Shown here: piece by piece, positions 1 through 57,184 of the stretch | How positions within the stretch are numbered: the stretch's first letter is position 1 | Layout: each line of letters starts with the position of its first letter | Assembly (NCBI RefSeq): GCF_020618775.1 | Contig: NZ_JAESVB010000020.1 | Location: 1-57,184 of the forward strand | Reading direction: 5' to 3' | DNA from: Acidisoma silvae | GTDB taxonomy: Bacteria > Pseudomonadota > Alphaproteobacteria > Acetobacterales > Acetobacteraceae | DNA: 57,184 nucleotides | The notes under the pieces: generated by a model | Told to the model about the DNA's origin: nothing | What the model saw: only the letters and a program-made list of their open reading frames with translations | Database searches by the model: none | Made by a program: the position numbers and the translations under genes

Positions 1-684
1 GAGATGACCCTTGCCATCACAGGACTCCAACTCGAAATCGGCACTTTCCCCCGCGCGGGCGCGGACAAGCTCCACCAGCCAACGGGGCCGGCCAACGCCT
101 GGCACTGGTAGGGGCGACGACGGCAAGACCGAGATCCGCCATCGCGTCAGGGCAGCGGTCGGCTGCCCAAAATCCACGGCCTCGGTCTGGCGACGCCAGC
201 GGCGGAGCGCGATGCCCATCGTGCCGGACGCTTCGGCCGCGAGCTGCAGCCGCCGTGAGATCGGCATCGGCAGGCGCGCGATTTCTCCGATGGCAAGGCC
301 TAAACTCCCGTGGCGCAAACCTTCTTCGAGACAGGCGAGAACGGTCTTATCGTCCCCACCATCCAGGAAGATGACCACTTCGGGTTTCAATCCGGCTTGC
401 GCGAGGGCGGGCGCGAAAAGGTCGGGACGGTCCAGACACCAGAGGACCTTTCGCTTGGCGCGAGCGGCGATCCCCGCCACGAAAAGGGCGGCCGCCGCAC
501 CATCGATCGTGCCATTGCCGCCGCCGGCGACCTCGTGCAGCGCGCCAAAGGCGAGGCCACCGCCCGGGATCTTGGCGTCGAGCACGTCGAGACCAAACGG
601 CAGCACCGCGGCCGGCCGCCGATTGCGCGCCTCGATGCGCTGGATCTCAGCGCGCAAAGCATCAATGGCGGGACGAGGCCGCAA
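1..684 (-). CDS. imuA: ImuA, SOS mutasome protein (partial, runs off left edge)
   Basis: Translating the minus strand from about 684 to base 1 gives an uninterrupted frame of 228 codons with the ImuA/SulA-like RecA-fold pattern: an N-terminal helix (ALRAEIQRIEAR), then PAAVLPFGLDVLDAKIPGGG, FGALHEVAG, a KRKVLWCLDRPDLFAPAL strand and a C-terminal WLVELVRARAGES. ImuA acts with ImuB and DnaE2 in damage-induced mutagenic lesion bypass; those two genes would be expected just beyond the left edge. No ATG is in frame; TTG at 684 is the most upstream usable start after the in-frame TAA, with a weak ribosome site, so the start is uncertain. The family is usually 230-270 residues, so only a few residues are missing. 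A LexA box lies 35 bases upstream. Plus-strand open frames over this stretch are shadows. Confidence 0.82.
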   Translation of the reverse strand, partial: MRPRPAIDALRAEIQRIEARNRRPAAVLPFGLDVLDAKIPGGGLAFGALHEVAGGGNGTIDGAAAALFVAGIAARAKRKVLWCLDRPDLFAPALAQAGLKPEVVIFLDGGDDKTVLACLEEGLRHGSLGLAIGEIARLPMPISRRLQLAAEASGTMGIALRRWRRQTEAVDFGQPTAALTRWRISVLPSSPLPVPGVGRPRWLVELVRARAGESADFELESCDGKGHL

Positions 685-718
685 TGGGTGTGCATCCGAA
701 AATGGAGGGAAGAATGTT

Positions 719-733
719 GTTCCTTATTTGTTC
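719..733 (-). promoter_or_regulatory. LexA box (GTTC-N7-GTTC)
   Basis: The plus strand reads GTTCCTTATTTGTTC, an exact match to the alphaproteobacterial LexA operator GTTC-N7-GTTC. It sits just upstream of the imuA frame, where SOS control is expected for imuA-imuB-dnaE2 operons. Confidence 0.85.
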
Positions 734-1077
734 TCACGCAGGGTAAGAGTCAAGCCAATGGTTCCGGCTAGGAGCCGGCGCGACATCACGTTGTCCGGTG
801 ACAGCTTAGCGCCGGGGATTGCGGCGCATCCGGGACCCCACGCCTTCCTGCTAGCCGTTATCGAAGAATGAATGTTGACAGATCATAAAGTGAACCCATT
901 CAGGCGATGCGGGGTCACAACCGAGTGATTATCGGCGGAGAAGCGGCAATACGATTTGTGCGTTCTGGGTGTAGCCCCACCTGAACGGCGTCGGCTTGGG
1001 TACCCGAGCCACCGCTCAAGATCGTGACGCTCCACCTGAAGAGTGCCCATCTCCTGGCAGAATAGAGAGTACGAACA
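734..1077. other. Intergenic region between imuA and the sugar-oxidation operon
   Basis: Divergent upstream region for imuA (minus) and the SDR gene (plus). Apart from the LexA box next to it I see no gene, repeat or clear promoter. The minus-strand open frames that extend over it are shadows of the SDR gene. Confidence 0.4.
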
Positions 1078-1956
1078 TTGACGTCTTCCGACCAAGCTAA
1101 AGATCCAACAGCACCCGCTTCCTTCGATCCCAGCCGCGTGCCCCAAGTTCCGTACAATCCCGTTCTGGCCGGCCAGCCCGCGCTGGTTACGGGCGCCAAT
1201 TCCGGCATCGGCAAGTCTGTTGCGATTGGTTTGGCCAAAGCTGGCGCCGATGTCGTAGTCAATTATGTGACGGAACCCGAAGCGGCCGAGGCCGTCGTTC
1301 AAGAGATCACGAACATGGGCCGACGCGCGATCGCGCTGAAGGCCGATGTCAGTCGGGAAGACGAAGTGGAAAAGATGTTTGCCGATGCCATCGCGCATTT
1401 TGGCACGCTGCACATCGTGGTCAGCAATGCTGGGCTCCAGCGCGATTCTGCCTATGATGAAATGACGCTCGAGCAGTGGAACACCGTGATCGGCGTCAAT
1501 TTAACCGGACAGTTCCTCTGCACGCGGGCTGCTACCCGGGAATTCAAGCGCCGCGGTGTGGTGCCCTCTGTCTCAAAGGCCGCTGGCAAGATCATCTGCA
1601 TGAGCTCAGTCCATCAAGTCATTCCCTGGGGCGGGCATGCAAATTATGCCGCTTCCAAGGGTGGGGTCATGCAACTTATGCGTTCCATTGCGCAGGAACT
1701 GGCGCCGCACTTCATCCGAGTCAACAGTATCGGGCCTGGGGCCATTCGCACACCGATCAACACTGCGGCTTGGCAAACGCCGGAAGCCTATGGCGATCTC
1801 ATGACGCTCGTCCCCTATAAGCGGATCGGAGAGCCTGATGATATCGCGCAGGCAGCCGTATGGCTGGCGTCTGAGGCAGCTGACTACGTTACGGGAGCCA
1901 CGCTCTTCGTCGATGGCGGCATGACGCTTTATCCCGGTTTCGCGACCGGCGGTTGA
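1078..1956 (+). CDS. SDR-family oxidoreductase, glucose 1-dehydrogenase-like
   Basis: Classical short-chain dehydrogenase of 292 residues with a roughly 30-residue N-terminal extension. The cofactor motif TGANSGIG is at 38-45, NAG at 117-119, and the catalytic Ser/Tyr/Lys at S176-S177, Y190 and K194 (YAASK). The C-terminal VTGATLFVDGGM is typical of glucose 1-dehydrogenase/3-oxoacyl-ACP-reductase-like SDRs. The chosen start is TTG at 1078, behind an AGAGAG ribosome site; no ATG precedes the Rossmann fold. It is the first gene of a plus-strand operon with a GMC oxidoreductase, DoxX, cupin, lactonase and VOC protein, which suggests NAD(P)-dependent oxidation of a sugar, polyol or related alcohol. 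Exact substrate unknown. Confidence 0.85.
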   Translation: MTSSDQAKDPTAPASFDPSRVPQVPYNPVLAGQPALVTGANSGIGKSVAIGLAKAGADVVVNYVTEPEAAEAVVQEITNMGRRAIALKADVSREDEVEKMFADAIAHFGTLHIVVSNAGLQRDSAYDEMTLEQWNTVIGVNLTGQFLCTRAATREFKRRGVVPSVSKAAGKIICMSSVHQVIPWGGHANYAASKGGVMQLMRSIAQELAPHFIRVNSIGPGAIRTPINTAAWQTPEAYGDLMTLVPYKRIGEPDDIAQAAVWLASEAADYVTGATLFVDGGMTLYPGFATGG

Positions 1957-1972
1957 GCGAGGAGTGGGGACC

Positions 1973-3541
1973 GTGGCAAACAACGAATTCGATGTCATCA
2001 TCATCGGCAGCGGTCCTGGCGGCGGCGCAGTGGCGCACCGGCTGGCTGCGACTGGCAAGAAAATCCTCATCCTTGAGCGCGGGGACTATCTGCCCCGTTC
2101 GCCTGCAAATTGGGATTCCAAGACGGTCTTCGTCGATGGCGCCTATCAGGTTGATGAGACGTGGTATGGCGGCAAAGGTGAGAGCTTCAAACCGGCCCTC
2201 CACCGGTATGTTGGTGGAAACTCAAAAGTGTATGGCGCGGCCCTGTTTCGTTTGCGGGAGCGGGATTTCGAGGAGGTCCAGCACAAGGACGGGATCTCTC
2301 CGGCCTGGCCGGTCAAATACGATGTTTTTGAACCCTATTACACCGAAGCGGAGCGGCTGTTCCATGTGCATGGTCAGCGCGGGGAAGATCCGCTGGAACC
2401 CGCAGCCAGTGGCCCTTATCCCTATCCGCCAGTCTCGCACGAGCCAAAAATCCAGGAACTGAACGACAGTTTGCGCGGGGAAGGGTTTAATCCCTATCAC
2501 TTGCCCCTTGGCATTCTGCTGGATGAAAAGAATGGCAAGCCAACACCGACAAGCATTTGTATCCGCTGCGATGCTTTTGACGGCTTTCCTTGCCTGCTAA
2601 ATGGCAAGGCGGATGCGCAGGTGGTGCTGATCGACCCCACGCTGAAACTATTTCCGAATGTCACCTTGATGACCGGCGCTTACGTGACGCGGCTGGAAAC
2701 TGATGTCTCGGGCCGTAGCGTTAAGCGTGTTATCGTGGAGCGCGAAGGTCGCCGCGAAGAATATTCGGCGGATATCGTGGTCGCCGCCTGCGGCGCCTTA
2801 TCATCCGCTCTGCTCCTGCTGCGTTCGGCCAGTGAGCATCATCCACGCGGATTGGCAAATGGCTCCGATCAGGTTGGGCGCAACTATATCCGGCACAATA
2901 TGAGCGTTCTGATGGCCCTTCTCAAAGAGCCGAACCATACCGTGTTCCAGAAAACGCTGGCCCTCAGTGACTACTATTTCAAATCAGACGATTGGAACTA
3001 TCCTCTCGGCTTGATCCAAATGTGTGCGACCTCTCATGCTGAGCAAATCAAAGGTGAATCGCTGCCGAGTTGGCTAGAATGGCTGCCCGACATGCCGTTT
3101 GACAAAATCGCCGAGCATTCGATGGACTTTTGGCTCCAAAGTGAGGATCTGCCGCGGCCGGAAAACCGGATCTACTACGATGGCGATCGTGTCATTCTCG
3201 ATGTCACCCAAAACAACATGGAAGCGCATCACCGCCTCAAGAAAAAGCTTGAGCACCTAATGAGCGCGGTCGGCGCACATCCGGTGCTGTTGGAGCGCAG
3301 CCTCTACCTAGGCAAGGATATTCCTATTAGCGGCACGGCGCATCAGGCAGGCACCGCGCGCTTTGGCATTGATCCCACGTCCTCTGTCTTAGATCTCGAT
3401 TGCAAAGCGCACGAACTTGACAATCTCTATGTTGCGGACGCGTCGTTCTTTCCCTCGATCGGGGCCGTCAACCCGACGCTCACAATCATCGCGAATGCCC
3501 TGCGAGTGGCCGACAAGATCAAAGAACGGCTGGTCGCATGA
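1973..3541 (+). CDS. GMC-family FAD-dependent oxidoreductase
   Basis: 522 residues from GTG at 1973, chosen over GTG at 1964 because a GCGAGGAG ribosome site ends 8 bases before it. The FAD-binding dinucleotide motif GSGPGGG is at 12-18 with ERGD at 35-38. The C-terminal GMC signature ADASFFPS...NP lies at about 488-501, and the partner active-site His is likely in TAHQAGTARFG. GMC enzymes oxidise alcohols or sugar carbons and pass electrons to oxygen, quinone or a partner. The start is 16 bases after the SDR stop, and the stop overlaps the next gene (ATGA). The nearest relatives are probably gluconate/glucose dehydrogenase-like or choline-dehydrogenase-like enzymes; the true substrate cannot be read from the sequence. 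There is no signal peptide, so it is cytoplasmic or anchored through the DoxX protein. Confidence 0.88.
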   Translation: MANNEFDVIIIGSGPGGGAVAHRLAATGKKILILERGDYLPRSPANWDSKTVFVDGAYQVDETWYGGKGESFKPALHRYVGGNSKVYGAALFRLRERDFEEVQHKDGISPAWPVKYDVFEPYYTEAERLFHVHGQRGEDPLEPAASGPYPYPPVSHEPKIQELNDSLRGEGFNPYHLPLGILLDEKNGKPTPTSICIRCDAFDGFPCLLNGKADAQVVLIDPTLKLFPNVTLMTGAYVTRLETDVSGRSVKRVIVEREGRREEYSADIVVAACGALSSALLLLRSASEHHPRGLANGSDQVGRNYIRHNMSVLMALLKEPNHTVFQKTLALSDYYFKSDDWNYPLGLIQMCATSHAEQIKGESLPSWLEWLPDMPFDKIAEHSMDFWLQSEDLPRPENRIYYDGDRVILDVTQNNMEAHHRLKKKLEHLMSAVGAHPVLLERSLYLGKDIPISGTAHQAGTARFGIDPTSSVLDLDCKAHELDNLYVADASFFPSIGAVNPTLTIIANALRVADKIKERLVA

Positions 3542-3999
3542 CCCTGCAGGTGGACGCCACCATCATTGTTCGCTGTCTGCTGGTGCTACTCTTTTTCCCA
3601 TTCAGCGCCTTGGACAAGACGCTGAATTTCAGGGGCGCCGTGGGTCAGGCGCAACAGCTATTCAAACAACGCCCCGTCGCGGTCGCCATGATTGCAATAG
3701 GCCTCATGGTGGAGATTTTTATGCCGCTTGGCATTGTAAGCGGTATCGCAGACCGCTTGGCTGCTTTCATTCTAGCGGGTTACTGCGCGGTGACCGCGCT
3801 GCTCTTTAAGCCGTTCTGGGAGCAAGGTGATTTCTGGGCGCACGGTCAGAGTAAGGGGCGAGACTTATTCTGGGATTTCCTCAAGAATTTTGCGCTCGCG
3901 GGTGGCTTCCTCCTTATCACGATCAATACGGACGGATCGGGTCTGCATGCGCTCTTGTCTGACCCGCTCCAGTCCTCTCATCCATATGCCACTCACTAG
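3538..3999 (+). CDS. DoxX-family membrane protein
   Basis: 153 residues with about four membrane segments (around 8-25, 48-70, 72-92 and 115-135). It has the DoxX pattern: a first helix ending FFPFSALDK, then KQRPVAVAMIAIGLMVEI and the ALLFKPFWEQGDFW loop. It overlaps the GMC gene by ATGA, so translation is coupled. DoxX proteins accompany oxidoreductases and may connect them to the quinone pool. Here that would make it the membrane partner of the GMC enzyme, which is inferred from context only. Confidence 0.82.
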   Translation: MTLQVDATIIVRCLLVLLFFPFSALDKTLNFRGAVGQAQQLFKQRPVAVAMIAIGLMVEIFMPLGIVSGIADRLAAFILAGYCAVTALLFKPFWEQGDFWAHGQSKGRDLFWDFLKNFALAGGFLLITINTDGSGLHALLSDPLQSSHPYATH

Positions 4000-4010
4000 G
4001 GATGTCCATC

Positions 4011-4451
4011 ATGCCCGAAGCTCCGAGCATTCCTTATTGGCACCTTTGGTGCGATGAAACTGGCGTCAGCCACCAGACGCAATGCAACTTGACGAACTGG
4101 GAATTCAAGGGTGTTGGCAAAGCCGCTCCCCAGTGGAACAACCAGATGGCGCGTGCCGACTCGACCGTCGTTTTTACCGTTCAACCCGTCGGTTGGGTCG
4201 GCGAATGGCATGAAAATCCCGCGCCACAGTGGATTGTTGTTTTGTCTGGACGCTGGTGGATTGAAGCGATGGACGGAACGCGCATCGAACAAGGGCCGGG
4301 CGAGTTCTCGCTCGGCGAGGATCAGGGCTGTACAGCGACGGCTGATGGAAGAAAGGGCCATCGGTCAGGCACGATTGGCGACGAGCCGGCAGTTTTGATG
4401 ACGGTGCAGCTTCACGTTCCGCCTGTCCATAAACCGGGCCATTTTACATGA
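4011..4451 (+). CDS. Cupin-fold protein
   Basis: 146 residues from ATG at 4011, which has TAGGGA 8 bases upstream; the ATG at 4002 has none. The middle contains a single cupin barrel pattern: WHENPAPQWIVVLSGRWWIEA, then IEQGPGEFSLGED, then a late His in KGHRSGTIGDEP. Few metal-ligand His residues are evident, so it may be a sugar-binding or isomerase-type cupin rather than a dioxygenase. It lies between doxX and the lactonase gene and overlaps the lactonase by ATGA, which points to the same pathway. Specific reaction unknown. Confidence 0.72.
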   Translation: MPEAPSIPYWHLWCDETGVSHQTQCNLTNWEFKGVGKAAPQWNNQMARADSTVVFTVQPVGWVGEWHENPAPQWIVVLSGRWWIEAMDGTRIEQGPGEFSLGEDQGCTATADGRKGHRSGTIGDEPAVLMTVQLHVPPVHKPGHFT

Positions 4452-5350
4452 ATGGTGATTTTGAGATCTTCGACGAACGCTTCCATGCGCTCGCTTTACC
4501 CAACGCGCCCCTGGAGAAACTATCCGAGGGTTTTCGTTGGCTTGAAGGTCCGGTCTGGTTTGCAGACCTTAATTGTCTCTTGGTCAGCGATCTTCCCAAT
4601 GATCGAATTATGCGCTGGACAGAGTCTGGTGGCGTTTCTGTGTTTCGTCAGCCGAGCGGCTTCGCCAATGGTCATACCCGCGATCGCCAAGGCCGGCTGA
4701 TTGGCTGTTCGCACCAGCACCGCTGCATCATCCGGACCGAGTTAGATGGGACGATCACAGTATTAGCCGACCGCTATGAGGGCAAACGGCTGAATGCGCC
4801 GAATGACATTGTCTGCAAGTCGGATGGTACAATCTGGTTCAGTGATCCCCACTATGGCATCAACACCGACTACGAGGGCGGAAAACAGACGCCAGAGTTA
4901 CCACCCAGCCTATACTGCCTAGATCCATCTGACGGCGCGTTGACCATTGTGGCGGATGATTTCGCGGGGCCGAACGGATTGTGCTTTTCACCCGATGAAA
5001 GCTTGCTTTATGTCGCAGAAAGTGGACCGCAATTCACGCCAAATCCAATTCAGCATATCCGTGTTTTCGATGTTGCCGGAAATCAGCTGACCAATGGGCG
5101 CGTCTTCTATAAGGCGTCTCCCGGTTTTTCTGACGGCTTCCGTTGTGACGAAGATGGCCGCATTTGGAGCAGTGCTGCCGACGGCGTGCACTGCATTGCG
5201 CCGGAGGGCGTTCTGCTGGGGAAAATTAAGGTGCCAGCCGTCGTTTCCAACCTTACTTTTGGTGGTCGAAACCGTAGCCGCTTATTCATCTGCGCATCGC
5301 AAACCCTCCATGCGATTTACCTTAACGTTCGTGGTGCCGCTCGGCTATGA
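4448..5350 (+). CDS. SMP-30/gluconolactonase/LRE family lactonase
   Basis: 300 residues forming a six-bladed propeller of the SMP-30 type. Diagnostic pieces are FRWLEGPVWF near the N terminus (first metal-ligand Glu), LNAPNDIVCKSDGTIWFSDPHYG in the middle (Asn and Asp ligands), FAGPNGLCFSPDESLLYVAES, and SDGFRCDEDGRIW (Asp). These enzymes hydrolyse sugar lactones using one divalent metal. Together with the SDR and GMC oxidoreductase upstream this completes an oxidation-plus-lactone-opening sequence. It overlaps the cupin (ATGA) and the next gene (ATGA). Cytoplasmic: no signal peptide. Confidence 0.88.
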   Translation: MNGDFEIFDERFHALALPNAPLEKLSEGFRWLEGPVWFADLNCLLVSDLPNDRIMRWTESGGVSVFRQPSGFANGHTRDRQGRLIGCSHQHRCIIRTELDGTITVLADRYEGKRLNAPNDIVCKSDGTIWFSDPHYGINTDYEGGKQTPELPPSLYCLDPSDGALTIVADDFAGPNGLCFSPDESLLYVAESGPQFTPNPIQHIRVFDVAGNQLTNGRVFYKASPGFSDGFRCDEDGRIWSSAADGVHCIAPEGVLLGKIKVPAVVSNLTFGGRNRSRLFICASQTLHAIYLNVRGAARL

Positions 5351-6174
5351 AGTCTATCGATAGGCTGGCTTACGTGAGCGTCACGGTATCCGATCTTGGG
5401 CGGATCGGAGCCTTTTATCGGGATGCGCTTGGTTTCCGACGAGGTGAAGTCTCAAACCATGTCATCGACGGATACCCAGGGCGTCGATTGATGATGCATT
5501 TGGGAGAGCAGTCGGTTGAACTGTTTCAACCAACCATGCCGGGCAATCCTTATCCCGAAGCACGCACTGCGCACGACCCTTGGTTCCAGCATATTGCCGT
5601 CGTCGTTTCCGATATCGACCGCGCCCATGCAGCGCTTAACGCATATGATATTGAACCCATCACGCGAGGTGGCCCGCAGTTTCTGCCACCGTCATCGGGT
5701 AGCGTACAGGCATTTAAATTTCGTGACCCAGACGGTCACCCATTGGAACTGCTGCAATTTCCACCTCGCTCCGGCGATCCAAAATGGCAAGAGAGATCAT
5801 CTGACAGCCCTTTTTTGGGGTATGATCACACCGCCATTGTGGTGCAGGATCTTGACCGCAGCATCGCATATTACCAATCGTTAGGCCTTCGCGTGACATC
5901 TCGGGGCGTTAACCATGGCAGCGCGCAAGCAAGACTCGATAGTGTCGATGACCCGACTGTCGATGTGGTGGCGCTTACGGCCGCACAATCGCTGACACCG
6001 CATGTGGAGCTGCTGTGCTATCGTGGACCGGCTCTATGCGAACAGCCCGATGCCATTTCGGCGTCTGACATTGCATCCTGCCGATCGATGTTCGCATGGT
6101 CAAAATTGATAGAGCCGGCTTTGACTACACTCACTGAGCAAGACCCAGATCGGCATGCCTGGGGATCTGAGTAA
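5347..6174 (+). CDS. VOC-superfamily protein with two glyoxalase-like modules
   Basis: 275 residues with two vicinal-oxygen-chelate modules. The first, about 5-140, begins RLAYVSVTVSDLGRIGAFYRDALGF and ends FRDPDGHPLELLQFP; the second begins near 158 with GYDHTAIVVQDLDRSIAYYQ. Metal ligands fit a His near FQHIAVVV and the terminal Glu of HPLELL in the first module; the second is shorter and diverges after HVELLCY. Members include glyoxalases, ring-cleavage dioxygenases and epimerases. It is the last gene of the operon, coupled to the lactonase by ATGA. Hairpins follow its stop. Confidence 0.82.
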   Translation: MKSIDRLAYVSVTVSDLGRIGAFYRDALGFRRGEVSNHVIDGYPGRRLMMHLGEQSVELFQPTMPGNPYPEARTAHDPWFQHIAVVVSDIDRAHAALNAYDIEPITRGGPQFLPPSSGSVQAFKFRDPDGHPLELLQFPPRSGDPKWQERSSDSPFLGYDHTAIVVQDLDRSIAYYQSLGLRVTSRGVNHGSAQARLDSVDDPTVDVVALTAAQSLTPHVELLCYRGPALCEQPDAISASDIASCRSMFAWSKLIEPALTTLTEQDPDRHAWGSE

Positions 6175-6201
6175 GGTAATAGTTAGCCCGGTGATGTCTA
6201 A

Positions 6202-6220
6202 GATGCGCTATTGGCGCATC
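6202..6220. terminator. Hairpin after the VOC gene
   Basis: A perfect 7-bp stem, GATGCGC/GCGCATC, with a TATTG loop lies 28 bases after the VOC stop, between convergent genes. There is no T-tract, so termination is plausible but not proven. Confidence 0.45.
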
Positions 6221-6260
6221 GGATTCACGGAATGCCAAAGGCAACAGTGGGGGGAAAGCC

Positions 6261-6302
6261 GAATGTCGGCTCAGGAGCTGCAGACTCCACAAGCCGACAT
6301 TC
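6261..6302. repeat. Inverted repeat of the AATGTC-GCT type between convergent genes
   Basis: Perfect 11-bp arms, GAATGTCGGCT at 6261-6271 and AGCCGACATTC at 6292-6302, with a 20-base loop. It lies between the VOC gene and formate dehydrogenase, which converge. The AATGTC-GCT core resembles the dispersed intergenic repeat seen near 14.6, 27.1, 34.4 and 50.6 kb, so it may be a repeat remnant as well as a terminator. Confidence 0.55.
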
Positions 6303-6359
6303 AGGACCATCTCGTATAGCGAGACGGCTGACGTTCAAATGTATGCCGTTGGTAGCGGG

Positions 6360-7520
6360 TTAGGTTAGCTTATAGGAAGAAGCACCCGTCCCGGCCAAGC
6401 TGCCTGCTTTGACAATCAGATATTCCTCGCGGATCGGTGTGCCATCGAAGTAGCTCTCGAGAATCTCGAGCGTGCCAGCCGCATAGCGTGTCTGGGCGGA
6501 GAGTGACGTTCCTGAGATATGCGGTGTCATACCGTTGAAGGGCATGGTTCGCCATGGATGATCTGCCGGAGCAGGTTGGGGGAACCACACGTCACCAGCA
6601 TAGCCCGCTAGCTGACCAGACTGCAGTGCACGCACGATCGCGTCACGGTCCACGAGTTTCGCGCGCGCGGTGTTGATGAGGTAAGTGCCACGCCTCATGA
6701 GGCCAAGCATACGATCATCGATAAAATGTTCGGTCGACGGATAGAGCGGCATCTGAAGGTTGACGATGTCGACGGCTTTGATCAGAGACTCGGCGTTCTC
6801 ATGATAGGTTAGGCCGAGTTCTTGCTCTACATCAGGCTTCAGCCGATACGGATCGGTGTAGTGCAGTTTCACACCAAAGGGCTTCAAGCGGCGTAACACC
6901 GCAAGGCCGATGCGCCCCGCGGCGATCGTGCCAAAATGCATGCCCTCGAGGTCATAGCTGCGGGAAACGCAATCTGCGATGTCCCAGCCGCCACGGACGG
7001 CGATCTCATGCGAGGGGAGATAGTTGCGGACCAGAGAGAGGACCATCATGACAACGTGCTCAGCCACGCTGATACTGTTGGAACCAGTGACTTCTGCGAC
7101 GGTGACACCGGCCTTGGCGGCAGCCGCGAGATCCACGTGGTCGGAACCAATACCGGCGGTCAGAGCGAGCTTCAGCTTTTTGGCCTTGGCGATACGCTCG
7201 GGCGTCAGGTAAGCGGGCCAGAAAGGCTGTGAGATGACAATCTCCGCATCCGGCAGATGCTTCTCGAACTCGGAGTTTGGACCGTCCTTGTCGCTGGTCA
7301 CGATCAGTTCATGACCCAGCTTCTCCAGATAGGAACGCAAGCCAAGCTCTCCGGAGACACACCCGATTAGTTCTCCCGGCAAAAAGCCAAGAGGGCCTTT
7401 GGGTGTGGGCGCGGTCTGACCGTTGGCGTAGCCTTCGATGACAGGAATGCTGTCGCGCGCATAGTGAGGCGGATAGCCCTTCTCGGGATCGGGATAAAGA
7501 ACGCAGAGAATCTTGGCCAT
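6360..7520 (-). CDS. fdh: NAD-dependent formate dehydrogenase
   Basis: 386 residues beginning MAKILCVLYPDP, matching the conserved start of the Pseudomonas sp. 101-type enzyme; ATG at 7520 has GGAG upstream. It oxidises formate to CO2 with NAD+, without metal. Features by position: N148 in GSNSISVAEH, the Rossmann motif AAGRIG at 200-205, D223 in LHYTDPYRL (NAD preference), catalytic R286 in NTARAK, D310 in AGDVWFPQPAP, H334 in GMTPHISG, and the C-terminal EEYLIV...GTGA. All catalytic residues are present, offset by about two from the reference enzyme. It lies downstream of a LysR gene on the same strand. Formate could come from the formamidase operon at 27-33 kb or from C1 metabolism; that link is inference. 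Confidence 0.95.
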   Translation of the reverse strand: MAKILCVLYPDPEKGYPPHYARDSIPVIEGYANGQTAPTPKGPLGFLPGELIGCVSGELGLRSYLEKLGHELIVTSDKDGPNSEFEKHLPDAEIVISQPFWPAYLTPERIAKAKKLKLALTAGIGSDHVDLAAAAKAGVTVAEVTGSNSISVAEHVVMMVLSLVRNYLPSHEIAVRGGWDIADCVSRSYDLEGMHFGTIAAGRIGLAVLRRLKPFGVKLHYTDPYRLKPDVEQELGLTYHENAESLIKAVDIVNLQMPLYPSTEHFIDDRMLGLMRRGTYLINTARAKLVDRDAIVRALQSGQLAGYAGDVWFPQPAPADHPWRTMPFNGMTPHISGTSLSAQTRYAAGTLEILESYFDGTPIREEYLIVKAGSLAGTGASSYKLT

Positions 7521-7624
7521 TTTCCAAACTCCTGTTGCCGTGCGGACCATCAGGTTTGTCCGTCAGCGGATGACTGGAAGATGCGCCTTCTGCCGGGAAG
7601 GTCTAATCGTTTGATTGGAACTCC

Positions 7625-7643
7625 TGATAAGCGCCAGTTATCA
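7625..7643. promoter_or_regulatory. Palindrome upstream of fdh, candidate LysR site
   Basis: TGATAA and TTATCA arms separated by 7 bases overlap the LysR stop codon and lie about 105 bases upstream of fdh. The spacing suits a LysR-type site, but it could equally be a weak hairpin. Confidence 0.3.
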
Positions 7644-8552
7644 AGGTTGGGTCTCCTGATGTTGGTCGAGAGCAAGTTGAAGCTCGCCCTCGGTCACGCC
7701 GTGCCAAACCAGGTCGGACAGCGCAGACTGCTGCGGGCGGCGCAAGCGCATGAGCGCGACCGTCGCGTTTGGCTGCGGCAGCAAAGGATGAATGCTGACA
7801 TCCGTCCTATGGAGGCCTCGTGGCAAAGCACTGAGCGGGACAATACTGCATGCGCGGCCGCTTGATGCTTCTTCATGGAGGATACGAATGGCATTAGATT
7901 CCACCACCGCTTTGATGCGAAGGCCGAGGCTTTTGAAAACGTCGTCAATGAGCCGCCGACTTTGCATGTCCTGGCTCAGCAGAGCCAAGGGGAGGTCTGC
8001 GACGTCCTGCCAGGACAAAATTGGCGGCAGCATCCGGTCTTTGTGCGCGACGAGGACATACCTCTCCGCGTAAAGCGGCCGCGTATCGAATATTCCCGTA
8101 TCTTCTCCCGGCGGATAGGTGATCGCAACATCCAGATCCTGCTTCTGAAGGCGCCGGAGCAACTCGCTCGTGGTCAGGGATTGGATATCAACAGTGAGTG
8201 CTGGAACCTGGCGCCTGTATTGCCCTGCAAGAACACTGGCGACCTCGACGGCTGTCGGAATGGTGCCTATGGACAAGTGTCCACCCGGCACATCGCGCAC
8301 GAGAGCCGCCTCCTGCTTCAACCCGTGCAGAGATGCTTGCACATGCCTTGCCCAGGCAATGACCCGTTCGCCTTCCGGTGTAATGCCCTGAAAGTTCCGG
8401 TTCCTCTTGACGATAGTGATGCCAAGCTCTCTTTCCATATCGCTGATGGCGGAGGACAGAGCGGGTTGGGAGACGTTGCAGCTTTCGGCGGCCCGGCCGA
8501 AGTGCCGATGCTTGTCCAAGGCAATGAGGTAGGCAATCTGACGCATGAACAT
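7641..8552 (-). CDS. LysR-family transcriptional regulator, probable regulator of fdh
   Basis: 303 residues. The N-terminal winged helix-turn-helix is at about 5-65 (FGRAAESCNVSQPALSSAIS), followed by a co-inducer domain starting PGGHLSIGTIPTAV. ATG at 8552 has AGGGA upstream; ATG at 8546 is an alternative. The C terminus is Gln/Thr-rich and unremarkable. It is encoded on the same strand as, and 120 bases upstream of, formate dehydrogenase. LysR regulators next to formate dehydrogenases are common, so control of fdh is a reasonable inference. The intergenic gap to the AhpD-like gene is 77 bases, with both genes on the minus strand. Confidence 0.88.
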   Translation of the reverse strand: MFMRQIAYLIALDKHRHFGRAAESCNVSQPALSSAISDMERELGITIVKRNRNFQGITPEGERVIAWARHVQASLHGLKQEAALVRDVPGGHLSIGTIPTAVEVASVLAGQYRRQVPALTVDIQSLTTSELLRRLQKQDLDVAITYPPGEDTGIFDTRPLYAERYVLVAHKDRMLPPILSWQDVADLPLALLSQDMQSRRLIDDVFKSLGLRIKAVVESNAIRILHEEASSGRACSIVPLSALPRGLHRTDVSIHPLLPQPNATVALMRLRRPQQSALSDLVWHGVTEGELQLALDQHQETQP

Positions 8553-8629
8553 TGCAACGTCCCTTGCGGAATTGTTTTACCGACGGTGCTGCCTGAACCG
8601 GGTGGCCCGGTCCAGGGGCAATTCTTCGG

Positions 8630-9205
8630 TTAGGCGGCTGCCTTAAGCTTGCCGGGGGCGGTCCACTCGGCGCCCTTCATGAAAGCATCGTTGGGCGTAT
8701 TGGCCAGATGGTTGGCGTAATTGGAAATCAGCTTTGTCGCGGCCAGAACCAGAACGTCGAGAACGGACTGGTTGTTGTAACCGGCGGACTTGAACGCCGC
8801 GACATCGGCTTCGCTCACCACGCCACGCTGGCGTGTGACTTTGGCGGCAAAGGTGCGCAGTGCTTCGAGCTTCGCATCGGCGATGGGCTTGCCATCTCGC
8901 ACGGCCTCGATATCCGCCGCGTCCACCTTCGCCATTTTCGAGAGATTGGTGTGGCCCGCCATGCAATACGTGCACTCGTTCTCATAGATGATCGAAAGAT
9001 AGGCGATGTTGCGTTCCAGAGCGGTGAAGCTGGTCTTTTCGGCGATCCCCCACAGGGCGGCATAAGCTTCTAGCGCGGCTGGGCTTTCCGCCAGCACGCG
9101 GTGCAGGTTGGGGACAAAACCCCATGCTCCCTGGACGGCATCGAGAATCTTGGCGGATTCCGCGGGAGCATTGCTGGAATCGAGAAGGGTAAAACCGTTG
9201 ATCAT
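8630..9205 (-). CDS. Carboxymuconolactone decarboxylase/AhpD-like protein
   Basis: 191 residues from ATG at 9205 (GGAGA upstream). The AhpD core reads E76-x-C78-x-x-C81-x-x-x-H85 (ENECTYCMAGH), the redox-active CxxC and proton-relay arrangement of alkylhydroperoxidases. The N-terminal GFVPNLHRVLAESP is typical of the peroxidase-related subgroup. It is the last gene of a minus-strand detoxification operon with an SDR, a CxxC redoxin, an Old Yellow Enzyme and a GST. A role in reducing peroxides or electrophile-derived peroxides is likely. Confidence 0.88.
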   Translation of the reverse strand: MINGFTLLDSSNAPAESAKILDAVQGAWGFVPNLHRVLAESPAALEAYAALWGIAEKTSFTALERNIAYLSIIYENECTYCMAGHTNLSKMAKVDAADIEAVRDGKPIADAKLEALRTFAAKVTRQRGVVSEADVAAFKSAGYNNQSVLDVLVLAATKLISNYANHLANTPNDAFMKGAEWTAPGKLKAAA

Positions 9206-9284
9206 GATTTGTCTCCGATAAGATTGAACTTGGCGGCGCGGGCCCCCTTGGGATCCGGCTCTGCGTTGTGACGTGAATGCTGGT

Positions 9285-10001
9285 CTAGAAGGCGGCTTTG
9301 CCGATGGACGCGCCGCCATCGACGTGAAGTGTTTGCCCGGTGATGAAACCGGCATCCTCTGACAGGAGAAAAGCAATGGCGGCGGCGATCTCTTCGGGCT
9401 GTCCGAAGCGCTTCATCGGCACCCCGGCGAGATAGCGGCGTTCCCCTTCACTGCCCGGCTGATTATTGGCGCGGAAGAGCTCCGTCTCGGTTGGTCCAGG
9501 TGCCACGGCGTTGACCGTTATGCCGGTTTCGGCCAGTTCCAGCGCCCAGCCACGCGTGAAGCTGGTTAAGGCCGCCTTCGCAGCGGCGTAAGCTGTGCGC
9601 TGAATACTGCCCAAAACTGTCAGGCTGGTGATATTTACAATTCGGCCCCAACCGCGTGATATCATGCCAGGCAGGATGGTTTGAGCCGTCTGCACCGCCG
9701 GGTGCAGATTAACCCGCAGCACCTCATCGAGCGTGCTTAGATCAACGTGTCCAAGCATTTCCGGGCGCACGAGGCCGACATTGTTGACAACGCCATCAAA
9801 CGCGAACTTGCGCGACAGATCAGCGAGGGCAGCTTCCGTCTTGGCTCTGTCGCCAAGGTCCACGGACACGAGTTTGCCCGGAAAATGTTCTGTCTGATGG
9901 CGCGCGAGGCCGATAACGTGGTGGCCGTTGCTGACGAGGCGCTGGGACAGCGCCAGTCCGATACCCTTGCTGGCACCGGTGATGAGGAAGGTCCGCGACA
10001 T
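9285..10001 (-). CDS. SDR-family oxidoreductase
   Basis: 238 residues. TGASKGIG at 8-15, NNVG in place of the usual NNAG, catalytic Ser in NITSLTVLG and YAAAK further on, and C-terminal ITGQTLHVDGG. It is a classical SDR of the 3-oxoacyl-ACP-reductase-like type. It sits 50 bases downstream of the redoxin gene and 79 bases upstream of the AhpD-like gene in the same operon. It may reduce carbonyl compounds left after ene reduction. Substrate unknown. Confidence 0.88.
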   Translation of the reverse strand: MSRTFLITGASKGIGLALSQRLVSNGHHVIGLARHQTEHFPGKLVSVDLGDRAKTEAALADLSRKFAFDGVVNNVGLVRPEMLGHVDLSTLDEVLRVNLHPAVQTAQTILPGMISRGWGRIVNITSLTVLGSIQRTAYAAAKAALTSFTRGWALELAETGITVNAVAPGPTETELFRANNQPGSEGERRYLAGVPMKRFGQPEEIAAAIAFLLSEDAGFITGQTLHVDGGASIGKAAF

Positions 10002-10051
10002 GGTTTGTCTCCCGTCTTGCCCCGGCCCTTGCGGGCCGGGGCTCAGCTTTT

Positions 10052-10726
10052 TCAGACGGCCGCTGACGCCGCGTGGCGCAACGCAGGCAGCATGTTCGCG
10101 GGCTCAGGGCGGCGCGTGTAATCCGGGTTCACCTCGGCGTAGAGGATGACGCCATCATGGCCGATGACGAAGCGGCCGGGCATCGGCAGCGTCCAGCTCG
10201 GGTCGCCGTTGAAGGACGGCAGGTCGTTCTTCAGGCCCTTATAGAGCTCGACGAGATAATCCGGCAGCGCGAAGCGCAGGCCGAAGGCTGCGGCGACATC
10301 GTTATGCGTGTCGGACAGGATCGGGAAATCGAGATTGTTCTGGCGCACGGATTTGCGGCTATTGGGCGCGGTCTGCGGGGAAATGGCGACGAGGCTTGCA
10401 CCGAGTTTTTCGAATTCCGGCAGCGTCTCCTGCAGCGCCTGCAGTTCCATGTTGCAGTAGGGGCACCAGACGCCGCGGTAGAAGCTGACGACGAGCGGAC
10501 CATGCGCGAGGAGATCGCGTGAGGAGACCGGGTTGCCGTCGGGATCGTTCAGCGTGAAGGCGGGTGCCTTGTCACCGGCCTTCAGCGCGCGGGCGGCAGC
10601 GCCCGAAGCGATCAGCTCCGCCGTTGCGCGGTGCATGGTCTCAATGACCGAATAAGGCACGTTATAGGGCGGCTTGCCCGCTTCGAAATCAGCTTTGAAA
10701 GCATCGAGCTTGTCTTGAAGTGTCAT
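10052..10726 (-). CDS. Peroxiredoxin-like/redoxin protein (AhpC-TSA fold)
   Basis: 224 residues. The thioredoxin-fold active site is GVWCPYCNMEL with C88 and C91, preceded by the AhpC-TSA entry APAFTLNDPDGNPVSSRDLL. The helical N-terminal region of about 45 residues and the CPYC motif place it in the PRX-like subgroup often found beside Old Yellow Enzymes and GSTs. Part of the GST-OYE-redoxin-SDR-AhpD operon, so thiol-dependent peroxide reduction is the likely role. The start (ATG 10726) is preceded by AGAGACAG. Confidence 0.87.
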   Translation of the reverse strand: MTLQDKLDAFKADFEAGKPPYNVPYSVIETMHRATAELIASGAAARALKAGDKAPAFTLNDPDGNPVSSRDLLAHGPLVVSFYRGVWCPYCNMELQALQETLPEFEKLGASLVAISPQTAPNSRKSVRQNNLDFPILSDTHNDVAAAFGLRFALPDYLVELYKGLKNDLPSFNGDPSWTLPMPGRFVIGHDGVILYAEVNPDYTRRPEPANMLPALRHAASAAV

Positions 10727-10832
10727 GATCTGTCTCTTTGTGAATTGTCTTGATGAACTGAGAATGAGGCTTGCGTGCCGGACTGCGCAGGCGGCTTAAC
10801 CGACTAAGCCCTATTCCCCGCAGGAATGTGGG

Positions 10833-11927
10833 TCAGGCCGCGCGCTGATAGGTCGGATAGTCGATGTATCCCTGCGCATCGCCGCCGTAGAAGGTTGTCC
10901 GGTCATAGCGATTGAGCGGAAGACCAAGGTGCAAACGCTCTGGCAGGTCGGGATTGGCGATATAGGCACGCCCAAATGCGACCGCGTCAGCGTCCCCTGC
11001 GGCGAGGATGGCTTCCGCGCTTGCACCGTCAAAGCCGCCCGCCGCTATCAGCGTTCCATCAAACAGCAGGCGCAGGTGCTTCGCGGCGACGGGCTCCGCC
11101 AGGGCAACAAGTTCGGTGCCCTTGATGCGGGGCTCCACGACGTGGAGATAGGCGATGCGCATTGCGCTGAGCTTCGCCGCGACATAGCCGAAGGTCAGTT
11201 CGGGGTTGCTACCGACCATGTCGCCATAGGTGCCGCTCGGGCTCAACCGTACCCCAACACCGTCTGCTCCCCAGACATCGATGGCGGCTTGTGTAACCTC
11301 GAGCAGAAAGCGTGCGCGATTTTCGATCGGGCCGCCGTAGTCATCGGTGCGTTTGTTGGTACCGTCCTGAAGAAACTGGTCAGGCAGGTAGCCATTGGCA
11401 CCGTGGATTTCGACGCCATCAAAACCGGCAGCCTTGGCGCGTGCAGCCCCCACCCGGAAATCAGCGATAATGGCGGGAATCTCGTCACGCTCCAGCGCCC
11501 GGGGCATGGTGAAAGGAACAGGGCCGCTTTCGGCATAGCCGTAGCCGTCGGCGATGATCGCCGAGGGTGCCACTGGTGCTTCGCCATTCGGTTGAATGGC
11601 CGTCGCTGACTGACGGCCGACGTGCCAAAGCTGCATGACAATTTTGCCACCACGCTCATGAACCGCGTCCGTAATCCGGCGCCAACCCTCAATCTGGCTG
11701 TCGTCATAGATGCCGGGTGCACCGGCATAGCCGTAGCCTTGGCGTGAGACGGGCGTCGCTTCCGAGATGATGAGCCCCCCTTCAGATGCGCGCTGCGCGT
11801 AGTATTCCGCCATCAAGGCATTCGGCCGGTCGCCCGAATCAGCGCGCATACGGGTAAGTGGCGCCATAACAACGCGATGGCCGAGCGAGAGGCGTCCTGC
11901 CTGAAAAGGCGTGAAGAGCTTGTTCAT
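10833..11927 (-). CDS. nemA: Old Yellow Enzyme/alkene reductase, NemA-like
   Basis: 364-residue FMN TIM barrel, the usual length for N-ethylmaleimide reductase-type enzymes. The substrate-anion-binding pair is H175/N178 in HGANGY; other marks are MAPLTRMRA near 21-29, the glycine-rich FMN-phosphate loop AAGGFDGASAE and VAFGRAYIANPDL. It reduces activated C=C bonds, nitro groups and maleimides using NAD(P)H. It starts 22 bases after the GST stop, in one operon with GST, redoxin, SDR and AhpD-like genes. The symbol is by family resemblance. Confidence 0.9.
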   Translation of the reverse strand: MNKLFTPFQAGRLSLGHRVVMAPLTRMRADSGDRPNALMAEYYAQRASEGGLIISEATPVSRQGYGYAGAPGIYDDSQIEGWRRITDAVHERGGKIVMQLWHVGRQSATAIQPNGEAPVAPSAIIADGYGYAESGPVPFTMPRALERDEIPAIIADFRVGAARAKAAGFDGVEIHGANGYLPDQFLQDGTNKRTDDYGGPIENRARFLLEVTQAAIDVWGADGVGVRLSPSGTYGDMVGSNPELTFGYVAAKLSAMRIAYLHVVEPRIKGTELVALAEPVAAKHLRLLFDGTLIAAGGFDGASAEAILAAGDADAVAFGRAYIANPDLPERLHLGLPLNRYDRTTFYGGDAQGYIDYPTYQRAA

Positions 11928-11948
11928 GGAAATTGTCTTCCTGGATGA

Positions 11949-12584
11949 TCAGGATTGGGGAATGAGGGCATTGGCCCGGTCGAGGGCACGCTGGACCGCC
12001 GGACGAGCGCTGACCTTTTCGAACCAGGCGGCGACATGCGGTGTTTCATCAAAGGTCACCCCCGCGAATTCGCGCCGCCACAGCCAGCCGAAATGAGCGA
12101 TATCGGCGATGGTGAAATCATCTCCGGCCACAAAAGCGCGATCAGCCAGGACACCGTCCAGCACGCCAAGCGTGCGGCGGGCCTCAGTGGAAAAGCGCTG
12201 GATGGCAAGCGGCTGGGGTTCGGCCGCCTGGCGCTGAAAAAAGCCGGACTGGCCGAAGGCTGGCCCCAACCCGGAGGCGTGGAAGAAAAGCTGTTCGAAG
12301 ACGCGGGCACGCCCCGTGCCATGGAGCGGCAGCAACCGGCCCGTCTTCTCGGCCAGGTAGATCAGAATGGCGGCCGATTCCGTTAGAACCAGGCGGCCGT
12401 CAGGGCCCTCCGGATCGACGAGCACCGGCACTTTGGCATTGGGGTTCAGCGCGACGAAGTCCGGGGCCTTCTGCTCGCCTTTGCGGACATTGATTCCGTG
12501 AAGCGCATAGGGAAGGCCGAGTTCTTCGAGAGCGATTGGCACCTTGACGCTATTGGGCGTGGCGAAGGCATAAACATCGATCAT
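11949..12584 (-). CDS. Glutathione S-transferase family protein (YfcG/GstB-like)
   Basis: 211 residues from ATG at 12584, with GAGAGAC upstream; an in-frame upstream extension to 12695 is not part of the protein. The thioredoxin-like domain (MIDVYAFATPNSVKVPIALEE, NPNAKVPVLVD, LTESAAILIYLAEKTG) is followed by an all-helical domain ending IADIAHFGWLWRREFAG. Lead gene of a five-gene detoxification operon, transcribed away from the LysR gene at 12694. Likely conjugates or reduces electrophiles with glutathione. Confidence 0.9.
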   Translation of the reverse strand: MIDVYAFATPNSVKVPIALEELGLPYALHGINVRKGEQKAPDFVALNPNAKVPVLVDPEGPDGRLVLTESAAILIYLAEKTGRLLPLHGTGRARVFEQLFFHASGLGPAFGQSGFFQRQAAEPQPLAIQRFSTEARRTLGVLDGVLADRAFVAGDDFTIADIAHFGWLWRREFAGVTFDETPHVAAWFEKVSARPAVQRALDRANALIPQS

Positions 12585-12693
12585 GGTCTGTCTCTCCGTT
12601 TGCCCGAGCTGGGCGATAACGCAGAGATGCCTCCCTGCCACTCGACATGGCAGGCAGCCCAGAGCAATAATGGTCATTCCTAAGGGGAATGAC

Positions 12694-13599
12694 ATGGATC
12701 GATATCAGGCGATGACGACCTTTCTGCGGGTGGTCGACACGGGTTCCTTCTCGGCGGCGGCACGACAGCTCAACGTGGGTCAACCGGCCATCTCCAAGAC
12801 GATTGCGCAGCTGGAAAACGTCTTGCAGGTCAGTCTTCTGACCCGCTCGACGCATGGGTTAAGCCCGACAGAGGCCGGACAGCGCTATTACGAGCGGGCC
12901 CGGGTTGCGATCCAGGAAGCGGATGAGGCCGAACTGGCAGCCCGCGGCGCGGGCTCTGGTCTGCGAGGACGCCTCAGGGTGTCGGCAGCTACAACCTTTG
13001 CACGGCTGCATGTGGTGCCATACCTGCCGCGCTTTCTGAGTGAACACCCAGAACTGGATATCGACGTCATCCTGGATGACCGGACGATTGACCTTGTGGC
13101 CGAGGGCGTTGACCTCTCATTGCGCATGGGCAGCCTGGCGGATTCCACGGCTCTGGCCAGAAAGCTGGCGACCGGCCGCCGCTCGGTCCTCGCCACTCCC
13201 CGTTATCTCGCCCATGCCGGAGAGCCTCGCGCGCCGAGCGATCTCGCGGGACATGAGGCTGTGGTCTACACGCAGCAGGCCAATATCTGGTCATTCACGC
13301 GCGATGGGACGGAGGTTTCCGTGGCGGTTCACGGGCGGGTGCGCCTGAGCGCGGCCGAGGGCCTACGTGCCGCTGTGCTGGCCGATATGGGCCTGACGAT
13401 CGCGTCCGACTGGATGTTTGCTGAGGAGATCGCGAACGGCGCCGTCCAACGCATTCTGACAAACTGGCATCTGCCCAAAATCGATCTCTGGGCTGTTTTC
13501 CCGACGGGACGCATGGTGACCGCGAAGGCCCGCCAGTTCGCCACCTTCGTCGAAGCCATTATGGCGGAAGGGTCGGAGTGGCATTCCGGGCAGGAATAA
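12694..13599 (+). CDS. LysR-family regulator, divergent from the detoxification operon
   Basis: 301 residues from ATG at 12694, with AAGGGGA upstream. The helix-turn-helix is about 1-60 (FSAAARQLNVGQPAISKTIAQLE); the effector domain belongs to the CrgA/AaeR-like subgroup (RGRLRVSAATTFARLHVVPYLP). It is divergent from the GST-led operon with a 109-bp gap, so it is the probable regulator of those genes. Members of this subgroup often control OYE/GST/quinone-reductase genes in response to electrophiles. It is also 96 bases upstream of the crotonase gene on the same strand. Confidence 0.88.
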   Translation: MDRYQAMTTFLRVVDTGSFSAAARQLNVGQPAISKTIAQLENVLQVSLLTRSTHGLSPTEAGQRYYERARVAIQEADEAELAARGAGSGLRGRLRVSAATTFARLHVVPYLPRFLSEHPELDIDVILDDRTIDLVAEGVDLSLRMGSLADSTALARKLATGRRSVLATPRYLAHAGEPRAPSDLAGHEAVVYTQQANIWSFTRDGTEVSVAVHGRVRLSAAEGLRAAVLADMGLTIASDWMFAEEIANGAVQRILTNWHLPKIDLWAVFPTGRMVTAKARQFATFVEAIMAEGSEWHSGQE

Positions 13600-13695
13600 A
13601 CCTTATCGCCTCGGCCTCTCCTCCGTCATCAGACGGCATGCCGTAACTCATCCTTATGGCCGCCGATGAGGGCGGCAAAACAGAGGATGACCACC

Positions 13696-14460
13696 ATGGC
13701 CCAATTTGAAACCTACCGGAACGCTTTCCCCAATGCCCGATTGACCCGCAAGCCGAACGGCGTGTTGGAGGTTGCCTTGCATATCGAGGGCGGCAAGCTC
13801 GTCTTCAACGGCCACACGCACGAACAATTCGTCGATCTGTTCCATGCCATTGGTGAAGACCGCGACAACCGCGTCGTGATTCTAACCGGCACGGGCGATG
13901 CCTTCATGGATGCCATCAGCCCGGAGGGTTTCGATTTCTTCACGCCGCGCGGTTTTGAAAAGATCCTCCGCGAGGGCCGCAAGGTTCTGAGCAACATCCT
14001 GGACATCGAAGTGCCCATGATCACGGCGCTGAATGGCCCCATTCTGCTCCACAGCGAATATGCCTTGCTGACCGATATCATTCTGGCAACGCCGCAGACC
14101 GTATTTCAGGATAAGCCGCATTTCGAATTCGGCATCGTACCCGGCGATGGCGTGCACAGCCTTTGGCCGGAAGTTATCGGCTCTATCCGCGGCCGTTACT
14201 TCCTGCTGACCCGGCAGGTTCTGGATGCAGAGACCGCCAAGGATTGGGGCGTGGTCAACGAAATCGTACCGGCAGATGGGTTGCTTGGTCGCGCCCATGA
14301 AATCGCAGACGGCATCGCCTCTCTGCCGCCGCTCACCAGCCGCTACACGCGCATCGCATTGACGCAGAAACTGCGCCGTCTCGTCGAGGAAAGTGCGGGT
14401 TACGGACTTGCGCTGGAAGGGATCAGCGCGGTCGAAGTCGCTCGCGGCTTGGCAAGCTAA
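13696..14460 (+). CDS. Crotonase-superfamily hydrolase, 6-oxocamphor-hydrolase-like
   Basis: 254 residues from ATG at 13696 (AGAGG upstream). It lacks the usual oxyanion GGG segment of enoyl-CoA hydratases. Instead it has ALNGPILLHSEYALLTDI, FQDKPHFEFGIVPGDGVHSLW and GRYFLLTRQVLDA, the pattern of 6-oxocamphor hydrolase, where His in the NHSE-like segment and Asp in PGDG act in retro-Claisen cleavage of cyclic beta-diketones; both are kept. The reference Trp appears replaced by Phe (LVFNGHTHE). I therefore prefer beta-diketone (C-C) hydrolase over CoA-ester hydratase. It is monocistronic or co-transcribed with the LysR gene. Confidence 0.75.
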   Translation: MAQFETYRNAFPNARLTRKPNGVLEVALHIEGGKLVFNGHTHEQFVDLFHAIGEDRDNRVVILTGTGDAFMDAISPEGFDFFTPRGFEKILREGRKVLSNILDIEVPMITALNGPILLHSEYALLTDIILATPQTVFQDKPHFEFGIVPGDGVHSLWPEVIGSIRGRYFLLTRQVLDAETAKDWGVVNEIVPADGLLGRAHEIADGIASLPPLTSRYTRIALTQKLRRLVEESAGYGLALEGISAVEVARGLAS

Positions 14461-14792
14461 CCACGACATATCGCCGTCCCATGTCACCCTGAAAGGGGCG
14501 GCATGGGGCCATGAGCGGCACAAATATTGATGCGATGCCGATGCCTTCAACGCATCGAGCCGCTGACTTGCAGAGCTATCCCTAGCTTTGCAAGAAGCAA
14601 GGAAATGTCCGCTTTTGAAAAGCTCAAGAAATCTGCTGGATGCCTCTGTTGGGTCGAGTATTGCCAGGCTGCTTATGGGTGAGATGGCAAGATTCGATAC
14701 CCCCCGCGTGCGGACTCCGTTGTCCGATAGCTGACCCGAAGTTTGACTGGCTATGGCGCTCCTCATAGCAAGGCGGCTGGCGTTGCAATTGT
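14461..14792. other. Intergenic region with repeat remnant
   Basis: 332 bases between the crotonase gene and a convergent alpha/beta hydrolase gene. It holds a copy of the dispersed repeat (14602-14690) and otherwise nothing recognisable. Frames read through it are not protein-like. Confidence 0.5.
14602..14690 (+). repeat. Dispersed intergenic repeat, copy 1
   Basis: Contains AAATGTCCGCTTTT at about 14603 and TTGGGTCGAGTATTGCCAGG at 14649-14668. The second block is shared, with two or three changes, with 41800-41819 and 50682-50701; the first with 27091, 50638 and 55039. The spacing between blocks is about 33 bases here and at 50.6 kb. Confidence 0.65.
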
Positions 14793-15803
14793 CTACGAGA
14801 GCATTTTTGCTTTCAGCCAGGAGCATATGGCTTCAACAACTTCAGTCTTCCGTTCAAGCGGCAGCCAATGGCCTCCTGGCAGGTTTGTCACAGACAGATC
14901 CGTACACGCGCTGCGCATCGGGTCACCCAGACGGCTGCGGCTGATGTCGCAAATCACATCCCATTCACCGTTGATGAACAATGTTGGCTGTCTAAGCTTG
15001 CCACCCTCAGGAGCCGAGTAGAGGTAGCCAATGTTGACCGCATCGTTGAGATACCAAGCGTTGGCAGAGCGAAAACCGTGTGGGTGGAACGCCCGCACCA
15101 GTGCGTCGAAATCCTCGGCTGGCCAGAGCCCAAAATCCGGTGCCGTCGGTGGCGCTCGACGCGCTGCGCCGTAACGACCACCGTTGGCCGTCAGCAGGGC
15201 GGACGGCGAGATCTTTCCTCCCGAAGCAGGGTTTCCAGGCCGATAGAGCGACGCCAAGGTCGCCGCCACATCGGCGTTCATGTCGCTGACCGTTTGTTCG
15301 AAATGGGTGAGATAGAAGCGGTAATAGTCCCATTGCCCATCCGGATATTGGTCGGTGGGATAGAGTTCACGGTCAATCAGGGGCACAAGGTTTGGCAGCG
15401 CGAAGCCGTTCGGAAAATACGGGAGGGAGATCAGAACGACGCCCCGGCTCCTTGTCGGATGGAATGCCGACAACGCCGCGGCGACAGGACTGCCCCAGTC
15501 ATGGCCGATCCACACGGCTGGGTGCGAGCCTAGGTGATCATGAAGCTCGATCATATCGGCGACGAGTTCCTGTAGAGCATAGGCATCGGCAGAAGTCGGT
15601 GCCGATGATGCGCCGTAGCCGCGCATGTCTGGCGCGATGCACCGCCAGCCTTCGGATGCGAACGCTTCAATCTGCGCGCGCCACATCAAACCAATTTGGG
15701 GCCAACCGTGGAGGAAGATCATCAGGGGGCCATCAAGAGGTCCAGCCTCCCAATAATGCGTCGTATGGCGGGGCGAGCGAAAACTGTGGCTGGTGAGTTG
15801 CAT
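14793..15803 (-). CDS. Alpha/beta hydrolase, epoxide-hydrolase-like
   Basis: 336 residues from ATG at 15803 (the frame is open further upstream but the fold starts here). HGWP at 32-35 gives the oxyanion region, GHDWGS at 100-105 carries nucleophile D102, and GGHWLP near the C terminus carries the catalytic His. An Asp nucleophile rather than Ser points to epoxide hydrolase or haloalkane/fluoroacetate dehalogenase-like chemistry; the cap segment is Tyr-rich (WDYYRFYLTHFEQ), favouring epoxide hydrolase. It starts 20 bases after the aldo/keto reductase stop on the same strand, so the two are probably co-transcribed. Confidence 0.83.
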   Translation of the reverse strand: MQLTSHSFRSPRHTTHYWEAGPLDGPLMIFLHGWPQIGLMWRAQIEAFASEGWRCIAPDMRGYGASSAPTSADAYALQELVADMIELHDHLGSHPAVWIGHDWGSPVAAALSAFHPTRSRGVVLISLPYFPNGFALPNLVPLIDRELYPTDQYPDGQWDYYRFYLTHFEQTVSDMNADVAATLASLYRPGNPASGGKISPSALLTANGGRYGAARRAPPTAPDFGLWPAEDFDALVRAFHPHGFRSANAWYLNDAVNIGYLYSAPEGGKLRQPTLFINGEWDVICDISRSRLGDPMRSACTDLSVTNLPGGHWLPLERKTEVVEAICSWLKAKMLS

Positions 15804-15823
15804 GACCGGGGTCTGACCTATTC

Positions 15824-16723
15824 CTAAATGATCGTGCCAAAGGTTTGGAGATCTACATGATCTGGATCCCAGCCTCCGCGCGTGCCCGTATCGAGCGCGC
15901 TGACGGCCACGACATCCTCGGCGGCCAGCGCGAAATCGAAAATGTCGATGTTCTCGGCAATCCGTTCGGGGCGCACAGATTTCGGAATGGGGGAAACGCC
16001 CAGCTCGATTTGCCAGCGAAGGATTATCTGCGCGGAAGTCTTTCCGTATTTCGCTGCAAGTCGGACCACCGTGGCATGAGAAAGCGGATCGCTCACCTCG
16101 GTTGAGATTTTGGCCTTTTGGCCATAGCGATTGACGCCACCAATGGGTGACCAAGCTTGGGTGACAATGCCGAGCTTGCGGTGGACCTCGCGAAGCTCGG
16201 TCTGGCCCAGGTATGGGTGAAGTTCAACCTGGTTTACCGCCGGAACATGCCCGGTTTGTTCTATGAGGTCTGTAAGGTGCTCAGGGGAGAAGTTGCTGAC
16301 GCCAATCGCTCGGACACGGCCCTCAGCCAGAAGCCTTATCATGGCCTTATAGGAACTGATGGTTGTCTCAAATGCCGATGGGACCGGCCAGTGGATAAGG
16401 TAGAGATCAAGATAGTCCAGTCGCAGCTTCCGCAGACTCCGATCGAAGGCATTGACGGTATGGTCATACCCGAAGTCGCTCATCCAGACCTTGGTCGTCA
16501 CGAAGATTTTGTCCCGGGCAATGTCCGAAGCTCGGATACCCTCTCCGACCTGCTCCTCATTCTTATATGCAGCAGCCGTGTCGATAAGACGGTATCCGCT
16601 TGTGACCGCTGACGTCACCGCAGCCACGGTCGTATCGGGCGAGCTGTTGAAGACACCCAGGCCCAGTGCGGGCATTTCGATCCCGTTGTTCAGCTTGAAC
16701 ACGGGGCTTTTCACTGCCGTCAT
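15824..16723 (-). CDS. Aldo/keto reductase
   Basis: 299 residues from ATG at 16723. The AKR barrel shows NGIEMPALGLGVF, the catalytic tetrad D-Y-K-H (IDTAAAYKNE for Asp/Tyr, VTTKVW for Lys, LYLIHWPVP for His) and the NADPH-binding C-terminal segment IPKSVRPERIAENIDIFDF. It reduces aldehydes or ketones with NADPH, resembling 2,5-diketo-D-gluconate reductase-type enzymes. It belongs to a minus-strand run with alpha/beta hydrolases on both sides. Confidence 0.9.
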   Translation of the reverse strand: MTAVKSPVFKLNNGIEMPALGLGVFNSSPDTTVAAVTSAVTSGYRLIDTAAAYKNEEQVGEGIRASDIARDKIFVTTKVWMSDFGYDHTVNAFDRSLRKLRLDYLDLYLIHWPVPSAFETTISSYKAMIRLLAEGRVRAIGVSNFSPEHLTDLIEQTGHVPAVNQVELHPYLGQTELREVHRKLGIVTQAWSPIGGVNRYGQKAKISTEVSDPLSHATVVRLAAKYGKTSAQIILRWQIELGVSPIPKSVRPERIAENIDIFDFALAAEDVVAVSALDTGTRGGWDPDHVDLQTFGTII

Positions 16724-16794
16724 TGTCAAAATCTTTCAGGGGAGATGTAGAAGGCCGTCGAAGTCGGCGAAGTGACTAAGCAGATGTCCGACTG

Positions 16795-17682
16795 TCACGG
16801 GCCTGCAAGGAGGATACGGGCGACATCAGCAGCGGCGTCGATCTGGGGCCAATGACCCGCGTCAAGGACGTGAAGGGAGGCATGTCCAGCATTCGCCCGC
16901 ATATACTCGGCGACACTGACATGGAGGTATGGGTCGTGCCTTCCCCAGATAAGCAGAAGCGGAACGTCCGAGCGTCGATATTCGAGCAAGCGTGCCGTGT
17001 TGGCGCTGACTTCGTCCGTCAATTGGTACGTCATTTGGGCGAAGGCGGGTCCAGCGCCCGGCCGCTGTCGGAAATTGTTGTCGATGATCGGCCCAAGAAA
17101 ATCCGTGTAGCGGGCCTTCTGTGCCTCAGAGAGGCCGATCTGCATCTGATCGCGCTGGAAGCCAAGAAGCCAAGCGAATTGCTGCGGGCTTGCCAGAAAA
17201 TGCTGGGTCAGCGCTTGGAGGCTCTTGTTCGAAAACAGCTCGATGAACTCGGGCACGCGCAGGCCGGGTGCATCGCCGTAGAATGCGTTCATCAAGCAGA
17301 CCGCAGCCGTTTGCTCGGGATACCTGAGGGCAAAGTTAACCGCGGCTGGACCGCCCGCGTCGTGACCGACCGGGATGATCTTATCCAGGTTCAACGCCTC
17401 AACGACGGCTTCCAGGTCGCCAAGCTGCTGATCAAAGCTGTAACGGGCCCCTTCGGGCTTGTCGGACGCGCCAAAGCCCAGGAAGTCGATCGCCACGGCC
17501 CGGCGCCCGGCCGCGGCCAAATGCGGGATCAGGTCGTCATAGATGTGGGAATTGTCCGGAAACCCGTGCAGCACGACGAATGCGGGTCCGTTGCCCGGAA
17601 AGTCGCGAACGCATAGGGCGCCAGGACCACGCTCAACACGGTGTTCTATAAATGGAGGTAGCGCGTATGACGATTCACTCAT
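16795..17682 (-). CDS. Alpha/beta hydrolase, dehalogenase/epoxide-hydrolase group
   Basis: 295 residues from ATG at 17682, with a GAGGGAG ribosome site. HGFPD at 39-43, GHDAGG with nucleophile D108, and AGHWPQ with the catalytic His near the C terminus. FLGFGASDKPEG is typical of haloalkane-dehalogenase-like members. The Asp nucleophile suggests hydrolysis of epoxides or halides. It lies between the aldo/keto reductase and the interrupted epoxide hydrolase, all on the minus strand. Confidence 0.85.
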   Translation of the reverse strand: MSESSYALPPFIEHRVERGPGALCVRDFPGNGPAFVVLHGFPDNSHIYDDLIPHLAAAGRRAVAIDFLGFGASDKPEGARYSFDQQLGDLEAVVEALNLDKIIPVGHDAGGPAAVNFALRYPEQTAAVCLMNAFYGDAPGLRVPEFIELFSNKSLQALTQHFLASPQQFAWLLGFQRDQMQIGLSEAQKARYTDFLGPIIDNNFRQRPGAGPAFAQMTYQLTDEVSANTARLLEYRRSDVPLLLIWGRHDPYLHVSVAEYMRANAGHASLHVLDAGHWPQIDAAADVARILLAGP

Positions 17683-17732
17683 GGTCCGCTCCCTCGCGGT
17701 TGGCAATTGAAGCTAGAATTTACGAGGCTATC

Positions 17733-18713
17733 TCAAACACGTTGCACCGAACGGAGGAACGTCACGAGTTGCTCGCTCACAAGGTCGGCTGCCTCGTGCT
17801 GGACCCAGTGGCCAATACCGTCGAGCTCCAGGCCGCCCATCAGGCCAGGTAGCCCCGCACGCATCTGGTCGATCGTCAGTGAATAGAGTTCCTTAAGCCC
17901 GTCTGCCTTGCCCCAGATGAAAAATGAGGGTTGGGCGATTTTGGCGCCCTTGAAGGCGGCAGATAAGGCGAAAAACGGTTCGGCGGCGCGATAGTAATTA
18001 AGGCCGCCGTGGAACCCCGTGCGCTGGAACTCGGTGACGTTGTGTTTGACGTAGTCCGGCTCCACCCAGGACGGCAAAGGCCCAGGTGCCCGCCGATGAA
18101 GGCTTCGGGACGGATCGAGTGGGCTTCATCGTTTATCAGCAGGGGCCGACCCGGACGCCCAATATAGGATCCCCGGAATAGTTACCGCTGCGTCAGCCCA
18201 AATCTGATCGGCGTCCGGCCGGATCTGTTCGAACATGTAGAAATTGTCTTGCTGACCCGATTTCCGCATGCGCTCAAAGACGCTGACTTCGCCCCGCGGC
18301 ACGTAGGGCACGCTCAGGCAGAACACCGCGGTGAACCTATCAGGGCGCATCATCGCGGCGTTCCAAGCGTGCGTCGCACCCCAGTCGTGGCCCACAATGA
18401 CCGCGCTCGGGATCTCCAAAGCGTCCAGCAGGCCGACGAAGTCGCCAGTGGTTTGCAGCGGCGTGTACAAGTTGGCGTCTGCTGGTGCCGAGCTGCGACC
18501 GTAACCGCGCATATCAGGAGCAATGGCCCTATACCCGGCAGACGCGACGGCTTTCATCTGTCGACGCCAGGTGTAGGCAGTGTCCGGAAATCCGTGACAG
18601 AACAGCACGGCTGGTCCGTCGCCCTGCTCGGTCACATGCAGCGAGATCCCGTTTGTCGCGATGTCGTATTCCTTCAGGCCACCGTCGGCCGTAATTGTCC
18701 TCGCTTCAGCCAT
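17733..18713 (-). pseudogene. Epoxide hydrolase interrupted by one in-frame TGA
   Basis: The two halves (195 residues from 18713, then from about 18125 to 17733) are in the same frame, separated only by TGA at 18126-18128 (codon 196). Read through, the product is 326 residues, a normal epoxide hydrolase length: HGFPD at 40-44, nucleophile D110 in GHDWG, cap FHGGLNYYR and C-terminal IGHWVQHE. The context DKR-stop-SPLDPSRS suggests an original TGG Trp. Coding character continues through the stop, so the change is recent: a nonsense mutation, a sequencing error, or less likely readthrough. Divergent from the LysR gene at 18934. Confidence 0.85.
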
Positions 18714-18933
18714 TCACCCCTCCACCAAGCTTGCGATAACGGTCGTGCGCATCAGAAAAAAGAGCGGCGCAAGCACTAAGCTCCTGCCCAATTCGGTTTC
18801 TAATGCCGGTCAAAACGCTGCCTTTGTCCCATCCGGCGTGGCGCTTTGCTGTCGGCGGGGCAAAGAATGATGTCTACCAAAATAAAACATAATCCCCTAA
18901 AAATGGGAACCTTCCTACCATTTTTCGGAAATA

Positions 18934-19830
18934 ATGATGGATCGCCTGGACTCGATGTCGATGCTTGTCGCTGTCTCCGAGGCGGGGAGCCTGTCGGCCG
19001 CTGCCCGACGTCTCGACACGCCGCTCACCACCGTCAGCCGGAAGATCTCTGTCTTGGAGGAACACCTCAAGACGCAGCTTCTGACACGGTCTAGTCGTAG
19101 CATCAGCCTGACGGATGCTGGCAAATCCTACGTGGCGGCCTGCAAGCGAATTCTTGAAGACGTGAGCGAAGCAGAGCGAACCGCCGCTGGAGAATACACG
19201 GCGCCGAAGGGCGACCTGAGTATTACGTCGCCCATCGTTTTCGGCCGTCTGCATCTGGTGCCCGTGCTCGCTGACTTTCTTCGAGCCTATCCGGATATTG
19301 ACGTCCGCCTGACGCTCAGCAACCGACAGGTCAGTCTGACCGAGGAAGGAATCGATGCGGCGCTGCGCGTTGGGAACTTGCCGGATAGCAGGATGATAGC
19401 GACGCGCGTCGGCACGGTAAGCCGTGTTTTTGCGGCCAGCCCAGGATATCTCCAAATCCGAGGTGTTCCGTTAACACCTGGGGATCTTGTCGGACATGAC
19501 TGCATTGGCGTTGAGGGTTTTACCGGTTCAGGTTTCTGGAGCCTTGCCGACGGCGTCGAGATACCGGTTCGCTATCGCCTCATTGTCAATTCGACGGACG
19601 CTGCGTGTGAGGCGGCGAAGGAGGGTATGGGAATTGTCTCAGTCTTTTCTCATCATGTCGCTCAGGACTTCCGGGATGGCACCCTGATTTCGGTGTTGCC
19701 GGATTTCAAGCGAGAAACGCTTCCGATCAGCCTCGTCAGAGAGTCGGGAGAGTATTTGCCGCTGAAACTGCGCGCGTTTCTGGACTTTTTCACGCCGCGT
19801 TTGAAAGCGCGGCTCTCTGAGAGAGCCTGA
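18934..19830 (+). CDS. LysR-family regulator, divergent from the hydrolase run
   Basis: 298 residues; ATG at 18934, or 18937 directly after. Helix-turn-helix at about 5-62 (SLSAAARRLDTPLTTVSRKIS) and a CrgA-like effector domain (KGDLSITSPIVFGRLHLVPVLADF). It faces the interrupted epoxide hydrolase across a 220-bp gap and so probably controls the hydrolase/aldo-keto reductase genes. Confidence 0.87.
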   Translation: MMDRLDSMSMLVAVSEAGSLSAAARRLDTPLTTVSRKISVLEEHLKTQLLTRSSRSISLTDAGKSYVAACKRILEDVSEAERTAAGEYTAPKGDLSITSPIVFGRLHLVPVLADFLRAYPDIDVRLTLSNRQVSLTEEGIDAALRVGNLPDSRMIATRVGTVSRVFAASPGYLQIRGVPLTPGDLVGHDCIGVEGFTGSGFWSLADGVEIPVRYRLIVNSTDAACEAAKEGMGIVSVFSHHVAQDFRDGTLISVLPDFKRETLPISLVRESGEYLPLKLRAFLDFFTPRLKARLSERA

Positions 19831-19956
19831 GCGATCTATTTCCTCTTAGAACTCTAGCGTAGCTAACGTCTGCTTTCGGGAACCGACCGGATATGCCTGT
19901 ACGACCTGGAAGGGTCGAGGGTAGCCCTGCGAGTCAAGCCAGGGCTACCCAGCGGC

Positions 19957-20589
19957 TCAAATTTCTGTCCGTTCCGCGAGCGTCAGCGCATCCTCGACGT
20001 CGACGCCCAGATATCTCACGGTGCTTTCGATCTTTGTATGGCCAAGCAGCAATTGAACGGCCCGCAAATTGCCGGTGGCCTTATAGATGATCGATGCTTT
20101 CGTTCGCCGGAGCGAATGCGTGCCGTAGTCCTCCCGGCGAAGGCCGATACCTTCAACCCATTCGTCAACGAGCCGAGCATATTGACGGGTGCCAATATGT
20201 TCTTCGTGATTGGTTCGGCTAGGAAAGACATAGTCTTCAAGCGTGCCGCCACGCCGCTCCAGCCACGCCTGGAGGCTGGCCCGCGCCGCTTCTAGCAGTT
20301 CGAATTGAACCGGGCGGCCAGTTTTCTTTTGGGTGACAGTCGCGCGCAACCGGATGCGACCTCCACTCACCAGATCGCTGATCCGCATTCGAACGATGTC
20401 GCAGCCTCGAAGCTTACTGTCTATCGCCAAGTCAAACATGGCCCGGTCACGCATGCGCCGGTGGCTATCCAACCAAAATCGGATAGCCCAGACCTGCTGC
20501 GGCTTGAGCGCCCTTTTGGCACCCACCATGCGTCCCGCGTTCCAAGGACGCCGCTCCTTGGTCGCCGGATCAAACTCCGAATACCCCAT
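19957..20589 (-). CDS. Short tyrosine recombinase/integrase
   Basis: 210 residues, catalytic domain only. Signature residues are R61 (SKLRGCDIV), Lys around 88-89 (TQKKTG), H158 and R161 (HSLRRT), H184 (LLGHTKI) and nucleophile Y193 (VRYLGV). All are present, so it should be active. Full-length integrases carry an extra N-terminal arm/core-binding domain of about 100 residues, absent here. Start ATG 20589 has a strong AGGAGG site. No flanking tRNA or attachment-site duplication is visible, so whether it belongs to a mobile island is open. Confidence 0.88.
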   Translation of the reverse strand: MGYSEFDPATKERRPWNAGRMVGAKRALKPQQVWAIRFWLDSHRRMRDRAMFDLAIDSKLRGCDIVRMRISDLVSGGRIRLRATVTQKKTGRPVQFELLEAARASLQAWLERRGGTLEDYVFPSRTNHEEHIGTRQYARLVDEWVEGIGLRREDYGTHSLRRTKASIIYKATGNLRAVQLLLGHTKIESTVRYLGVDVEDALTLAERTEI

Positions 20590-20869
20590 GCTATCCTCCT
20601 GTCGGCCACTTTGGCCGAAGGAAATCTACAAGATCGACGGCTGGCTGCGCCGAACAGGATATGTGGCTCTCTTTGGTGACGGGGGGAGAGCTGAATGTCT
20701 CCTTATAAGATTCGGTCGCGAAGAAGCAGACGCTCCCTCTATTATGATCAGTTGCTGGGGCTACGGTTCGCACCGGCACTCGATAACACTTTGCTAAGAA
20801 ACACTGAAGCGCATCTCACTGCTTGGACGGCAGATAGCAGTCAGACTGCCGTCCAACCTAAAGTGTCTC

Positions 20870-21607
20870 TCAGTATTGAGAAACTCCGCCGTCAACATCC
20901 AGTTCAATGCCCGTGATGTAGGCACTGTCGTCGGATGCCAGGAAGACTGCCGCTTTACCCAGATCGTCGGGAGTGCCAAGCCGCGAGAGGGGGATCGTGT
21001 TGATAATGCCATTATGCGCTGCACCGGGAATTAACGCCTGTAGGCCCGGCGTCAGAGTGTGACCGGGGCTCAACACGTTAATTCGGATGTTCAAGTCCTT
21101 GGTGTCGTGCAACCACCCTCGAGCCAAGTTACGAACGGCGGCTTTAGTCGAGGAATATACCGACATGTTTGGAATGCCGATCGAGCCAGCGATTGAGCCG
21201 GTGAAGATTACCGACGCACCCTTCGGCAGCAATGGAAGGGCCTTCTGGAAAGCAAAGAGCAGACCCTTGACGTTAACGTTGTAGGTCTTGTCGAAATGCT
21301 CTTCGGTTATCTCCTTGACGTTCATAAATTCATAAAATCCGGCATTGAGCGCCAGCACGTCGATCCGGCCAGCCTTCTCCTGGACAATCCTGTAAAGGAC
21401 GTCGAGGTCAGCAAGATTGCCGGCATCGCCCTGGATGCCAATAGTGTCATTGCCGATCTCGGCTACGGCTTTATCGAGTTCTGATTGCCGACGGCCAGTA
21501 ATGAACACGCGCGCCCCTTCATTTGCGAACGCCTTCGCTATCCCAAGGCCAATACCAGCGCTGGCACCGGTCACGACTGCAATTTTGCCTTCTAGCTTCG
21601 GTCTCAT
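20870..21607 (-). CDS. SDR-family oxidoreductase
   Basis: 245 residues from ATG at 21607, with GAGGG upstream. TGASAGIG near 13-20, NAG in LALNAGF, catalytic Ser in FTGSIAGSIG and YSSTK further on, and ITGIELDVDGGVSQY at the end. Classical SDR, standing alone between the integrase and a receiver gene. SDRs of this type are commonly under LysR/TetR control, but no regulator is adjacent. Substrate unknown. Confidence 0.88.
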   Translation of the reverse strand: MRPKLEGKIAVVTGASAGIGLGIAKAFANEGARVFITGRRQSELDKAVAEIGNDTIGIQGDAGNLADLDVLYRIVQEKAGRIDVLALNAGFYEFMNVKEITEEHFDKTYNVNVKGLLFAFQKALPLLPKGASVIFTGSIAGSIGIPNMSVYSSTKAAVRNLARGWLHDTKDLNIRINVLSPGHTLTPGLQALIPGAAHNGIINTIPLSRLGTPDDLGKAAVFLASDDSAYITGIELDVDGGVSQY

Positions 21608-22004
21608 CAGTTTTCCCTCAAAAATTCGTTGTTCCGCCAATCCGGTTTATTTCGGACACGAGCGTTGGTGCGCCGAATGACGCCTTCGCTTCGAATGAGG
21701 GATTGCGAGAGCAGACTGTAGGGAGTCGGGGGGACTAATGCATATTCCAGCGCGGAATGGCGACAGAGTTGAAGGGCTGCATGATAACGCGCTGCCTTGC
21801 AGGGTCGCGAATTGGCCCGGCCTGGGCGATCTTCGTGCAACCCTAGATCTGCGGAATGCAGGCCACCCTCGACCAGCGGACAGCATCACTCTTTGTCTTC
21901 AGCACGCCCGCCTGAGGATAGCGCGAGCGCGGTCTATTGCTTTCACGACAGAACACCGATTTGCAAACTGGCGACGAATTGCGATTGGCCGGCGGAAGCC
22001 GTAG
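21608..22004. other. Intergenic region, nothing recognised
   Basis: 397 bases upstream of the SDR gene. Frames on both strands are low-complexity Arg/Pro-rich shadows. No repeat, terminator or operator is clear. Confidence 0.4.
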
Positions 22005-22412
22005 CTAGACGCGCACCTCGCTCCGAAGCGAATTGTTTGAAGCGTGCTTGGCGGCTGCCTGATTTATGCTGTCTGTAAGCTCGGTCAGGTGGAACGGCTT
22101 TGGGAGGAACTCGTGAGGCTGTCGCAGAGCAGCTAGCCGCTCCGACAGGCTCGCCGCATATCCCGAGACGACGACAACTGCGATATTCGGCAAAATCGCT
22201 CTCGCGCAGGCTACAAGATCAACACCATCGCGAAGCCCAGGCATTTGGACGTCACTCACTAAAATGTCGAAAGCCTCGGACTGACGAAGGTGACCCAATG
22301 CGTCATCGCCGCTTTCCGCCTCGACAACGTCAAACCCCTCATCACGAAGGAATTCCGCCGCAAGAAACCGAATAGTCTCTTCATCATCGACCAGAAGAAG
22401 CCGTTTCATCAT
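22005..22412 (-). CDS. Stand-alone response-regulator receiver (CheY-like)
   Basis: 135 residues from the ATG pair at 22412/22409. Acidic pocket D9-D10, phosphoacceptor D54 (LVSDVQMPG), S83 as the switch Ser/Thr and K105 (FLPKPF). There is no output domain. No cognate kinase is adjacent; the nearest kinases are at 44-47 kb. Similar single receivers in Alphaproteobacteria often partner HWE or hybrid kinases. Confidence 0.88.
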   Translation of the reverse strand: MMKRLLLVDDEETIRFLAAEFLRDEGFDVVEAESGDDALGHLRQSEAFDILVSDVQMPGLRDGVDLVACARAILPNIAVVVVSGYAASLSERLAALRQPHEFLPKPFHLTELTDSINQAAAKHASNNSLRSEVRV

Positions 22413-22547
22413 TATGCCCTGTCCTGCCAACAAAGGTCGGCTTGTAGACAAAAGGCCTTCAGAAAAAATAAACAACCCAAGCTCGCGTGACCGTGTCGAT
22501 TCGACGGCATTGTGACATAACGGCTGACGCAGATCCTGGGTTGAAGA

Positions 22548-22967
22548 TTATCGCCATGCGTCGATCAGCAGGGCTAGACCGCCTTCATCGACCAGCTCAG
22601 CTGCTTCGTCGGCCCGAAACCACAACCGTTCTCGCTCGGCGCTTTCCCGCCATTTGATGGCCTCCATCGTTACCCGCAGGGGATAAACTTCGACAAGGCA
22701 GAGGCGTATAGCGCCATTAGGCATGACCTTAGGGTAGGGATAGGCTCCGAGCGGTTTTTTCTTGATGACGCCCTTCACCCCGGCCTCTTGGAATGCCTCA
22801 ATTTCTGCGACCCGATGAGGCTTCTTGCCGAACATCGGCCAGCCCTTTGGAATGACCCAACGCCCCGTGTCGCGGCTGGTGATGAGCAAGATCTCGACCC
22901 CGTGCCGTCCCATACGGTAGGGCAAAGCACCATATTGAAGATCCGTGTCACGGTCAGATTTGGGCAT
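22548..22967 (-). CDS. Nudix protein with degenerate box (DIPP-like)
   Basis: 139 residues. The Nudix box spans G42-V64 but departs from GX5EX7REUXEEXGU: K48 replaces the first Glu, I56 replaces Arg and Q60 the first Glu of the EE pair, while E57 and E61 remain. The surrounding RWVIPKGWP and PNGAIRLCLVEVYPL resemble the diphosphoinositol/dinucleotide polyphosphate (DIPP) group. Metal binding and activity may be altered. It lies 88 bases downstream of the PiT transporter gene on the same strand. A paralogue is at 26034. Confidence 0.78.
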   Translation of the reverse strand: MPKSDRDTDLQYGALPYRMGRHGVEILLITSRDTGRWVIPKGWPMFGKKPHRVAEIEAFQEAGVKGVIKKKPLGAYPYPKVMPNGAIRLCLVEVYPLRVTMEAIKWRESAERERLWFRADEAAELVDEGGLALLIDAWR

Positions 22968-23055
22968 GTGTCTGATCGAGCAATTTTGGTGCCATTTTTG
23001 ACGGAAGCCCTCCTGGGCGGGTCATACTGCTCCCAATGTGCGGATGCGCACTGGT

Positions 23056-24066
23056 TTAGCGGATCGCCAGAGACGCGAGCCAATAGCAGGCAACCGCCAT
23101 GAGGGCCGAGGCAGGCAGCGTGATAACCCAGGCGACCACGATATTCCGGGCGACACCCCATCGGACGGCGGAGACACGCCGGGCGGCACCAACGCCAATG
23201 ACGGATCCGGTGATGGTGTGGGTTGTGGAGACTGGGATGCCGAGCCAGGTGGCACCGAATAGCGCGATGGCGCCGCCGCTCTCGGCGCAGAAGCCTTGAA
23301 CGGGTGTCAGATGGGTAATGCGGGACCCGACGGTGCGCACGATACGCCAGCCCCCGCAGAGGGTTCCGAGCGCCATGGCCGACTGGCAGCTCAGCACGAT
23401 CCAGAGCGGGACATGAAAGGGGCCGGTCAGCAGGCCCTGAGAATAGAGCAGGACCGTGATGATCCCCATGGTTTTCTGGGCATCGTTGCCGCCATGGGCC
23501 AAGCTGAGGAGCGCTGATGAGACAAGCTGGAGGTAGCGAAACCGCCGATCGACCGCGAAGGGCGTGGACCTGAGGCAGGCCCAAGAGACGGCCAGGACCA
23601 ATAGCATTGCCAGGATAAGGCCGGTAAAGGGCGAGAGAACGATGGCCGCCCCGATTTTGGCGAGACCACCCCAGACAATGGCGGATAGCCCTACCTTGGC
23701 AACCCCGGCGCCGACCAAGCCGCCCACCAGAGCGTGGCTACTGCTGGAGGGGATGCCCAGCCACCAGGTCAGCAGATTCCAGGTGATCGCGCCGAACAGC
23801 GCCGCGAAGATGACGACGGGGTCAACGATAGCGGCATGGACTACGCCGCTGCCCATCGTCGCTGCAACATGCAGGCCGAAGACGGTGAAGGCGATGAAGT
23901 TGAAGAAGGCCGCCCAGACCACCGCCGTGACCGGTCGAAGGACCCGTGTGGAAACAATGGTCGCGATTGAATTCGCGCTGTCGTGGAGCCCGTTGAGGAA
24001 GTCGAAAATCAGGGCCACGGCGACCAGGAAGACGAGCACAGGCGTGCCAACGATCATGCCGTTCAT
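23056..24066 (-). CDS. pit: PiT-family inorganic phosphate transporter
   Basis: 336 residues, about ten membrane helices, with the two duplicated PiT signatures: FDFLNGLHDSANSIATIVS near the N terminus and LAHGGNDAQKTMGII in the middle, plus GIPVSTTHTITGSV. It takes up metal-phosphate complexes with proton symport at the inner membrane. It starts 12 bases after the DUF47 gene, the standard PiT-accessory arrangement. Shorter than E. coli PitA (about 500), as is usual for this Pit subgroup. Confidence 0.93.
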   Translation of the reverse strand: MNGMIVGTPVLVFLVAVALIFDFLNGLHDSANSIATIVSTRVLRPVTAVVWAAFFNFIAFTVFGLHVAATMGSGVVHAAIVDPVVIFAALFGAITWNLLTWWLGIPSSSSHALVGGLVGAGVAKVGLSAIVWGGLAKIGAAIVLSPFTGLILAMLLVLAVSWACLRSTPFAVDRRFRYLQLVSSALLSLAHGGNDAQKTMGIITVLLYSQGLLTGPFHVPLWIVLSCQSAMALGTLCGGWRIVRTVGSRITHLTPVQGFCAESGGAIALFGATWLGIPVSTTHTITGSVIGVGAARRVSAVRWGVARNIVVAWVITLPASALMAVACYWLASLAIR

Positions 24067-24078
24067 ATCGATGGCCGC

Positions 24079-24717
24079 CTAAACCTGCTCGACCACGATA
24101 CCGTCGATGACATCAACCACGTCCTCGCAGCGATCGACCACAGCCTCCACGAGGTCATAGACCTTCTCGACCGTCAGCTTGTAGCCGGGTGACGTGTCAC
24201 TTACGAAAAGGGTCCTAAGGCCATTGTCCAGGAAATCGTCGGCTTCGCTCTCGATGGCCCGAACGGCGACCGACATGGCCGACAGACGCTCTGAACTCCG
24301 CTGGATAGAGCCGAGCAGCGGCATGGCATCCCGTATTGCTGTCGTCGCGCGGACGGCACAATCCGCCATGCCCTGCATCTCAGGGGTAAAATCCACACCG
24401 TAACGCATGACCCGCTTGCCGGTGTCTTTCATGAGGTCGATCGTGTCGTCGAGCGCCGTGATGAGGTCCAGGATCTGGGACCGGTCAAATGGGGTGACGA
24501 AGGTACGATGGATGGCGAGCACCGTCTCGCGCGCGATGTCGTCGGCCGCATCTTCTAGCCGGTTGATCTCCGCCACGTGCTTCTCCGCCTGGCCATCTCC
24601 GGACATGAGCGCCCGGAAGGCGACGGCGGCGGGCACGATCAGTTCCGAATGCTTGGTGAACCGTGTGATGAACTGTCCGTCCTGGGGCATGATGGCGCGG
24701 AAGGCTCGAAGAAACAT
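24079..24717 (-). CDS. DUF47/PhoU-like Pit accessory protein
   Basis: 212 residues from ATG at 24717, with GGAG 8 bases upstream. All-helical with repeated PhoU-like motifs: EINRLEDAADDIARETVLAI, ALDDTIDLMKDTGKR and AIESEADDF, ending with YDLVEAVVDRCEDVVDVID. The ExxxD clusters bind metals in PhoU-like proteins. It is directly upstream of the Pit transporter and is expected to gate it. Confidence 0.92.
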   Translation of the reverse strand: MFLRAFRAIMPQDGQFITRFTKHSELIVPAAVAFRALMSGDGQAEKHVAEINRLEDAADDIARETVLAIHRTFVTPFDRSQILDLITALDDTIDLMKDTGKRVMRYGVDFTPEMQGMADCAVRATTAIRDAMPLLGSIQRSSERLSAMSVAVRAIESEADDFLDNGLRTLFVSDTSPGYKLTVEKVYDLVEAVVDRCEDVVDVIDGIVVEQV

Positions 24718-24827
24718 GCGAGATTCTCCAGGGGCGGCGCCAAACGGGCGCACCTGCGAAGGGAATTTAGACATTGATCAACAGTCTGTACCGCTTTCGC
24801 AGCGCATGCGAGACTAAACGAGGAAAC

Positions 24828-25112
24828 TTAGAAGGTGCTGACGGCCAGACCGATGACGTAACAGATGGCTGTGCCAATGAGACCGAAGATATAAAACAGA
24901 GCGGTGCCGACAGGCCGAGCAAGCGGGAGCGCGGGCCGATCTGCTGGATTGGTGGCGCGGTATCCAACGAGCCAGGCGGCAGCGACCAAGCCAAGCCACC
25001 ACCAGTCGACATGGCCCAGCCCCATCAAGGCGCTGATGGCCGCACAGAGTGCCATGATGAGATTGCCCGCCTGCGCGTGGAGCAATCGTAAGGCGCTCAC
25101 GCGCATTGCCAT
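24828..25112 (-). CDS. Small membrane protein, unknown function
   Basis: 94 residues with two or three hydrophobic segments: NLIMALCAAISALMGL, WLGLVAAAWLVGY and ALFYIFGLIGTAICYVIGL. The charged link RATNPADRP lies between them. I do not recognise a family. It lies between the frameshifted mgtC and the DUF47 gene on the same strand, so it may be part of an ion-homeostasis operon. ATG at 25112; weak ribosome site. Confidence 0.55.
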   Translation of the reverse strand: MAMRVSALRLLHAQAGNLIMALCAAISALMGLGHVDWWWLGLVAAAWLVGYRATNPADRPALPLARPVGTALFYIFGLIGTAICYVIGLAVSTF

Positions 25113-25145
25113 GTCACGGGCAGGCCCCCTTCAAAGATCGCAGCG

Positions 25146-25909
25146 CTATTCCAGATCCTCGCCATCGCTCGTGGTGGCGACCCGGAGCACACCCTCGACC
25201 TCGGTCAATCTGGCGATGAGATGCTCGATGGGACGTTTGCCTTTCACCTGCATGGACAGGGTGACCGCTTCCCTGAAGCGTCTGCCGTCCAACCCATGTG
25301 CGTTGTCCTCGGTCTCCTCGCGTGCTTCGGCGAGACCGTCACGGTCGATCCGGACGCGGTCGATGGCGAAGCGGAGTTCGGTACAGCGGATCAGGATCTG
25401 ACGGAGAATACCCCGCCCATCTGATAGGAAATCTGCAGGTCGTTGGTGATGCGGCGTGGCTTGGGCAGCCGTTCCACGAGCTTCGGGAAGACCAGCATGA
25501 CGATGAAATGGGCAACCGTGGTGGCGACCGCCAGAATCGGCAGACCCGCGCCACAGGCCATGCCGAGGGCCGCCGTGACCCAGACAGAGGCTGCTGTCGT
25601 GAGCCCCCGGACCACGTCCCGCCGCATGAAGATAACCCCGGCGCCGATGAAACCGATGCCTGAGACGACCTGAGCCGCCACACGCGACGGGTCGAGGACC
25701 ACGCGATAGGTCTCGAGCACATCCATGAACCCGTATTTGGAGACGAGCATAAACAAGGCTGCGGCGACCCCAACCAGCGTATAGGTCCGAAGCCCGGCCG
25801 CCTTCTGCCGGATCTCCCGCTCAAGTCCAATCAAAGCCGAGAGGACGAAGGCAAGCCCCAACTCGCCCAACTGCATCCAGCCTTGACCGGCTAGTTCACC
25901 CAAGGTCAA
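25146..25909 (-). pseudogene. mgtC: mgtC/sapB-family gene with a single-base frameshift
   Basis: The first 172 codons give a normal MgtC membrane domain (FVLSALIGLEREIRQKAAGLRT, SGIGFIGAGVIF, TAASVWVTAALG) and end early at a TGA after ISYQMGGVFSVRS. In the next frame the expected C-terminal domain continues without gap: GILRQILIRCTELRFAIDR and on to TTSDGEDLE, stop at 25146. The shift falls in the GGGCGGGG run near 25418-25425 and needs one extra base to restore about 254 residues. MgtC proteins modulate F-type ATP synthase and Mg2+/phosphate stress. Either a true pseudogene or a homopolymer error. The start is TTG 25909 or ATG 25876. Confidence 0.85.
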
Positions 25910-26033
25910 CGCGCCTCACTCCTATCTATCGAGACGGGAAGACTTTCCTCCATCAGGACCGTAGTGTCACCTGAGCCCAGCAAATCCAGCCGAATGGCTT
26001 GCGTTTGGTGGAAAACCTCCCCATTCCAAAAAG

Positions 26034-26480
26034 ATGGCTAAGCTGCTCCGACAATATGCGGCGCTCCCTGTGATGGGCATCGCCACCAATCTCCAGGTCC
26101 TACTCGTGACGTCGCGCGGCACGGGGCGATGGATCATCCCTAAGGGCAACCCCGAGAAAGCGATGAAGCCCTGGGAAGTGGCTGCCATGGAAGCGTTTGA
26201 AGAGGCCGGGGTCTCCGGCACCATTGGCAAGATACCCCTGGGCCACTACCGCTCCACCAAAAAACTGCCGAGCGGCAAGCTGGTCACGTCGGACATCACA
26301 GTGTTCCGGCTGGACGTCTCCGAGCATCACGCTGACTGGAAGGAAGCCACGGAGCGCAATCGGCTCTGGCTTTCTTTCTCGCAAGCGGCGGAATTTGTCG
26401 ACGACCCGGGCCTGTCTCGGTTCCTTGCGGCGCTGAGCCTGATCCGTCTCGTGCAGGACGATGAGAAGGTTGGGGTATAA
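26034..26480 (+). CDS. Nudix protein with degenerate box (paralogue of 22548)
   Basis: 148 residues. The Nudix box runs G38-V60 with M44 in place of the first Glu and M52 in place of Arg, while E53, E56 and E57 are kept (MEAFEEAGV). The framing RGTGRWIIPKGNPEKAMKPW matches the other Nudix protein at 22548 closely. It overlaps the next gene by TAATG, so the two are translationally coupled. Divergent from mgtC. Substrate could be a dinucleotide or inositol polyphosphate, but the box changes make activity uncertain. Confidence 0.8.
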   Translation: MAKLLRQYAALPVMGIATNLQVLLVTSRGTGRWIIPKGNPEKAMKPWEVAAMEAFEEAGVSGTIGKIPLGHYRSTKKLPSGKLVTSDITVFRLDVSEHHADWKEATERNRLWLSFSQAAEFVDDPGLSRFLAALSLIRLVQDDEKVGV

Positions 26481-27088
26481 TGCCGAACGACGACCTCCGC
26501 AGTATCCGAACAGGTCTGTATCTTGAATACACGACCCTGGCCTGGAATATCGTCGGGACGGTGGTGATTGTAATCGCAGCAATACACACCGGGTCAGCCG
26601 CCTACGCCGGTTTCGGGCTGGACAGTCTCATTGAGATCTTCGCATCAACGATCGTGGTGTGGCAGCTCAAGGGTGTGAACGCTCAAAGAGAGAGCCGAGC
26701 GCTCCGGCTGCTCAGCGTCGCCTTCGGCGCTCTGTCGCTCTACGTTTTTGCACAGTCAATCTATGTCTTCACCATCGGTCACCGGCCCGGCGTTTCTCTC
26801 GTTGGCGCGGTTTGGCTAGTTGTGACGGTCATCGTGATGCTTTTGCTCGCCTGGGGAAAATCGGTCACCGGGAAGAAGTTGGGCAATGCCGTCCTGATGA
26901 CGGAAGCACATGTGACCCTGGTTGACGCCTACCTGGCTGCGGCGGTCCTGGCCGGGGCCGTCCTAGACGCTTGGCTTGGCTGGTGGTGGGCTGACCCTCT
27001 GGCTGGTCTGGTCATTGTCTACTATGGGGCAAAAGAAGCTAAAGCAGCGTGGCATCATTCGACGAACATCATCAGCACCATTGACTGA
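26480..27088 (+). CDS. CDF-like cation transporter
   Basis: 202 residues with about six membrane helices and no cytoplasmic C-terminal domain. CDF-type residues: GFGLDSLIEIFAS in the second helix (Asp/Glu metal site) and EAHVTLVDAYLAA in the fifth (His-x3-x-Asp), with WADPLAGLVIVYYG at the end. Probably exports a divalent metal. Coupled to the Nudix gene by TAATG. Truncated compared with full CDF proteins (about 300 residues), but many alphaproteobacterial members look like this. Confidence 0.75.
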   Translation: MPNDDLRSIRTGLYLEYTTLAWNIVGTVVIVIAAIHTGSAAYAGFGLDSLIEIFASTIVVWQLKGVNAQRESRALRLLSVAFGALSLYVFAQSIYVFTIGHRPGVSLVGAVWLVVTVIVMLLLAWGKSVTGKKLGNAVLMTEAHVTLVDAYLAAAVLAGAVLDAWLGWWWADPLAGLVIVYYGAKEAKAAWHHSTNIISTID

Positions 27089-27090
27089 TG

Positions 27091-27200
27091 CAATGTCCGC
27101 TTATGAGAAACATGCCCGAGGCTTTGAGTGCCCGGGTTGGGTCGCGACCAGCCCGACCGCTAACCGGCAATCAGACTGTCGGCTTTATGAGCGAAAGTCT
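27091..27200 (+). repeat. Degenerate dispersed repeat, copy 2
   Basis: CAATGTCCGCTTATGAG at 27091 and TTGGGTCGCGACCAGCCCGA at 27137-27156 correspond to the two blocks of the repeat at 14.6 and 50.6 kb, with the second block more diverged. A later ATCAGACTGTCGGCTTTATG segment also resembles the first block in its inverse form. Confidence 0.45.
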
Positions 27201-27282
27201 AAATAAACGGCAGTAGGCTCGGACGGCTCATCAACACGGGCACCCTGCTCCAACCACAAATGAGAAGACGCGGAGCATTGCA

Positions 27283-28230
27283 TTATACAGCGTTCGGCAA
27301 ATGCGCCTTGGCCAGCATCATGTGAACGCCCTTATTGCCATCAACCAGTTGCGTCACCCGCAGATCGCCAGCGAGCGAGCAGAGCATATAGGCCTGGCTC
27401 GCGGTTAGCCGGGTGCGACGAGAGAGATGATCGATCATTTCTGCGACCGCCTGAGCAGCCGCATCATCGAGATCCTCATGCAGCCCGATTGCGATCAGAT
27501 GCGTCTCACTTTCCGCGAAGGGCCGCGCAACCGGATAATCCTTCCGCACTGTCAGCCGGAAGGTGCCGGTAAGCCCGGTTTCCAGCGCCGTGACGCAGAC
27601 CTCGCCATCCCCCTGCACGCCATGCCCGTCTCCAGCCATGAAGAGCGCGCCTTCATTGAAGACCGGCAGATACAGCATGGTGCCTGGCCGCAATTCCTTA
27701 TTGTCCATATTGCCGCCGAAGGCGCGCGGCACATCGGAGATGCACCGCCCCCAGCGCGGCGGCGGCGCCACCGCGAGGATGCCGAAGAAGGGGTCAAGCG
27801 GCAGGGTGCCGCCCCAGGGCCAGGTCATCGTGCCGGCCTGCACGTCGATCGCCGGATGCACCGTCTCTGCGCTGTCGAAGACCGCGGGCAGCGTGCCCGC
27901 CAGCGGCTCGATGGAAACGAAGCCCCAATTTATCGTCGGCCGCGCCGAGAGGATCTCCACCTGCAGCGTGTCGCCGATTTCGGCTCCGCGCACGAAGACT
28001 GGGCCGGTGATAAAATGCGAACCGAAACCGCCGGGATGCGCGGCCAGCGCCGCACGGTAGAGCGGCGGAACGCGCGCGCACTCTGGCGGCAGGCGATCTT
28101 CGCGCCCGGCCGGCACGGCTTCGAGTTTTACCGTATCACCCGAGTTCACCGTGAGCACCGGCGGGATGCGCGCATCGAGATAGCCGAAGACCATGCTCTC
28201 CGGCCGCGCCGGGATGAGATGATGCGCCAT
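27283..28230 (-). CDS. Acetamidase/formamidase family protein
   Basis: 315 residues from ATG at 28230, overlapping the aminotransferase stop (TGATG). Family marks of FmdA/AmdA: SGDTVKLE near 30, HFITGPVFVRGAEIGDTLQVEI, PRAFGGNMDNKELRPGTMLY, FNEGALFMAGDGHGVQGDGEV and the late VDGNKGVHMML. It hydrolyses formamide or a small amide to acid plus ammonia in the cytoplasm. It is the last gene of the TetR-controlled operon; formamide could be produced by the upstream monooxygenase/transaminase chemistry. The formate would then suit the NAD formate dehydrogenase at 6.4 kb. Confidence 0.9.
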   Translation of the reverse strand: MAHHLIPARPESMVFGYLDARIPPVLTVNSGDTVKLEAVPAGREDRLPPECARVPPLYRAALAAHPGGFGSHFITGPVFVRGAEIGDTLQVEILSARPTINWGFVSIEPLAGTLPAVFDSAETVHPAIDVQAGTMTWPWGGTLPLDPFFGILAVAPPPRWGRCISDVPRAFGGNMDNKELRPGTMLYLPVFNEGALFMAGDGHGVQGDGEVCVTALETGLTGTFRLTVRKDYPVARPFAESETHLIAIGLHEDLDDAAAQAVAEMIDHLSRRTRLTASQAYMLCSLAGDLRVTQLVDGNKGVHMMLAKAHLPNAV

Positions 28231-29189
28231 CAGCCGTGCTGCGGCCGCGCCGTGTAATCCACGGTCGAGCCGTGCCAGCCTTCTCGGTGCTTCTGCCAAT
28301 AGAGCGCCTTGAGCGCGAGGCTGACGGGGCCGGGCCGATCATTCGCCATGATATTTGTGCCGATCGTGGCATTGCCCACGCGGGCGCAAGGCATGATGCC
28401 GCCGGCGGTGGTGGTGGTGAAGACCTCATCTGCCGCCATCAGATCCTCCAGGCGCATCGCCGCGACTCGGCCTTCCAGGCCAAGTTCCGCGCACAGCTCC
28501 AGCGCCGAGCGGCGGGTGATGCCTTCCAGCGCGCCACGATCCGGCGTGATGACTTCGCGACCTTTGACGATGAAGACATTGAAGCCCGCGCCTTCGGTAG
28601 CATAGCCTTCCTGATCCAGCAGGATCGCCGTGTCATATCCATGATCATGGGCTTCGTGCAGCGCGCTCATGAAATCGCGCCAAAGGTAGTTCTTGAAGGT
28701 AGGATCGAGCGAGGCTGGGGAGATACGCGGCATCGAGGCGAGCCAGAGATGCGCGCCGCGCGCCTGCACCTCGGGGGTAATGACATCGATCCACGGGAGG
28801 GCATAGGCGATGAAGGTGTTGAGGCAATCGGCCGGGCGTCGGGAGCCCGCAACCTGTGGCCGACCGCGCGTGCAGACCATGGCCACGTACGAATCTCGCA
28901 AGTTGCTCAGCGCCACGCAGCCGTGGAGGATGGCGCGGATCTCCGTCCGGTCCACCGGCGGCGACAAGCGGAACCCCTGCAACGACCGCTCGAAGCGATC
29001 GAGATGATCCTCAAGCCGGAAGAAGCGGCCATCGGTGACATGCACCACATCATAAGTCGCGTCTGCGCGGGTGAAGCCCCAATCGGTGACGGGAATGCGC
29101 GCCTCCGCGATGGGCACATAGCGGCCTTCGATCCAGGCGGCACCCTTGCTGAAATCCGGCTCCGGGGCGGTGGTCGGGCAATCGGTCAT
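28230..29189 (-). CDS. Class-IV PLP aminotransferase, (R)-amine-transaminase-like
   Basis: 319 residues from ATG at 29189 (GAGG 7 bases upstream). PLP lysine K166 in LDPTFKNYLWRD, E199 in TEGAGFNVF and the phosphate loop TTTAGGIMPCARV. The N-terminal FTRADATYDVVHVTDGRFF, the CTRGRPQVAGSRR loop and TPDRGALEGITR fit the (R)-selective amine:pyruvate transaminase subgroup better than ordinary branched-chain or D-alanine transaminases. It transfers an amino group from an amine or amino acid to a keto acid. Between the ABC importer and formamidase genes, 21 bases below the former and overlapping the latter. Subgroup assignment is from remembered motifs. Confidence 0.85.
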   Translation of the reverse strand: MTDCPTTAPEPDFSKGAAWIEGRYVPIAEARIPVTDWGFTRADATYDVVHVTDGRFFRLEDHLDRFERSLQGFRLSPPVDRTEIRAILHGCVALSNLRDSYVAMVCTRGRPQVAGSRRPADCLNTFIAYALPWIDVITPEVQARGAHLWLASMPRISPASLDPTFKNYLWRDFMSALHEAHDHGYDTAILLDQEGYATEGAGFNVFIVKGREVITPDRGALEGITRRSALELCAELGLEGRVAAMRLEDLMAADEVFTTTTAGGIMPCARVGNATIGTNIMANDRPGPVSLALKALYWQKHREGWHGSTVDYTARPQHG

Positions 29190-29210
29190 CCTAAGCCTCA
29201 CGCGGGTTCA

Positions 29211-30116
29211 TCACTCAACGGTATCGAGAACATTCGCCATCAGCGGCATGGCGGGATAGGGCTCTTCCTCAGCCGCCGAGGAGGTCGGGGCGTGGATGAG
29301 AGACTCAAGCCGCGCCTTGGTTGCGCGGAAGGCCGCGGACTGCACCTGCGCAGGGCTGCGCGGCCGGGCTAGCGGCACTTCGATCATCTCCTGCACGCGG
29401 CCGGGATGCGGCGACAGCACGAGGATCCGGTCCGCGAGATAGATCGCCTCATCCAGGTCATGCGTGATGAAGATCACCGTGACATCGATCTTCTTCCAGA
29501 TATCCAGGAGATAGGCCTGCATGCGCGCGCGCGTCTGCGCATCGAGGGCGGCGAAAGGCTCGTCCATCAGCAGGATGCGCGGCTGGTTGATAAGGGCGCG
29601 GGCAATCGCCACGCGCTGCTTCATGCCGCCCGAGAGCTGATGCGGATAGGCCTCCGCGAAAGCGCTGAGGCCGATGAGATCGAGCCATTCCCCGGCCTGC
29701 CGCGCAGCTTCCGAACGGCCGGTGCCGGTCATCTCCAGGCCGAACATCACATTGCGTTTCACGGTGAGCCAGGGGAAGAGCGTATAGCCCTGGAACACCA
29801 TGCCGCGCTCCCGCCCCGGCCCGGTGATCGGCACGCCATCCAGCAGCGCAACGCCGCCGCTCGCCGCTTCCAGCCCAGCCAGAATGCGGATGAGCGTGGA
29901 TTTCCCGCAGCCCGAGGGCCCGACGATGCAGAGAAATTCCCGCCGGTGGGTTTGGAAGCGGATGCCGTCCAGCGCCTTCACGCCGCGCCCCCGGCCGGTG
30001 AACTGCTTGTCCAGACCCTCCACGCGAAGGATCACGTCGCGCGCCTTCATCCGCTCCAGCCGCGCAACCACATCGGGCGGCGGATCAAGCGCGGAGGCGG
30101 TCTCTTGATCGGTCAT
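29211..30116 (-). CDS. ABC transporter ATP-binding protein (SsuB/TauB type)
   Basis: 301 residues. Walker A GPSGCGKST at 66-74, Q-loop FQGYTLFPW, signature LSGGMKQRVAIARAL, Walker B ILLMDEPFAALD and H-loop FITHDLDEAIYLAD. The order and sequence match ATPases of the nitrate/sulfonate/taurine import family. The C-terminal 45 residues are variable. It pairs with the permease (19-base gap) and the binding protein upstream. Confidence 0.93.
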   Translation of the reverse strand: MTDQETASALDPPPDVVARLERMKARDVILRVEGLDKQFTGRGRGVKALDGIRFQTHRREFLCIVGPSGCGKSTLIRILAGLEAASGGVALLDGVPITGPGRERGMVFQGYTLFPWLTVKRNVMFGLEMTGTGRSEAARQAGEWLDLIGLSAFAEAYPHQLSGGMKQRVAIARALINQPRILLMDEPFAALDAQTRARMQAYLLDIWKKIDVTVIFITHDLDEAIYLADRILVLSPHPGRVQEMIEVPLARPRSPAQVQSAAFRATKARLESLIHAPTSSAAEEEPYPAMPLMANVLDTVE

Positions 30117-30135
30117 GATGCAGTGTCCATTTCAT

Positions 30136-31161
30136 TCAGAGGGCGGCGGAGCGATCCCAGGGGAAGAGCCGGCGCCCGAGACGGCCGAGCAGCAGATCCG
30201 TGCCGAGGCCGACAATGCCGATTACGGCGATGCCCGCGAAGACGGCAGCGAAATGCTGGTGGCGCGCCTGCTGGGTAATGAAGAGGGAAATGCCCGAGGT
30301 TGCGCCTACGAGTTCGGCGACGATCAGATAGGTCCAGGCCCAGCCTAGCAGCACGCGCTGATCGCGGTAGAGATCGGGCAGAATGGCCGGCACGATCACC
30401 TTCGACAGAAGGCGGCCATTGCGGCAGCCCAGGGTGAGGGCCGCCTCCACCAGACCGAACTCCACCTTGCGGGTGGTATTGGCAACGATCAGGATCTGTT
30501 GAAACAGCGTGCCGATAACGATGATGGCGATCTTGGGCCCGTCATAAATGCCGAGCACGGCAACGGCGAGCGCGCCGAAGGCCGGGGCTGGCAGATAGCG
30601 GAAGAATTCGACGATCGGCTCCACCAGATGTGAGACGGCGGTATTGGCCCCGGCGAGAATGCCGAGTGGCACGCCGATCAGCGAGGAGATGAGAAATCCC
30701 CAGAAGATCACCTGAATGCTCTTCCAGAGGCTGGCAAGCATCCAGCCGCCTTCGGCATTGCCCGCCGAGCTGGTGAAGGCCGCGATAAAGGCCGAAGCCA
30801 CTGCGCCCGGCGATGGCAGATAGAGCGGATTGGCCGGCACGCCCTGCGGCGGTGCCTGCTTCGCCTGCAGGGCGGAGGTGACTTCGGAGGCGAAGGTCGC
30901 GCGATCCACCGACATGCCGACCTGGAAGTAATCAACATCACCGGGATTGGTGACGAGCATATTCGGATGCCAGATGAAGGGCACGTAGCTCACGATCGCC
31001 CATACCAGCAGTGGCAGCAGGAAGGAGCAGAGCCCCAACATGCGCCGCGTGCCGAGCGGCAGAGGGCCACGAATGCGCAGCCAGTTCGGCCGGGCCATGC
31101 GCGGCCTCGCTGCGCCGCCGCTCAAGCCCCAGCCGAAGGCGGCGCTGCGCACGCTCGGCAT
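30136..31161 (-). CDS. ABC transporter permease (SsuC/TauC type)
   Basis: 341 residues with about six to seven membrane helices. A long periplasmic insert (about 70-130, GDVDYFQVGMSVDRATFASE) follows the first helix; the EAA-like coupling loop is EAALTLGCRNGRLLSKVIVPAILPDLY. ATG at 31161 overlaps the binding-protein stop as TAATG. The long insert is unusual for TauC-like permeases and may contact the binding protein. Confidence 0.9.
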   Translation of the reverse strand: MPSVRSAAFGWGLSGGAARPRMARPNWLRIRGPLPLGTRRMLGLCSFLLPLLVWAIVSYVPFIWHPNMLVTNPGDVDYFQVGMSVDRATFASEVTSALQAKQAPPQGVPANPLYLPSPGAVASAFIAAFTSSAGNAEGGWMLASLWKSIQVIFWGFLISSLIGVPLGILAGANTAVSHLVEPIVEFFRYLPAPAFGALAVAVLGIYDGPKIAIIVIGTLFQQILIVANTTRKVEFGLVEAALTLGCRNGRLLSKVIVPAILPDLYRDQRVLLGWAWTYLIVAELVGATSGISLFITQQARHQHFAAVFAGIAVIGIVGLGTDLLLGRLGRRLFPWDRSAAL

Positions 31162-32141
31162 TACTGGCCCGCCATCAGAGCGTTATCGATATAATCTGCC
31201 GGATCCTGGGAATTCTTGTAGACCCCCGTACGCAGATTGAAGGCATTGGAATTCGCATCCGAGCCGTAGAGCGAAGTCAGCGCATCGGATTTCACATAGG
31301 CCGCCGCCGATTCCGCGCGCGAGAGGATATGCGTGCCTTTGACATAGCGTTTGTAGGTTGCCGCATCCACGCCATCGCGCGCCGCCATGATGGCGAGCGC
31401 ATCATCGGCGGTTTTGGGATCGTTGATGTAGTCGACGATGCGGTACCACACCTTCATCACCTTCTCCCAATCCGCCCGCCGCTTCGCGAAGCTTTCCGGG
31501 GAGACCGCGAGACCATCGAAAATCAGCCCCGGGGCCTGGGCCGAGGTGAAGATGGGCCGCGAGCCCGGCACCTGCATCTCGGCCTGGGTTGAGGTGGGCG
31601 GCCAGACACCGATGGCGGCGACCGCACCGGAGGCCAGGATCTGCGGCGTATCGGCGGTTTTGGCGTTGACGAGGGTTACATCGGTGAGCGCCATGCCGGC
31701 CTGCTTCAGCCCATATTCGAGCAGAAGCTGTTCGGTAACGCCCACTTCCAGCGCCACCTTCTTGCCCTTCAGATCCTTGAGGCTGTGGATGCCGGGCTTG
31801 GCCAGGATCATGTCGTTCCCGCTCGAATAATCGGTGAGGAAGATGATCTTGTTCTTGGTACCGCTCGCGCCCATCACCAGGGAGTCATTGTTGCCGACGA
31901 AATCGCCGTCCAGTTTGCCAGCCGCGAAGGCGTCGAGAGAGGCCGAATAATCGAACCACTCCATATCCACATCCACGCCGGCTTCCTTGAACCAGCCTTT
32001 GTCGATGGCGATCTGCCAGCCGGTCCAGCCCGGCCAGTCACTGAAGCCGATGCGCAGCGGTTGTGCGGCCTCAGAGGGCAGCGCCTGAAGGGTGAGGCCG
32101 ATCACGGCCGCGGCAGCAAGCAGGAATTGGCGCAGTTTCAA
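31161..32141 (-). CDS. ABC transporter substrate-binding protein (nitrate/sulfonate/taurine-like)
   Basis: 326 residues from TTG at 32141, chosen because it follows GGAG by 7 bases and begins a clean signal peptide (MKLRQFLLAAAAVIGLT...LPSEAA). The mature protein starts QPLRIGFSDWPGWTGWQIA and has the NMT1/SsuA-like fold (GWFKEAGVDVDMEWFDY, LDGDFVGNND, LKGKKVALEVG). Ligand is unknown; the enzymes in the operon suggest an amine, amide or heterocycle. Periplasmic or membrane-tethered. Confidence 0.9.
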   Translation of the reverse strand: MKLRQFLLAAAAVIGLTLQALPSEAAQPLRIGFSDWPGWTGWQIAIDKGWFKEAGVDVDMEWFDYSASLDAFAAGKLDGDFVGNNDSLVMGASGTKNKIIFLTDYSSGNDMILAKPGIHSLKDLKGKKVALEVGVTEQLLLEYGLKQAGMALTDVTLVNAKTADTPQILASGAVAAIGVWPPTSTQAEMQVPGSRPIFTSAQAPGLIFDGLAVSPESFAKRRADWEKVMKVWYRIVDYINDPKTADDALAIMAARDGVDAATYKRYVKGTHILSRAESAAAYVKSDALTSLYGSDANSNAFNLRTGVYKNSQDPADYIDNALMAGQ

Positions 32142-32191
32142 GGAAGGTCTCCGGGGCAAGGGTGAGAAAGCAGGGAGGCCAGGCGTAAGAC

Positions 32192-33502
32192 TTAGAATTC
32201 GAGCAGATTGTCTCGCAGGCATTCATGGGTGTAGCGGGTGCGCACCAGCCCGCGCTTCTGCAAAGCAGGAACCAGGCCGTCTGCGATTTCCGCGAGAAAG
32301 CGGCGCGAAACGCGCAGCACGGGCGTAGTAATCAGAAACCCATCGCCGCCGACTTCGGCCATCACTTCGCCCATACGGTCGGCGACCTGATCCGGCGTGC
32401 CGACGAGTTCGACCGAGGAGACCATCCCGCCGCCACCATCGGAAACAAGCTGCCGCAGCGTCTTGCCGCTGCCCCATTGTTGGAACTTATCGAGCGAGCC
32501 CTGCTCGCCATTGGTTTCGAGCCTGTGCGGCAAAGGCTCGTCCAGCGGGAATTGGGAGAAGTCGATCTCGGTGATGGCAGAGAGGGAAATCAGATTCTCG
32601 AGAATGAAGTTGGGATTGGCGATCAGGCGCGCGAGCTTGTCTTTCGCCTCCTGTTCGGTTTCCCCGAGAACCGGCGTCACGGTGAAGAGGATCTTGATAT
32701 CGTCCGGGTTGCGGTCGAGCTTTTCGGCGCGCGCGCGGATATCGGCGCGGAAGGCCTTCATGCTCTCCACGCCGGTGGCCACCGAAATGATGGAATCTGC
32801 GTGGCGGGCGGCGAAATCGCGCCCCCGGGGGGATGCACCGGCCTGCACGTAAAGCGGGCGGCGCTGCGGTGATGGCACCGTATTGAGAGGGCCACGCACC
32901 GAAAAAAAGCGGCCCTTATGATCGATGGTATGTACCTTCGCGGGGTCGGTGTAGAGACCGGCTTCCCGATCCAGCACTACGGCATCTTCGTCCCAACTCT
33001 CGAAGAGCTTGCCCATAACCTCCATATATTCATCGGCCATCTCATAGCGAAGTTCGCGCGGCGGCAATTTCTCAAGGCCGAAGTTTTGTGCTGCGAGATC
33101 TTCAGCGCTGGTGACGATGTTCCAGCCGAAACGCCCCTTGGTCAGGCTGTCTATCGTGGATGCGAGGCGCGCCATGAGGAAGGGCGGATAGGCAAGGGTA
33201 GACATGGTGGCGACCACGCCGAGGCGTTGCGTCACCATCCCCATGGCCACGGCCAGCGGAGCGGGATCATGCTTTGGCGCCATGATGGCGGTGCGCAACC
33301 CGGCATCGGGCGTGCCGCCATAGGTCTGCGCCACCATGAGCTTGTCTTCCATCATGATGTAATCGAAGCAGGCGCGCTCAAGCGTACGGGCCATATCCAT
33401 ATAGAACTGCCCATCCCAGAACTGGCCGCCCTGGGCAAAAGGCTCGCGCCATTCATCGGGCGTGAAATTCATGAACCATGCGAGATGGAATTTGTTGACC
33501 AT
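32192..33502 (-). CDS. LLM-class flavin-dependent monooxygenase (NtaA/SnaA/DszA group)
   Basis: 436 residues from ATG at 33502 (CCGGAG upstream). A luciferase-like TIM barrel of the NtaA/DszA type: FYMDMARTLERACFDYIMMED, RLGVVATMSTLAYPPFLMARLAST, KGRFGWNIVTS, RYEMADEYMEVM, PLYVQAGASPRGRDFAARHAD. It uses reduced FMN from a separate reductase and O2 to cleave C-N or C-S bonds. First gene of the operon, directly behind the palindromic operator. No flavin reductase gene is seen in the operon, so reductant would come from elsewhere. Substrate unknown. Confidence 0.92.
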   Translation of the reverse strand: MVNKFHLAWFMNFTPDEWREPFAQGGQFWDGQFYMDMARTLERACFDYIMMEDKLMVAQTYGGTPDAGLRTAIMAPKHDPAPLAVAMGMVTQRLGVVATMSTLAYPPFLMARLASTIDSLTKGRFGWNIVTSAEDLAAQNFGLEKLPPRELRYEMADEYMEVMGKLFESWDEDAVVLDREAGLYTDPAKVHTIDHKGRFFSVRGPLNTVPSPQRRPLYVQAGASPRGRDFAARHADSIISVATGVESMKAFRADIRARAEKLDRNPDDIKILFTVTPVLGETEQEAKDKLARLIANPNFILENLISLSAITEIDFSQFPLDEPLPHRLETNGEQGSLDKFQQWGSGKTLRQLVSDGGGGMVSSVELVGTPDQVADRMGEVMAEVGGDGFLITTPVLRVSRRFLAEIADGLVPALQKRGLVRTRYTHECLRDNLLEF

Positions 33503-33537
33503 GGGAACTCCGGCTCGGCGGGGTCTATTAGGCATCC

Positions 33538-33567
33538 GCTCAATATGGTTATTGAGCACATGCTCAA
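33538..33567. promoter_or_regulatory. Double palindrome, candidate TetR operator
   Basis: Two overlapping perfect inverted repeats: GCTCAATA-TGGT-TATTGAGC at 33538-33557 and TTGAGCA-CA-TGCTCAA at 33552-33567. They lie 36 bases upstream of the monooxygenase start and about 100 upstream of tetR, where an autoregulatory TetR would bind. Confidence 0.75.
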
Positions 33568-33667
33568 GACGGGAGGCAAGCCTTTGTTCCCTTCAAGTGC
33601 ATTTTTTCCGTGGCTGGGCTATGGTCGCCTAACGGCGAGGCATATGCCGATAAAATGGGCTATTGTG

Positions 33668-34327
33668 ATGAGCGTAACTGAAAAAACCCTGGCCGAAGCG
33701 CCGGGCAAGCGAAAGGCAGCACAGTTCGAGAAGGCCGCGCAGAAGCGGCTTGATCCGCAAGCCCGCGCCGAGCTAATCCTGGAACAGGCCCTGCGGCTCT
33801 TCTCCGAGCGCCACTTCAGTGTTGTGACCGTGCGCGACATCGCGCAGGCCTGCGGCATTCAGAACGGGCTGATCTACTATTACTACGAGAACAAGGAGCA
33901 TCTGCTGCGCGCGGCGCTTACCCGCGCCATAGGGTTGACCAAACAAACTTATCTCGATCCGGCCAGCAGCAGCGGGCCGCCCTTGCAGCAGCTCACCGCC
34001 TGGCTGCGCGCCCAGGTGCCGCTTGCCGCCATGCTGAAGCAAATGAACAAGGTGATGGCGGACTACTCCGCCTCCATTCATCGCGACAAGATCACCGATG
34101 CGCTGATCAAAGACTTGTTCGACGGCGAGCAGACACTGCTCGAAACCTATCTCAGCCGCATCGCGGCGGCGGGAATCTCATCGCGCATCGATGTCACGAA
34201 ACTTGCGCGCCATATCAGCCTGCAGATCGACGGCATTTTCTTCTCTGCCAATAGCCGCGATGATGACCGGATTGCAGACGACATCGAATCTCTCTGTGAG
34301 ATGGTGGAGTCTCATCTCATGCGCTAA
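33668..34327 (+). CDS. TetR-family regulator of the monooxygenase/ABC operon
   Basis: 219 residues from ATG at 33668; ATG at 33644 is possible. The helix-turn-helix is around 40-75 (FSVVTVRDIAQACGIQNGLIYYYYENKEHLLRAAL), followed by a helical ligand domain. It is divergent from the monooxygenase gene across about 165 bp that hold the double palindrome. The basic, Lys-rich N-terminal 30 residues precede the DNA-binding domain. It most likely represses the catabolic operon until its substrate is present. Confidence 0.92.
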   Translation: MSVTEKTLAEAPGKRKAAQFEKAAQKRLDPQARAELILEQALRLFSERHFSVVTVRDIAQACGIQNGLIYYYYENKEHLLRAALTRAIGLTKQTYLDPASSSGPPLQQLTAWLRAQVPLAAMLKQMNKVMADYSASIHRDKITDALIKDLFDGEQTLLETYLSRIAAAGISSRIDVTKLARHISLQIDGIFFSANSRDDDRIADDIESLCEMVESHLMR

Positions 34328-34460
34328 TGGCATTGTCAGGTTGCTGAATATGCGAGCACTCAGATTAAGACCATTGCTCAGTCATTATTTCTGAGAGACC
34401 TGATTGGTTTGATTTCAGATCAATGCACCCTAAAGGTGGAATGTCAGCTTTCCGTTGCCA

Positions 34461-34510
34461 CCGCTTAAAAGCGGCCATTCCACATTCTGACGTTTTCATC
34501 AGTCAGAATG
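34461..34510. terminator. Tandem hairpins downstream of tetR
   Basis: CCGCTTAAAAGCGG at 34461-34474 is a short hairpin; CATTCTGAC at 34483-34491 pairs perfectly with GTCAGAATG at 34502-34510. They lie 134-183 bases after the tetR stop and could terminate it, or be part of a repeat. Confidence 0.4.
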
Positions 34511-34576
34511 CTAATGTCTGTTTTCGAATTCGGCTATTTACCTCGATGAAGCCGAGGTGACACCAATACCCCGCGC

Positions 34577-34720
34577 TCATGAAAGGAAAATACCGGCGCG
34601 AGGGCGAGGGACCCCATCCATCGTGATCGCCAGACTTCGACTGCCGAGCGTTAGGGCGACTAGGTTCGTCGCGGGGTCAAAGAGCGAGAGGCCCATCGGC
34701 TCGGTGTGGAGGATGATCAT
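34577..34720 (-). CDS. Possible small or remnant gene, unknown
   Basis: A 47-codon minus-strand frame from ATG 34720 (MIILHTEPMGLSLF, then DPATNLVALTLGSRSLAITM) uses third-position G/C almost throughout, unlike a random frame. The frame extends upstream to a TAG (GHDFDH precedes the ATG). No family recognised. It may be a remnant cut by earlier rearrangement or a genuine small protein. Confidence 0.25.
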   Translation of the reverse strand: MIILHTEPMGLSLFDPATNLVALTLGSRSLAITMDGVPRPRAGIFLS

Positions 34721-34835
34721 ATGGTCGAAGTCGTGGCCAATCGACCTCCCCAAAGTTTGTTGCCGACGATCGGCGACCTATGCTGAGGAGGCGGGCATTG
34801 TCGATCTCGTCGGATCAGCTAGTTGATAGGTTTCC

Positions 34836-35948
34836 ATGCGTTTCATTCACACCGCTGATTGGCAGCTCGGCAAGCCTTTCGGTCGTTTTCAGCCCGAGGT
34901 CCGCGTCGCGCTAGCGGATGCGCGTCTGGATGTCGTCGATACAATCGGCCGTCTAGCTGTGTCATCGGGCACAAAGCACGTCCTGGTCGCCGGCGACGTT
35001 TTCGACAGTGATGGCCCGGAGGACCGGGTTTTGGTCCAGGCACTGTCCCGCATGGCCCGTCACACATGCCAATGGTGGCTTTTGCCGGGGAATCATGACG
35101 CCGCCCGGACCGGCGGCCTCTGGGATCGGATCCGATCAAAGGGCGTTCACAATGTGCGGGTTCTCACCGAGCCAACTGCCATTGAAATGGAGCCCGGGGT
35201 TTGGCTCCTGCCAGCGCCTCTGCAGCTTCGCCACCAGCTCGAAGATCCGACGGTTGCTTTCGACCGGATGGAGACGCCAGGTGCGCGGCTTCGGATTGGG
35301 CTCGGCCACGGGTCGATCCGGGATTTCTCGATGCGAGGTGAAACCCGGAACCAAATTGCCGCGGACCGCGCCCGGCAGTCCAAGCTGGATTACCTGGCTC
35401 TCGGCGACTGGCATGGTGTGCTGCAAATCGACGGTCGGACTTGGTACGCTGGCACTCCGGAAGCAGACGGCTTTCAGCGGAACGATCCCGGGCAGGTTCT
35501 GCTCGTTGAGCTCGATCCCCAGAGAGAGCCAGTTGTCACGCCACATCGCACCGGCAAATTCCAGTGGCTGCAGCGTGAGTGGCGCCTTCAAGATGATGCC
35601 GATTTCCTGGCCCGATGGCAGGCGTTGCAACGCGAGGTCGATCCATCTTCGACGCTCCTTCAACTGACCCTGACGGGGATCGTCGGCTTGGCCGACCGTG
35701 TTTCCATCATCGGGCGCCTGGAAAGCGAAGCCCGACACATTTTGCGCTACCTTGATTTGCGTGCCGATGACCTGTCCGGGCAGCCGACGGACGAAGACCT
35801 GGCGGCCCTTCATGTTGAAGGCATGCTAGGGGTCGCTGCGGACAAGCTGAAAGCAAAGATTGCCGTCGGTGGTGTTCAGGCTGCCTTGGCAAAGCGCGCC
35901 TTGGAGCGCCTGTATGTTGAGGCACAGCGGGGGAGGGACGGCATATGA
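34836..35948 (+). CDS. SbcD/YhaO-like DNA exonuclease (metallophosphoesterase)
   Basis: 370 residues. The calcineurin-like nuclease motifs occur in order: H5/D8 (HTADWQLGKPF), GDVFDSD around 53-59, LPGNHD with the catalytic GNHD at 85-88, GLGHGS and ALGDWHG. The last 130 residues form a helical/cap part. This is the Mre11/SbcD nuclease fold acting on DNA ends. It overlaps the ATPase gene by ATGA, giving the two-gene layout of SbcCD or YhaON pairs. The sequence has closest character to the stand-alone DNA repair exonuclease group rather than classical SbcD. Confidence 0.9.
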   Translation: MRFIHTADWQLGKPFGRFQPEVRVALADARLDVVDTIGRLAVSSGTKHVLVAGDVFDSDGPEDRVLVQALSRMARHTCQWWLLPGNHDAARTGGLWDRIRSKGVHNVRVLTEPTAIEMEPGVWLLPAPLQLRHQLEDPTVAFDRMETPGARLRIGLGHGSIRDFSMRGETRNQIAADRARQSKLDYLALGDWHGVLQIDGRTWYAGTPEADGFQRNDPGQVLLVELDPQREPVVTPHRTGKFQWLQREWRLQDDADFLARWQALQREVDPSSTLLQLTLTGIVGLADRVSIIGRLESEARHILRYLDLRADDLSGQPTDEDLAALHVEGMLGVAADKLKAKIAVGGVQAALAKRALERLYVEAQRGRDGI

Positions 35949-38590
35949 GCCTCAAGATCCGCCGTGTCGCCCTGACCAATTTCCGAAAGTTTCGCGAGCC
36001 CTTGGTCATCGAGGGATTGGGCGATGGCCTGAACATCCTGATCGAACCCAATGAGGCGGGTAAGTCTACCTTACTCGAAGGGTTGCGCGCGGGGTTCTTC
36101 GTAAGACACGCGACACGGAGCCAATTGGCGCAAAGTTTCATGCCCCATGGGGAGTCCGTCGCACCCGAGATCGAGGTCGGCTTCGATATCAAAAATGAAT
36201 CCTGGACGCTTTCCAAGCGTTTCATGAAAGGTGCACGCCTCGAGGTTCAAGGACCTGGCTTTCGGGCGCAGGGTGATGATGCGGAAGCAAAGCTGCAGTC
36301 GCTCCTGGGGTTTGCGCGCGACACCAGTCAGAAGGGTGATCCGAATACCAGCGGCGCACTTGGGCTCCTGTGGGTTGCGCAAGCCGATGCGCTTCACGTC
36401 ACCCCGCCGGGGAACTTGGTTCGTGACAGCGTGACAGCCACCCTGGAGGCGGAAGTTGGCACGATCATGGGTGGGCCGGCCTTCGATCGGGTCAGGAGCC
36501 GTGTTGACGCGGAATATGCTTCTTATTGGACGCCAACCGGCCGCCCGGCAAGCAAACTCGCGGAAGCGCAGGCCAAGGAGCAAGCACTACATGCTGCGAT
36601 GAGCGAAGCGGCCGCGCGCCTCGCAGGGCTCGAGCAGAATTATACCGCATTGGAAAATGCCCAGGGCCGCATGAAGACCTTGATGCGAGAATTGGCAGAT
36701 CCGTCTGACGCCGAGACGCGCAGGGCTTTGGCGTCATCGCTCGACATCGGCCGGGCAGCAGCCCAGATCCTGGCGACACGCAAAGCCGAGCAGGTCACCG
36801 CGCACACGAAGCTTCTTGGTTTGGAGGAACTCAGCACTCGCCACATTGCTGCGAATGCTGCTGTAGAGGCAGGGCGCCAGGCACTTACAGCGGCCCAGGC
36901 TGCGCGCGTAGATTCTGCTGGTGAATTGACGCTCTCCAGAACGCGCGCGGAGGAGGCGCGAGGATCGCTGGCGATCGCTCGGGCGCAGCGCCTGCAAGCG
37001 CGTGAGGCTCTTTCGCTGGGAGAGAAACACGAGGCCGGCCGGAAGCGCAGGATTGCCGCGGACGCTGCACGCATACGGGGGGCCCAATTGCTTCGACTGG
37101 AAGGCGATTATTCGGAAGCAAAGAGTCTGTCTCAGACATTGATCCCGGCCGAGATTATGACAGCACTCGAGGTGGGTGATCGCGCCATTGCCGAGGCGCG
37201 CGCTGCGATCGATGCCGGTGCGACGGAACTGGAGCTGACTGGGGCCGCCGATGGTCTGGAGATCGATGGCAAGGTATTTATGCCAGGGACCCGGCGGATA
37301 ACGCAGGAAACGCAGATCACTCTTCCAGGCGGCGCCGTGCTCACGGTCCGCCCCCCGGCCGGGCCAGCCAGTGCCGCGGCTAAACTGCTTCAGGCAACAG
37401 ACCGCCAAAATGCTATCCTGACCAGATTCGGTGTTGAAGACCTCGGCAGCGCCCGTGCTCGAAACGAGACCGCCCGCGAAGCAGCGGCTCAAATGCGTGT
37501 CCTGCGTGCACAGATCGACGGGGTGGCTGTCGCGGTCCCTGAGATCAACTTGGTTGCGGGGCCTGAAGCGCTGAAGCTCTTCATCGCCAATCTGCCGGAG
37601 GCGCTCGATACTGAAGATCAGGACGATGGCCCGGCGCTTGAGAGCCTGAAACGAGCGTTGGAGGACGTCGAGGCTGCGGTGGCCCGGGCTGAGGGCGTCC
37701 AGGAAAGTGCGATCGCAAGTCTCCGACAGCTTGAGGAGAGGGATGCCCTCCTGGCAGCGTCGGAAGCCGGGGGCAGCAGGGATTTGGCGAATGCGGAGGC
37801 AAACTTTAAAGAGCTGCAGTCGAGACCAGAATTAGCCGACCTCACATCGCTCCTGACGGCAGCCAGAGAGGCGCATGCTGTCGCTTCTGTTCGACTTTCC
37901 GAGGCGGAGGTCGCGGCGACAGCCCATGACCAGGGCGCAATTACGCGAAAGATAGAGGCCATAGACGCCCGTGCTCGTGCCGCCGCGGAACGCCATACGG
38001 AGCTGCTGCAGGAAATCGCCCGCCTCGGGGCGACCATTGAGACTGAGGGTGGTAAGGGGCTGGCTGATCGCGCTCAGGCCGCGAAGGAAGAGGCGGAGGC
38101 CGCGACGCTCGCCTGCCAACGGATGACCGATGAAGCCGAGACGATCAAGCTCCTACGTCAGACGCTTGAGGAGGCCCGCGCCGAAACGGCGCAAGCTTTT
38201 GTCGGACCTGTGGCAAAGCGAGCGAAGCGCTACATCGATCGAATTCTGCCAAATGCAGACCTTGCCTTTGGCGAAGACCTCGCGCTCCAGGCCATTGCTA
38301 GGTCCGGGGTTTCTGAGCAGACGGGACAATTGTCCCGCGGTACTCAGGAGCAGCTCGCTATGCTCACACGGCTCGCTTTCGCTGATATGTTGCTAGAACA
38401 AGGAAATCCGGTTTCTCTAATCTTGGACGACCCTTTGGTCTACTCGGACGACGGAAGGCTCGAAGCGATGACCGATCTTCTGCTCGAAGCATCCGAACGC
38501 ATGCAGGTTATCTTGCTAACATGCCGGGACCGCGCATTCCGCCATCTTCCGGGCAAACGGGTGCTGATTTCCCATGGGAACGGAAGTTAG
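35945..38590 (+). CDS. SbcC/YhaN-like SMC-type ATPase
   Basis: 881 residues. Walker A EPNEAGKST at 34-42, a long Ala/Glu/Arg-rich coiled-coil middle, ABC signature SRGTQEQLAML near 798 and Walker B LILDDP at 826-830. Two features differ from classical SbcC: no CxxC zinc hook is visible, and a beta-rich insert (about 420-475, TELELTGAADGLEIDGKVF, then TLPGGAVLTVRPP) interrupts the coiled coil. It pairs with the nuclease upstream (ATGA overlap) and should open or tether DNA ends for it. The closest type is YhaN/AAA_23-like; function in repair versus defence is not settled. Confidence 0.88.
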   Translation: MSLKIRRVALTNFRKFREPLVIEGLGDGLNILIEPNEAGKSTLLEGLRAGFFVRHATRSQLAQSFMPHGESVAPEIEVGFDIKNESWTLSKRFMKGARLEVQGPGFRAQGDDAEAKLQSLLGFARDTSQKGDPNTSGALGLLWVAQADALHVTPPGNLVRDSVTATLEAEVGTIMGGPAFDRVRSRVDAEYASYWTPTGRPASKLAEAQAKEQALHAAMSEAAARLAGLEQNYTALENAQGRMKTLMRELADPSDAETRRALASSLDIGRAAAQILATRKAEQVTAHTKLLGLEELSTRHIAANAAVEAGRQALTAAQAARVDSAGELTLSRTRAEEARGSLAIARAQRLQAREALSLGEKHEAGRKRRIAADAARIRGAQLLRLEGDYSEAKSLSQTLIPAEIMTALEVGDRAIAEARAAIDAGATELELTGAADGLEIDGKVFMPGTRRITQETQITLPGGAVLTVRPPAGPASAAAKLLQATDRQNAILTRFGVEDLGSARARNETAREAAAQMRVLRAQIDGVAVAVPEINLVAGPEALKLFIANLPEALDTEDQDDGPALESLKRALEDVEAAVARAEGVQESAIASLRQLEERDALLAASEAGGSRDLANAEANFKELQSRPELADLTSLLTAAREAHAVASVRLSEAEVAATAHDQGAITRKIEAIDARARAAAERHTELLQEIARLGATIETEGGKGLADRAQAAKEEAEAATLACQRMTDEAETIKLLRQTLEEARAETAQAFVGPVAKRAKRYIDRILPNADLAFGEDLALQAIARSGVSEQTGQLSRGTQEQLAMLTRLAFADMLLEQGNPVSLILDDPLVYSDDGRLEAMTDLLLEASERMQVILLTCRDRAFRHLPGKRVLISHGNGS

Positions 38591-38922
38591 GAGGCAGGAC
38601 AAGACGCAGCAGGTGTCATTATTCCCTAACAGAGATAATGCCTTCCTATAGAAGTCAAGCAGTTACGGAGTGCGCTTTTCCTTGGTCGGGAGAACCGGCT
38701 CTTTAACCATGATAATGACGCTGCCCCGGGGGAGCGTGTGTTGCGAAGGGAAAACACTGCTTTTTCGACTAAGAGATTTCCCCAGCTAAGGCCCCAATGC
38801 GGATTCCGATGATCACGGCCACCTATTCCAATCTGATCGCGGCCAGCATTCCGATTTGATGGCGGCCACCTGAGATTGTCTCGGCAGGTCGATTTGGTCA
38901 TTTCATAATCATCTGATTCGGG
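38591..38922. other. Region between the ATPase gene and IS21 debris
   Basis: 332 bases; from 38798 on it is the terminal repeat block of an IS21 element. The first 200 bases contain no gene or hairpin that I can defend. Confidence 0.45.
38798..38872. repeat. IS21-type terminal repeats, set A
   Basis: Three direct repeats of about 22-24 bases starting ATTCCGAT/ATTCCAAT/ATTCCGAT and ending CGGCCACC or CGGCCAGC (38803, 38825 and 38848). TGC at 38798 looks like the element tip. They lie just beyond the istB stop, the usual place for the transposase-binding repeats at the right end of an IS21 element. Confidence 0.7.
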
Positions 38923-39082
38923 TCAAGCATCGGCGCGTTTCTTTCGCAGACTTTCGCCTTTCAATTCGATGCGGTGGGTATTGTGGACGAGGCGATCAAG
39001 GATGGCGTCGGCCAAAGTCGGATCGCCGACGATTTCATACCAACGCTCGACGGGTACCTGGCTGGTGAAAGCCTTCGCAAAA
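38923..39082 (-). pseudogene. istB: istB C-terminal fragment (IS21 family)
   Basis: The minus strand reads [38 protein letters not shown] and [14 protein letters not shown], then TGA at 38923-38925. This is the conserved C terminus of the IS21 helper ATPase IstB. Upstream of FAKAF the frame breaks into unrelated sequence near 39083. About 52 of roughly 250 residues remain. Confidence 0.85.
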
Positions 39083-39167
39083 AGCGCCCCCTCCGCGCAC
39101 AGGAGTCTTGACCGGCCACGACCAGAGGGCGCAACGAGAACTCAAGATCTCAGAGGCTCATAAACGA

Positions 39168-39258
39168 GCGACATCACCCCGGAATATAGGGCGACATCAG
39201 ATCGGAACGGTGGGCGACATCGCGTCGGAATGTCTGGGCGACATCATCGGAATACGCA
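39168..39258. repeat. IS21-type terminal repeats, set B
   Basis: Four direct repeats of GCGACATC...CGGAA (units beginning 39168, 39191, 39214, 39238), 21-24 bases apart. They differ from set A (CGGCCACC type), so they come from a different IS21 element. The last unit ends GGAATACGCA and abuts the istB N-terminal fragment. Confidence 0.75.
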
Positions 39259-39585
39259 GATCAGGCAGTGGCGATGTTCTCGGATCCAGTCGCAGGCACC
39301 CAGGCGGAGGAACATGGTCCGGTCCAGTCCGCGGGGTGTGCGGTAGTCGACATCCTCCATGGTCGCGGAATGGCGCAGCTTAGCTGTGCGGGCGCGGGCG
39401 GCAAATCGCCGCTGTTGGCGCAATGTCGCCTCCTGCTCGACGAGAAGGCCCAGCCATTCGGCGTGCTCCAAGGCACGGCTCTCTGGATCGGCCTCCAACT
39501 CGCGGAAGCCCTTGGCCATGCCATCAAGGCCGAGTTCCGTAAGGCGCTCCAATGTCGGGTGGTTCAGCACGATATGTCTCCTCAA
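39259..39585 (-). pseudogene. istB: istB N-terminal fragment (IS21 family)
   Basis: About 109 codons from the start of IstB: HPTLERLTELGLDGMAKGF, ALEHAEWLGLLVEQEATLR, MEDVDYRTPRGLDRTMF and CDWIREHRHCLI. The protein stops just before the Walker A GPTGxGKS that should follow; instead the sequence runs into the terminal repeats of another element. The initiation region overlaps the istA end by four bases, the normal istA-istB layout. Confidence 0.88.
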
Positions 39586-40038
39586 TGGAAGTAGCGGGAA
39601 CCGCGGATGTTGGCGTGCAGCAGGGGCTCGCCGTCCGCGGTGGGTGGCGCGCTTGGGCGGTCGAGGCGGTGACGCAGGATTGAAGTGACTGAGTCGTAGG
39701 ACAGTACGCCGACCTCGACCGCGCGCTGGCTGACAGCCTCGGCGCGATCAGCGGTCAGGCCGCGGAACAGGCGCAGAATGCCAATGCAGGTCCGGAAGCC
39801 CTGCTCAGGATGGGGCCGTCGCGCGAGGATCGCTAAAATGAGCGCCTTGGTCTGCGGCCCGATATCGCGCGCCTGGCGAATGAACCGTTCCGGACTCCAT
39901 TCAGCGTAGCGTCGATGCGCACTGGGCATGTGGTCAGGGTCGGTGCCGTGACGTGGGCCGCCATAGCGCCGCGTATGAGCCGCCACCCGTCGGCCGTGGT
40001 GGAACACCTCGATGGTGCGCGCGGTGGCGCGGGCGATG
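39582..40038 (-). pseudogene. istA: istA C-terminal fragment (IS21 family transposase)
   Basis: About 150 residues of the transposase C terminus: RTIEVFHHGRRVAAHTRRYG, PDHMPSAHRRYAEWSPERFI, RPHPEQGFRTCIGILRLFRG and LLHANIRGSRYFH. The N-terminal helix-turn-helix and DDE catalytic core (about 350 residues) are missing; at 40038 the sequence changes to an enolase-superfamily gene on the opposite strand. Confidence 0.9.
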
Positions 40039-40313
40039 GTGGACATTATGAAAATCGGCGGCGTCACCGGTTGGATTTCAGCTATGGGACAAGCGGAGGC
40101 AGCGTCGCTTCGCTGTCAAATCACACATTTATTGAACCAAGCGCCCACCTTATGGCTGCTTCACCTACTGCCTCATGGTTTGAGTATCTCGATATTGCGG
40201 GGGCAATCTTGACCGAACGTCTCGCGCCTGTGAACGGAGAAATTTCGCCTAGGGGCCCAGGGCTAGGCATCGAGTGGGACGAAGCAGCCGTGTCAAAGTT
40301 CCGTTTCTCGTAA
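40039..40313 (+). pseudogene. Enolase-superfamily (mandelate racemase-like) 3' remnant
   Basis: VDIMKIGGVTGWISAMGQAE in one frame is followed by LSNHTFIEPSAHLMAASPTA and EYLDIAGAILTERLAP in the next. Together they are the C-terminal barrel of a mandelate racemase/muconate lactonising-type enzyme, ending GIEWDEAAVSKFRFS with a stop at 40313. The 5' part is replaced by istA sequence. A one-base deletion near 40108-40113 (CTTCGCTG for an expected CTTCCGCTG) shifts the frame. Doubly dead gene. Confidence 0.82.
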
Positions 40314-40365
40314 AGGCGGCTCTGATGAGGATCAGTTAGGGGGCTGAAGTTTGCAAAGCTCTATT

Positions 40366-40602
40366 TTGATTTTCGCCGAGATCTAGGCTCTTCCGTGTAA
40401 AGCGTGCAGGTTACGAGCCCGGATTTTTAACTTTCTCAGATGCTGCAACAGGATTTCTGTTCCAAAGGGCCGCCTTAAGTGCTTCGCTCTGAAGCACCCA
40501 CGATTAGCCCCGAAAGCTTATACAGAACAATATGTTAGCTTCGATTCGATGGGATTTCTTGCACGCTTTATGCGGAAGAGCCCAGCTTTCAATGAAAATC
40601 AA
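40366..40602. mobile_element. MITE-like element, copy A
   Basis: A 197-bp core (40386-40582) identical at every base to 50397-50593. The core ends are inverted repeats: GGCTCTTCCGTGTAAAGC at the left and, read in reverse complement from the right, GGCTCTTCCGCATAAAGC, extending to GTGCA. Outside the core a TTGATTTTCGCCGAGATCT / AAATCAA pair extends the inversion. There is no coding frame. The tips resemble those of ISL3-family elements (GGCTCTT), a tentative assignment; no target duplication is obvious. Confidence 0.85.
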
Positions 40603-40649
40603 CAATCTAAGATGAAATGGCCACGATGGGTCGCTATCTGCCTCCTGCG

Positions 40650-40955
40650 CTACCACGGCTGTTGAGAATCGATCATCTTGGCCTGCGAATGTGAAAGACC
40701 GATATCCCTCAACATGTGATGGCCCATCGTACAAAACTCGGCTGACCGGCGCTGAGGCCGAAGACACCAGCATATCAACCGCATAACTTTTCCTAGAGCC
40801 GGTATGTTTGGCGGGCCGCTTGGTGGACAGTTATGTTGGGCGGACACAGCTATGGCTGGCGTCGTTGAGGCAGTTCCGCCCACGGTGCGCAGTATTGGTA
40901 CTGACCGGGAAGGGAAAGGGATAATGTTGTCTCTATAAGTGAGATGCTGGCTCAT
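40650..40955 (-). CDS. DUF1127-containing protein
   Basis: 101 residues. The C-terminal part, LICWCLRPQRRSAEFCTMGHHMLRDIGLSHSQA, has the DUF1127 (YjiS-like) pattern with HxxxRDIGLS. The first 55 residues are uncharacteristic. ATG at 40955 overlaps the PadR stop (ATGA), so the two are coupled. DUF1127 proteins have been linked to phosphate, RNA and stress physiology in Alphaproteobacteria. Confidence 0.75.
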   Translation of the reverse strand: MSQHLTYRDNIIPFPSRSVPILRTVGGTASTTPAIAVSAQHNCPPSGPPNIPALGKVMRLICWCLRPQRRSAEFCTMGHHMLRDIGLSHSQAKMIDSQQPW

Positions 40956-41599
40956 TGATCGTCCTGCTTGTCTTTTCCATCAGATTGGATCCGGCTGATG
41001 GCGAGACTGGCCATTTCCAGAATATCAACGATTGCCTGAGTTTGATCCTCTGTCAGCCGTCCGCCAACCTGGTCCATGGTCTCTTGAAGGCGGCTGATTG
41101 CCAGTATAACTTTCGGAGCCCGAGACCCGGTCTGGGCTGCGCGTGCGCGGTCCATTTGTGCAATAGCTGCGTCGCGCGAAACCTTGTGAAGGTCCAAGTA
41201 AGCTTCGCCATCGCGGGTAATCTTATAAAGTTTGCGGCTACCGCCCTCGGAAAGGGTTATCTGACCCAGCTCGTCTAGCATCGACAAAGTTGGATACATC
41301 ACTCCAGGGCTTGGTGAATACGAGCCGCCGGTTCTTTCCTCAATTTCCTTGATGATCTCGTAGCCATGCCGAGGTTGCTCCGACAACAGATTCAAGACTA
41401 CGAGGCGCAATTCGCCATAATCGAACAATCTATTAGATTGGCTGTTCCCGCGGCCACGCCTACCGCGACTTTCAGGACAATCATTATCGGCACCATCCCG
41501 ACCGCGCCCGGCATGGCCTTCTTGGTCATCATTGGCATCCTCACGATGTGGACCGTGGCGGCCACGTCCGCCGCCCCTTCCGCCGTACCGACCGCTCAT
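40952..41599 (-). CDS. PadR-family regulator, YqjI-like
   Basis: 215 residues. A Gly/Arg/His/Asp-rich N-terminal tail of about 55 residues precedes a PadR winged helix (LFDYGELRLVVLNLLSEQPRHGYEIIKEIE, SPGVMYPTLSMLDELGQI), then a helical dimerisation part. This matches YqjI of E. coli, a metal-responsive PadR repressor, in both the core and the position of the tail. The tail here has fewer His/Cys and more Arg/Gly/Asp than YqjI. Tandem repeats lie 31 bases upstream of the start. Confidence 0.87.
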   Translation of the reverse strand: MSGRYGGRGGGRGRHGPHREDANDDQEGHAGRGRDGADNDCPESRGRRGRGNSQSNRLFDYGELRLVVLNLLSEQPRHGYEIIKEIEERTGGSYSPSPGVMYPTLSMLDELGQITLSEGGSRKLYKITRDGEAYLDLHKVSRDAAIAQMDRARAAQTGSRAPKVILAISRLQETMDQVGGRLTEDQTQAIVDILEMASLAISRIQSDGKDKQDDQ

Positions 41600-41630
41600 T
41601 CTCTGACTGCTCTCTAACTGAACGCCAATT

Positions 41631-41660
41631 ATCGATATATCTAAAATATCGATATATCTA
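41631..41660. promoter_or_regulatory. Tandem ATCGATATATCTA repeats, candidate PadR operator
   Basis: ATCGATATATCTA at 41631-41643 is repeated exactly at 41648-41660, a 17-base period, and each unit contains the palindrome ATCGAT. Position directly upstream of padR suits autoregulation. Confidence 0.65.
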
Positions 41661-41799
41661 GTTTAGATGATTGGCAAGCCTTGGGAATTGGCTTAATTTT
41701 GCCACACGCGCCGTCAGGGACAGTCTGGACGGTGAGCCCACCTCATCAGGCCCGCACGTCTGCTTTCCGCAGCAAGTAACTTCCCGTTGTACATCTTGT

Positions 41800-41819
41800 T
41801 TGGGTCGAGTGCTGCCAGG
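41800..41819 (+). repeat. Dispersed intergenic repeat, copy 3
   Basis: TTGGGTCGAGTGCTGCCAGG, differing from the copies at 14649 and 50682 at two or three positions. A CGTCTGCTTTCC block lies about 38 bases upstream, similar to the first block of the other copies. Confidence 0.6.
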
Positions 41820-41927
41820 GAGCTTGTGAGCAAGTGGAGAGGATGGCGGACTGGCGGCTTTGGGGCGCTACAGCGGATAAGCGGACCATGAACCGCATTC
41901 ACTCAAATGGCAGCCCCGGCAAATAAT

Positions 41928-41962
41928 AAAGGGGATGGCACCCACCAGGCGCCATCCCCTTT
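41928..41962 (-). terminator. Rho-independent terminator of rpoH
   Basis: AAAGGGGATGGC and GCCATCCCCTTT form a perfect 12-bp stem with an 11-base loop, starting 22 bases after the rpoH stop and followed on the minus strand by ATTATTTG. Confidence 0.85.
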
Positions 41963-41984
41963 GCATCATAAGCTGCTCGAAATT

Positions 41985-42896
41985 TTACGCAGCGATACGG
42001 TGTTGTTCGAAATTCTTTTTGACCACATTGCGTCGGTCCGCAATCTCAGCCTTCATCGCCTTTTGCAGCTTCTCAAATGCGCGCACTTCGATCTGGCGAA
42101 CCCGCTCGCGAGAGATACGGTAGCGTTGAGAAAGATCTTCAAGAGTTGTCGCTTCATCCTTCAGGCGGCGTTCGATCAGGATATGCCGTTCCCGGTCGTT
42201 CAGGCATTTCATCGCATTGGCCAGCAGCGCTTTACGATCGGACAGCTCCTCGTGCTCGCCAAGGACCTCCTCCTGACTGTCACGGTCATCGATGAGAGAA
42301 TCCTGCCATTCGCCGTCGCCGTCCGCACTCATTGGCGCGTTCAAGCTGTTATCGGAACCCGCCAAACGCCGGTTCATGTTTACGACGTCTTGCTCGGGAA
42401 CATCGAGAACACGGGAAATTTCCGACACATGCTCAGGGCGAAGGTCGCCGCCTTCGATAGCCTGCATCTGCCCCTTTAGGCGGCGGAGATTGAAGAACAG
42501 CTTTTTCTGAGCGGCAGTGGTGCCCATCTTTACAAGCGACCAGTTGTGCAGGATGTGTTCCTGAATGGCGGCGCGGATCCACCACATCGCGTAGGTCGAC
42601 AGGCGAAAGCCCCGGTCTGGATCAAACCGCTTAACGGCTTGCATCATCCCGACATTGCCTTCGCTGATAAGTTCTCCAATCGGCATGCCATAGCCGCGAT
42701 AGCCCATTGCAAGCTTCACGACGAGGCGGAGATGCGACGTCACGAGCTTATGGGCGGCTTCGTGGTCGGCGTTGTCACGCCAGGCCATCGAGAATTTCAG
42801 CTCATCTTCGGCGCTGAGCATGGGAAATTTGCGGATTTTTTGGAGATAACGGGTGAGGTTTTCTTCCGGCGCAAATTTCATCATCGCGAGGGCCAT
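41985..42896 (-). CDS. rpoH: RNA polymerase sigma-32 (heat-shock sigma factor)
   Basis: 303 residues from ATG at 42896 (AGGAG upstream); an upstream in-frame extension to 43031 is not part of the gene. Region 2 core: SHLRLVVKLAMGYRGYGMP, RFDPDRGFRLSTYAMWWIRAAIQ. The sigma-32-specific RpoH box QKKLFFNLRR is at 130-139. Region 4 helix-turn-helix: DLSQRYRISRERVRQIEVRAFEKLQ. It directs heat-shock and cell-envelope stress transcription. Alphaproteobacteria often have two or three rpoH copies, so this may be one of several. Confidence 0.96.
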   Translation of the reverse strand: MALAMMKFAPEENLTRYLQKIRKFPMLSAEDELKFSMAWRDNADHEAAHKLVTSHLRLVVKLAMGYRGYGMPIGELISEGNVGMMQAVKRFDPDRGFRLSTYAMWWIRAAIQEHILHNWSLVKMGTTAAQKKLFFNLRRLKGQMQAIEGGDLRPEHVSEISRVLDVPEQDVVNMNRRLAGSDNSLNAPMSADGDGEWQDSLIDDRDSQEEVLGEHEELSDRKALLANAMKCLNDRERHILIERRLKDEATTLEDLSQRYRISRERVRQIEVRAFEKLQKAMKAEIADRRNVVKKNFEQHRIAA

Positions 42897-43323
42897 CGGA
42901 AAACTCCTGATTACCGCAGATGGTCCGGAAAATCCTGGCCACCAAATGAAAACCGTTGCCTCGCTTATGGTCTCGCGACAATAATTCGTCACCTCACGAA
43001 AGAGAGACGGCGAGCGATTAGAAATAACCATTTGGTGATAACTTCTAAACGGAAGATAATTTTGCCTCTCTTGGCGCCGTCGCTCGCCCTAAGTCTCTTT
43101 TGTATCAGCGAATAAAGGCTCGCTCACGCGCTATATTTGAAATTTTCGGACGTAACATTTACGTTCCGCCGACCAATTGGGGCTATATCCCTCGCGGCCC
43201 TCCGACCCGGGGTTAGCTCATATGCCTGCCATGCCCTCTTAGGCAGGGCAGGCGCTTGGAATGTTGGTAGGTCGGCCTAGCTTTCCGCGTTAGACTAGAT
43301 AACGCTATGTGACTGGAGCTTCA
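42897..43323. other. Divergent region between rpoH and the rsbQ-like gene
   Basis: 427 bases. It contains one strong hairpin (43224-43253, listed separately) and otherwise no gene. Promoters for rpoH and rsbQ must lie here, but none matched a consensus I could defend. Confidence 0.4.
43224..43253. terminator. GC-rich hairpin upstream of the rsbQ-like gene
   Basis: GCCTGCC (43224-43230) pairs with GGCAGGC (43247-43253), with an inner TGCC/GGCA pairing around CTCTTA. It sits 70 bases before the rsbQ-like start and could act as a leader hairpin or attenuator. No T-tract. Confidence 0.35.
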
Positions 43324-44112
43324 GTGTCAGTCTATCGACGGAACAATGTGCAGGTCCGGGGGAGCGGTGCGCGGACTATGGTCTTCGGCCACGGGTTCGG
43401 CTGTGACCAGCATATGTGGCGCTATGTTGCCCCGGCCTTTGAAGAAGAATTTCGGACGGTGCTCTTCGACCAGGTCGGAACAGGCGGTTCGGATATCGCG
43501 TCTTATGATTCAGTGAAATACGCCGACCTCTCCGGCTACGCTGACGATTTAGTCGAGATTTGCCAGGAGTTGCAGCTTCACGAAGCTATCTTCGTCGGGC
43601 ATTCGGTCGGTGCCATGATAGGCGTATTGGCCTCTGTGAAAGCACCGGACCTGTTCCAGAAGCTCGTTCTGATTGGACCCTCGCCGCGCTACATCGACGA
43701 CGGTGACTATGCCGGTGGCTTCTCATCGGACCAGATAGATGAATTGCTCGAATTCCTGGGCAATAATCATATGGGTTGGGCAGAAACGATCGCGCCCGCC
43801 ATCATGGGCAACGCAGACCGCCCCGAACTTGGTGAAGAGCTGAAGGATAGCTTCTGCCGATTGGATCCGGTCATTGCGCGGGACTTCGCACGGGTCACGT
43901 TCACTTCAGACAACCGGACTGACCTTCAGAAGGTCGCTGCGCCAACCCTGATACTTCAATGCAGCGATGACTTTGTCGCCTCGGAGGCGGTCGGCGCTTA
44001 CGTGCACCAGCAGATTCCAACGAGTACGCTGGTCCAGTTGCGGGCAACAGGACATTGCCCAAACCTGAGTGCCCCGGCTGAAGTGATTGAGGCGATCCGC
44101 GCCTATGTCTGA
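43324..44112 (+). CDS. RsbQ-like alpha/beta hydrolase
   Basis: 262 residues from GTG at 43324, chosen for the GGAG 6-9 bases upstream and because MSVYRRNNVQVRGSG aligns with the RsbQ N terminus; GTG at 43309 is an alternative. Catalytic triad S94 (GHSVGA), D215/D216 (LQCSDDFVA), H244 (ATGHCPN). The FGHGFGCDQHMW and GPSPRYIDDGDYAGGFS segments match Bacillus RsbQ and plant KAI2/D14 receptors. RsbQ supports its partner PAS-phosphatase RsbP by handling a small hydrophobic ligand. Here the partner gene, overlapping by 8 bases, is a PAS histidine kinase. Confidence 0.9.
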   Translation: MSVYRRNNVQVRGSGARTMVFGHGFGCDQHMWRYVAPAFEEEFRTVLFDQVGTGGSDIASYDSVKYADLSGYADDLVEICQELQLHEAIFVGHSVGAMIGVLASVKAPDLFQKLVLIGPSPRYIDDGDYAGGFSSDQIDELLEFLGNNHMGWAETIAPAIMGNADRPELGEELKDSFCRLDPVIARDFARVTFTSDNRTDLQKVAAPTLILQCSDDFVASEAVGAYVHQQIPTSTLVQLRATGHCPNLSAPAEVIEAIRAYV

Positions 44113-45253
44113 CGCCGCCTCTCAGGACAGCACACAAAAAGAGTTTGAAGATCTCTTTGAGAATGCTCCCTGCGGGTACCTCACCATGCTACCGAACGGG
44201 CGAATTCTACGGGCGAATGCCCAGCTTGCGGCATGGATGGGCTATTCGGCCGAACAGATCACAAGCAGACGTCTCCATGACCTACTGACGGTCGGCACCA
44301 GGCTTTTCTACGAGACAAATTTTGCGCCTCAACTCAGCCTCGGCGACACCTGTGAAGAGATGTCGCTCGATCTGAAGACCGCCTCCGGCGAAATCATGGC
44401 GGTATCGGCGAGTGCAAGGGTCAGGAAGACGAGTGACGGGCAGGCTGCCGTCATCCGCATCGCTTTATTCAAGTCTGCCGAACGTCGGCGCTACGAGCGG
44501 CAATTAGTGGATGCCCGCGCCAAAATCCTGGAACAAGCGCGTGCCACCCAGGGATTGCTTGCCAACGAGCGGGAGACGGCAGAATTGCGCGAGCAGTTTA
44601 TTGCCGTACTTGGTCACGACCTGCGCAACCCGTTAGCCGCGGTATCCGGTGGCATCCGGCTTCTCCGTCGAGACATGTCCGCAGAACGTCGCGACAAGCT
44701 CTACGGCCTGTTGGAGAGCAGCATCGCCCGTATGGCTAGTCTCATCGACAACGTGCTGGATTTCGCAAGAGGCCGACTGGGGGCAGGCATTCCACTAGAC
44801 CTGAAAACTGACGTAATGCTCGGTTCGCTCTTGGATCAGGTGGTTGCCGAACTGCGATTGAATTACCTCGACCGAAAAATTGAATCCCAATTCGACCTGC
44901 CCGGTCCTATTCGGTGCGATCCAACCCGCATGAGCCAGTTGGTCTCCAACTTGCTGGGTAACGCACTGACGCATGGCGCGGAGACAGAGGCTGTCCGGAT
45001 CCATGCTAACGTCAGCGATGAGATCTTAGTGATTTGGATTGCCAACGGCGGAGAACCGATACCAGCCGCCGCAATCGAACGCCTGTTTCATCCCTTCTTC
45101 CGGGGCGAAGTAAGGTCCAGTCAGCAAGGCCTAGGTCTTGGGCTGCACATAGCGTCCGAAATTGCCAAGGCGCACGGTGGCACGCTTGAGGTTGCCTCTA
45201 CCAAGGAAGAAACGCGGTTTACGTTCCGTATGCCAATTGCGGCAGAGAACTGA
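44105..45253 (+). CDS. PAS-domain sensor histidine kinase
   Basis: 382 residues from ATG at 44105. PAS domain about 12-125 (FENAPCGYLTMLPNGRILRANAQLA), a coiled-coil linker 126-165, the HisKA phospho-His H171 (VLGHDLRNPLAAV), N box LVSNLLGNALTHG and G box GLGLGLHIASEIAKAHGG. No membrane segments, so it is cytoplasmic. Overlap with the RsbQ-like hydrolase suggests that the hydrolase supplies or modifies a ligand sensed by the PAS domain. The receiver on the opposite strand at 45264 is a convergent neighbour, not an obvious operon partner. Confidence 0.9.
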   Translation: MSDAASQDSTQKEFEDLFENAPCGYLTMLPNGRILRANAQLAAWMGYSAEQITSRRLHDLLTVGTRLFYETNFAPQLSLGDTCEEMSLDLKTASGEIMAVSASARVRKTSDGQAAVIRIALFKSAERRRYERQLVDARAKILEQARATQGLLANERETAELREQFIAVLGHDLRNPLAAVSGGIRLLRRDMSAERRDKLYGLLESSIARMASLIDNVLDFARGRLGAGIPLDLKTDVMLGSLLDQVVAELRLNYLDRKIESQFDLPGPIRCDPTRMSQLVSNLLGNALTHGAETEAVRIHANVSDEILVIWIANGGEPIPAAAIERLFHPFFRGEVRSSQQGLGLGLHIASEIAKAHGGTLEVASTKEETRFTFRMPIAAEN

Positions 45254-45263
45254 AAGGTCCTGT

Positions 45264-45644
45264 TCAGGCGTCTAGTGGCCGAGCTGACAGCTTTTTAAAG
45301 GCCGAGATGACCTCGTTTTCTTTAATTGGCTTGGGGAAAAACATGCCACCATGCGGCATAGCAATCTCTGGAGGTTTGTAGTGGCCCGAGGTCAGAACGA
45401 TAGCGATCTGCGGCCATCTTTCTTTGATTTCGGCGGCCAATGTAATGCCGTCAGCCCCAGGCGGCATGTCGATATCTGAAAAAACGATGCGGATGTCAGA
45501 GCGCTCTTCGAGAATGCTGAGTGCCTCATCGGCGCCACCGGCCTCCAGGCATTCAAACCCGGCGCCCTCCACCATATCAGCGGCTGTGAGCCTGAGTAGC
45601 GGATCGTCCTCGACGACGAGTATGGTGTATTTGGATGACGCCAA
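45264..45644 (-). CDS. Response-regulator receiver (CheY-like)
   Basis: 126 residues from TTG at 45644, with GGAG 8 bases upstream. D13/D14 acidic pocket, phosphoacceptor D57 (FSDIDMPPG), T85/S86 switch and K105 (FFPKPI). Single-domain receiver 16 bases downstream of the HWE kinase, so it is very likely its phosphate partner. Convergent with the PAS kinase gene. Confidence 0.88.
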   Translation of the reverse strand: MASSKYTILVVEDDPLLRLTAADMVEGAGFECLEAGGADEALSILEERSDIRIVFSDIDMPPGADGITLAAEIKERWPQIAIVLTSGHYKPPEIAMPHGGMFFPKPIKENEVISAFKKLSARPLDA

Positions 45645-45660
45645 CTAAATCTCCATCGCC

Positions 45661-47277
45661 CTAAGGAAGCTGCACCTGGGCAACGGGTGCTCGGAAAAAA
45701 GCATGTAAACCTGAGGGCAAATATCGGATATCCGCTCCGCCAGACCCCGTCAAACCTAAACGAATAAGTTTTGACCCAAAGCCTTTTTGCACAGGTTTAT
45801 CGACAAGTGGCCCTCCACCCTCCCTCCATTCAAGGACTAACTCCTCAACACCATCTCGTGTCTCCAAGTCCCACGCAAGAGAAACCCGACCGTTGCTGTT
45901 TGAGAACGCCCCATATTTGAAGGCGTTTGTCGTCAGCTCGTGTAGAATAAGGGAGACGGATACGGTCGCACGAGAGCCGATTTCAAATTCCGGACCTGAT
46001 ATGTCCAAGCGGGACGTATCAATCAAAGTTCCGATTACGGAGTGGACAACCTCACTCAGATTTGCAGTGGTCCACATCTGCTTGAGAAGGACGTCGTGGG
46101 CCGTCGAGAGCGTATGCAAACGCTGATAGAACGCCTCGACCGGCGCCTGGTCGGGAACGCTCTTGAGGGTTTGGATCGCGATGGCCTGGATCATGGCGAA
46201 GGTGTTTTTAAGTCGGTGGCTGAGTTCATGGTTCAGAACGTCTTGAGCCGCCATTGCCTGAAGACGCCCCAATCCCGCCTCCAGCCGATCCGCAACACTT
46301 TGGAGCATGCCGATGTCATCCGCCGACCACTGGCGCGTTTTGTTGTCGTGAATGATAAGCACAGCGACCACCCGACCACGCTCTTTCACCGGAACGTAAA
46401 CCATCGACAATACGTCCAGGCCTAGCAAAACCGTCGGGTTGAAGTCTGTTCGGTAGTCAATCCTCACGTCCTTGATAACGACCGTATCGCCCCGCCTGAG
46501 CTCATCCCAGAGAGTTTTGTAATTGTTCAGCCGATAATGCCCGGCGATGGTGCCCACGCCGTCGGCCGTCCAATCTGGTTCGACGGTCACGTGATGACCG
46601 CCTTCATCCAACCGGCCGAATCCGGCACGCGTGACATTCAGGGTCTGCCCAATGATCCTTGAAGCAGTGATGGTCATATCGGTGGAGGCCGTTGCGTCGC
46701 GCAGATGATCGCCCAGACGAAGCAAGGCACCACGAATAGCTTCTGCCTGCCGCTGACGCAGAACCAGCTTATCCCGCTCGGCCAAAGCGCGGCGAAGCTC
46801 CATCTGACTGGTTACCTGTCGTGCCAGGTTCCGGAGCGCTTTAGCTTGATTGTGAGTCAGCCCCTGGGGACGAACCTTGCCATCGATGACGCAAAGGCTC
46901 CCCAAGACCTCGCCGGACGAGGATTTGAAGGGAGCCCCGGCGTAGAAGCGGATATGGGGAGCCTTTGTCACCAAGGGGTTTTTGTGGGTTCGCTCGTCTT
47001 GCGTGAGGTCTGGGATGACGAGAAGGTCGTCCTCCACCAGCGCATGGGCACAAACTGAGCTGTCCAGATCCGTTTCGCATGGCTCGAAGCCGATCCGAGC
47101 CTTGAACCATTGGCGGTCGGCAGCGACGAGGCTCACCAAGGCAACCGGCGTCTCGCAGATCTGAGCCGCAAGTTCGACGATATCGTCAAAACCTTCCTCG
47201 GCTGGCGTATCCAAGATCTCGTAACGAGCGAGTTCGGCAAGCCTGCTTTCATCGAATGTGTAGATAGGAGGTTGCAA
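45661..47277 (-). CDS. Double-GAF HWE-family histidine kinase
   Basis: 538 residues from TTG at 47277. GAF1 is about 25-160 (YEILDTPAEEGFDDIV, CAHALVEDDLLVIPDL), GAF2 about 180-335 (VKERGRVVAVLIIHD). The phospho-acceptor is H354 in ELSHRLKNTFAMIQAIA, followed by the HWE kinase ATPase part (LHELTTNAFKYGAFS, WREGGGP). HWE kinases lack the F box and work with short receivers. With the receiver at 45264 it forms a signalling pair. Whether GAF2 binds a bilin chromophore is unclear; I see no conserved Cys for one. Confidence 0.9.
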   Translation of the reverse strand: MQPPIYTFDESRLAELARYEILDTPAEEGFDDIVELAAQICETPVALVSLVAADRQWFKARIGFEPCETDLDSSVCAHALVEDDLLVIPDLTQDERTHKNPLVTKAPHIRFYAGAPFKSSSGEVLGSLCVIDGKVRPQGLTHNQAKALRNLARQVTSQMELRRALAERDKLVLRQRQAEAIRGALLRLGDHLRDATASTDMTITASRIIGQTLNVTRAGFGRLDEGGHHVTVEPDWTADGVGTIAGHYRLNNYKTLWDELRRGDTVVIKDVRIDYRTDFNPTVLLGLDVLSMVYVPVKERGRVVAVLIIHDNKTRQWSADDIGMLQSVADRLEAGLGRLQAMAAQDVLNHELSHRLKNTFAMIQAIAIQTLKSVPDQAPVEAFYQRLHTLSTAHDVLLKQMWTTANLSEVVHSVIGTLIDTSRLDISGPEFEIGSRATVSVSLILHELTTNAFKYGAFSNSNGRVSLAWDLETRDGVEELVLEWREGGGPLVDKPVQKGFGSKLIRLGLTGSGGADIRYLPSGLHAFFRAPVAQVQLP

Positions 47278-47284
47278 TGCTCAC

Positions 47285-47708
47285 TCAGCCTAGATGCCAA
47301 TGATCGATCTGAATGGCATGATTCTCGAGAAAGGTGGACGAGTACCTTTGGTCGATATCTTCTTCCACTAGAATACTAGAGCTGCTGAGTAAGCCGCCAG
47401 TCGCGTATCGCGGCCGACATCTGTTCATCGTTTCTCCCCTTGGCATGTCAAACGGCATTGGATCGGGACCCCGGATAGGCGTCCAAAAGGGACTCTTTGA
47501 GCGGGTTGTCCCGATAACCCATAGGAGGGACCCGCGCGCGGCGCGGAGTGCCGCTGTGCCAGGAGCGACGACGAACGAAAGCTTGGGCACTTCAACGGGA
47601 CGCTCAACCGCCCCGACAAATGGAACATCGGGCGGAGGTATGTCGACGGGAACAGGTGTAAAGGCTGGCGGACAAGCCAAACAGGATAAAGTCACCACCA
47701 ATCCCTGA
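47285..47708. other. Uncertain coding stretch
   Basis: Both strands have open frames here: plus 47334-47708 (125 codons, ending KAGGQAKQDKVTTNP, Gly/Thr/Ser-rich) and minus 47285-47701 (138 codons, Pro-rich after LSCLACPPAF). Neither has a recognisable family. The plus frame is followed 8 bases later by a strong hairpin with a short T-run, which favours it slightly as a small exported-type protein. Only one can be real. Confidence 0.3.
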
Positions 47709-47715
47709 ATGCTCT

Positions 47716-47745
47716 GTGGGGTTGGAGGTTCTTCTCCAATCCCAC
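47716..47745. terminator. Strong hairpin between convergent frames
   Basis: GTGGGGTTGGAG (47716-47727) and CTCCAATCCCAC (47734-47745) form a 12-bp stem with one wobble and a 6-base loop, followed on the plus strand by ATTTTC. It lies 5 bases beyond the DUF1003 stop, so it can terminate that gene and any plus-strand transcript. Confidence 0.8.
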
Positions 47746-47749
47746 ATTT

Positions 47750-48337
47750 TCATATTCGCTCAATGCCAGTTTGAGAATAGTTTTCCGGAATGTCGTCTTT
47801 CGGAACACTTGTTTGTTCTGGGGTCTTTTTTCCGAGCATGCTCAGCATAGTTTGAGGGTCGGCCGATACGGCCATCGCATTAGCATCATCATCAATACGA
47901 TTGGGAAGGTGGGGATGGTCGACCCGCATTTCTTCCAGGAGCGCGATTATCTTTGCAGACTTTTGCTCTCCTAAAATGGCAAGTTGCAGGGTGAGTTGGT
48001 CGCGGTGTGCTGTTAGTTTATCGTCCCGGCGCTGAGTAATGAGGATGAGAATTGTCACGTACAGGGCAAGAAGGGTTAGAAGGCCCTGCAGATAATCAAA
48101 TGGTGGAGCATCCCACTGTGTTCTGCCAAATGGGCGCGCAAAAATATTGACGCCAAGCCAAGCAGAGATGGCTACAGTCAAAATTCCGATTGAAGACGGT
48201 CTTCCGATCCATTTGGTTAACCGTTCCACAAGCCGCTCAGGCAATGCAGCCTGCCTATCATGATCAGCATGAAGCTTTGCAATGGTGGTGATGGTTTCCT
48301 CAATATGGGAAGGAAGCTCAGCTTTAGATTTCGCCAT
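47750..48337 (-). CDS. DUF1003 membrane protein
   Basis: 195 residues with two membrane helices (about 48-68 and 82-104). The DUF1003 core: RLTKWIGRPSSIGILTVAI, FDYLQGLLTLLALYVTILIL and TQRRDDKLTAHRDQLTLQLA, where the QxR...HR segment is the family signature. The C-terminal tail is charged and disordered. Function unknown; DUF1003 genes are often in general-stress regulons. Divergent from the PRC-barrel gene. Confidence 0.85.
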   Translation of the reverse strand: MAKSKAELPSHIEETITTIAKLHADHDRQAALPERLVERLTKWIGRPSSIGILTVAISAWLGVNIFARPFGRTQWDAPPFDYLQGLLTLLALYVTILILITQRRDDKLTAHRDQLTLQLAILGEQKSAKIIALLEEMRVDHPHLPNRIDDDANAMAVSADPQTMLSMLGKKTPEQTSVPKDDIPENYSQTGIERI

Positions 48338-48514
48338 TGTGCCTCCGGTTACATAGTTCGATTCTGGACCCCTTTCTTATTTGGAAGGGTATAATCTTCC
48401 GCCGGTTTAATTAGTACAATGAGCGGCAATGTGAACTCTTAGCCACTCGCGCCAACCTATATTTGAACAAGCCAGCAATAAGTCTGGCGCAAAAGACAAC
48501 AATAGGAGGACAAA

Positions 48515-48928
48515 ATGGCCACGCTCGACACTGAGTCCACTAGTGGACGTCTTATTGCCGCAAGCAAGGTCAACGGCACCACGGTTTATGACAACACCGG
48601 CGTGAAAATTGGCAGCGTTTATGACCTAATGCTGGATAAAGTTTCCGGCAAACCCGACTACGCCGTTTTAAGCTTCGGCGGCATCTTTGGACTGGGAGCT
48701 CGTTACCATCCGCTTCCATGGGGGCAATTGCATTACGACACGCGCCTGGGCGGCTACGTTCTTAATAATGGTCGCGAGCAGCTTGAGGGGGCACCGAGTT
48801 ACGCAGTTGACGAGCTGTCAATGTGGGATGAGACCCGCAGCAACGATATCGACAGCTATTATGGTGAGCCAGCGTATGGGCCTGGTGAGGTTGGTGGCGC
48901 AGGGCTTCGGTCGCGGAATGCAATTTGA
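48515..48928 (+). CDS. PRC-barrel domain protein
   Basis: 137 residues with an AGGAGG site before ATG 48515. PRC-barrel: RLIAASKVNGTTVYDNTG, KIGSVYDLMLDKVSGKPDYA and FGIFGLGARYHPLPWGQL-type strands, then a Gly/Tyr-rich tail. Alphaproteobacterial proteins of this type are typically stress-induced. The inverted repeat downstream is a likely terminator. Sits beside DUF1003, also a stress-type gene. Confidence 0.88.
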   Translation: MATLDTESTSGRLIAASKVNGTTVYDNTGVKIGSVYDLMLDKVSGKPDYAVLSFGGIFGLGARYHPLPWGQLHYDTRLGGYVLNNGREQLEGAPSYAVDELSMWDETRSNDIDSYYGEPAYGPGEVGGAGLRSRNAI

Positions 48929-48939
48929 TTAGCGAAATG

Positions 48940-48986
48940 GCAAGGTTCCAAGTTGGGTCTCACCCCGCCCACACTTGGAGCCTTGC
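48940..48986 (+). terminator. Hairpin after the PRC-barrel gene
   Basis: GCAAGGTTCCAAG (48940-48952) and CTTGGAGCCTTGC (48974-48986) pair with one mismatch across a 21-base loop, beginning 12 bases past the stop. It may also belong to the dispersed repeat family, since TTGGGTC follows the left arm. Confidence 0.55.
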
Positions 48987-49720
48987 TACAAGCGCGCTGG
49001 TCTTGCCTGACAGCCCGGAACCTAGTCGGTGGCGGCGGCCAAACTTAGCATTGCGCACCTAAGATGTGCGACAGCGATAGCTATTTGCCATTGTGCAAGA
49101 ATTTGTTCCAAGTCGCCACCAGCGTAGTGGACGAGTTCGTCCGCACTAATGCCGCTCCTTCGCGCGTAAAAAAGCATTTCATGACGTCGACCTTCATGTC
49201 CTGCGGCTCACTCAACCACGTGCATTCCAAGTTGTCCTCGGCCCACACCGCAATCCACTTTCCGAAGTCAATTTCCAAAGCGCCCCCAACCACTGGTTGG
49301 TTTTGTGCAGAAATGCACATACCTAAGCATTGGCCGATGCTTCCCGGTGTCTAGGGCAGCCACAAGCCACATACGCGCGAGCAGGAGCATGCAAACGGTT
49401 CTTGTGCAATCGCGGTTCCGTGATGGCCAAAATGCAAATGGTTTCGACGCGCCTCGTCCTGAAGACTGCCGCTTGACTCTCGCGGTCGATAAGAACAAAT
49501 AGCGAACATAAGTTCACCCTGTTTTCGAGATGTCGAAATGGGGCCGAGGAACGCGTTTAAGGGCCGCGGTTAGAATCAGCGAGCCAACCGGCTGACCGAA
49601 GGTCACTCGCCTTCAGATAAAATTGGAGACCAATGGGCAACACCCACGAGGCTTGCTTGGAGGAATCCTTGACGAGTGCGGACACTGTCTGTCTTTACCG
49701 ATGAGGTCTTTCTCAGCGGA
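48987..49720. other. Long sparse region upstream of lysE-like gene
   Basis: 734 bases with one weak minus-strand frame (49081-49320) and otherwise no gene, operator or repeat that I can support. Base composition is lower in G+C than the flanking genes. Confidence 0.4.
49081..49320 (-). CDS. Possible small protein, unknown
   Basis: 79 codons (MCISAQNQPVVGGALEIDF and GKWIAVWAEDNLECTWLSEP near the start) with a protein-like composition and a charged/aromatic mix, unlike the opposite-strand frame, which is Ser/His/Pro-rich. No family recognised, and no clear ribosome site. It stands alone on its strand. Confidence 0.35.
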   Translation of the reverse strand: MCISAQNQPVVGGALEIDFGKWIAVWAEDNLECTWLSEPQDMKVDVMKCFFTREGAALVRTNSSTTLVATWNKFLHNGK

Positions 49721-50356
49721 GTGAACCCATTGGTCCATTTTCAGACGCTATTGACCTACGCTGCGGTCGTTCTGGGCTTGTTTCTTATCCCTGGACCGGC
49801 CGTTCTTCTCGTTCTAGGGCGCGCCTCCACAGGAGGGAGGCGCATCGGGATCGCGACCGGCCTCGGCATTGCAAGCGGCGATCTTTTGCACACCCTGTTC
49901 GCGACCGTCGGCCTCTCTGCCATTCTGATGACGTCGGCTTTGGCGTTCAGCATCGTCAAATATGCCGGGGTCGCGTATCTCGTCTATCTTGGTATCTGGG
50001 CAATCATCGAGAAAGGCAGTGACCTGCAGATCGGCACACCACGCCTAGCCGCCGCAGGCCCCGCTTATCGCCAAGCCGTCCTCGCCGAGCTACTCAATCC
50101 CAAGACTGCTTTGTTTTTCCTGGCTTTCTTGCCCCAGTTCGTTGATCCGGCGCATGGCTTTGTCACGCTGCAATTGGCCACACTCGGTCTCGTGTTTGCC
50201 ATCATGAGCGCGGGCTACACTGCCCTGATTGCCTGTGTCGCTGGGCAATTCAGCCGATGGCTCGCGCGGCATCGCCGGATTGGGCGCTGGCAAGGTAAGG
50301 TTATTGGCTCGATCTATCTGATGCTTGGGGTCCGCCTGGCACTCCAGACCCGGTAG
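49721..50356 (+). CDS. LysE/RhtB-family exporter
   Basis: 211 residues from GTG at 49721; upstream in-frame starts extend too far for the family. Six membrane helices with the RhtB signature GLFLIPGPAVLLVLGRASTGG and GIASGDLLHTLFATVG, then ELLNPKTALFFLAFLPQFVD. Exports amino acids or small metabolites. The MITE copy B begins 3 bases after its stop. Confidence 0.88.
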   Translation: MNPLVHFQTLLTYAAVVLGLFLIPGPAVLLVLGRASTGGRRIGIATGLGIASGDLLHTLFATVGLSAILMTSALAFSIVKYAGVAYLVYLGIWAIIEKGSDLQIGTPRLAAAGPAYRQAVLAELLNPKTALFFLAFLPQFVDPAHGFVTLQLATLGLVFAIMSAGYTALIACVAGQFSRWLARHRRIGRWQGKVIGSIYLMLGVRLALQTR

Positions 50357-50358
50357 GA

Positions 50359-50615
50359 TGTTGATTTTCGCCGAAATCTAACCCGGGTCAGATCTCGGCT
50401 CTTCCGTGTAAAGCGTGCAGGTTACGAGCCCGGATTTTTAACTTTCTCAGATGCTGCAACAGGATTTCTGTTCCAAAGGGCCGCCTTAAGTGCTTCGCTC
50501 TGAAGCACCCACGATTAGCCCCGAAAGCTTATACAGAACAATATGTTAGCTTCGATTCGATGGGATTTCTTGCACGCTTTATGCGGAAGAGCCCAGATCT
50601 CAGCGGAAATCAACA
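50359..50615. mobile_element. MITE-like element, copy B
   Basis: Core 50397-50593 (197 bp) identical to 40386-40582. Outer arms TGTTGATTT (50359) and AAATCAACA (50607-50615) are perfect inverse complements, and AGATCTC/GAGATCT-like segments lie between. Relative to copy A, the left arm has an extra ACCCGGGTCAGATCTC segment. The insertion point is immediately after the lysE-like stop, so the gene is intact. No coding capacity. Confidence 0.85.
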
Positions 50616-50635
50616 GCTAAGGTTTTGACGGTGCG

Positions 50636-50701
50636 GAATGTCCGGTTTCTGGATTAGCAGATAGCCTTCTGAATTTCTGAGTTGGGTCGAGTTCTGCCAG
50701 G
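50636..50701 (+). repeat. Dispersed intergenic repeat, copy 4
   Basis: GGAATGTCCGGTTTCT at 50636 and TTGGGTCGAGTTCTGCCAGG at 50682-50701, the same two blocks and almost the same spacing as copy 1 at 14.6 kb. GCGGAATGTCCGGTT recurs at 55034. Confidence 0.65.
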
Positions 50702-50790
50702 CTGCTAACAGGCAATATGCCGGGATTCCAGACTGTGTCGTTAAAAGTAACGAATTAGAAGAGTAGACCTAAGATCAGCGGCCTATCTAT

Positions 50791-51687
50791 TCAGCTCTTC
50801 CAAGGCGCCGGAAAAGCTTCTAGGTGCCGGATCAAAAGGCGAAGCCTACGGTCCAGCGTTTTATCGCCACGAACGACATACCCGACGGTGCGAGACAGAG
50901 GCGGTCTTAAGCGGCAAATCGCAGTTCCTGATACCGGCGTCGAGAGTGCGAGCTTAGGGACGATCGCGACACCGAGGCCGGCGCCCACCAAAACTTTAAT
51001 TGCTTCAAAACTCCCGAGTTCCATAATGGGTTTAGGTGAACCGCCGCCAGTATCAAACCAATTGTCCGCAATGGTTCTGGTGTCGCCAGCAGCGCGATAG
51101 GCGATGAATGGGAACTGCGCGAGTTGCTGCGGCGTAATGCCCTTGGGAAATAACCCATCGCTTTGTGGCAACAGTGCCATCAGCGGCTCTGAGAATAAGG
51201 GCTGATAACTCAAAGCGGCGACACGGTTCACCGGCAGGGTCATCAAACCGATGTCAAGTTCACCGGATTGCACCAGGGGCAAGAGATCGGCGGTATCGCC
51301 GATTGTGACCTTGAGCGTCAGGCGTGGCATGGCTTGCTTCACCGCTGCCAGAACCGTTGGCAAAAGGTGAATGCAACCCGTAGCCCCCGATCCGATCCGG
51401 ATTTGACCGGTCTCACCATGTTTACTCTCGGCAGTGACCGCAACGGCATCCTCCGCTGCGGCAACGGCCCGCTGTGCGGGTTCGACGAGTGCTTGCCCAG
51501 CCATAGTCAGAATCGACCGCCCGTTGGCCCGTTCGAACAGGCGCACGCTCAGGATACGCTCAAGCTCCCGCAACTGCTGGCTAACGGCGGGCTGCGTGAG
51601 TCCGAGTGATTTCGCCGCGATAGAAACGCTGCCCGTTTCCGCGACATGCAGGAAGGCTCGGAACTGTCTGACGGTCGGTAGGCGCAT
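50791..51687 (-). CDS. LysR-family regulator, divergent from the beta-lactamase
   Basis: 298 residues. Helix-turn-helix at about 8-62 (GSVSIAAKSLGLTQPAVSQQLRELERIL) and effector domain starting GQIRIGSGATGCIHLLPTVL. The C-terminal RTVGYVVRGDKTLDRRLRLL is of the CysB/CbbR-like group rather than AmpR-like. It is divergent from the class A beta-lactamase gene with 167 bp between starts, the geometry of LysR-controlled lactamases. Control of bla is therefore plausible, but an AmpR-type mechanism is not implied. Confidence 0.87.
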   Translation of the reverse strand: MRLPTVRQFRAFLHVAETGSVSIAAKSLGLTQPAVSQQLRELERILSVRLFERANGRSILTMAGQALVEPAQRAVAAAEDAVAVTAESKHGETGQIRIGSGATGCIHLLPTVLAAVKQAMPRLTLKVTIGDTADLLPLVQSGELDIGLMTLPVNRVAALSYQPLFSEPLMALLPQSDGLFPKGITPQQLAQFPFIAYRAAGDTRTIADNWFDTGGGSPKPIMELGSFEAIKVLVGAGLGVAIVPKLALSTPVSGTAICRLRPPLSRTVGYVVRGDKTLDRRLRLLIRHLEAFPAPWKS

Positions 51688-51716
51688 AAGGGAAAGTTAT
51701 TCTAATAGGGGCGATA

Positions 51717-51728
51717 GAAAATATTTTC
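51717..51728. promoter_or_regulatory. GAAAATATTTTC palindrome in the LysR-bla intergenic region
   Basis: A perfect 12-bp palindrome 30 bases upstream of the LysR start, in an A/T-rich stretch of the divergent promoter. Possible LysR site; the T-N11-A form is not exact. Confidence 0.4.
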
Positions 51729-51854
51729 TTCCCTCTCGCGAGGCAAGGCCGCTACATGCCTTCGCCAGGGTAACTAAATAACTCATTGTTTTGATTATCT
51801 ATAATGCCCTAGCCCCTTCATAGACGATTTCGGTCAAGAGGAGCCAGACAGCCA

Positions 51855-52724
51855 GTGACGACTTTGATAACGCGACGGACCGCGATGGCGGGCCTGTCCA
51901 TGGTCTCGGCTTTCGCCGCTATCCGCCCGGCCGCCGCACAAAACGAGACCTCCTTGGCTGTGATCGAAGGAAGGCATGGCGGACGCCTCGGTGTCTTCGC
52001 CCTGGATACTGGCTCGGGTCGGACATTGGCCCACCGTGCGGATGAAAGGTTTCTCATGTGCAGCACCTTCAAAGGGCTGCTGGCAGGCCTGGTCTTGGCC
52101 CGGGTGGATGCGGGCAAGGAAAACTTGTCGCGCATGATTCCCTATACCGACAGCGATCTGATTTTCACCTCCCCCGTCACCAAAGCCCATGTCAGCCAAG
52201 GTGCGATGGCCGTGGGAGACCTGACGCAGGCAATATTGGAATATAGCGACAATACTGCGGCCATCCTTCTCATGCGTAGCGCAGGCGGGCCTGCGGGCCT
52301 TACCGCCTTTGTGAGACGCCTGGGTGATACAGTGACGCGCTCCGACCGGTATGAACCCTTGTCCAATCACTATAGCGGTGAATTGGATACGACCTCTCCG
52401 CGAGCAATAGTCGCTTCGGCACAGAAGCTTCTGCTTAGCGATGTCTTGACGCCCGAATCAAAGTCGACGCTTGAGGTCGGGATGAAGGCCTGCAAGCCAG
52501 GGGTCAGGCGTATCCGAGCTTCTTTGCCTGCTGGTTGGACCATTGGCGACAGACCAGGCGAGAACGTGACTGAGGAATCAAACGACTACGCCATCGTGCG
52601 ACCGACGGGACGCGCACCCTTGCTGATCGCGGTTTATTATAACGCACCGAATACAAAGATTGCAGACCGTGAAGCTGTCATTCGTGAAGTGGGAGATGCT
52701 TTTGTGAAATGGGCACAAGGCTAG
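51855..52724 (+). CDS. Class A beta-lactamase, atypical
   Basis: 289 residues from GTG at 51855. A Tat-type signal peptide (RR at 7-8, RRTAMAG, cleavage near AAAQ-30) exports it folded. Active-site serine S70 and K73 in CSTFK, SDN at 131-133, E167 in DRYEPLSN with N171. The position of the KTG motif reads R233-P234-G235 (GDRPGEN): Lys is replaced by Arg as in carbenicillinases, and Thr by Pro, which is unusual. Hydrolytic spectrum may be narrow or shifted. Co-linear with the acyltransferase 16 bases downstream and divergent from the LysR gene. Confidence 0.9.
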   Translation: MTTLITRRTAMAGLSMVSAFAAIRPAAAQNETSLAVIEGRHGGRLGVFALDTGSGRTLAHRADERFLMCSTFKGLLAGLVLARVDAGKENLSRMIPYTDSDLIFTSPVTKAHVSQGAMAVGDLTQAILEYSDNTAAILLMRSAGGPAGLTAFVRRLGDTVTRSDRYEPLSNHYSGELDTTSPRAIVASAQKLLLSDVLTPESKSTLEVGMKACKPGVRRIRASLPAGWTIGDRPGENVTEESNDYAIVRPTGRAPLLIAVYYNAPNTKIADREAVIREVGDAFVKWAQG

Positions 52725-52740
52725 TAGGGACAAGGCTGAA

Positions 52741-53874
52741 ATGCAGCTAGGGCCGATAAACCTGCCAGGGCGCAACTCCGGGATCGATGTCCTTCGTGGC
52801 ATCGCTATCTTTATGGTGATGCTGCTTCATTTCAGCCTCACCTATCGGCTCTGGAATAGCGGCCCGCTAGTGGGCCTCCTGGGCCAAGGCTGGACCCACG
52901 CCATCCTGGCTCATGGCAACTTCGCCGTCACAATGTTCTTCGTCGTCTCAGGCTTTCTGATCACGACCAACGCCGCCGAGCGGATGGGCGGACTCGGCAA
53001 GATAGAACTGCGCTCGTTCTACATCAAACGGTTTGCACGGCTGATACCGTGCCTTCTGTTAGCCTTGGTCATTATCACGATCCTTGGTCTGTGCTCTGTG
53101 GCTTCTTTTGCGACCAAAGCCCCGAACTCTAGGAGCGAACTTCTACTTGGCTGTCTTTCAGTGCTTTTGTTTTTCCACAACATCTTGATGCAGCATCTAG
53201 GCTATTTCGACTATGCCCTAAACGTCTATTGGTCGTTGTCGGTCGAAGAGGTTTTCTACCTCGCGTTCCCAATCGTCTGCCTCATCCTCAAGCGCGACGC
53301 GCTGATTGCTATCCCCTGCGTCGTTCTTGTTATGGTTGCGCCCTTCTACCGATCTGCCCACGAGAACAACGAGATCTATTATCTATACGCCAATCTCGCG
53401 TGCTTTGACGCGATCGCGATCGGCTGCCTGACGTCCATACTTGCTCGGCGATGGCGTCCGTCGTTCAGCACTGCCCGAGCTCTTCAGTTTGGGGGCTGTG
53501 TGACGTTGGTCGCATTTTGGCTACAAGGATTTTCCGGCTTTCACGCCGTTTTTAGCTTTACGATCATCGCGCTATCAACGGCAGTGATCATTCTGGGAAG
53601 TCTGACAAACCCACCCGACGTTAATTCCCGATCAGCCATCGGGCAGGCCATCTGCTGGCTGGGGCGCCACAGCTACGAACTATATCTGTTCCATATCATC
53701 GTGCTCGGCATCATGCGAGACATCTTGCCTGGAAAATCGTTGGGAGGAGTTTGGCAGATACCATGGCTGCTTCTATTCTTGTTGGTATCCATGTTTGCTG
53801 CAGCAGGGGCCGCTCGGCTGATCGGTGACCCCGCAAACGCGATACTCCGTCGACATTTTGCGCCTGCACCTTAG
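52741..53874 (+). CDS. Acyltransferase 3 family (OafA-like) membrane protein
   Basis: 377 residues, about ten membrane helices. N-terminal GIDVLRGIAIFMVMLLHF carries the conserved Arg and catalytic His of O-acyltransferases; RSFYIKRFARLIP and YWSLSVEEVFYLAFP are also family marks. It O-acylates exported polysaccharide, peptidoglycan or lipid sugars. It starts 16 bases after the beta-lactamase stop, likely the same transcript. No partner esterase domain. Confidence 0.88.
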   Translation: MQLGPINLPGRNSGIDVLRGIAIFMVMLLHFSLTYRLWNSGPLVGLLGQGWTHAILAHGNFAVTMFFVVSGFLITTNAAERMGGLGKIELRSFYIKRFARLIPCLLLALVIITILGLCSVASFATKAPNSRSELLLGCLSVLLFFHNILMQHLGYFDYALNVYWSLSVEEVFYLAFPIVCLILKRDALIAIPCVVLVMVAPFYRSAHENNEIYYLYANLACFDAIAIGCLTSILARRWRPSFSTARALQFGGCVTLVAFWLQGFSGFHAVFSFTIIALSTAVIILGSLTNPPDVNSRSAIGQAICWLGRHSYELYLFHIIVLGIMRDILPGKSLGGVWQIPWLLLFLLVSMFAAAGAARLIGDPANAILRRHFAPAP

Positions 53875-54035
53875 GAGACGACAAGATCGACATGAATGGA
53901 TTTGTGGCAATCTCGGCTTGCCGGCGAAGTGTGTATCGCTGACAGCGTCTATAATGGGTCAGAAGTTGACTTGCCCGCGCGCTAATTGGCCGCCTAAATG
54001 CCTCTGTTTGATCACTCACGCGGCAGGATAGCACC

Positions 54036-55013
54036 ATGGGTATGCGCGTTGGCATTGTAGGAATTAGCGGCTTCGGTGGCGGCGAGGCGCTGCGGCTGAT
54101 TGCGGGCCACCCGTCGTTTGAACTGGTCTATGCTGCTGGCGAGGGCAGCGCAGGCAGCCGCCTTGTGGACCGTTTCCCCGGTGTACCGACCAAGCTGGCA
54201 GAACTGGTTATTCAGAAGTGGAACCCCGCTACCCTGCCGCAGCTCGATGTGCTGTTCGCCTCCCTACCCACGGGCACATCGGCTGAAGCGCTTTCGCTCG
54301 TCCCCGACGAGGTGAAGATCATCGATATTGGCGGCGATCACCGATATGTCGATGGTTGGACGTATGGCCTGGCCGATGTTTGGCCGCAGCAGATCGCGGG
54401 CCAAGTGCGTGTTGCCAACCCCGGTTGCTTCCCGGCCGCGACGCTCAACGCGCTGGCCCCGCTGCTGGCCGAGAGGCTAATCGAGCCGGGCAATATCGTG
54501 ATCGATGTTAAGACAGGCATCTCCGGCGCAGGCAGAGGGGGCGCAAATAGCCAGTTTAGCTATGCTGAGACCAATGAGAACTTGCAGCCTTACGGCCTCC
54601 TGAAACACGTCCACATGCCCGAAATCGCGAAAACCATTGAAAAACTGAGTGGAGGAACCGCGGCAGGATTGGTCTTTACGCCGCATTTGGTGCCGATGAC
54701 CCGTGGCGTGCTGGCCACCATTTATTGTCGCGGCAAGGCGACGACAGACCAGTGCTTGGACGCGGCTCGCCGCTTTTATGCCGAACGACCATTCATCCGT
54801 GTGACGGATAAGCCGCCTCAGACCAAATGGGCCACCGGCTCGAACCTTGCTTTTGTTAGCTACGCAGCGGATCCGGAGCGGAGCCTGGTTATCGCGATGA
54901 GCGTCATTGATAATCTTGGAAAGGGAGCGGCTGGTCAGGCGGTCCAAAATGCAAATCTGATTTGTGGCCTGCCCGAAACTGCTGGGCTAGATGGCGCTCC
55001 TATTTGGCCTTGA
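54036..55013 (+). CDS. argC: N-acetyl-gamma-glutamyl-phosphate reductase
   Basis: 325 residues. NADPH-binding GISGFGGGE at 9-17, catalytic C131 in NPGCFPA, active-site His in FTPHLVPMTRG and the conserved KTGISGAGRG. Third step of arginine synthesis: reduces N-acetylglutamyl phosphate to the semialdehyde. ATG 54036 follows AGGATAGCACC. It stands alone here rather than with argJ/argB, which is common in Alphaproteobacteria; it may be one of two copies. Confidence 0.94.
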   Translation: MGMRVGIVGISGFGGGEALRLIAGHPSFELVYAAGEGSAGSRLVDRFPGVPTKLAELVIQKWNPATLPQLDVLFASLPTGTSAEALSLVPDEVKIIDIGGDHRYVDGWTYGLADVWPQQIAGQVRVANPGCFPAATLNALAPLLAERLIEPGNIVIDVKTGISGAGRGGANSQFSYAETNENLQPYGLLKHVHMPEIAKTIEKLSGGTAAGLVFTPHLVPMTRGVLATIYCRGKATTDQCLDAARRFYAERPFIRVTDKPPQTKWATGSNLAFVSYAADPERSLVIAMSVIDNLGKGAAGQAVQNANLICGLPETAGLDGAPIWP

Positions 55014-55100
55014 GCTCTCACAATTAGGCCGCTGCGGAATGTCCGGTTAGTGGCGGCTTCACCGGACCTGTGAGTGGCTTAGAAGGGTCGGGGGCCGCAC

Positions 55101-55847
55101 CTAGAGGAAGCCTTGTAGAAGCATTCCAAACCCGAGTGCTATCAGAAAATAGAGAAACCATTTCCGAAACACCTGGTCGTCAATCTTCCCTCGTATTGAC
55201 TGACCAACCCACATGCCCAGGAGCGCGGGCGCGACCATCAAGGACGAGAAAAGAAGATTTCCGGCACGGAACCGTCCATGCCAAACCAGTCCCAGCGCTA
55301 GTCCAATGGTGGAGGTCGTGAAAGACAGGCCAAGTGTCTGAACCAGGTCATCCTTTTCCAGCCCAAGCGCTTGCAGATATGGCACAGCGGGGAAAACGAA
55401 GACGCCAGTACAACCGGTCACGACGCCGGTGATGCCGCCGATGAGGGGAGACAGTCGACGTTCCCAGCGTGGAAATACCCGCTTGGGCCGAGCACGAAGG
55501 GTATAGAGCGCATAGACGATCAACGCGCCGCCGAGAGCGCCGGTTGTCATGGCCGCATTGCCTCTCGTCAGAGCAGCCGAGCCAAGGATACTGCCCAACA
55601 CCACGGCGAGCATCATCGGCCAGAACCGTCGCAATGCCCTTAGCAAGCCAGGGCCTGTCAGCAACTGCCAGAGGTTCGTCACGAAGGAGGGCACGAGCAA
55701 CAGGCCCGCGGCGGTCACAGGCGACATGAGAGCGCCAAGCACGCCCATGGCGACGGTGGGCAGCCCCATGCCGCTCACGCCTTTGACCAGCCCGGCGGCA
55801 AAAAAAGTCGCGCAGATTGCGACGATGACGAGGATTGCGTGCGACAT
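55101..55847 (-). CDS. TauE/SafE-family sulfite exporter-like permease
   Basis: 248 residues with about eight membrane helices in two repeats. N-terminal AGLVKGVSGMGLPTVAMGVLGALM and the second-half GGITGVVTGCTGVFVFPAVPYL are the duplicated TauE/DUF81 signatures. Exports sulfite or organosulfonate-derived anions. Divergent from a LysR gene, the common arrangement for TauE exporters. Confidence 0.9.
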   Translation of the reverse strand: MSHAILVIVAICATFFAAGLVKGVSGMGLPTVAMGVLGALMSPVTAAGLLLVPSFVTNLWQLLTGPGLLRALRRFWPMMLAVVLGSILGSAALTRGNAAMTTGALGGALIVYALYTLRARPKRVFPRWERRLSPLIGGITGVVTGCTGVFVFPAVPYLQALGLEKDDLVQTLGLSFTTSTIGLALGLVWHGRFRAGNLLFSSLMVAPALLGMWVGQSIRGKIDDQVFRKWFLYFLIALGFGMLLQGFL

Positions 55848-55943
55848 ACCATCTACCTAGCTGCGCCAGCAGCCAGAACAATGCGAATGATCCGAAGGCA
55901 GAGTTCGGCTTTTCCGAAGGCTGGAAGGCCGCTAAGCTAGGTC

Positions 55944-56837
55944 ATGCGCTTCGATCTGACGGATCTTCGCCTGTTTCTGGCCGTTCTGGATGTGGGAAGC
56001 ATCACACATGGGGCCACGGCCGTCGGCCTGTCCTTGGCGGCCGCCAGCGAGCGCCTGCGGGACATGGAGACCGACGGAAAAGTCGTGCTGCTTGCGCGCA
56101 GCCGTCGCGGCGTTCAGCCAACCGAAGCAGGAGATGCACTGGCGCACCATGCACGCCTGATCCTGCGCCAAACCTCCCATATGCAGGATGAACTGGGTCA
56201 GCATGCCAAGGGGATGCGGGCGACCATAAGACTGCTGGCCAACACTGCAGCCATGACAGAATTTCTGCCAGTAAGACTTGGCCCCTGGCTGGCCGCACAT
56301 CCGCAGGTCGACGTTGACATTCGGGAACGACAGAGCACGGAGATTGCGTCGGCTGTCCGGCTTGGCTTGGCCGAGATTGGAATTCTGTCGGCGGCTGTGG
56401 ACATAGCGGGCTTGCACCTGCGCCCCTTCGCAACTGACAACCTCGTGGTGATTGTGCCACGCCATCATCCGTTCGCATCCCATCGAGCCTTGTCATTTGG
56501 CGCAATCATTGGCGAAAATGTCGTTGGGCTATCTGATGGTGCGTTGCAGAGCCATCTCGACGCCCAAGCGGTTCGCGCTGGATTTCGATTTAAGATGCGC
56601 GTACGTGTACGCACCTACGAAGGGGTCTGCCGTCTTGTGGCGGACGGCGTCGGCCTCGGAATATTGCCTGCGACGGCCGCAGCTCGCTATCGGCGACCCA
56701 TGCAACTAGCCGTGCTGAGGATGACTGACCCATGGACAAAACGGCATTTGGCGGCTTGCATTCGGGAAGAGCCCGAACTGACACCGACAGCGCTTAGTCT
56801 TTTTGAACACTTGATCGGCGCAACGCGCGACAGCTAG
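55944..56837 (+). CDS. LysR-family regulator, divergent from tauE-like gene
   Basis: 297 residues. Helix-turn-helix in the first 60 (GSITHGATAVGLSLAAASERLRDME); effector domain begins MRATIRLLANTAAMTEFLPVRL. ATG at 55944 lies 96 bases from the divergent tauE start. The likely target is the exporter. An AGGTC sequence just before the start gives a weak ribosome site. Confidence 0.87.
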   Translation: MRFDLTDLRLFLAVLDVGSITHGATAVGLSLAAASERLRDMETDGKVVLLARSRRGVQPTEAGDALAHHARLILRQTSHMQDELGQHAKGMRATIRLLANTAAMTEFLPVRLGPWLAAHPQVDVDIRERQSTEIASAVRLGLAEIGILSAAVDIAGLHLRPFATDNLVVIVPRHHPFASHRALSFGAIIGENVVGLSDGALQSHLDAQAVRAGFRFKMRVRVRTYEGVCRLVADGVGLGILPATAAARYRRPMQLAVLRMTDPWTKRHLAACIREEPELTPTALSLFEHLIGATRDS

Positions 56838-56961
56838 TCGGCACAGTGCGCGTAGGGCTGCTGCTGCTAACTGGTCTGGTAAATATTCCCGATGCCACTA
56901 GCGTGACCGTAGAGCGGGCAGTGGCACCCACATGATAGCGTTGTTGAAATACAAGCATTGA

Positions 56962-57184
56962 GAGAGCCTCATCTCCTCGATCCCGCCCGACGACCTGAAC
57001 CGGAACCTCGTCGTCGCAAGTCCTGATACGGATGGCCTGCGCTTCCTGTCTTTGGCCGGAGGAACCTACAAGATCCTGGTATCCGGCGCGCAGACCAAGG
57101 GCGCCTACTGCCCGTTCGACATGCTGGTTTCTGGGGAAGGTGGCCCACCGATGCACCGTCACGACTTCGAGGAACTGTTCGTGC
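56962..57184 (+). CDS. Cupin-domain protein (partial; start not identified)
   Basis: An open frame from 56962 to the right edge: SLISSIPPDDLNRNLVVASP, then LAGGTYKILVSGAQTKGAYC and GGPPMHRHDFEELFV, the first half of a cupin barrel with the HxH...E metal-ligand triad (MHRHDFEE). It resembles quercetinase-like cupins. No ATG, GTG or TTG lies between the in-frame TGA at 56959 and the cupin start, so the 5' end may be frameshifted, or initiation is non-canonical. Continues off the window. Confidence 0.7.

Follow-up and report, generated by a model that had tools for sequence, protein, structure and literature searches.

Six tightly packed minus-strand genes in the window, by which we mean the whole 57,184-nucleotide stretch of Acidisoma silvae DNA that was analysed, may form a TetR-controlled operon for the import and oxidation of a guanidine-like nitrogen compound, that is, a guanidino compound, an amidine or a close relative. 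We give this reading a probability of about 0.42. The gene order, the importer family, the repeated co-occurrence of genes for TetR, the monooxygenase and a guanidine-type importer, and the operator pattern are backed by comparison. The first-pass annotation had proposed a single TetR-linked operon for the import and oxidation of a small nitrogen compound, and the analysis supports this proposal.

The six genes, a divergent plus-strand TetR gene and a double palindrome were identified by reading the open reading frames and the sequence, which confirmed the arrangement initially described, including two overlapping gene pairs. The gene nearest to the palindromes encodes an NtaA/DmoA-family FMN-dependent monooxygenase (32192-33502, minus strand). 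It is followed on the same strand by genes for the binding protein (31161-32222), the permease (30136-31161; PF00528, 75.8 bits) and the ATPase (29211-30116; PF00005, 111 bits) of an ABC importer, and then by genes for a fold-IV PLP aminotransferase (28230-29189) and a short-type amide hydrolase of the acetamidase/formamidase family (27283-28230). The binding protein and permease genes overlap in TAATG, and the aminotransferase and hydrolase genes in TGATG. The true start of the binding protein is likelier to be the TTG at 32141, which lies before the signal peptide, than the start of the open reading frame. The TetR-family regulator (33668-34327, plus strand; TetR_N, 54.3 bits) could alternatively start at the ATG at 33644.

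The predicted and probable TetR operator is the palindrome ATTGAGCACATGCTCAAG (33551-33568), which has the form ATTGAGC-N4-GCTCAAG with one mismatch and resembles 18-base palindromes at other TetR loci. It overlaps a second palindrome found by sequence reading, CTCAATATGGTTATTGAG (33539-33556), of the form CTCAATA-N4-TATTGAG. Such 18-base, TetR-site-like palindromes were observed at 19 of 47 TetR loci compared to 14 of 940 control stretches, using a pattern that was chosen after viewing the same data. A search with the pattern TTGAGCNNNNGCTCAA returned one location in the 5.4 Mb genome, compared to two for the reversed control pattern. The operator site is unique in the genome, yet a pattern of this kind is not by itself rarer than chance. 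No riboswitch reached the gathering threshold within the window, where TetR and the palindrome are found instead. TetR would repress from the palindrome between both transcription units until a ligand arrives.

The monooxygenase scored 438.9 bits against the NtaA/DmoA-family model TIGR03860 (cut-off 279.7), with DszA as its best solved relative, and FMN-dependent oxygenation is predicted from this family. Its Glu52 is present in 80 of 81 relatives that are at least 57% identical and in all 14 relatives at 42-57%, compared to Ala or Pro in five solved relatives. We compared 78 other monooxygenase loci, 50 of them close (at least 70% identity) and 28 more distant. One of two guanidine-type binding proteins adjoins the monooxygenase at 44 of the 50 close loci and at 3 of the 28 more distant ones, counts that are not independent because the close loci are related, many of them coming from one genus. 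By importer, 6 of the 50 close loci have the type found in the window, 38 have the second type and 6 have no such importer within the stretch. TetR relatives (32-48% identical) are near the monooxygenase at 45 close loci and at a single more distant one. As a control, the neighbourhoods of monooxygenase paralogues from the same genome (L125, L199 and L200) gave no match to either guanidine-type binding protein. The complete six-gene set was present at none of the 78 loci (genes in unannotated loci were called from open reading frames, GC3 and BLAST, and small or broken genes may escape), in keeping with the earlier statement that no described pathway with this exact set is known. The aminotransferase and hydrolase genes were beside the monooxygenase at 0 of the 50 close loci; downstream genes of comparable roles at other loci encode amidases, creatininase, RutE and SDR enzymes. 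The neighbourhood check suggested in the first-pass annotation therefore gave a divided answer: TetR, monooxygenase and guanidine-type importer recur elsewhere, whereas the hydrolase and aminotransferase are additions.

Orthologues of the binding protein, mostly 54-68% identical, sit in guanidine carboxylase clusters, several of them behind guanidine riboswitches. The permease is 66-79% identical to relatives in loci L018, L021, L024, L027, L032, L037 and L123. Guanidine-I riboswitches were found at relatives of both importer types, and no riboswitch was found at any of the 14 monooxygenase loci scanned. Judged by these orthologues, the importer belongs to a guanidine-linked family, and its own ligand would be guanidine-like; the binding protein scored 147.4 bits against TIGR03427 (putative urea/guanidine binding protein), under the cut-off of 333.9. 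It shares 94 of 101 columns that are invariant in eight relatives and has Ala190 and Pro208 where all 15 relatives compared have the polar residues Asn190 and Gln208. Because of these two changes, its ligand may differ. The Ssu and Tau sulfonate systems use the same transporter superfamily and Ssu also an FMN monooxygenase, but the binding protein was under the cut-offs of both the taurine model TIGR01729 (42.0 bits; cut-off 304.25) and the SsuA-family model TIGR01728 (142.8 bits; cut-off 163.5). Since its orthologues also lie among guanidine genes, we rejected taurine, a sulfonate or another sulfur substrate. Import of a nitrogen or sulfur compound had been suggested, and only a nitrogen compound is supported. 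The related concern that the ligand might belong to a known pathway, such as that of taurine, is answered in part: the binding protein is not of the taurine type, but its family is linked to guanidine, and guanidine pathways have been described.

Guanidine carboxylase operons, which comprise an importer, CgdA/B, guanidine carboxylase and AtzF with guanidine-I/II riboswitches, have the importer family in common with the window, and at the loci of five relatives these genes adjoin those for the monooxygenase and importer. These five are among the six close loci with the window's importer type and hold the only guanidine carboxylase matches among all 50; no match was found within the stretch at the 38 loci where the other importer type occurs. 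The five carboxylases carry the guanidine-type residue, as defined in the available text of PMC11410670. In contrast, the window has no carboxylase, CgdA/B or riboswitch and has instead TetR, the palindrome, the monooxygenase, the aminotransferase and the hydrolase. The urea/guanidine carboxylase model TIGR02712 gave no match over its cut-off in the whole genome (G000, 98.9% complete) but matched above it in the congeners G001 and G004. Without the carboxylase, released guanidine would need another route in this organism. Two urease alpha genes were over the cut-off in the genome, and a guanidinase search with motif inspection gave five ureohydrolase-family matches, onto which the published guanidinase residues could not be reliably mapped.

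The aminotransferase is a fold-IV enzyme (PF01063, 146.8 bits) whose top PDB matches are (R)-selective transaminases (E about 1e-70). By sequence likeness it is (R)-amine-transaminase-like, and it may act on (R)-amines that lack a carboxylate. A native catabolic setting had been thought unusual for this family; however, ABC importer genes are close to 5 of 10 annotated relatives examined, and its genomic relatives are spread over several catabolic settings. The hydrolase scored 101.2 bits against the acetamidase/formamidase superfamily PF03069 (gathering cut-off 27), and its nearest solved structure is a short acetamidase, 2ii1. Against the formamidase FmdA equivalog NF045496 it scored 49.8 bits, compared to a cut-off of 500. 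The label formamidase exceeds what the sequence allows, and the suggested release of formate and ammonia from formamide is not supported. Formamide as a product was rejected on this score, and an amide hydrolase was nonetheless kept in the model. No fixed pair of aminotransferase and hydrolase genes was found in the 9 other genomes common to the hydrolase and aminotransferase lists of 385, where the two genes are separated by more than 290 kb or do not share a contig, although several of these genomes are drafts whose contig ends could hide a pair.

We propose that the guanidine-family ABC importer would take up the compound and that the FMN monooxygenase, with reduced flavin supplied by a reductase encoded elsewhere, would oxidatively cleave a C-N bond. 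One product would be an aldehyde or an oxo acid, the other a small amide, amidine or guanidine. The model for this step is NtaA, which cleaves a C-N bond of nitrilotriacetate oxidatively. The carbonyl or amine product would then go to the aminotransferase for conversion, and the hydrolase would open the amide. We infer each of these chemical steps, as well as the ligand of the operon's own binding protein and the order in which the last two enzymes act. If the guanidine reading is right, the operon would work like the methylguanidine demethylation system MgdH/MgdL, in which, according to the available text of PMC12508155, a substituted guanidine is the substrate of an oxygenase that releases guanidine and is encoded in an operon that includes a guanidine importer. 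MgdH, as presented there, is an earlier example of an oxygenase from a guanidine cluster, but it is a 2-oxoglutarate/Fe(II) enzyme, whereas the enzyme in the window is a luciferase-like FMN monooxygenase of an unrelated family.

It is unlikely, in our estimate, that the operon instead follows the logic of the Rut pyrimidine pathway, with the monooxygenase opening a pyrimidine- or purine-derived ring by oxygenolytic amide cleavage, the hydrolase taking off a group of the carbamoyl or formyl type and the aminotransferase accepting the resulting semialdehyde. Both systems have a luciferase-like monooxygenase, a TetR-type regulator and an amide hydrolase. A RutF-like reductase gene lies just downstream at 40 of the 78 loci (the two that were examined reached 237.1 and 252.7 against a cut-off of 254.75), but RutF-type reductases serve many oxygenases. 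A RutE equivalog (303 bits; cut-off 152) follows the monooxygenase in locus L007, the only such case among the loci examined. Matches to purine genes among the 78 loci (OHCU decarboxylase-type at 8, guanine deaminase-type at 7) are mainly from Ancylobacter. The N-x-V of the dioxygen motif described in the accessible part of PMC8234197 was present in 81 of 81 monooxygenase relatives; this motif is common to DszA, DmoA and CmoJ and does not separate substrates. The monooxygenase itself is not RutA by the curated model TIGR03612 (75.6 bits, far under the cut-off of 498.3), and a true RutA is encoded elsewhere in the genome. The importers come from guanidine-linked families, and the operon has an ABC importer rather than the Rut permease, together with an aminotransferase.

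We regard as rather improbable an amide and amine operon with a borrowed guanidine-type importer and oxygenase, in which the hydrolase would free an amine from an imported amide, the aminotransferase would deaminate an (R)-amine or D-amino acid and the monooxygenase would act on a side branch. This would agree with the two changed binding-protein residues and with the setting of two aminotransferase relatives: one (63-65%) adjoins a dimethylformamidase-like protein in Tistrella, and one (46%) in S. meliloti Rm41 has a D-amino acid dehydrogenase gene and an acetamidase/formamidase-family gene at most 6 kb away, the latter hydrolase being only 30% identical to that of the operon. However, it offers no explanation for the recurring core of TetR, monooxygenase and importer, and the separation of the hydrolase and aminotransferase genes in the nine genomes with both argues against it. 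More doubtful still is an attack of the monooxygenase on guanidine itself, as a third degradation route beside carboxylase and guanidinase. The 38 close loci that have a guanidine-type binding protein and no carboxylase match within the stretch would fit such a route, as would this genome with no carboxylase over the cut-off, whose two urease alpha genes could use the released urea. At the five loci with an adjoining carboxylase, however, a guanidine-attacking monooxygenase would be redundant, and we know of no precedent for a flavin monooxygenase that attacks guanidine.

The preferred reading, an import and oxidation operon for a guanidine-like compound, may extend beyond this genome. Possibly, though we hold it tentatively and with some doubt, the monooxygenase, TetR and either importer constitute a flavin-dependent guanidine branch, mostly in Alphaproteobacteria, that breaks substituted guanidines or guanidine by oxidation; the operon described here would be a derivative in which the binding protein and the enzymes handling the products have been retuned to a neighbouring compound. 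Its genes indicate that this version has diverged, given the genome without a carboxylase over the cut-off, the two changed binding-protein residues and the added aminotransferase and hydrolase.

The natural source of guanidine is a major gap, according to the available text of a 2025 review (PMC12186494). The present results put forward a TetR-linked flavin monooxygenase, which adjoins guanidine-type importers at 44 of the 50 close loci, as a candidate enzyme, together with its regulator and a small set of candidate substrates. Among open-licence papers, we found none that connects a monooxygenase of this kind with the import of guanidine. The importer family is linked to the use of guanidine, in which no role of the oxygenase has been described, so that together they may point to an unknown breakdown route. 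If true, this would be a second oxygenase chemistry in guanidine metabolism, beside that of the 2-oxoglutarate enzyme MgdH.

The gene arrangement that the first-pass annotation had described at positions 27283..34327 was confirmed: tetR diverges from six genes on the minus strand, and the TAATG/TGATG overlaps and the double palindrome are in place. The monooxygenase belongs to the NtaA/DmoA family (profile score 438.9 bits, cut-off 279.7), and the remaining products fall into the ABC importer, fold-IV aminotransferase, acetamidase/formamidase-family hydrolase and TetR families. The first ATG of the binding-protein gene overlaps the monooxygenase gene; a TTG at 32141, before the signal peptide, appears the likelier start. 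The operon is real, and its recurring core is TetR, the monooxygenase and a guanidine-type importer, with the aminotransferase and hydrolase as two local additions.

In a single scan of species genomes, 113 monooxygenase relatives were identified; the best 80 were kept, representing 78 distinct loci. Fifty of these encode a monooxygenase at least 70% identical to that of the window. In 38 of the 50, the binding protein of a second, more distant guanidine-type importer was encoded no more than 4.5 kb away on the same strand, as was our binding-protein type in 6, while a TetR gene lay within the stretch in 45, a RutF-like reductase directly downstream in 34 and a guanidine carboxylase in 5; since the loci are related, many being from Ancylobacter, these counts are not independent trials. 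Neither importer was seen in 6 of the 50 (L005, L014, L016, L030, L047 and L070), and a window-type aminotransferase or hydrolase in none. Among the 28 more distant loci of the same best 80, the second binding-protein type (either strand) occurred in 3 and TetR in 1. Across 385 genomes drawn from the class, own genome included, the monooxygenase was matched at E 1e-170 or better in 5, the hydrolase at E 1e-80 in 47 and the aminotransferase at E 1e-90 in 28.

One locus with a 61% identical monooxygenase (L074, Ancylobacter defluvii) has a 45% aminotransferase relative nearby, but at the end of a separate operon. This other operon (270-7285) comprises a 38% monooxygenase, an ABC importer, a RutF-like reductase and the aminotransferase relative, and is a partial parallel to the window operon. 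The A. silvae genome itself has 25 places (e.g. C14:85163, C4:384497 and C10:4080) with monooxygenase matches of 360 residues or more, a large expansion of NtaA/DmoA-type enzymes within one genome. One 44% paralogue (L199, 2931-5384, on C10) immediately follows a ureohydrolase-family gene, another pairing with guanidino-type chemistry. On Rhodococcus fascians pFiD188, a 52% relative (L164, 7995-9299) comes after a LOG-type gene (TIGR00730) and the region of the cytokinin gene fas4.

The aminotransferase had been considered unusual in a native catabolic setting. This view does not hold, because ABC importer genes lie near 5 of 10 annotated plasmid relatives and, in Tistrella, a dimethylformamidase-like protein follows the relative. 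A 56% hydrolase relative in Agrobacterium pusense comes after urtABCDE-type genes.

Most close monooxygenase relatives adjoin the second importer, whose binding proteins are ~27-31% identical to that of the window. One of these exceeds the TIGR03427 cut-off (417.6 against 333.9 bits), another is annotated as TIGR03427, and the others were assigned by BLAST to the passing representative. Serratia and Pantoea plasmids carry this importer in SBP-permease-ATPase-UAAP1-UAAP2-uca operons, preceded by guanidine-I riboswitches and encoding a carboxylase with the guanidine-type residue. UAAP1 and UAAP2 are the subunits of carboxyguanidine deiminase.

The window's importer belongs to a guanidine-linked family. 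Its orthologues adjoin carboxylase genes, plus UAAP and allophanate hydrolase genes where the locus stretch extends far enough. Importer orthologue, carboxylase and monooxygenase occur together in L018, L024, L027, L032 and L037, and the first two without the monooxygenase in L123 (congener G004), L187 (G734) and L188 (G341). Binding-protein orthologues (46-59% identity) also lie in carboxylase clusters of annotated plasmids from Burkholderia pyrrocinia, B. stagnalis, Paraburkholderia sprentiae and an Acinetobacter. The importer orthologues of L021, L189 and L124 (congener G001) showed no carboxylase nearby; G001 has one, but away from L124. L189 (8834-13989) encodes our importer type followed by genes resembling, by eye, creatininase-family and glutamine synthetase genes. 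After mapping of the L032 carboxylase onto the K. lactis structure 5i8i, Asp was found at the guanidine-type motif in 12 of 13 carboxylases examined, the thirteenth (L188) being cut off. Because Asp at K. lactis position 1330 marks guanidine rather than urea carboxylases, according to PMC11410670, the enzymes beside the importer orthologues are of the guanidine type.

Among nine scanned importer relatives without the monooxygenase, guanidine-I riboswitches occur in five: L123, L187, L158, L159 and L160, in the last three of which they immediately precede the binding-protein gene. L188 carries a guanidine-II riboswitch only, and L124, L161 and L189 have neither. No guanidine riboswitch was found in the scanned monooxygenase loci L018, L024, L027, L032, L037, L083, L021, L007, L008, L012, L015, L026, L036 and L046. 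Palindromes starting ATTRA (7-base arms, 4-base gap, at most one mismatch), a pattern first noticed in the same data, were found at the start of TetR in 19 of 47 TetR-match loci (46 of the 78 monooxygenase loci and Salipiger L083) compared to 14 of 940 random stretches of equal length. The window's copy has one mismatch; the pattern is missing at Rhizobium-type and several Ancylobacter loci. In the monooxygenase units, riboswitch control may have been exchanged for TetR control.

With the window copies left out, the N-x-V of the RutA-type dioxygen motif is kept in all 81 monooxygenase relatives of at least 57% identity, and Glu52 in 80 of these 81 and in 14 of 14 at 42-57%. At this position, Ala or Pro is found in DszA, DmoA, LadA, HcbA1 and YtnJ; speculatively, Glu52 might anchor a guanidinium or an amide. 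An oxygenase working in a guanidine cluster has precedent in MgdH (PMC12508155). Downstream of the monooxygenase in other loci, a family scan identified amidase-type genes in L026 and L070, and BLAST another in L023. At this place L083 encodes a creatininase (314 bits, cut-off 235) as well as SDR enzymes, and L007 encodes RutE. These genes point to amide hydrolysis and carbonyl handling, two roles that the window's hydrolase and aminotransferase fit.

No urea/guanidine carboxylase exceeded the cut-off in the A. silvae genome; congeners G001 and G004 have one. Two A. silvae genes exceed the cut-off for urease alpha, and the genome also encodes a true RutA. Elsewhere in the window (50791-52724), a LysR-type ORF is divergent from one resembling, by eye, a class A beta-lactamase. 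Among 100 relatives searched, only G001 and G004 gave a strong binding-protein match. Eight relatives regarded as guanidine-linked share 101 invariant columns, and the window binding protein agrees with them at 94 of these; L124 was included in the eight only for the carboxylase elsewhere in its genome. At position 190 the window protein has Ala instead of Asn, and at position 208 Pro instead of Gln; Asn and Gln are kept in all 15 relatives compared, including all six monooxygenase-linked ones. Trp207, the neighbour of position 208, aligns with a TauA Trp that, assuming an inferred numbering offset, would be the Trp176 reported to contact ligand in PMC6906117. With most of the invariant columns kept but positions 190 and 208 changed, the ligand is probably near guanidine, and perhaps other than guanidine itself. 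For the operon as a whole, a guanidine-like substrate class is moderately supported.
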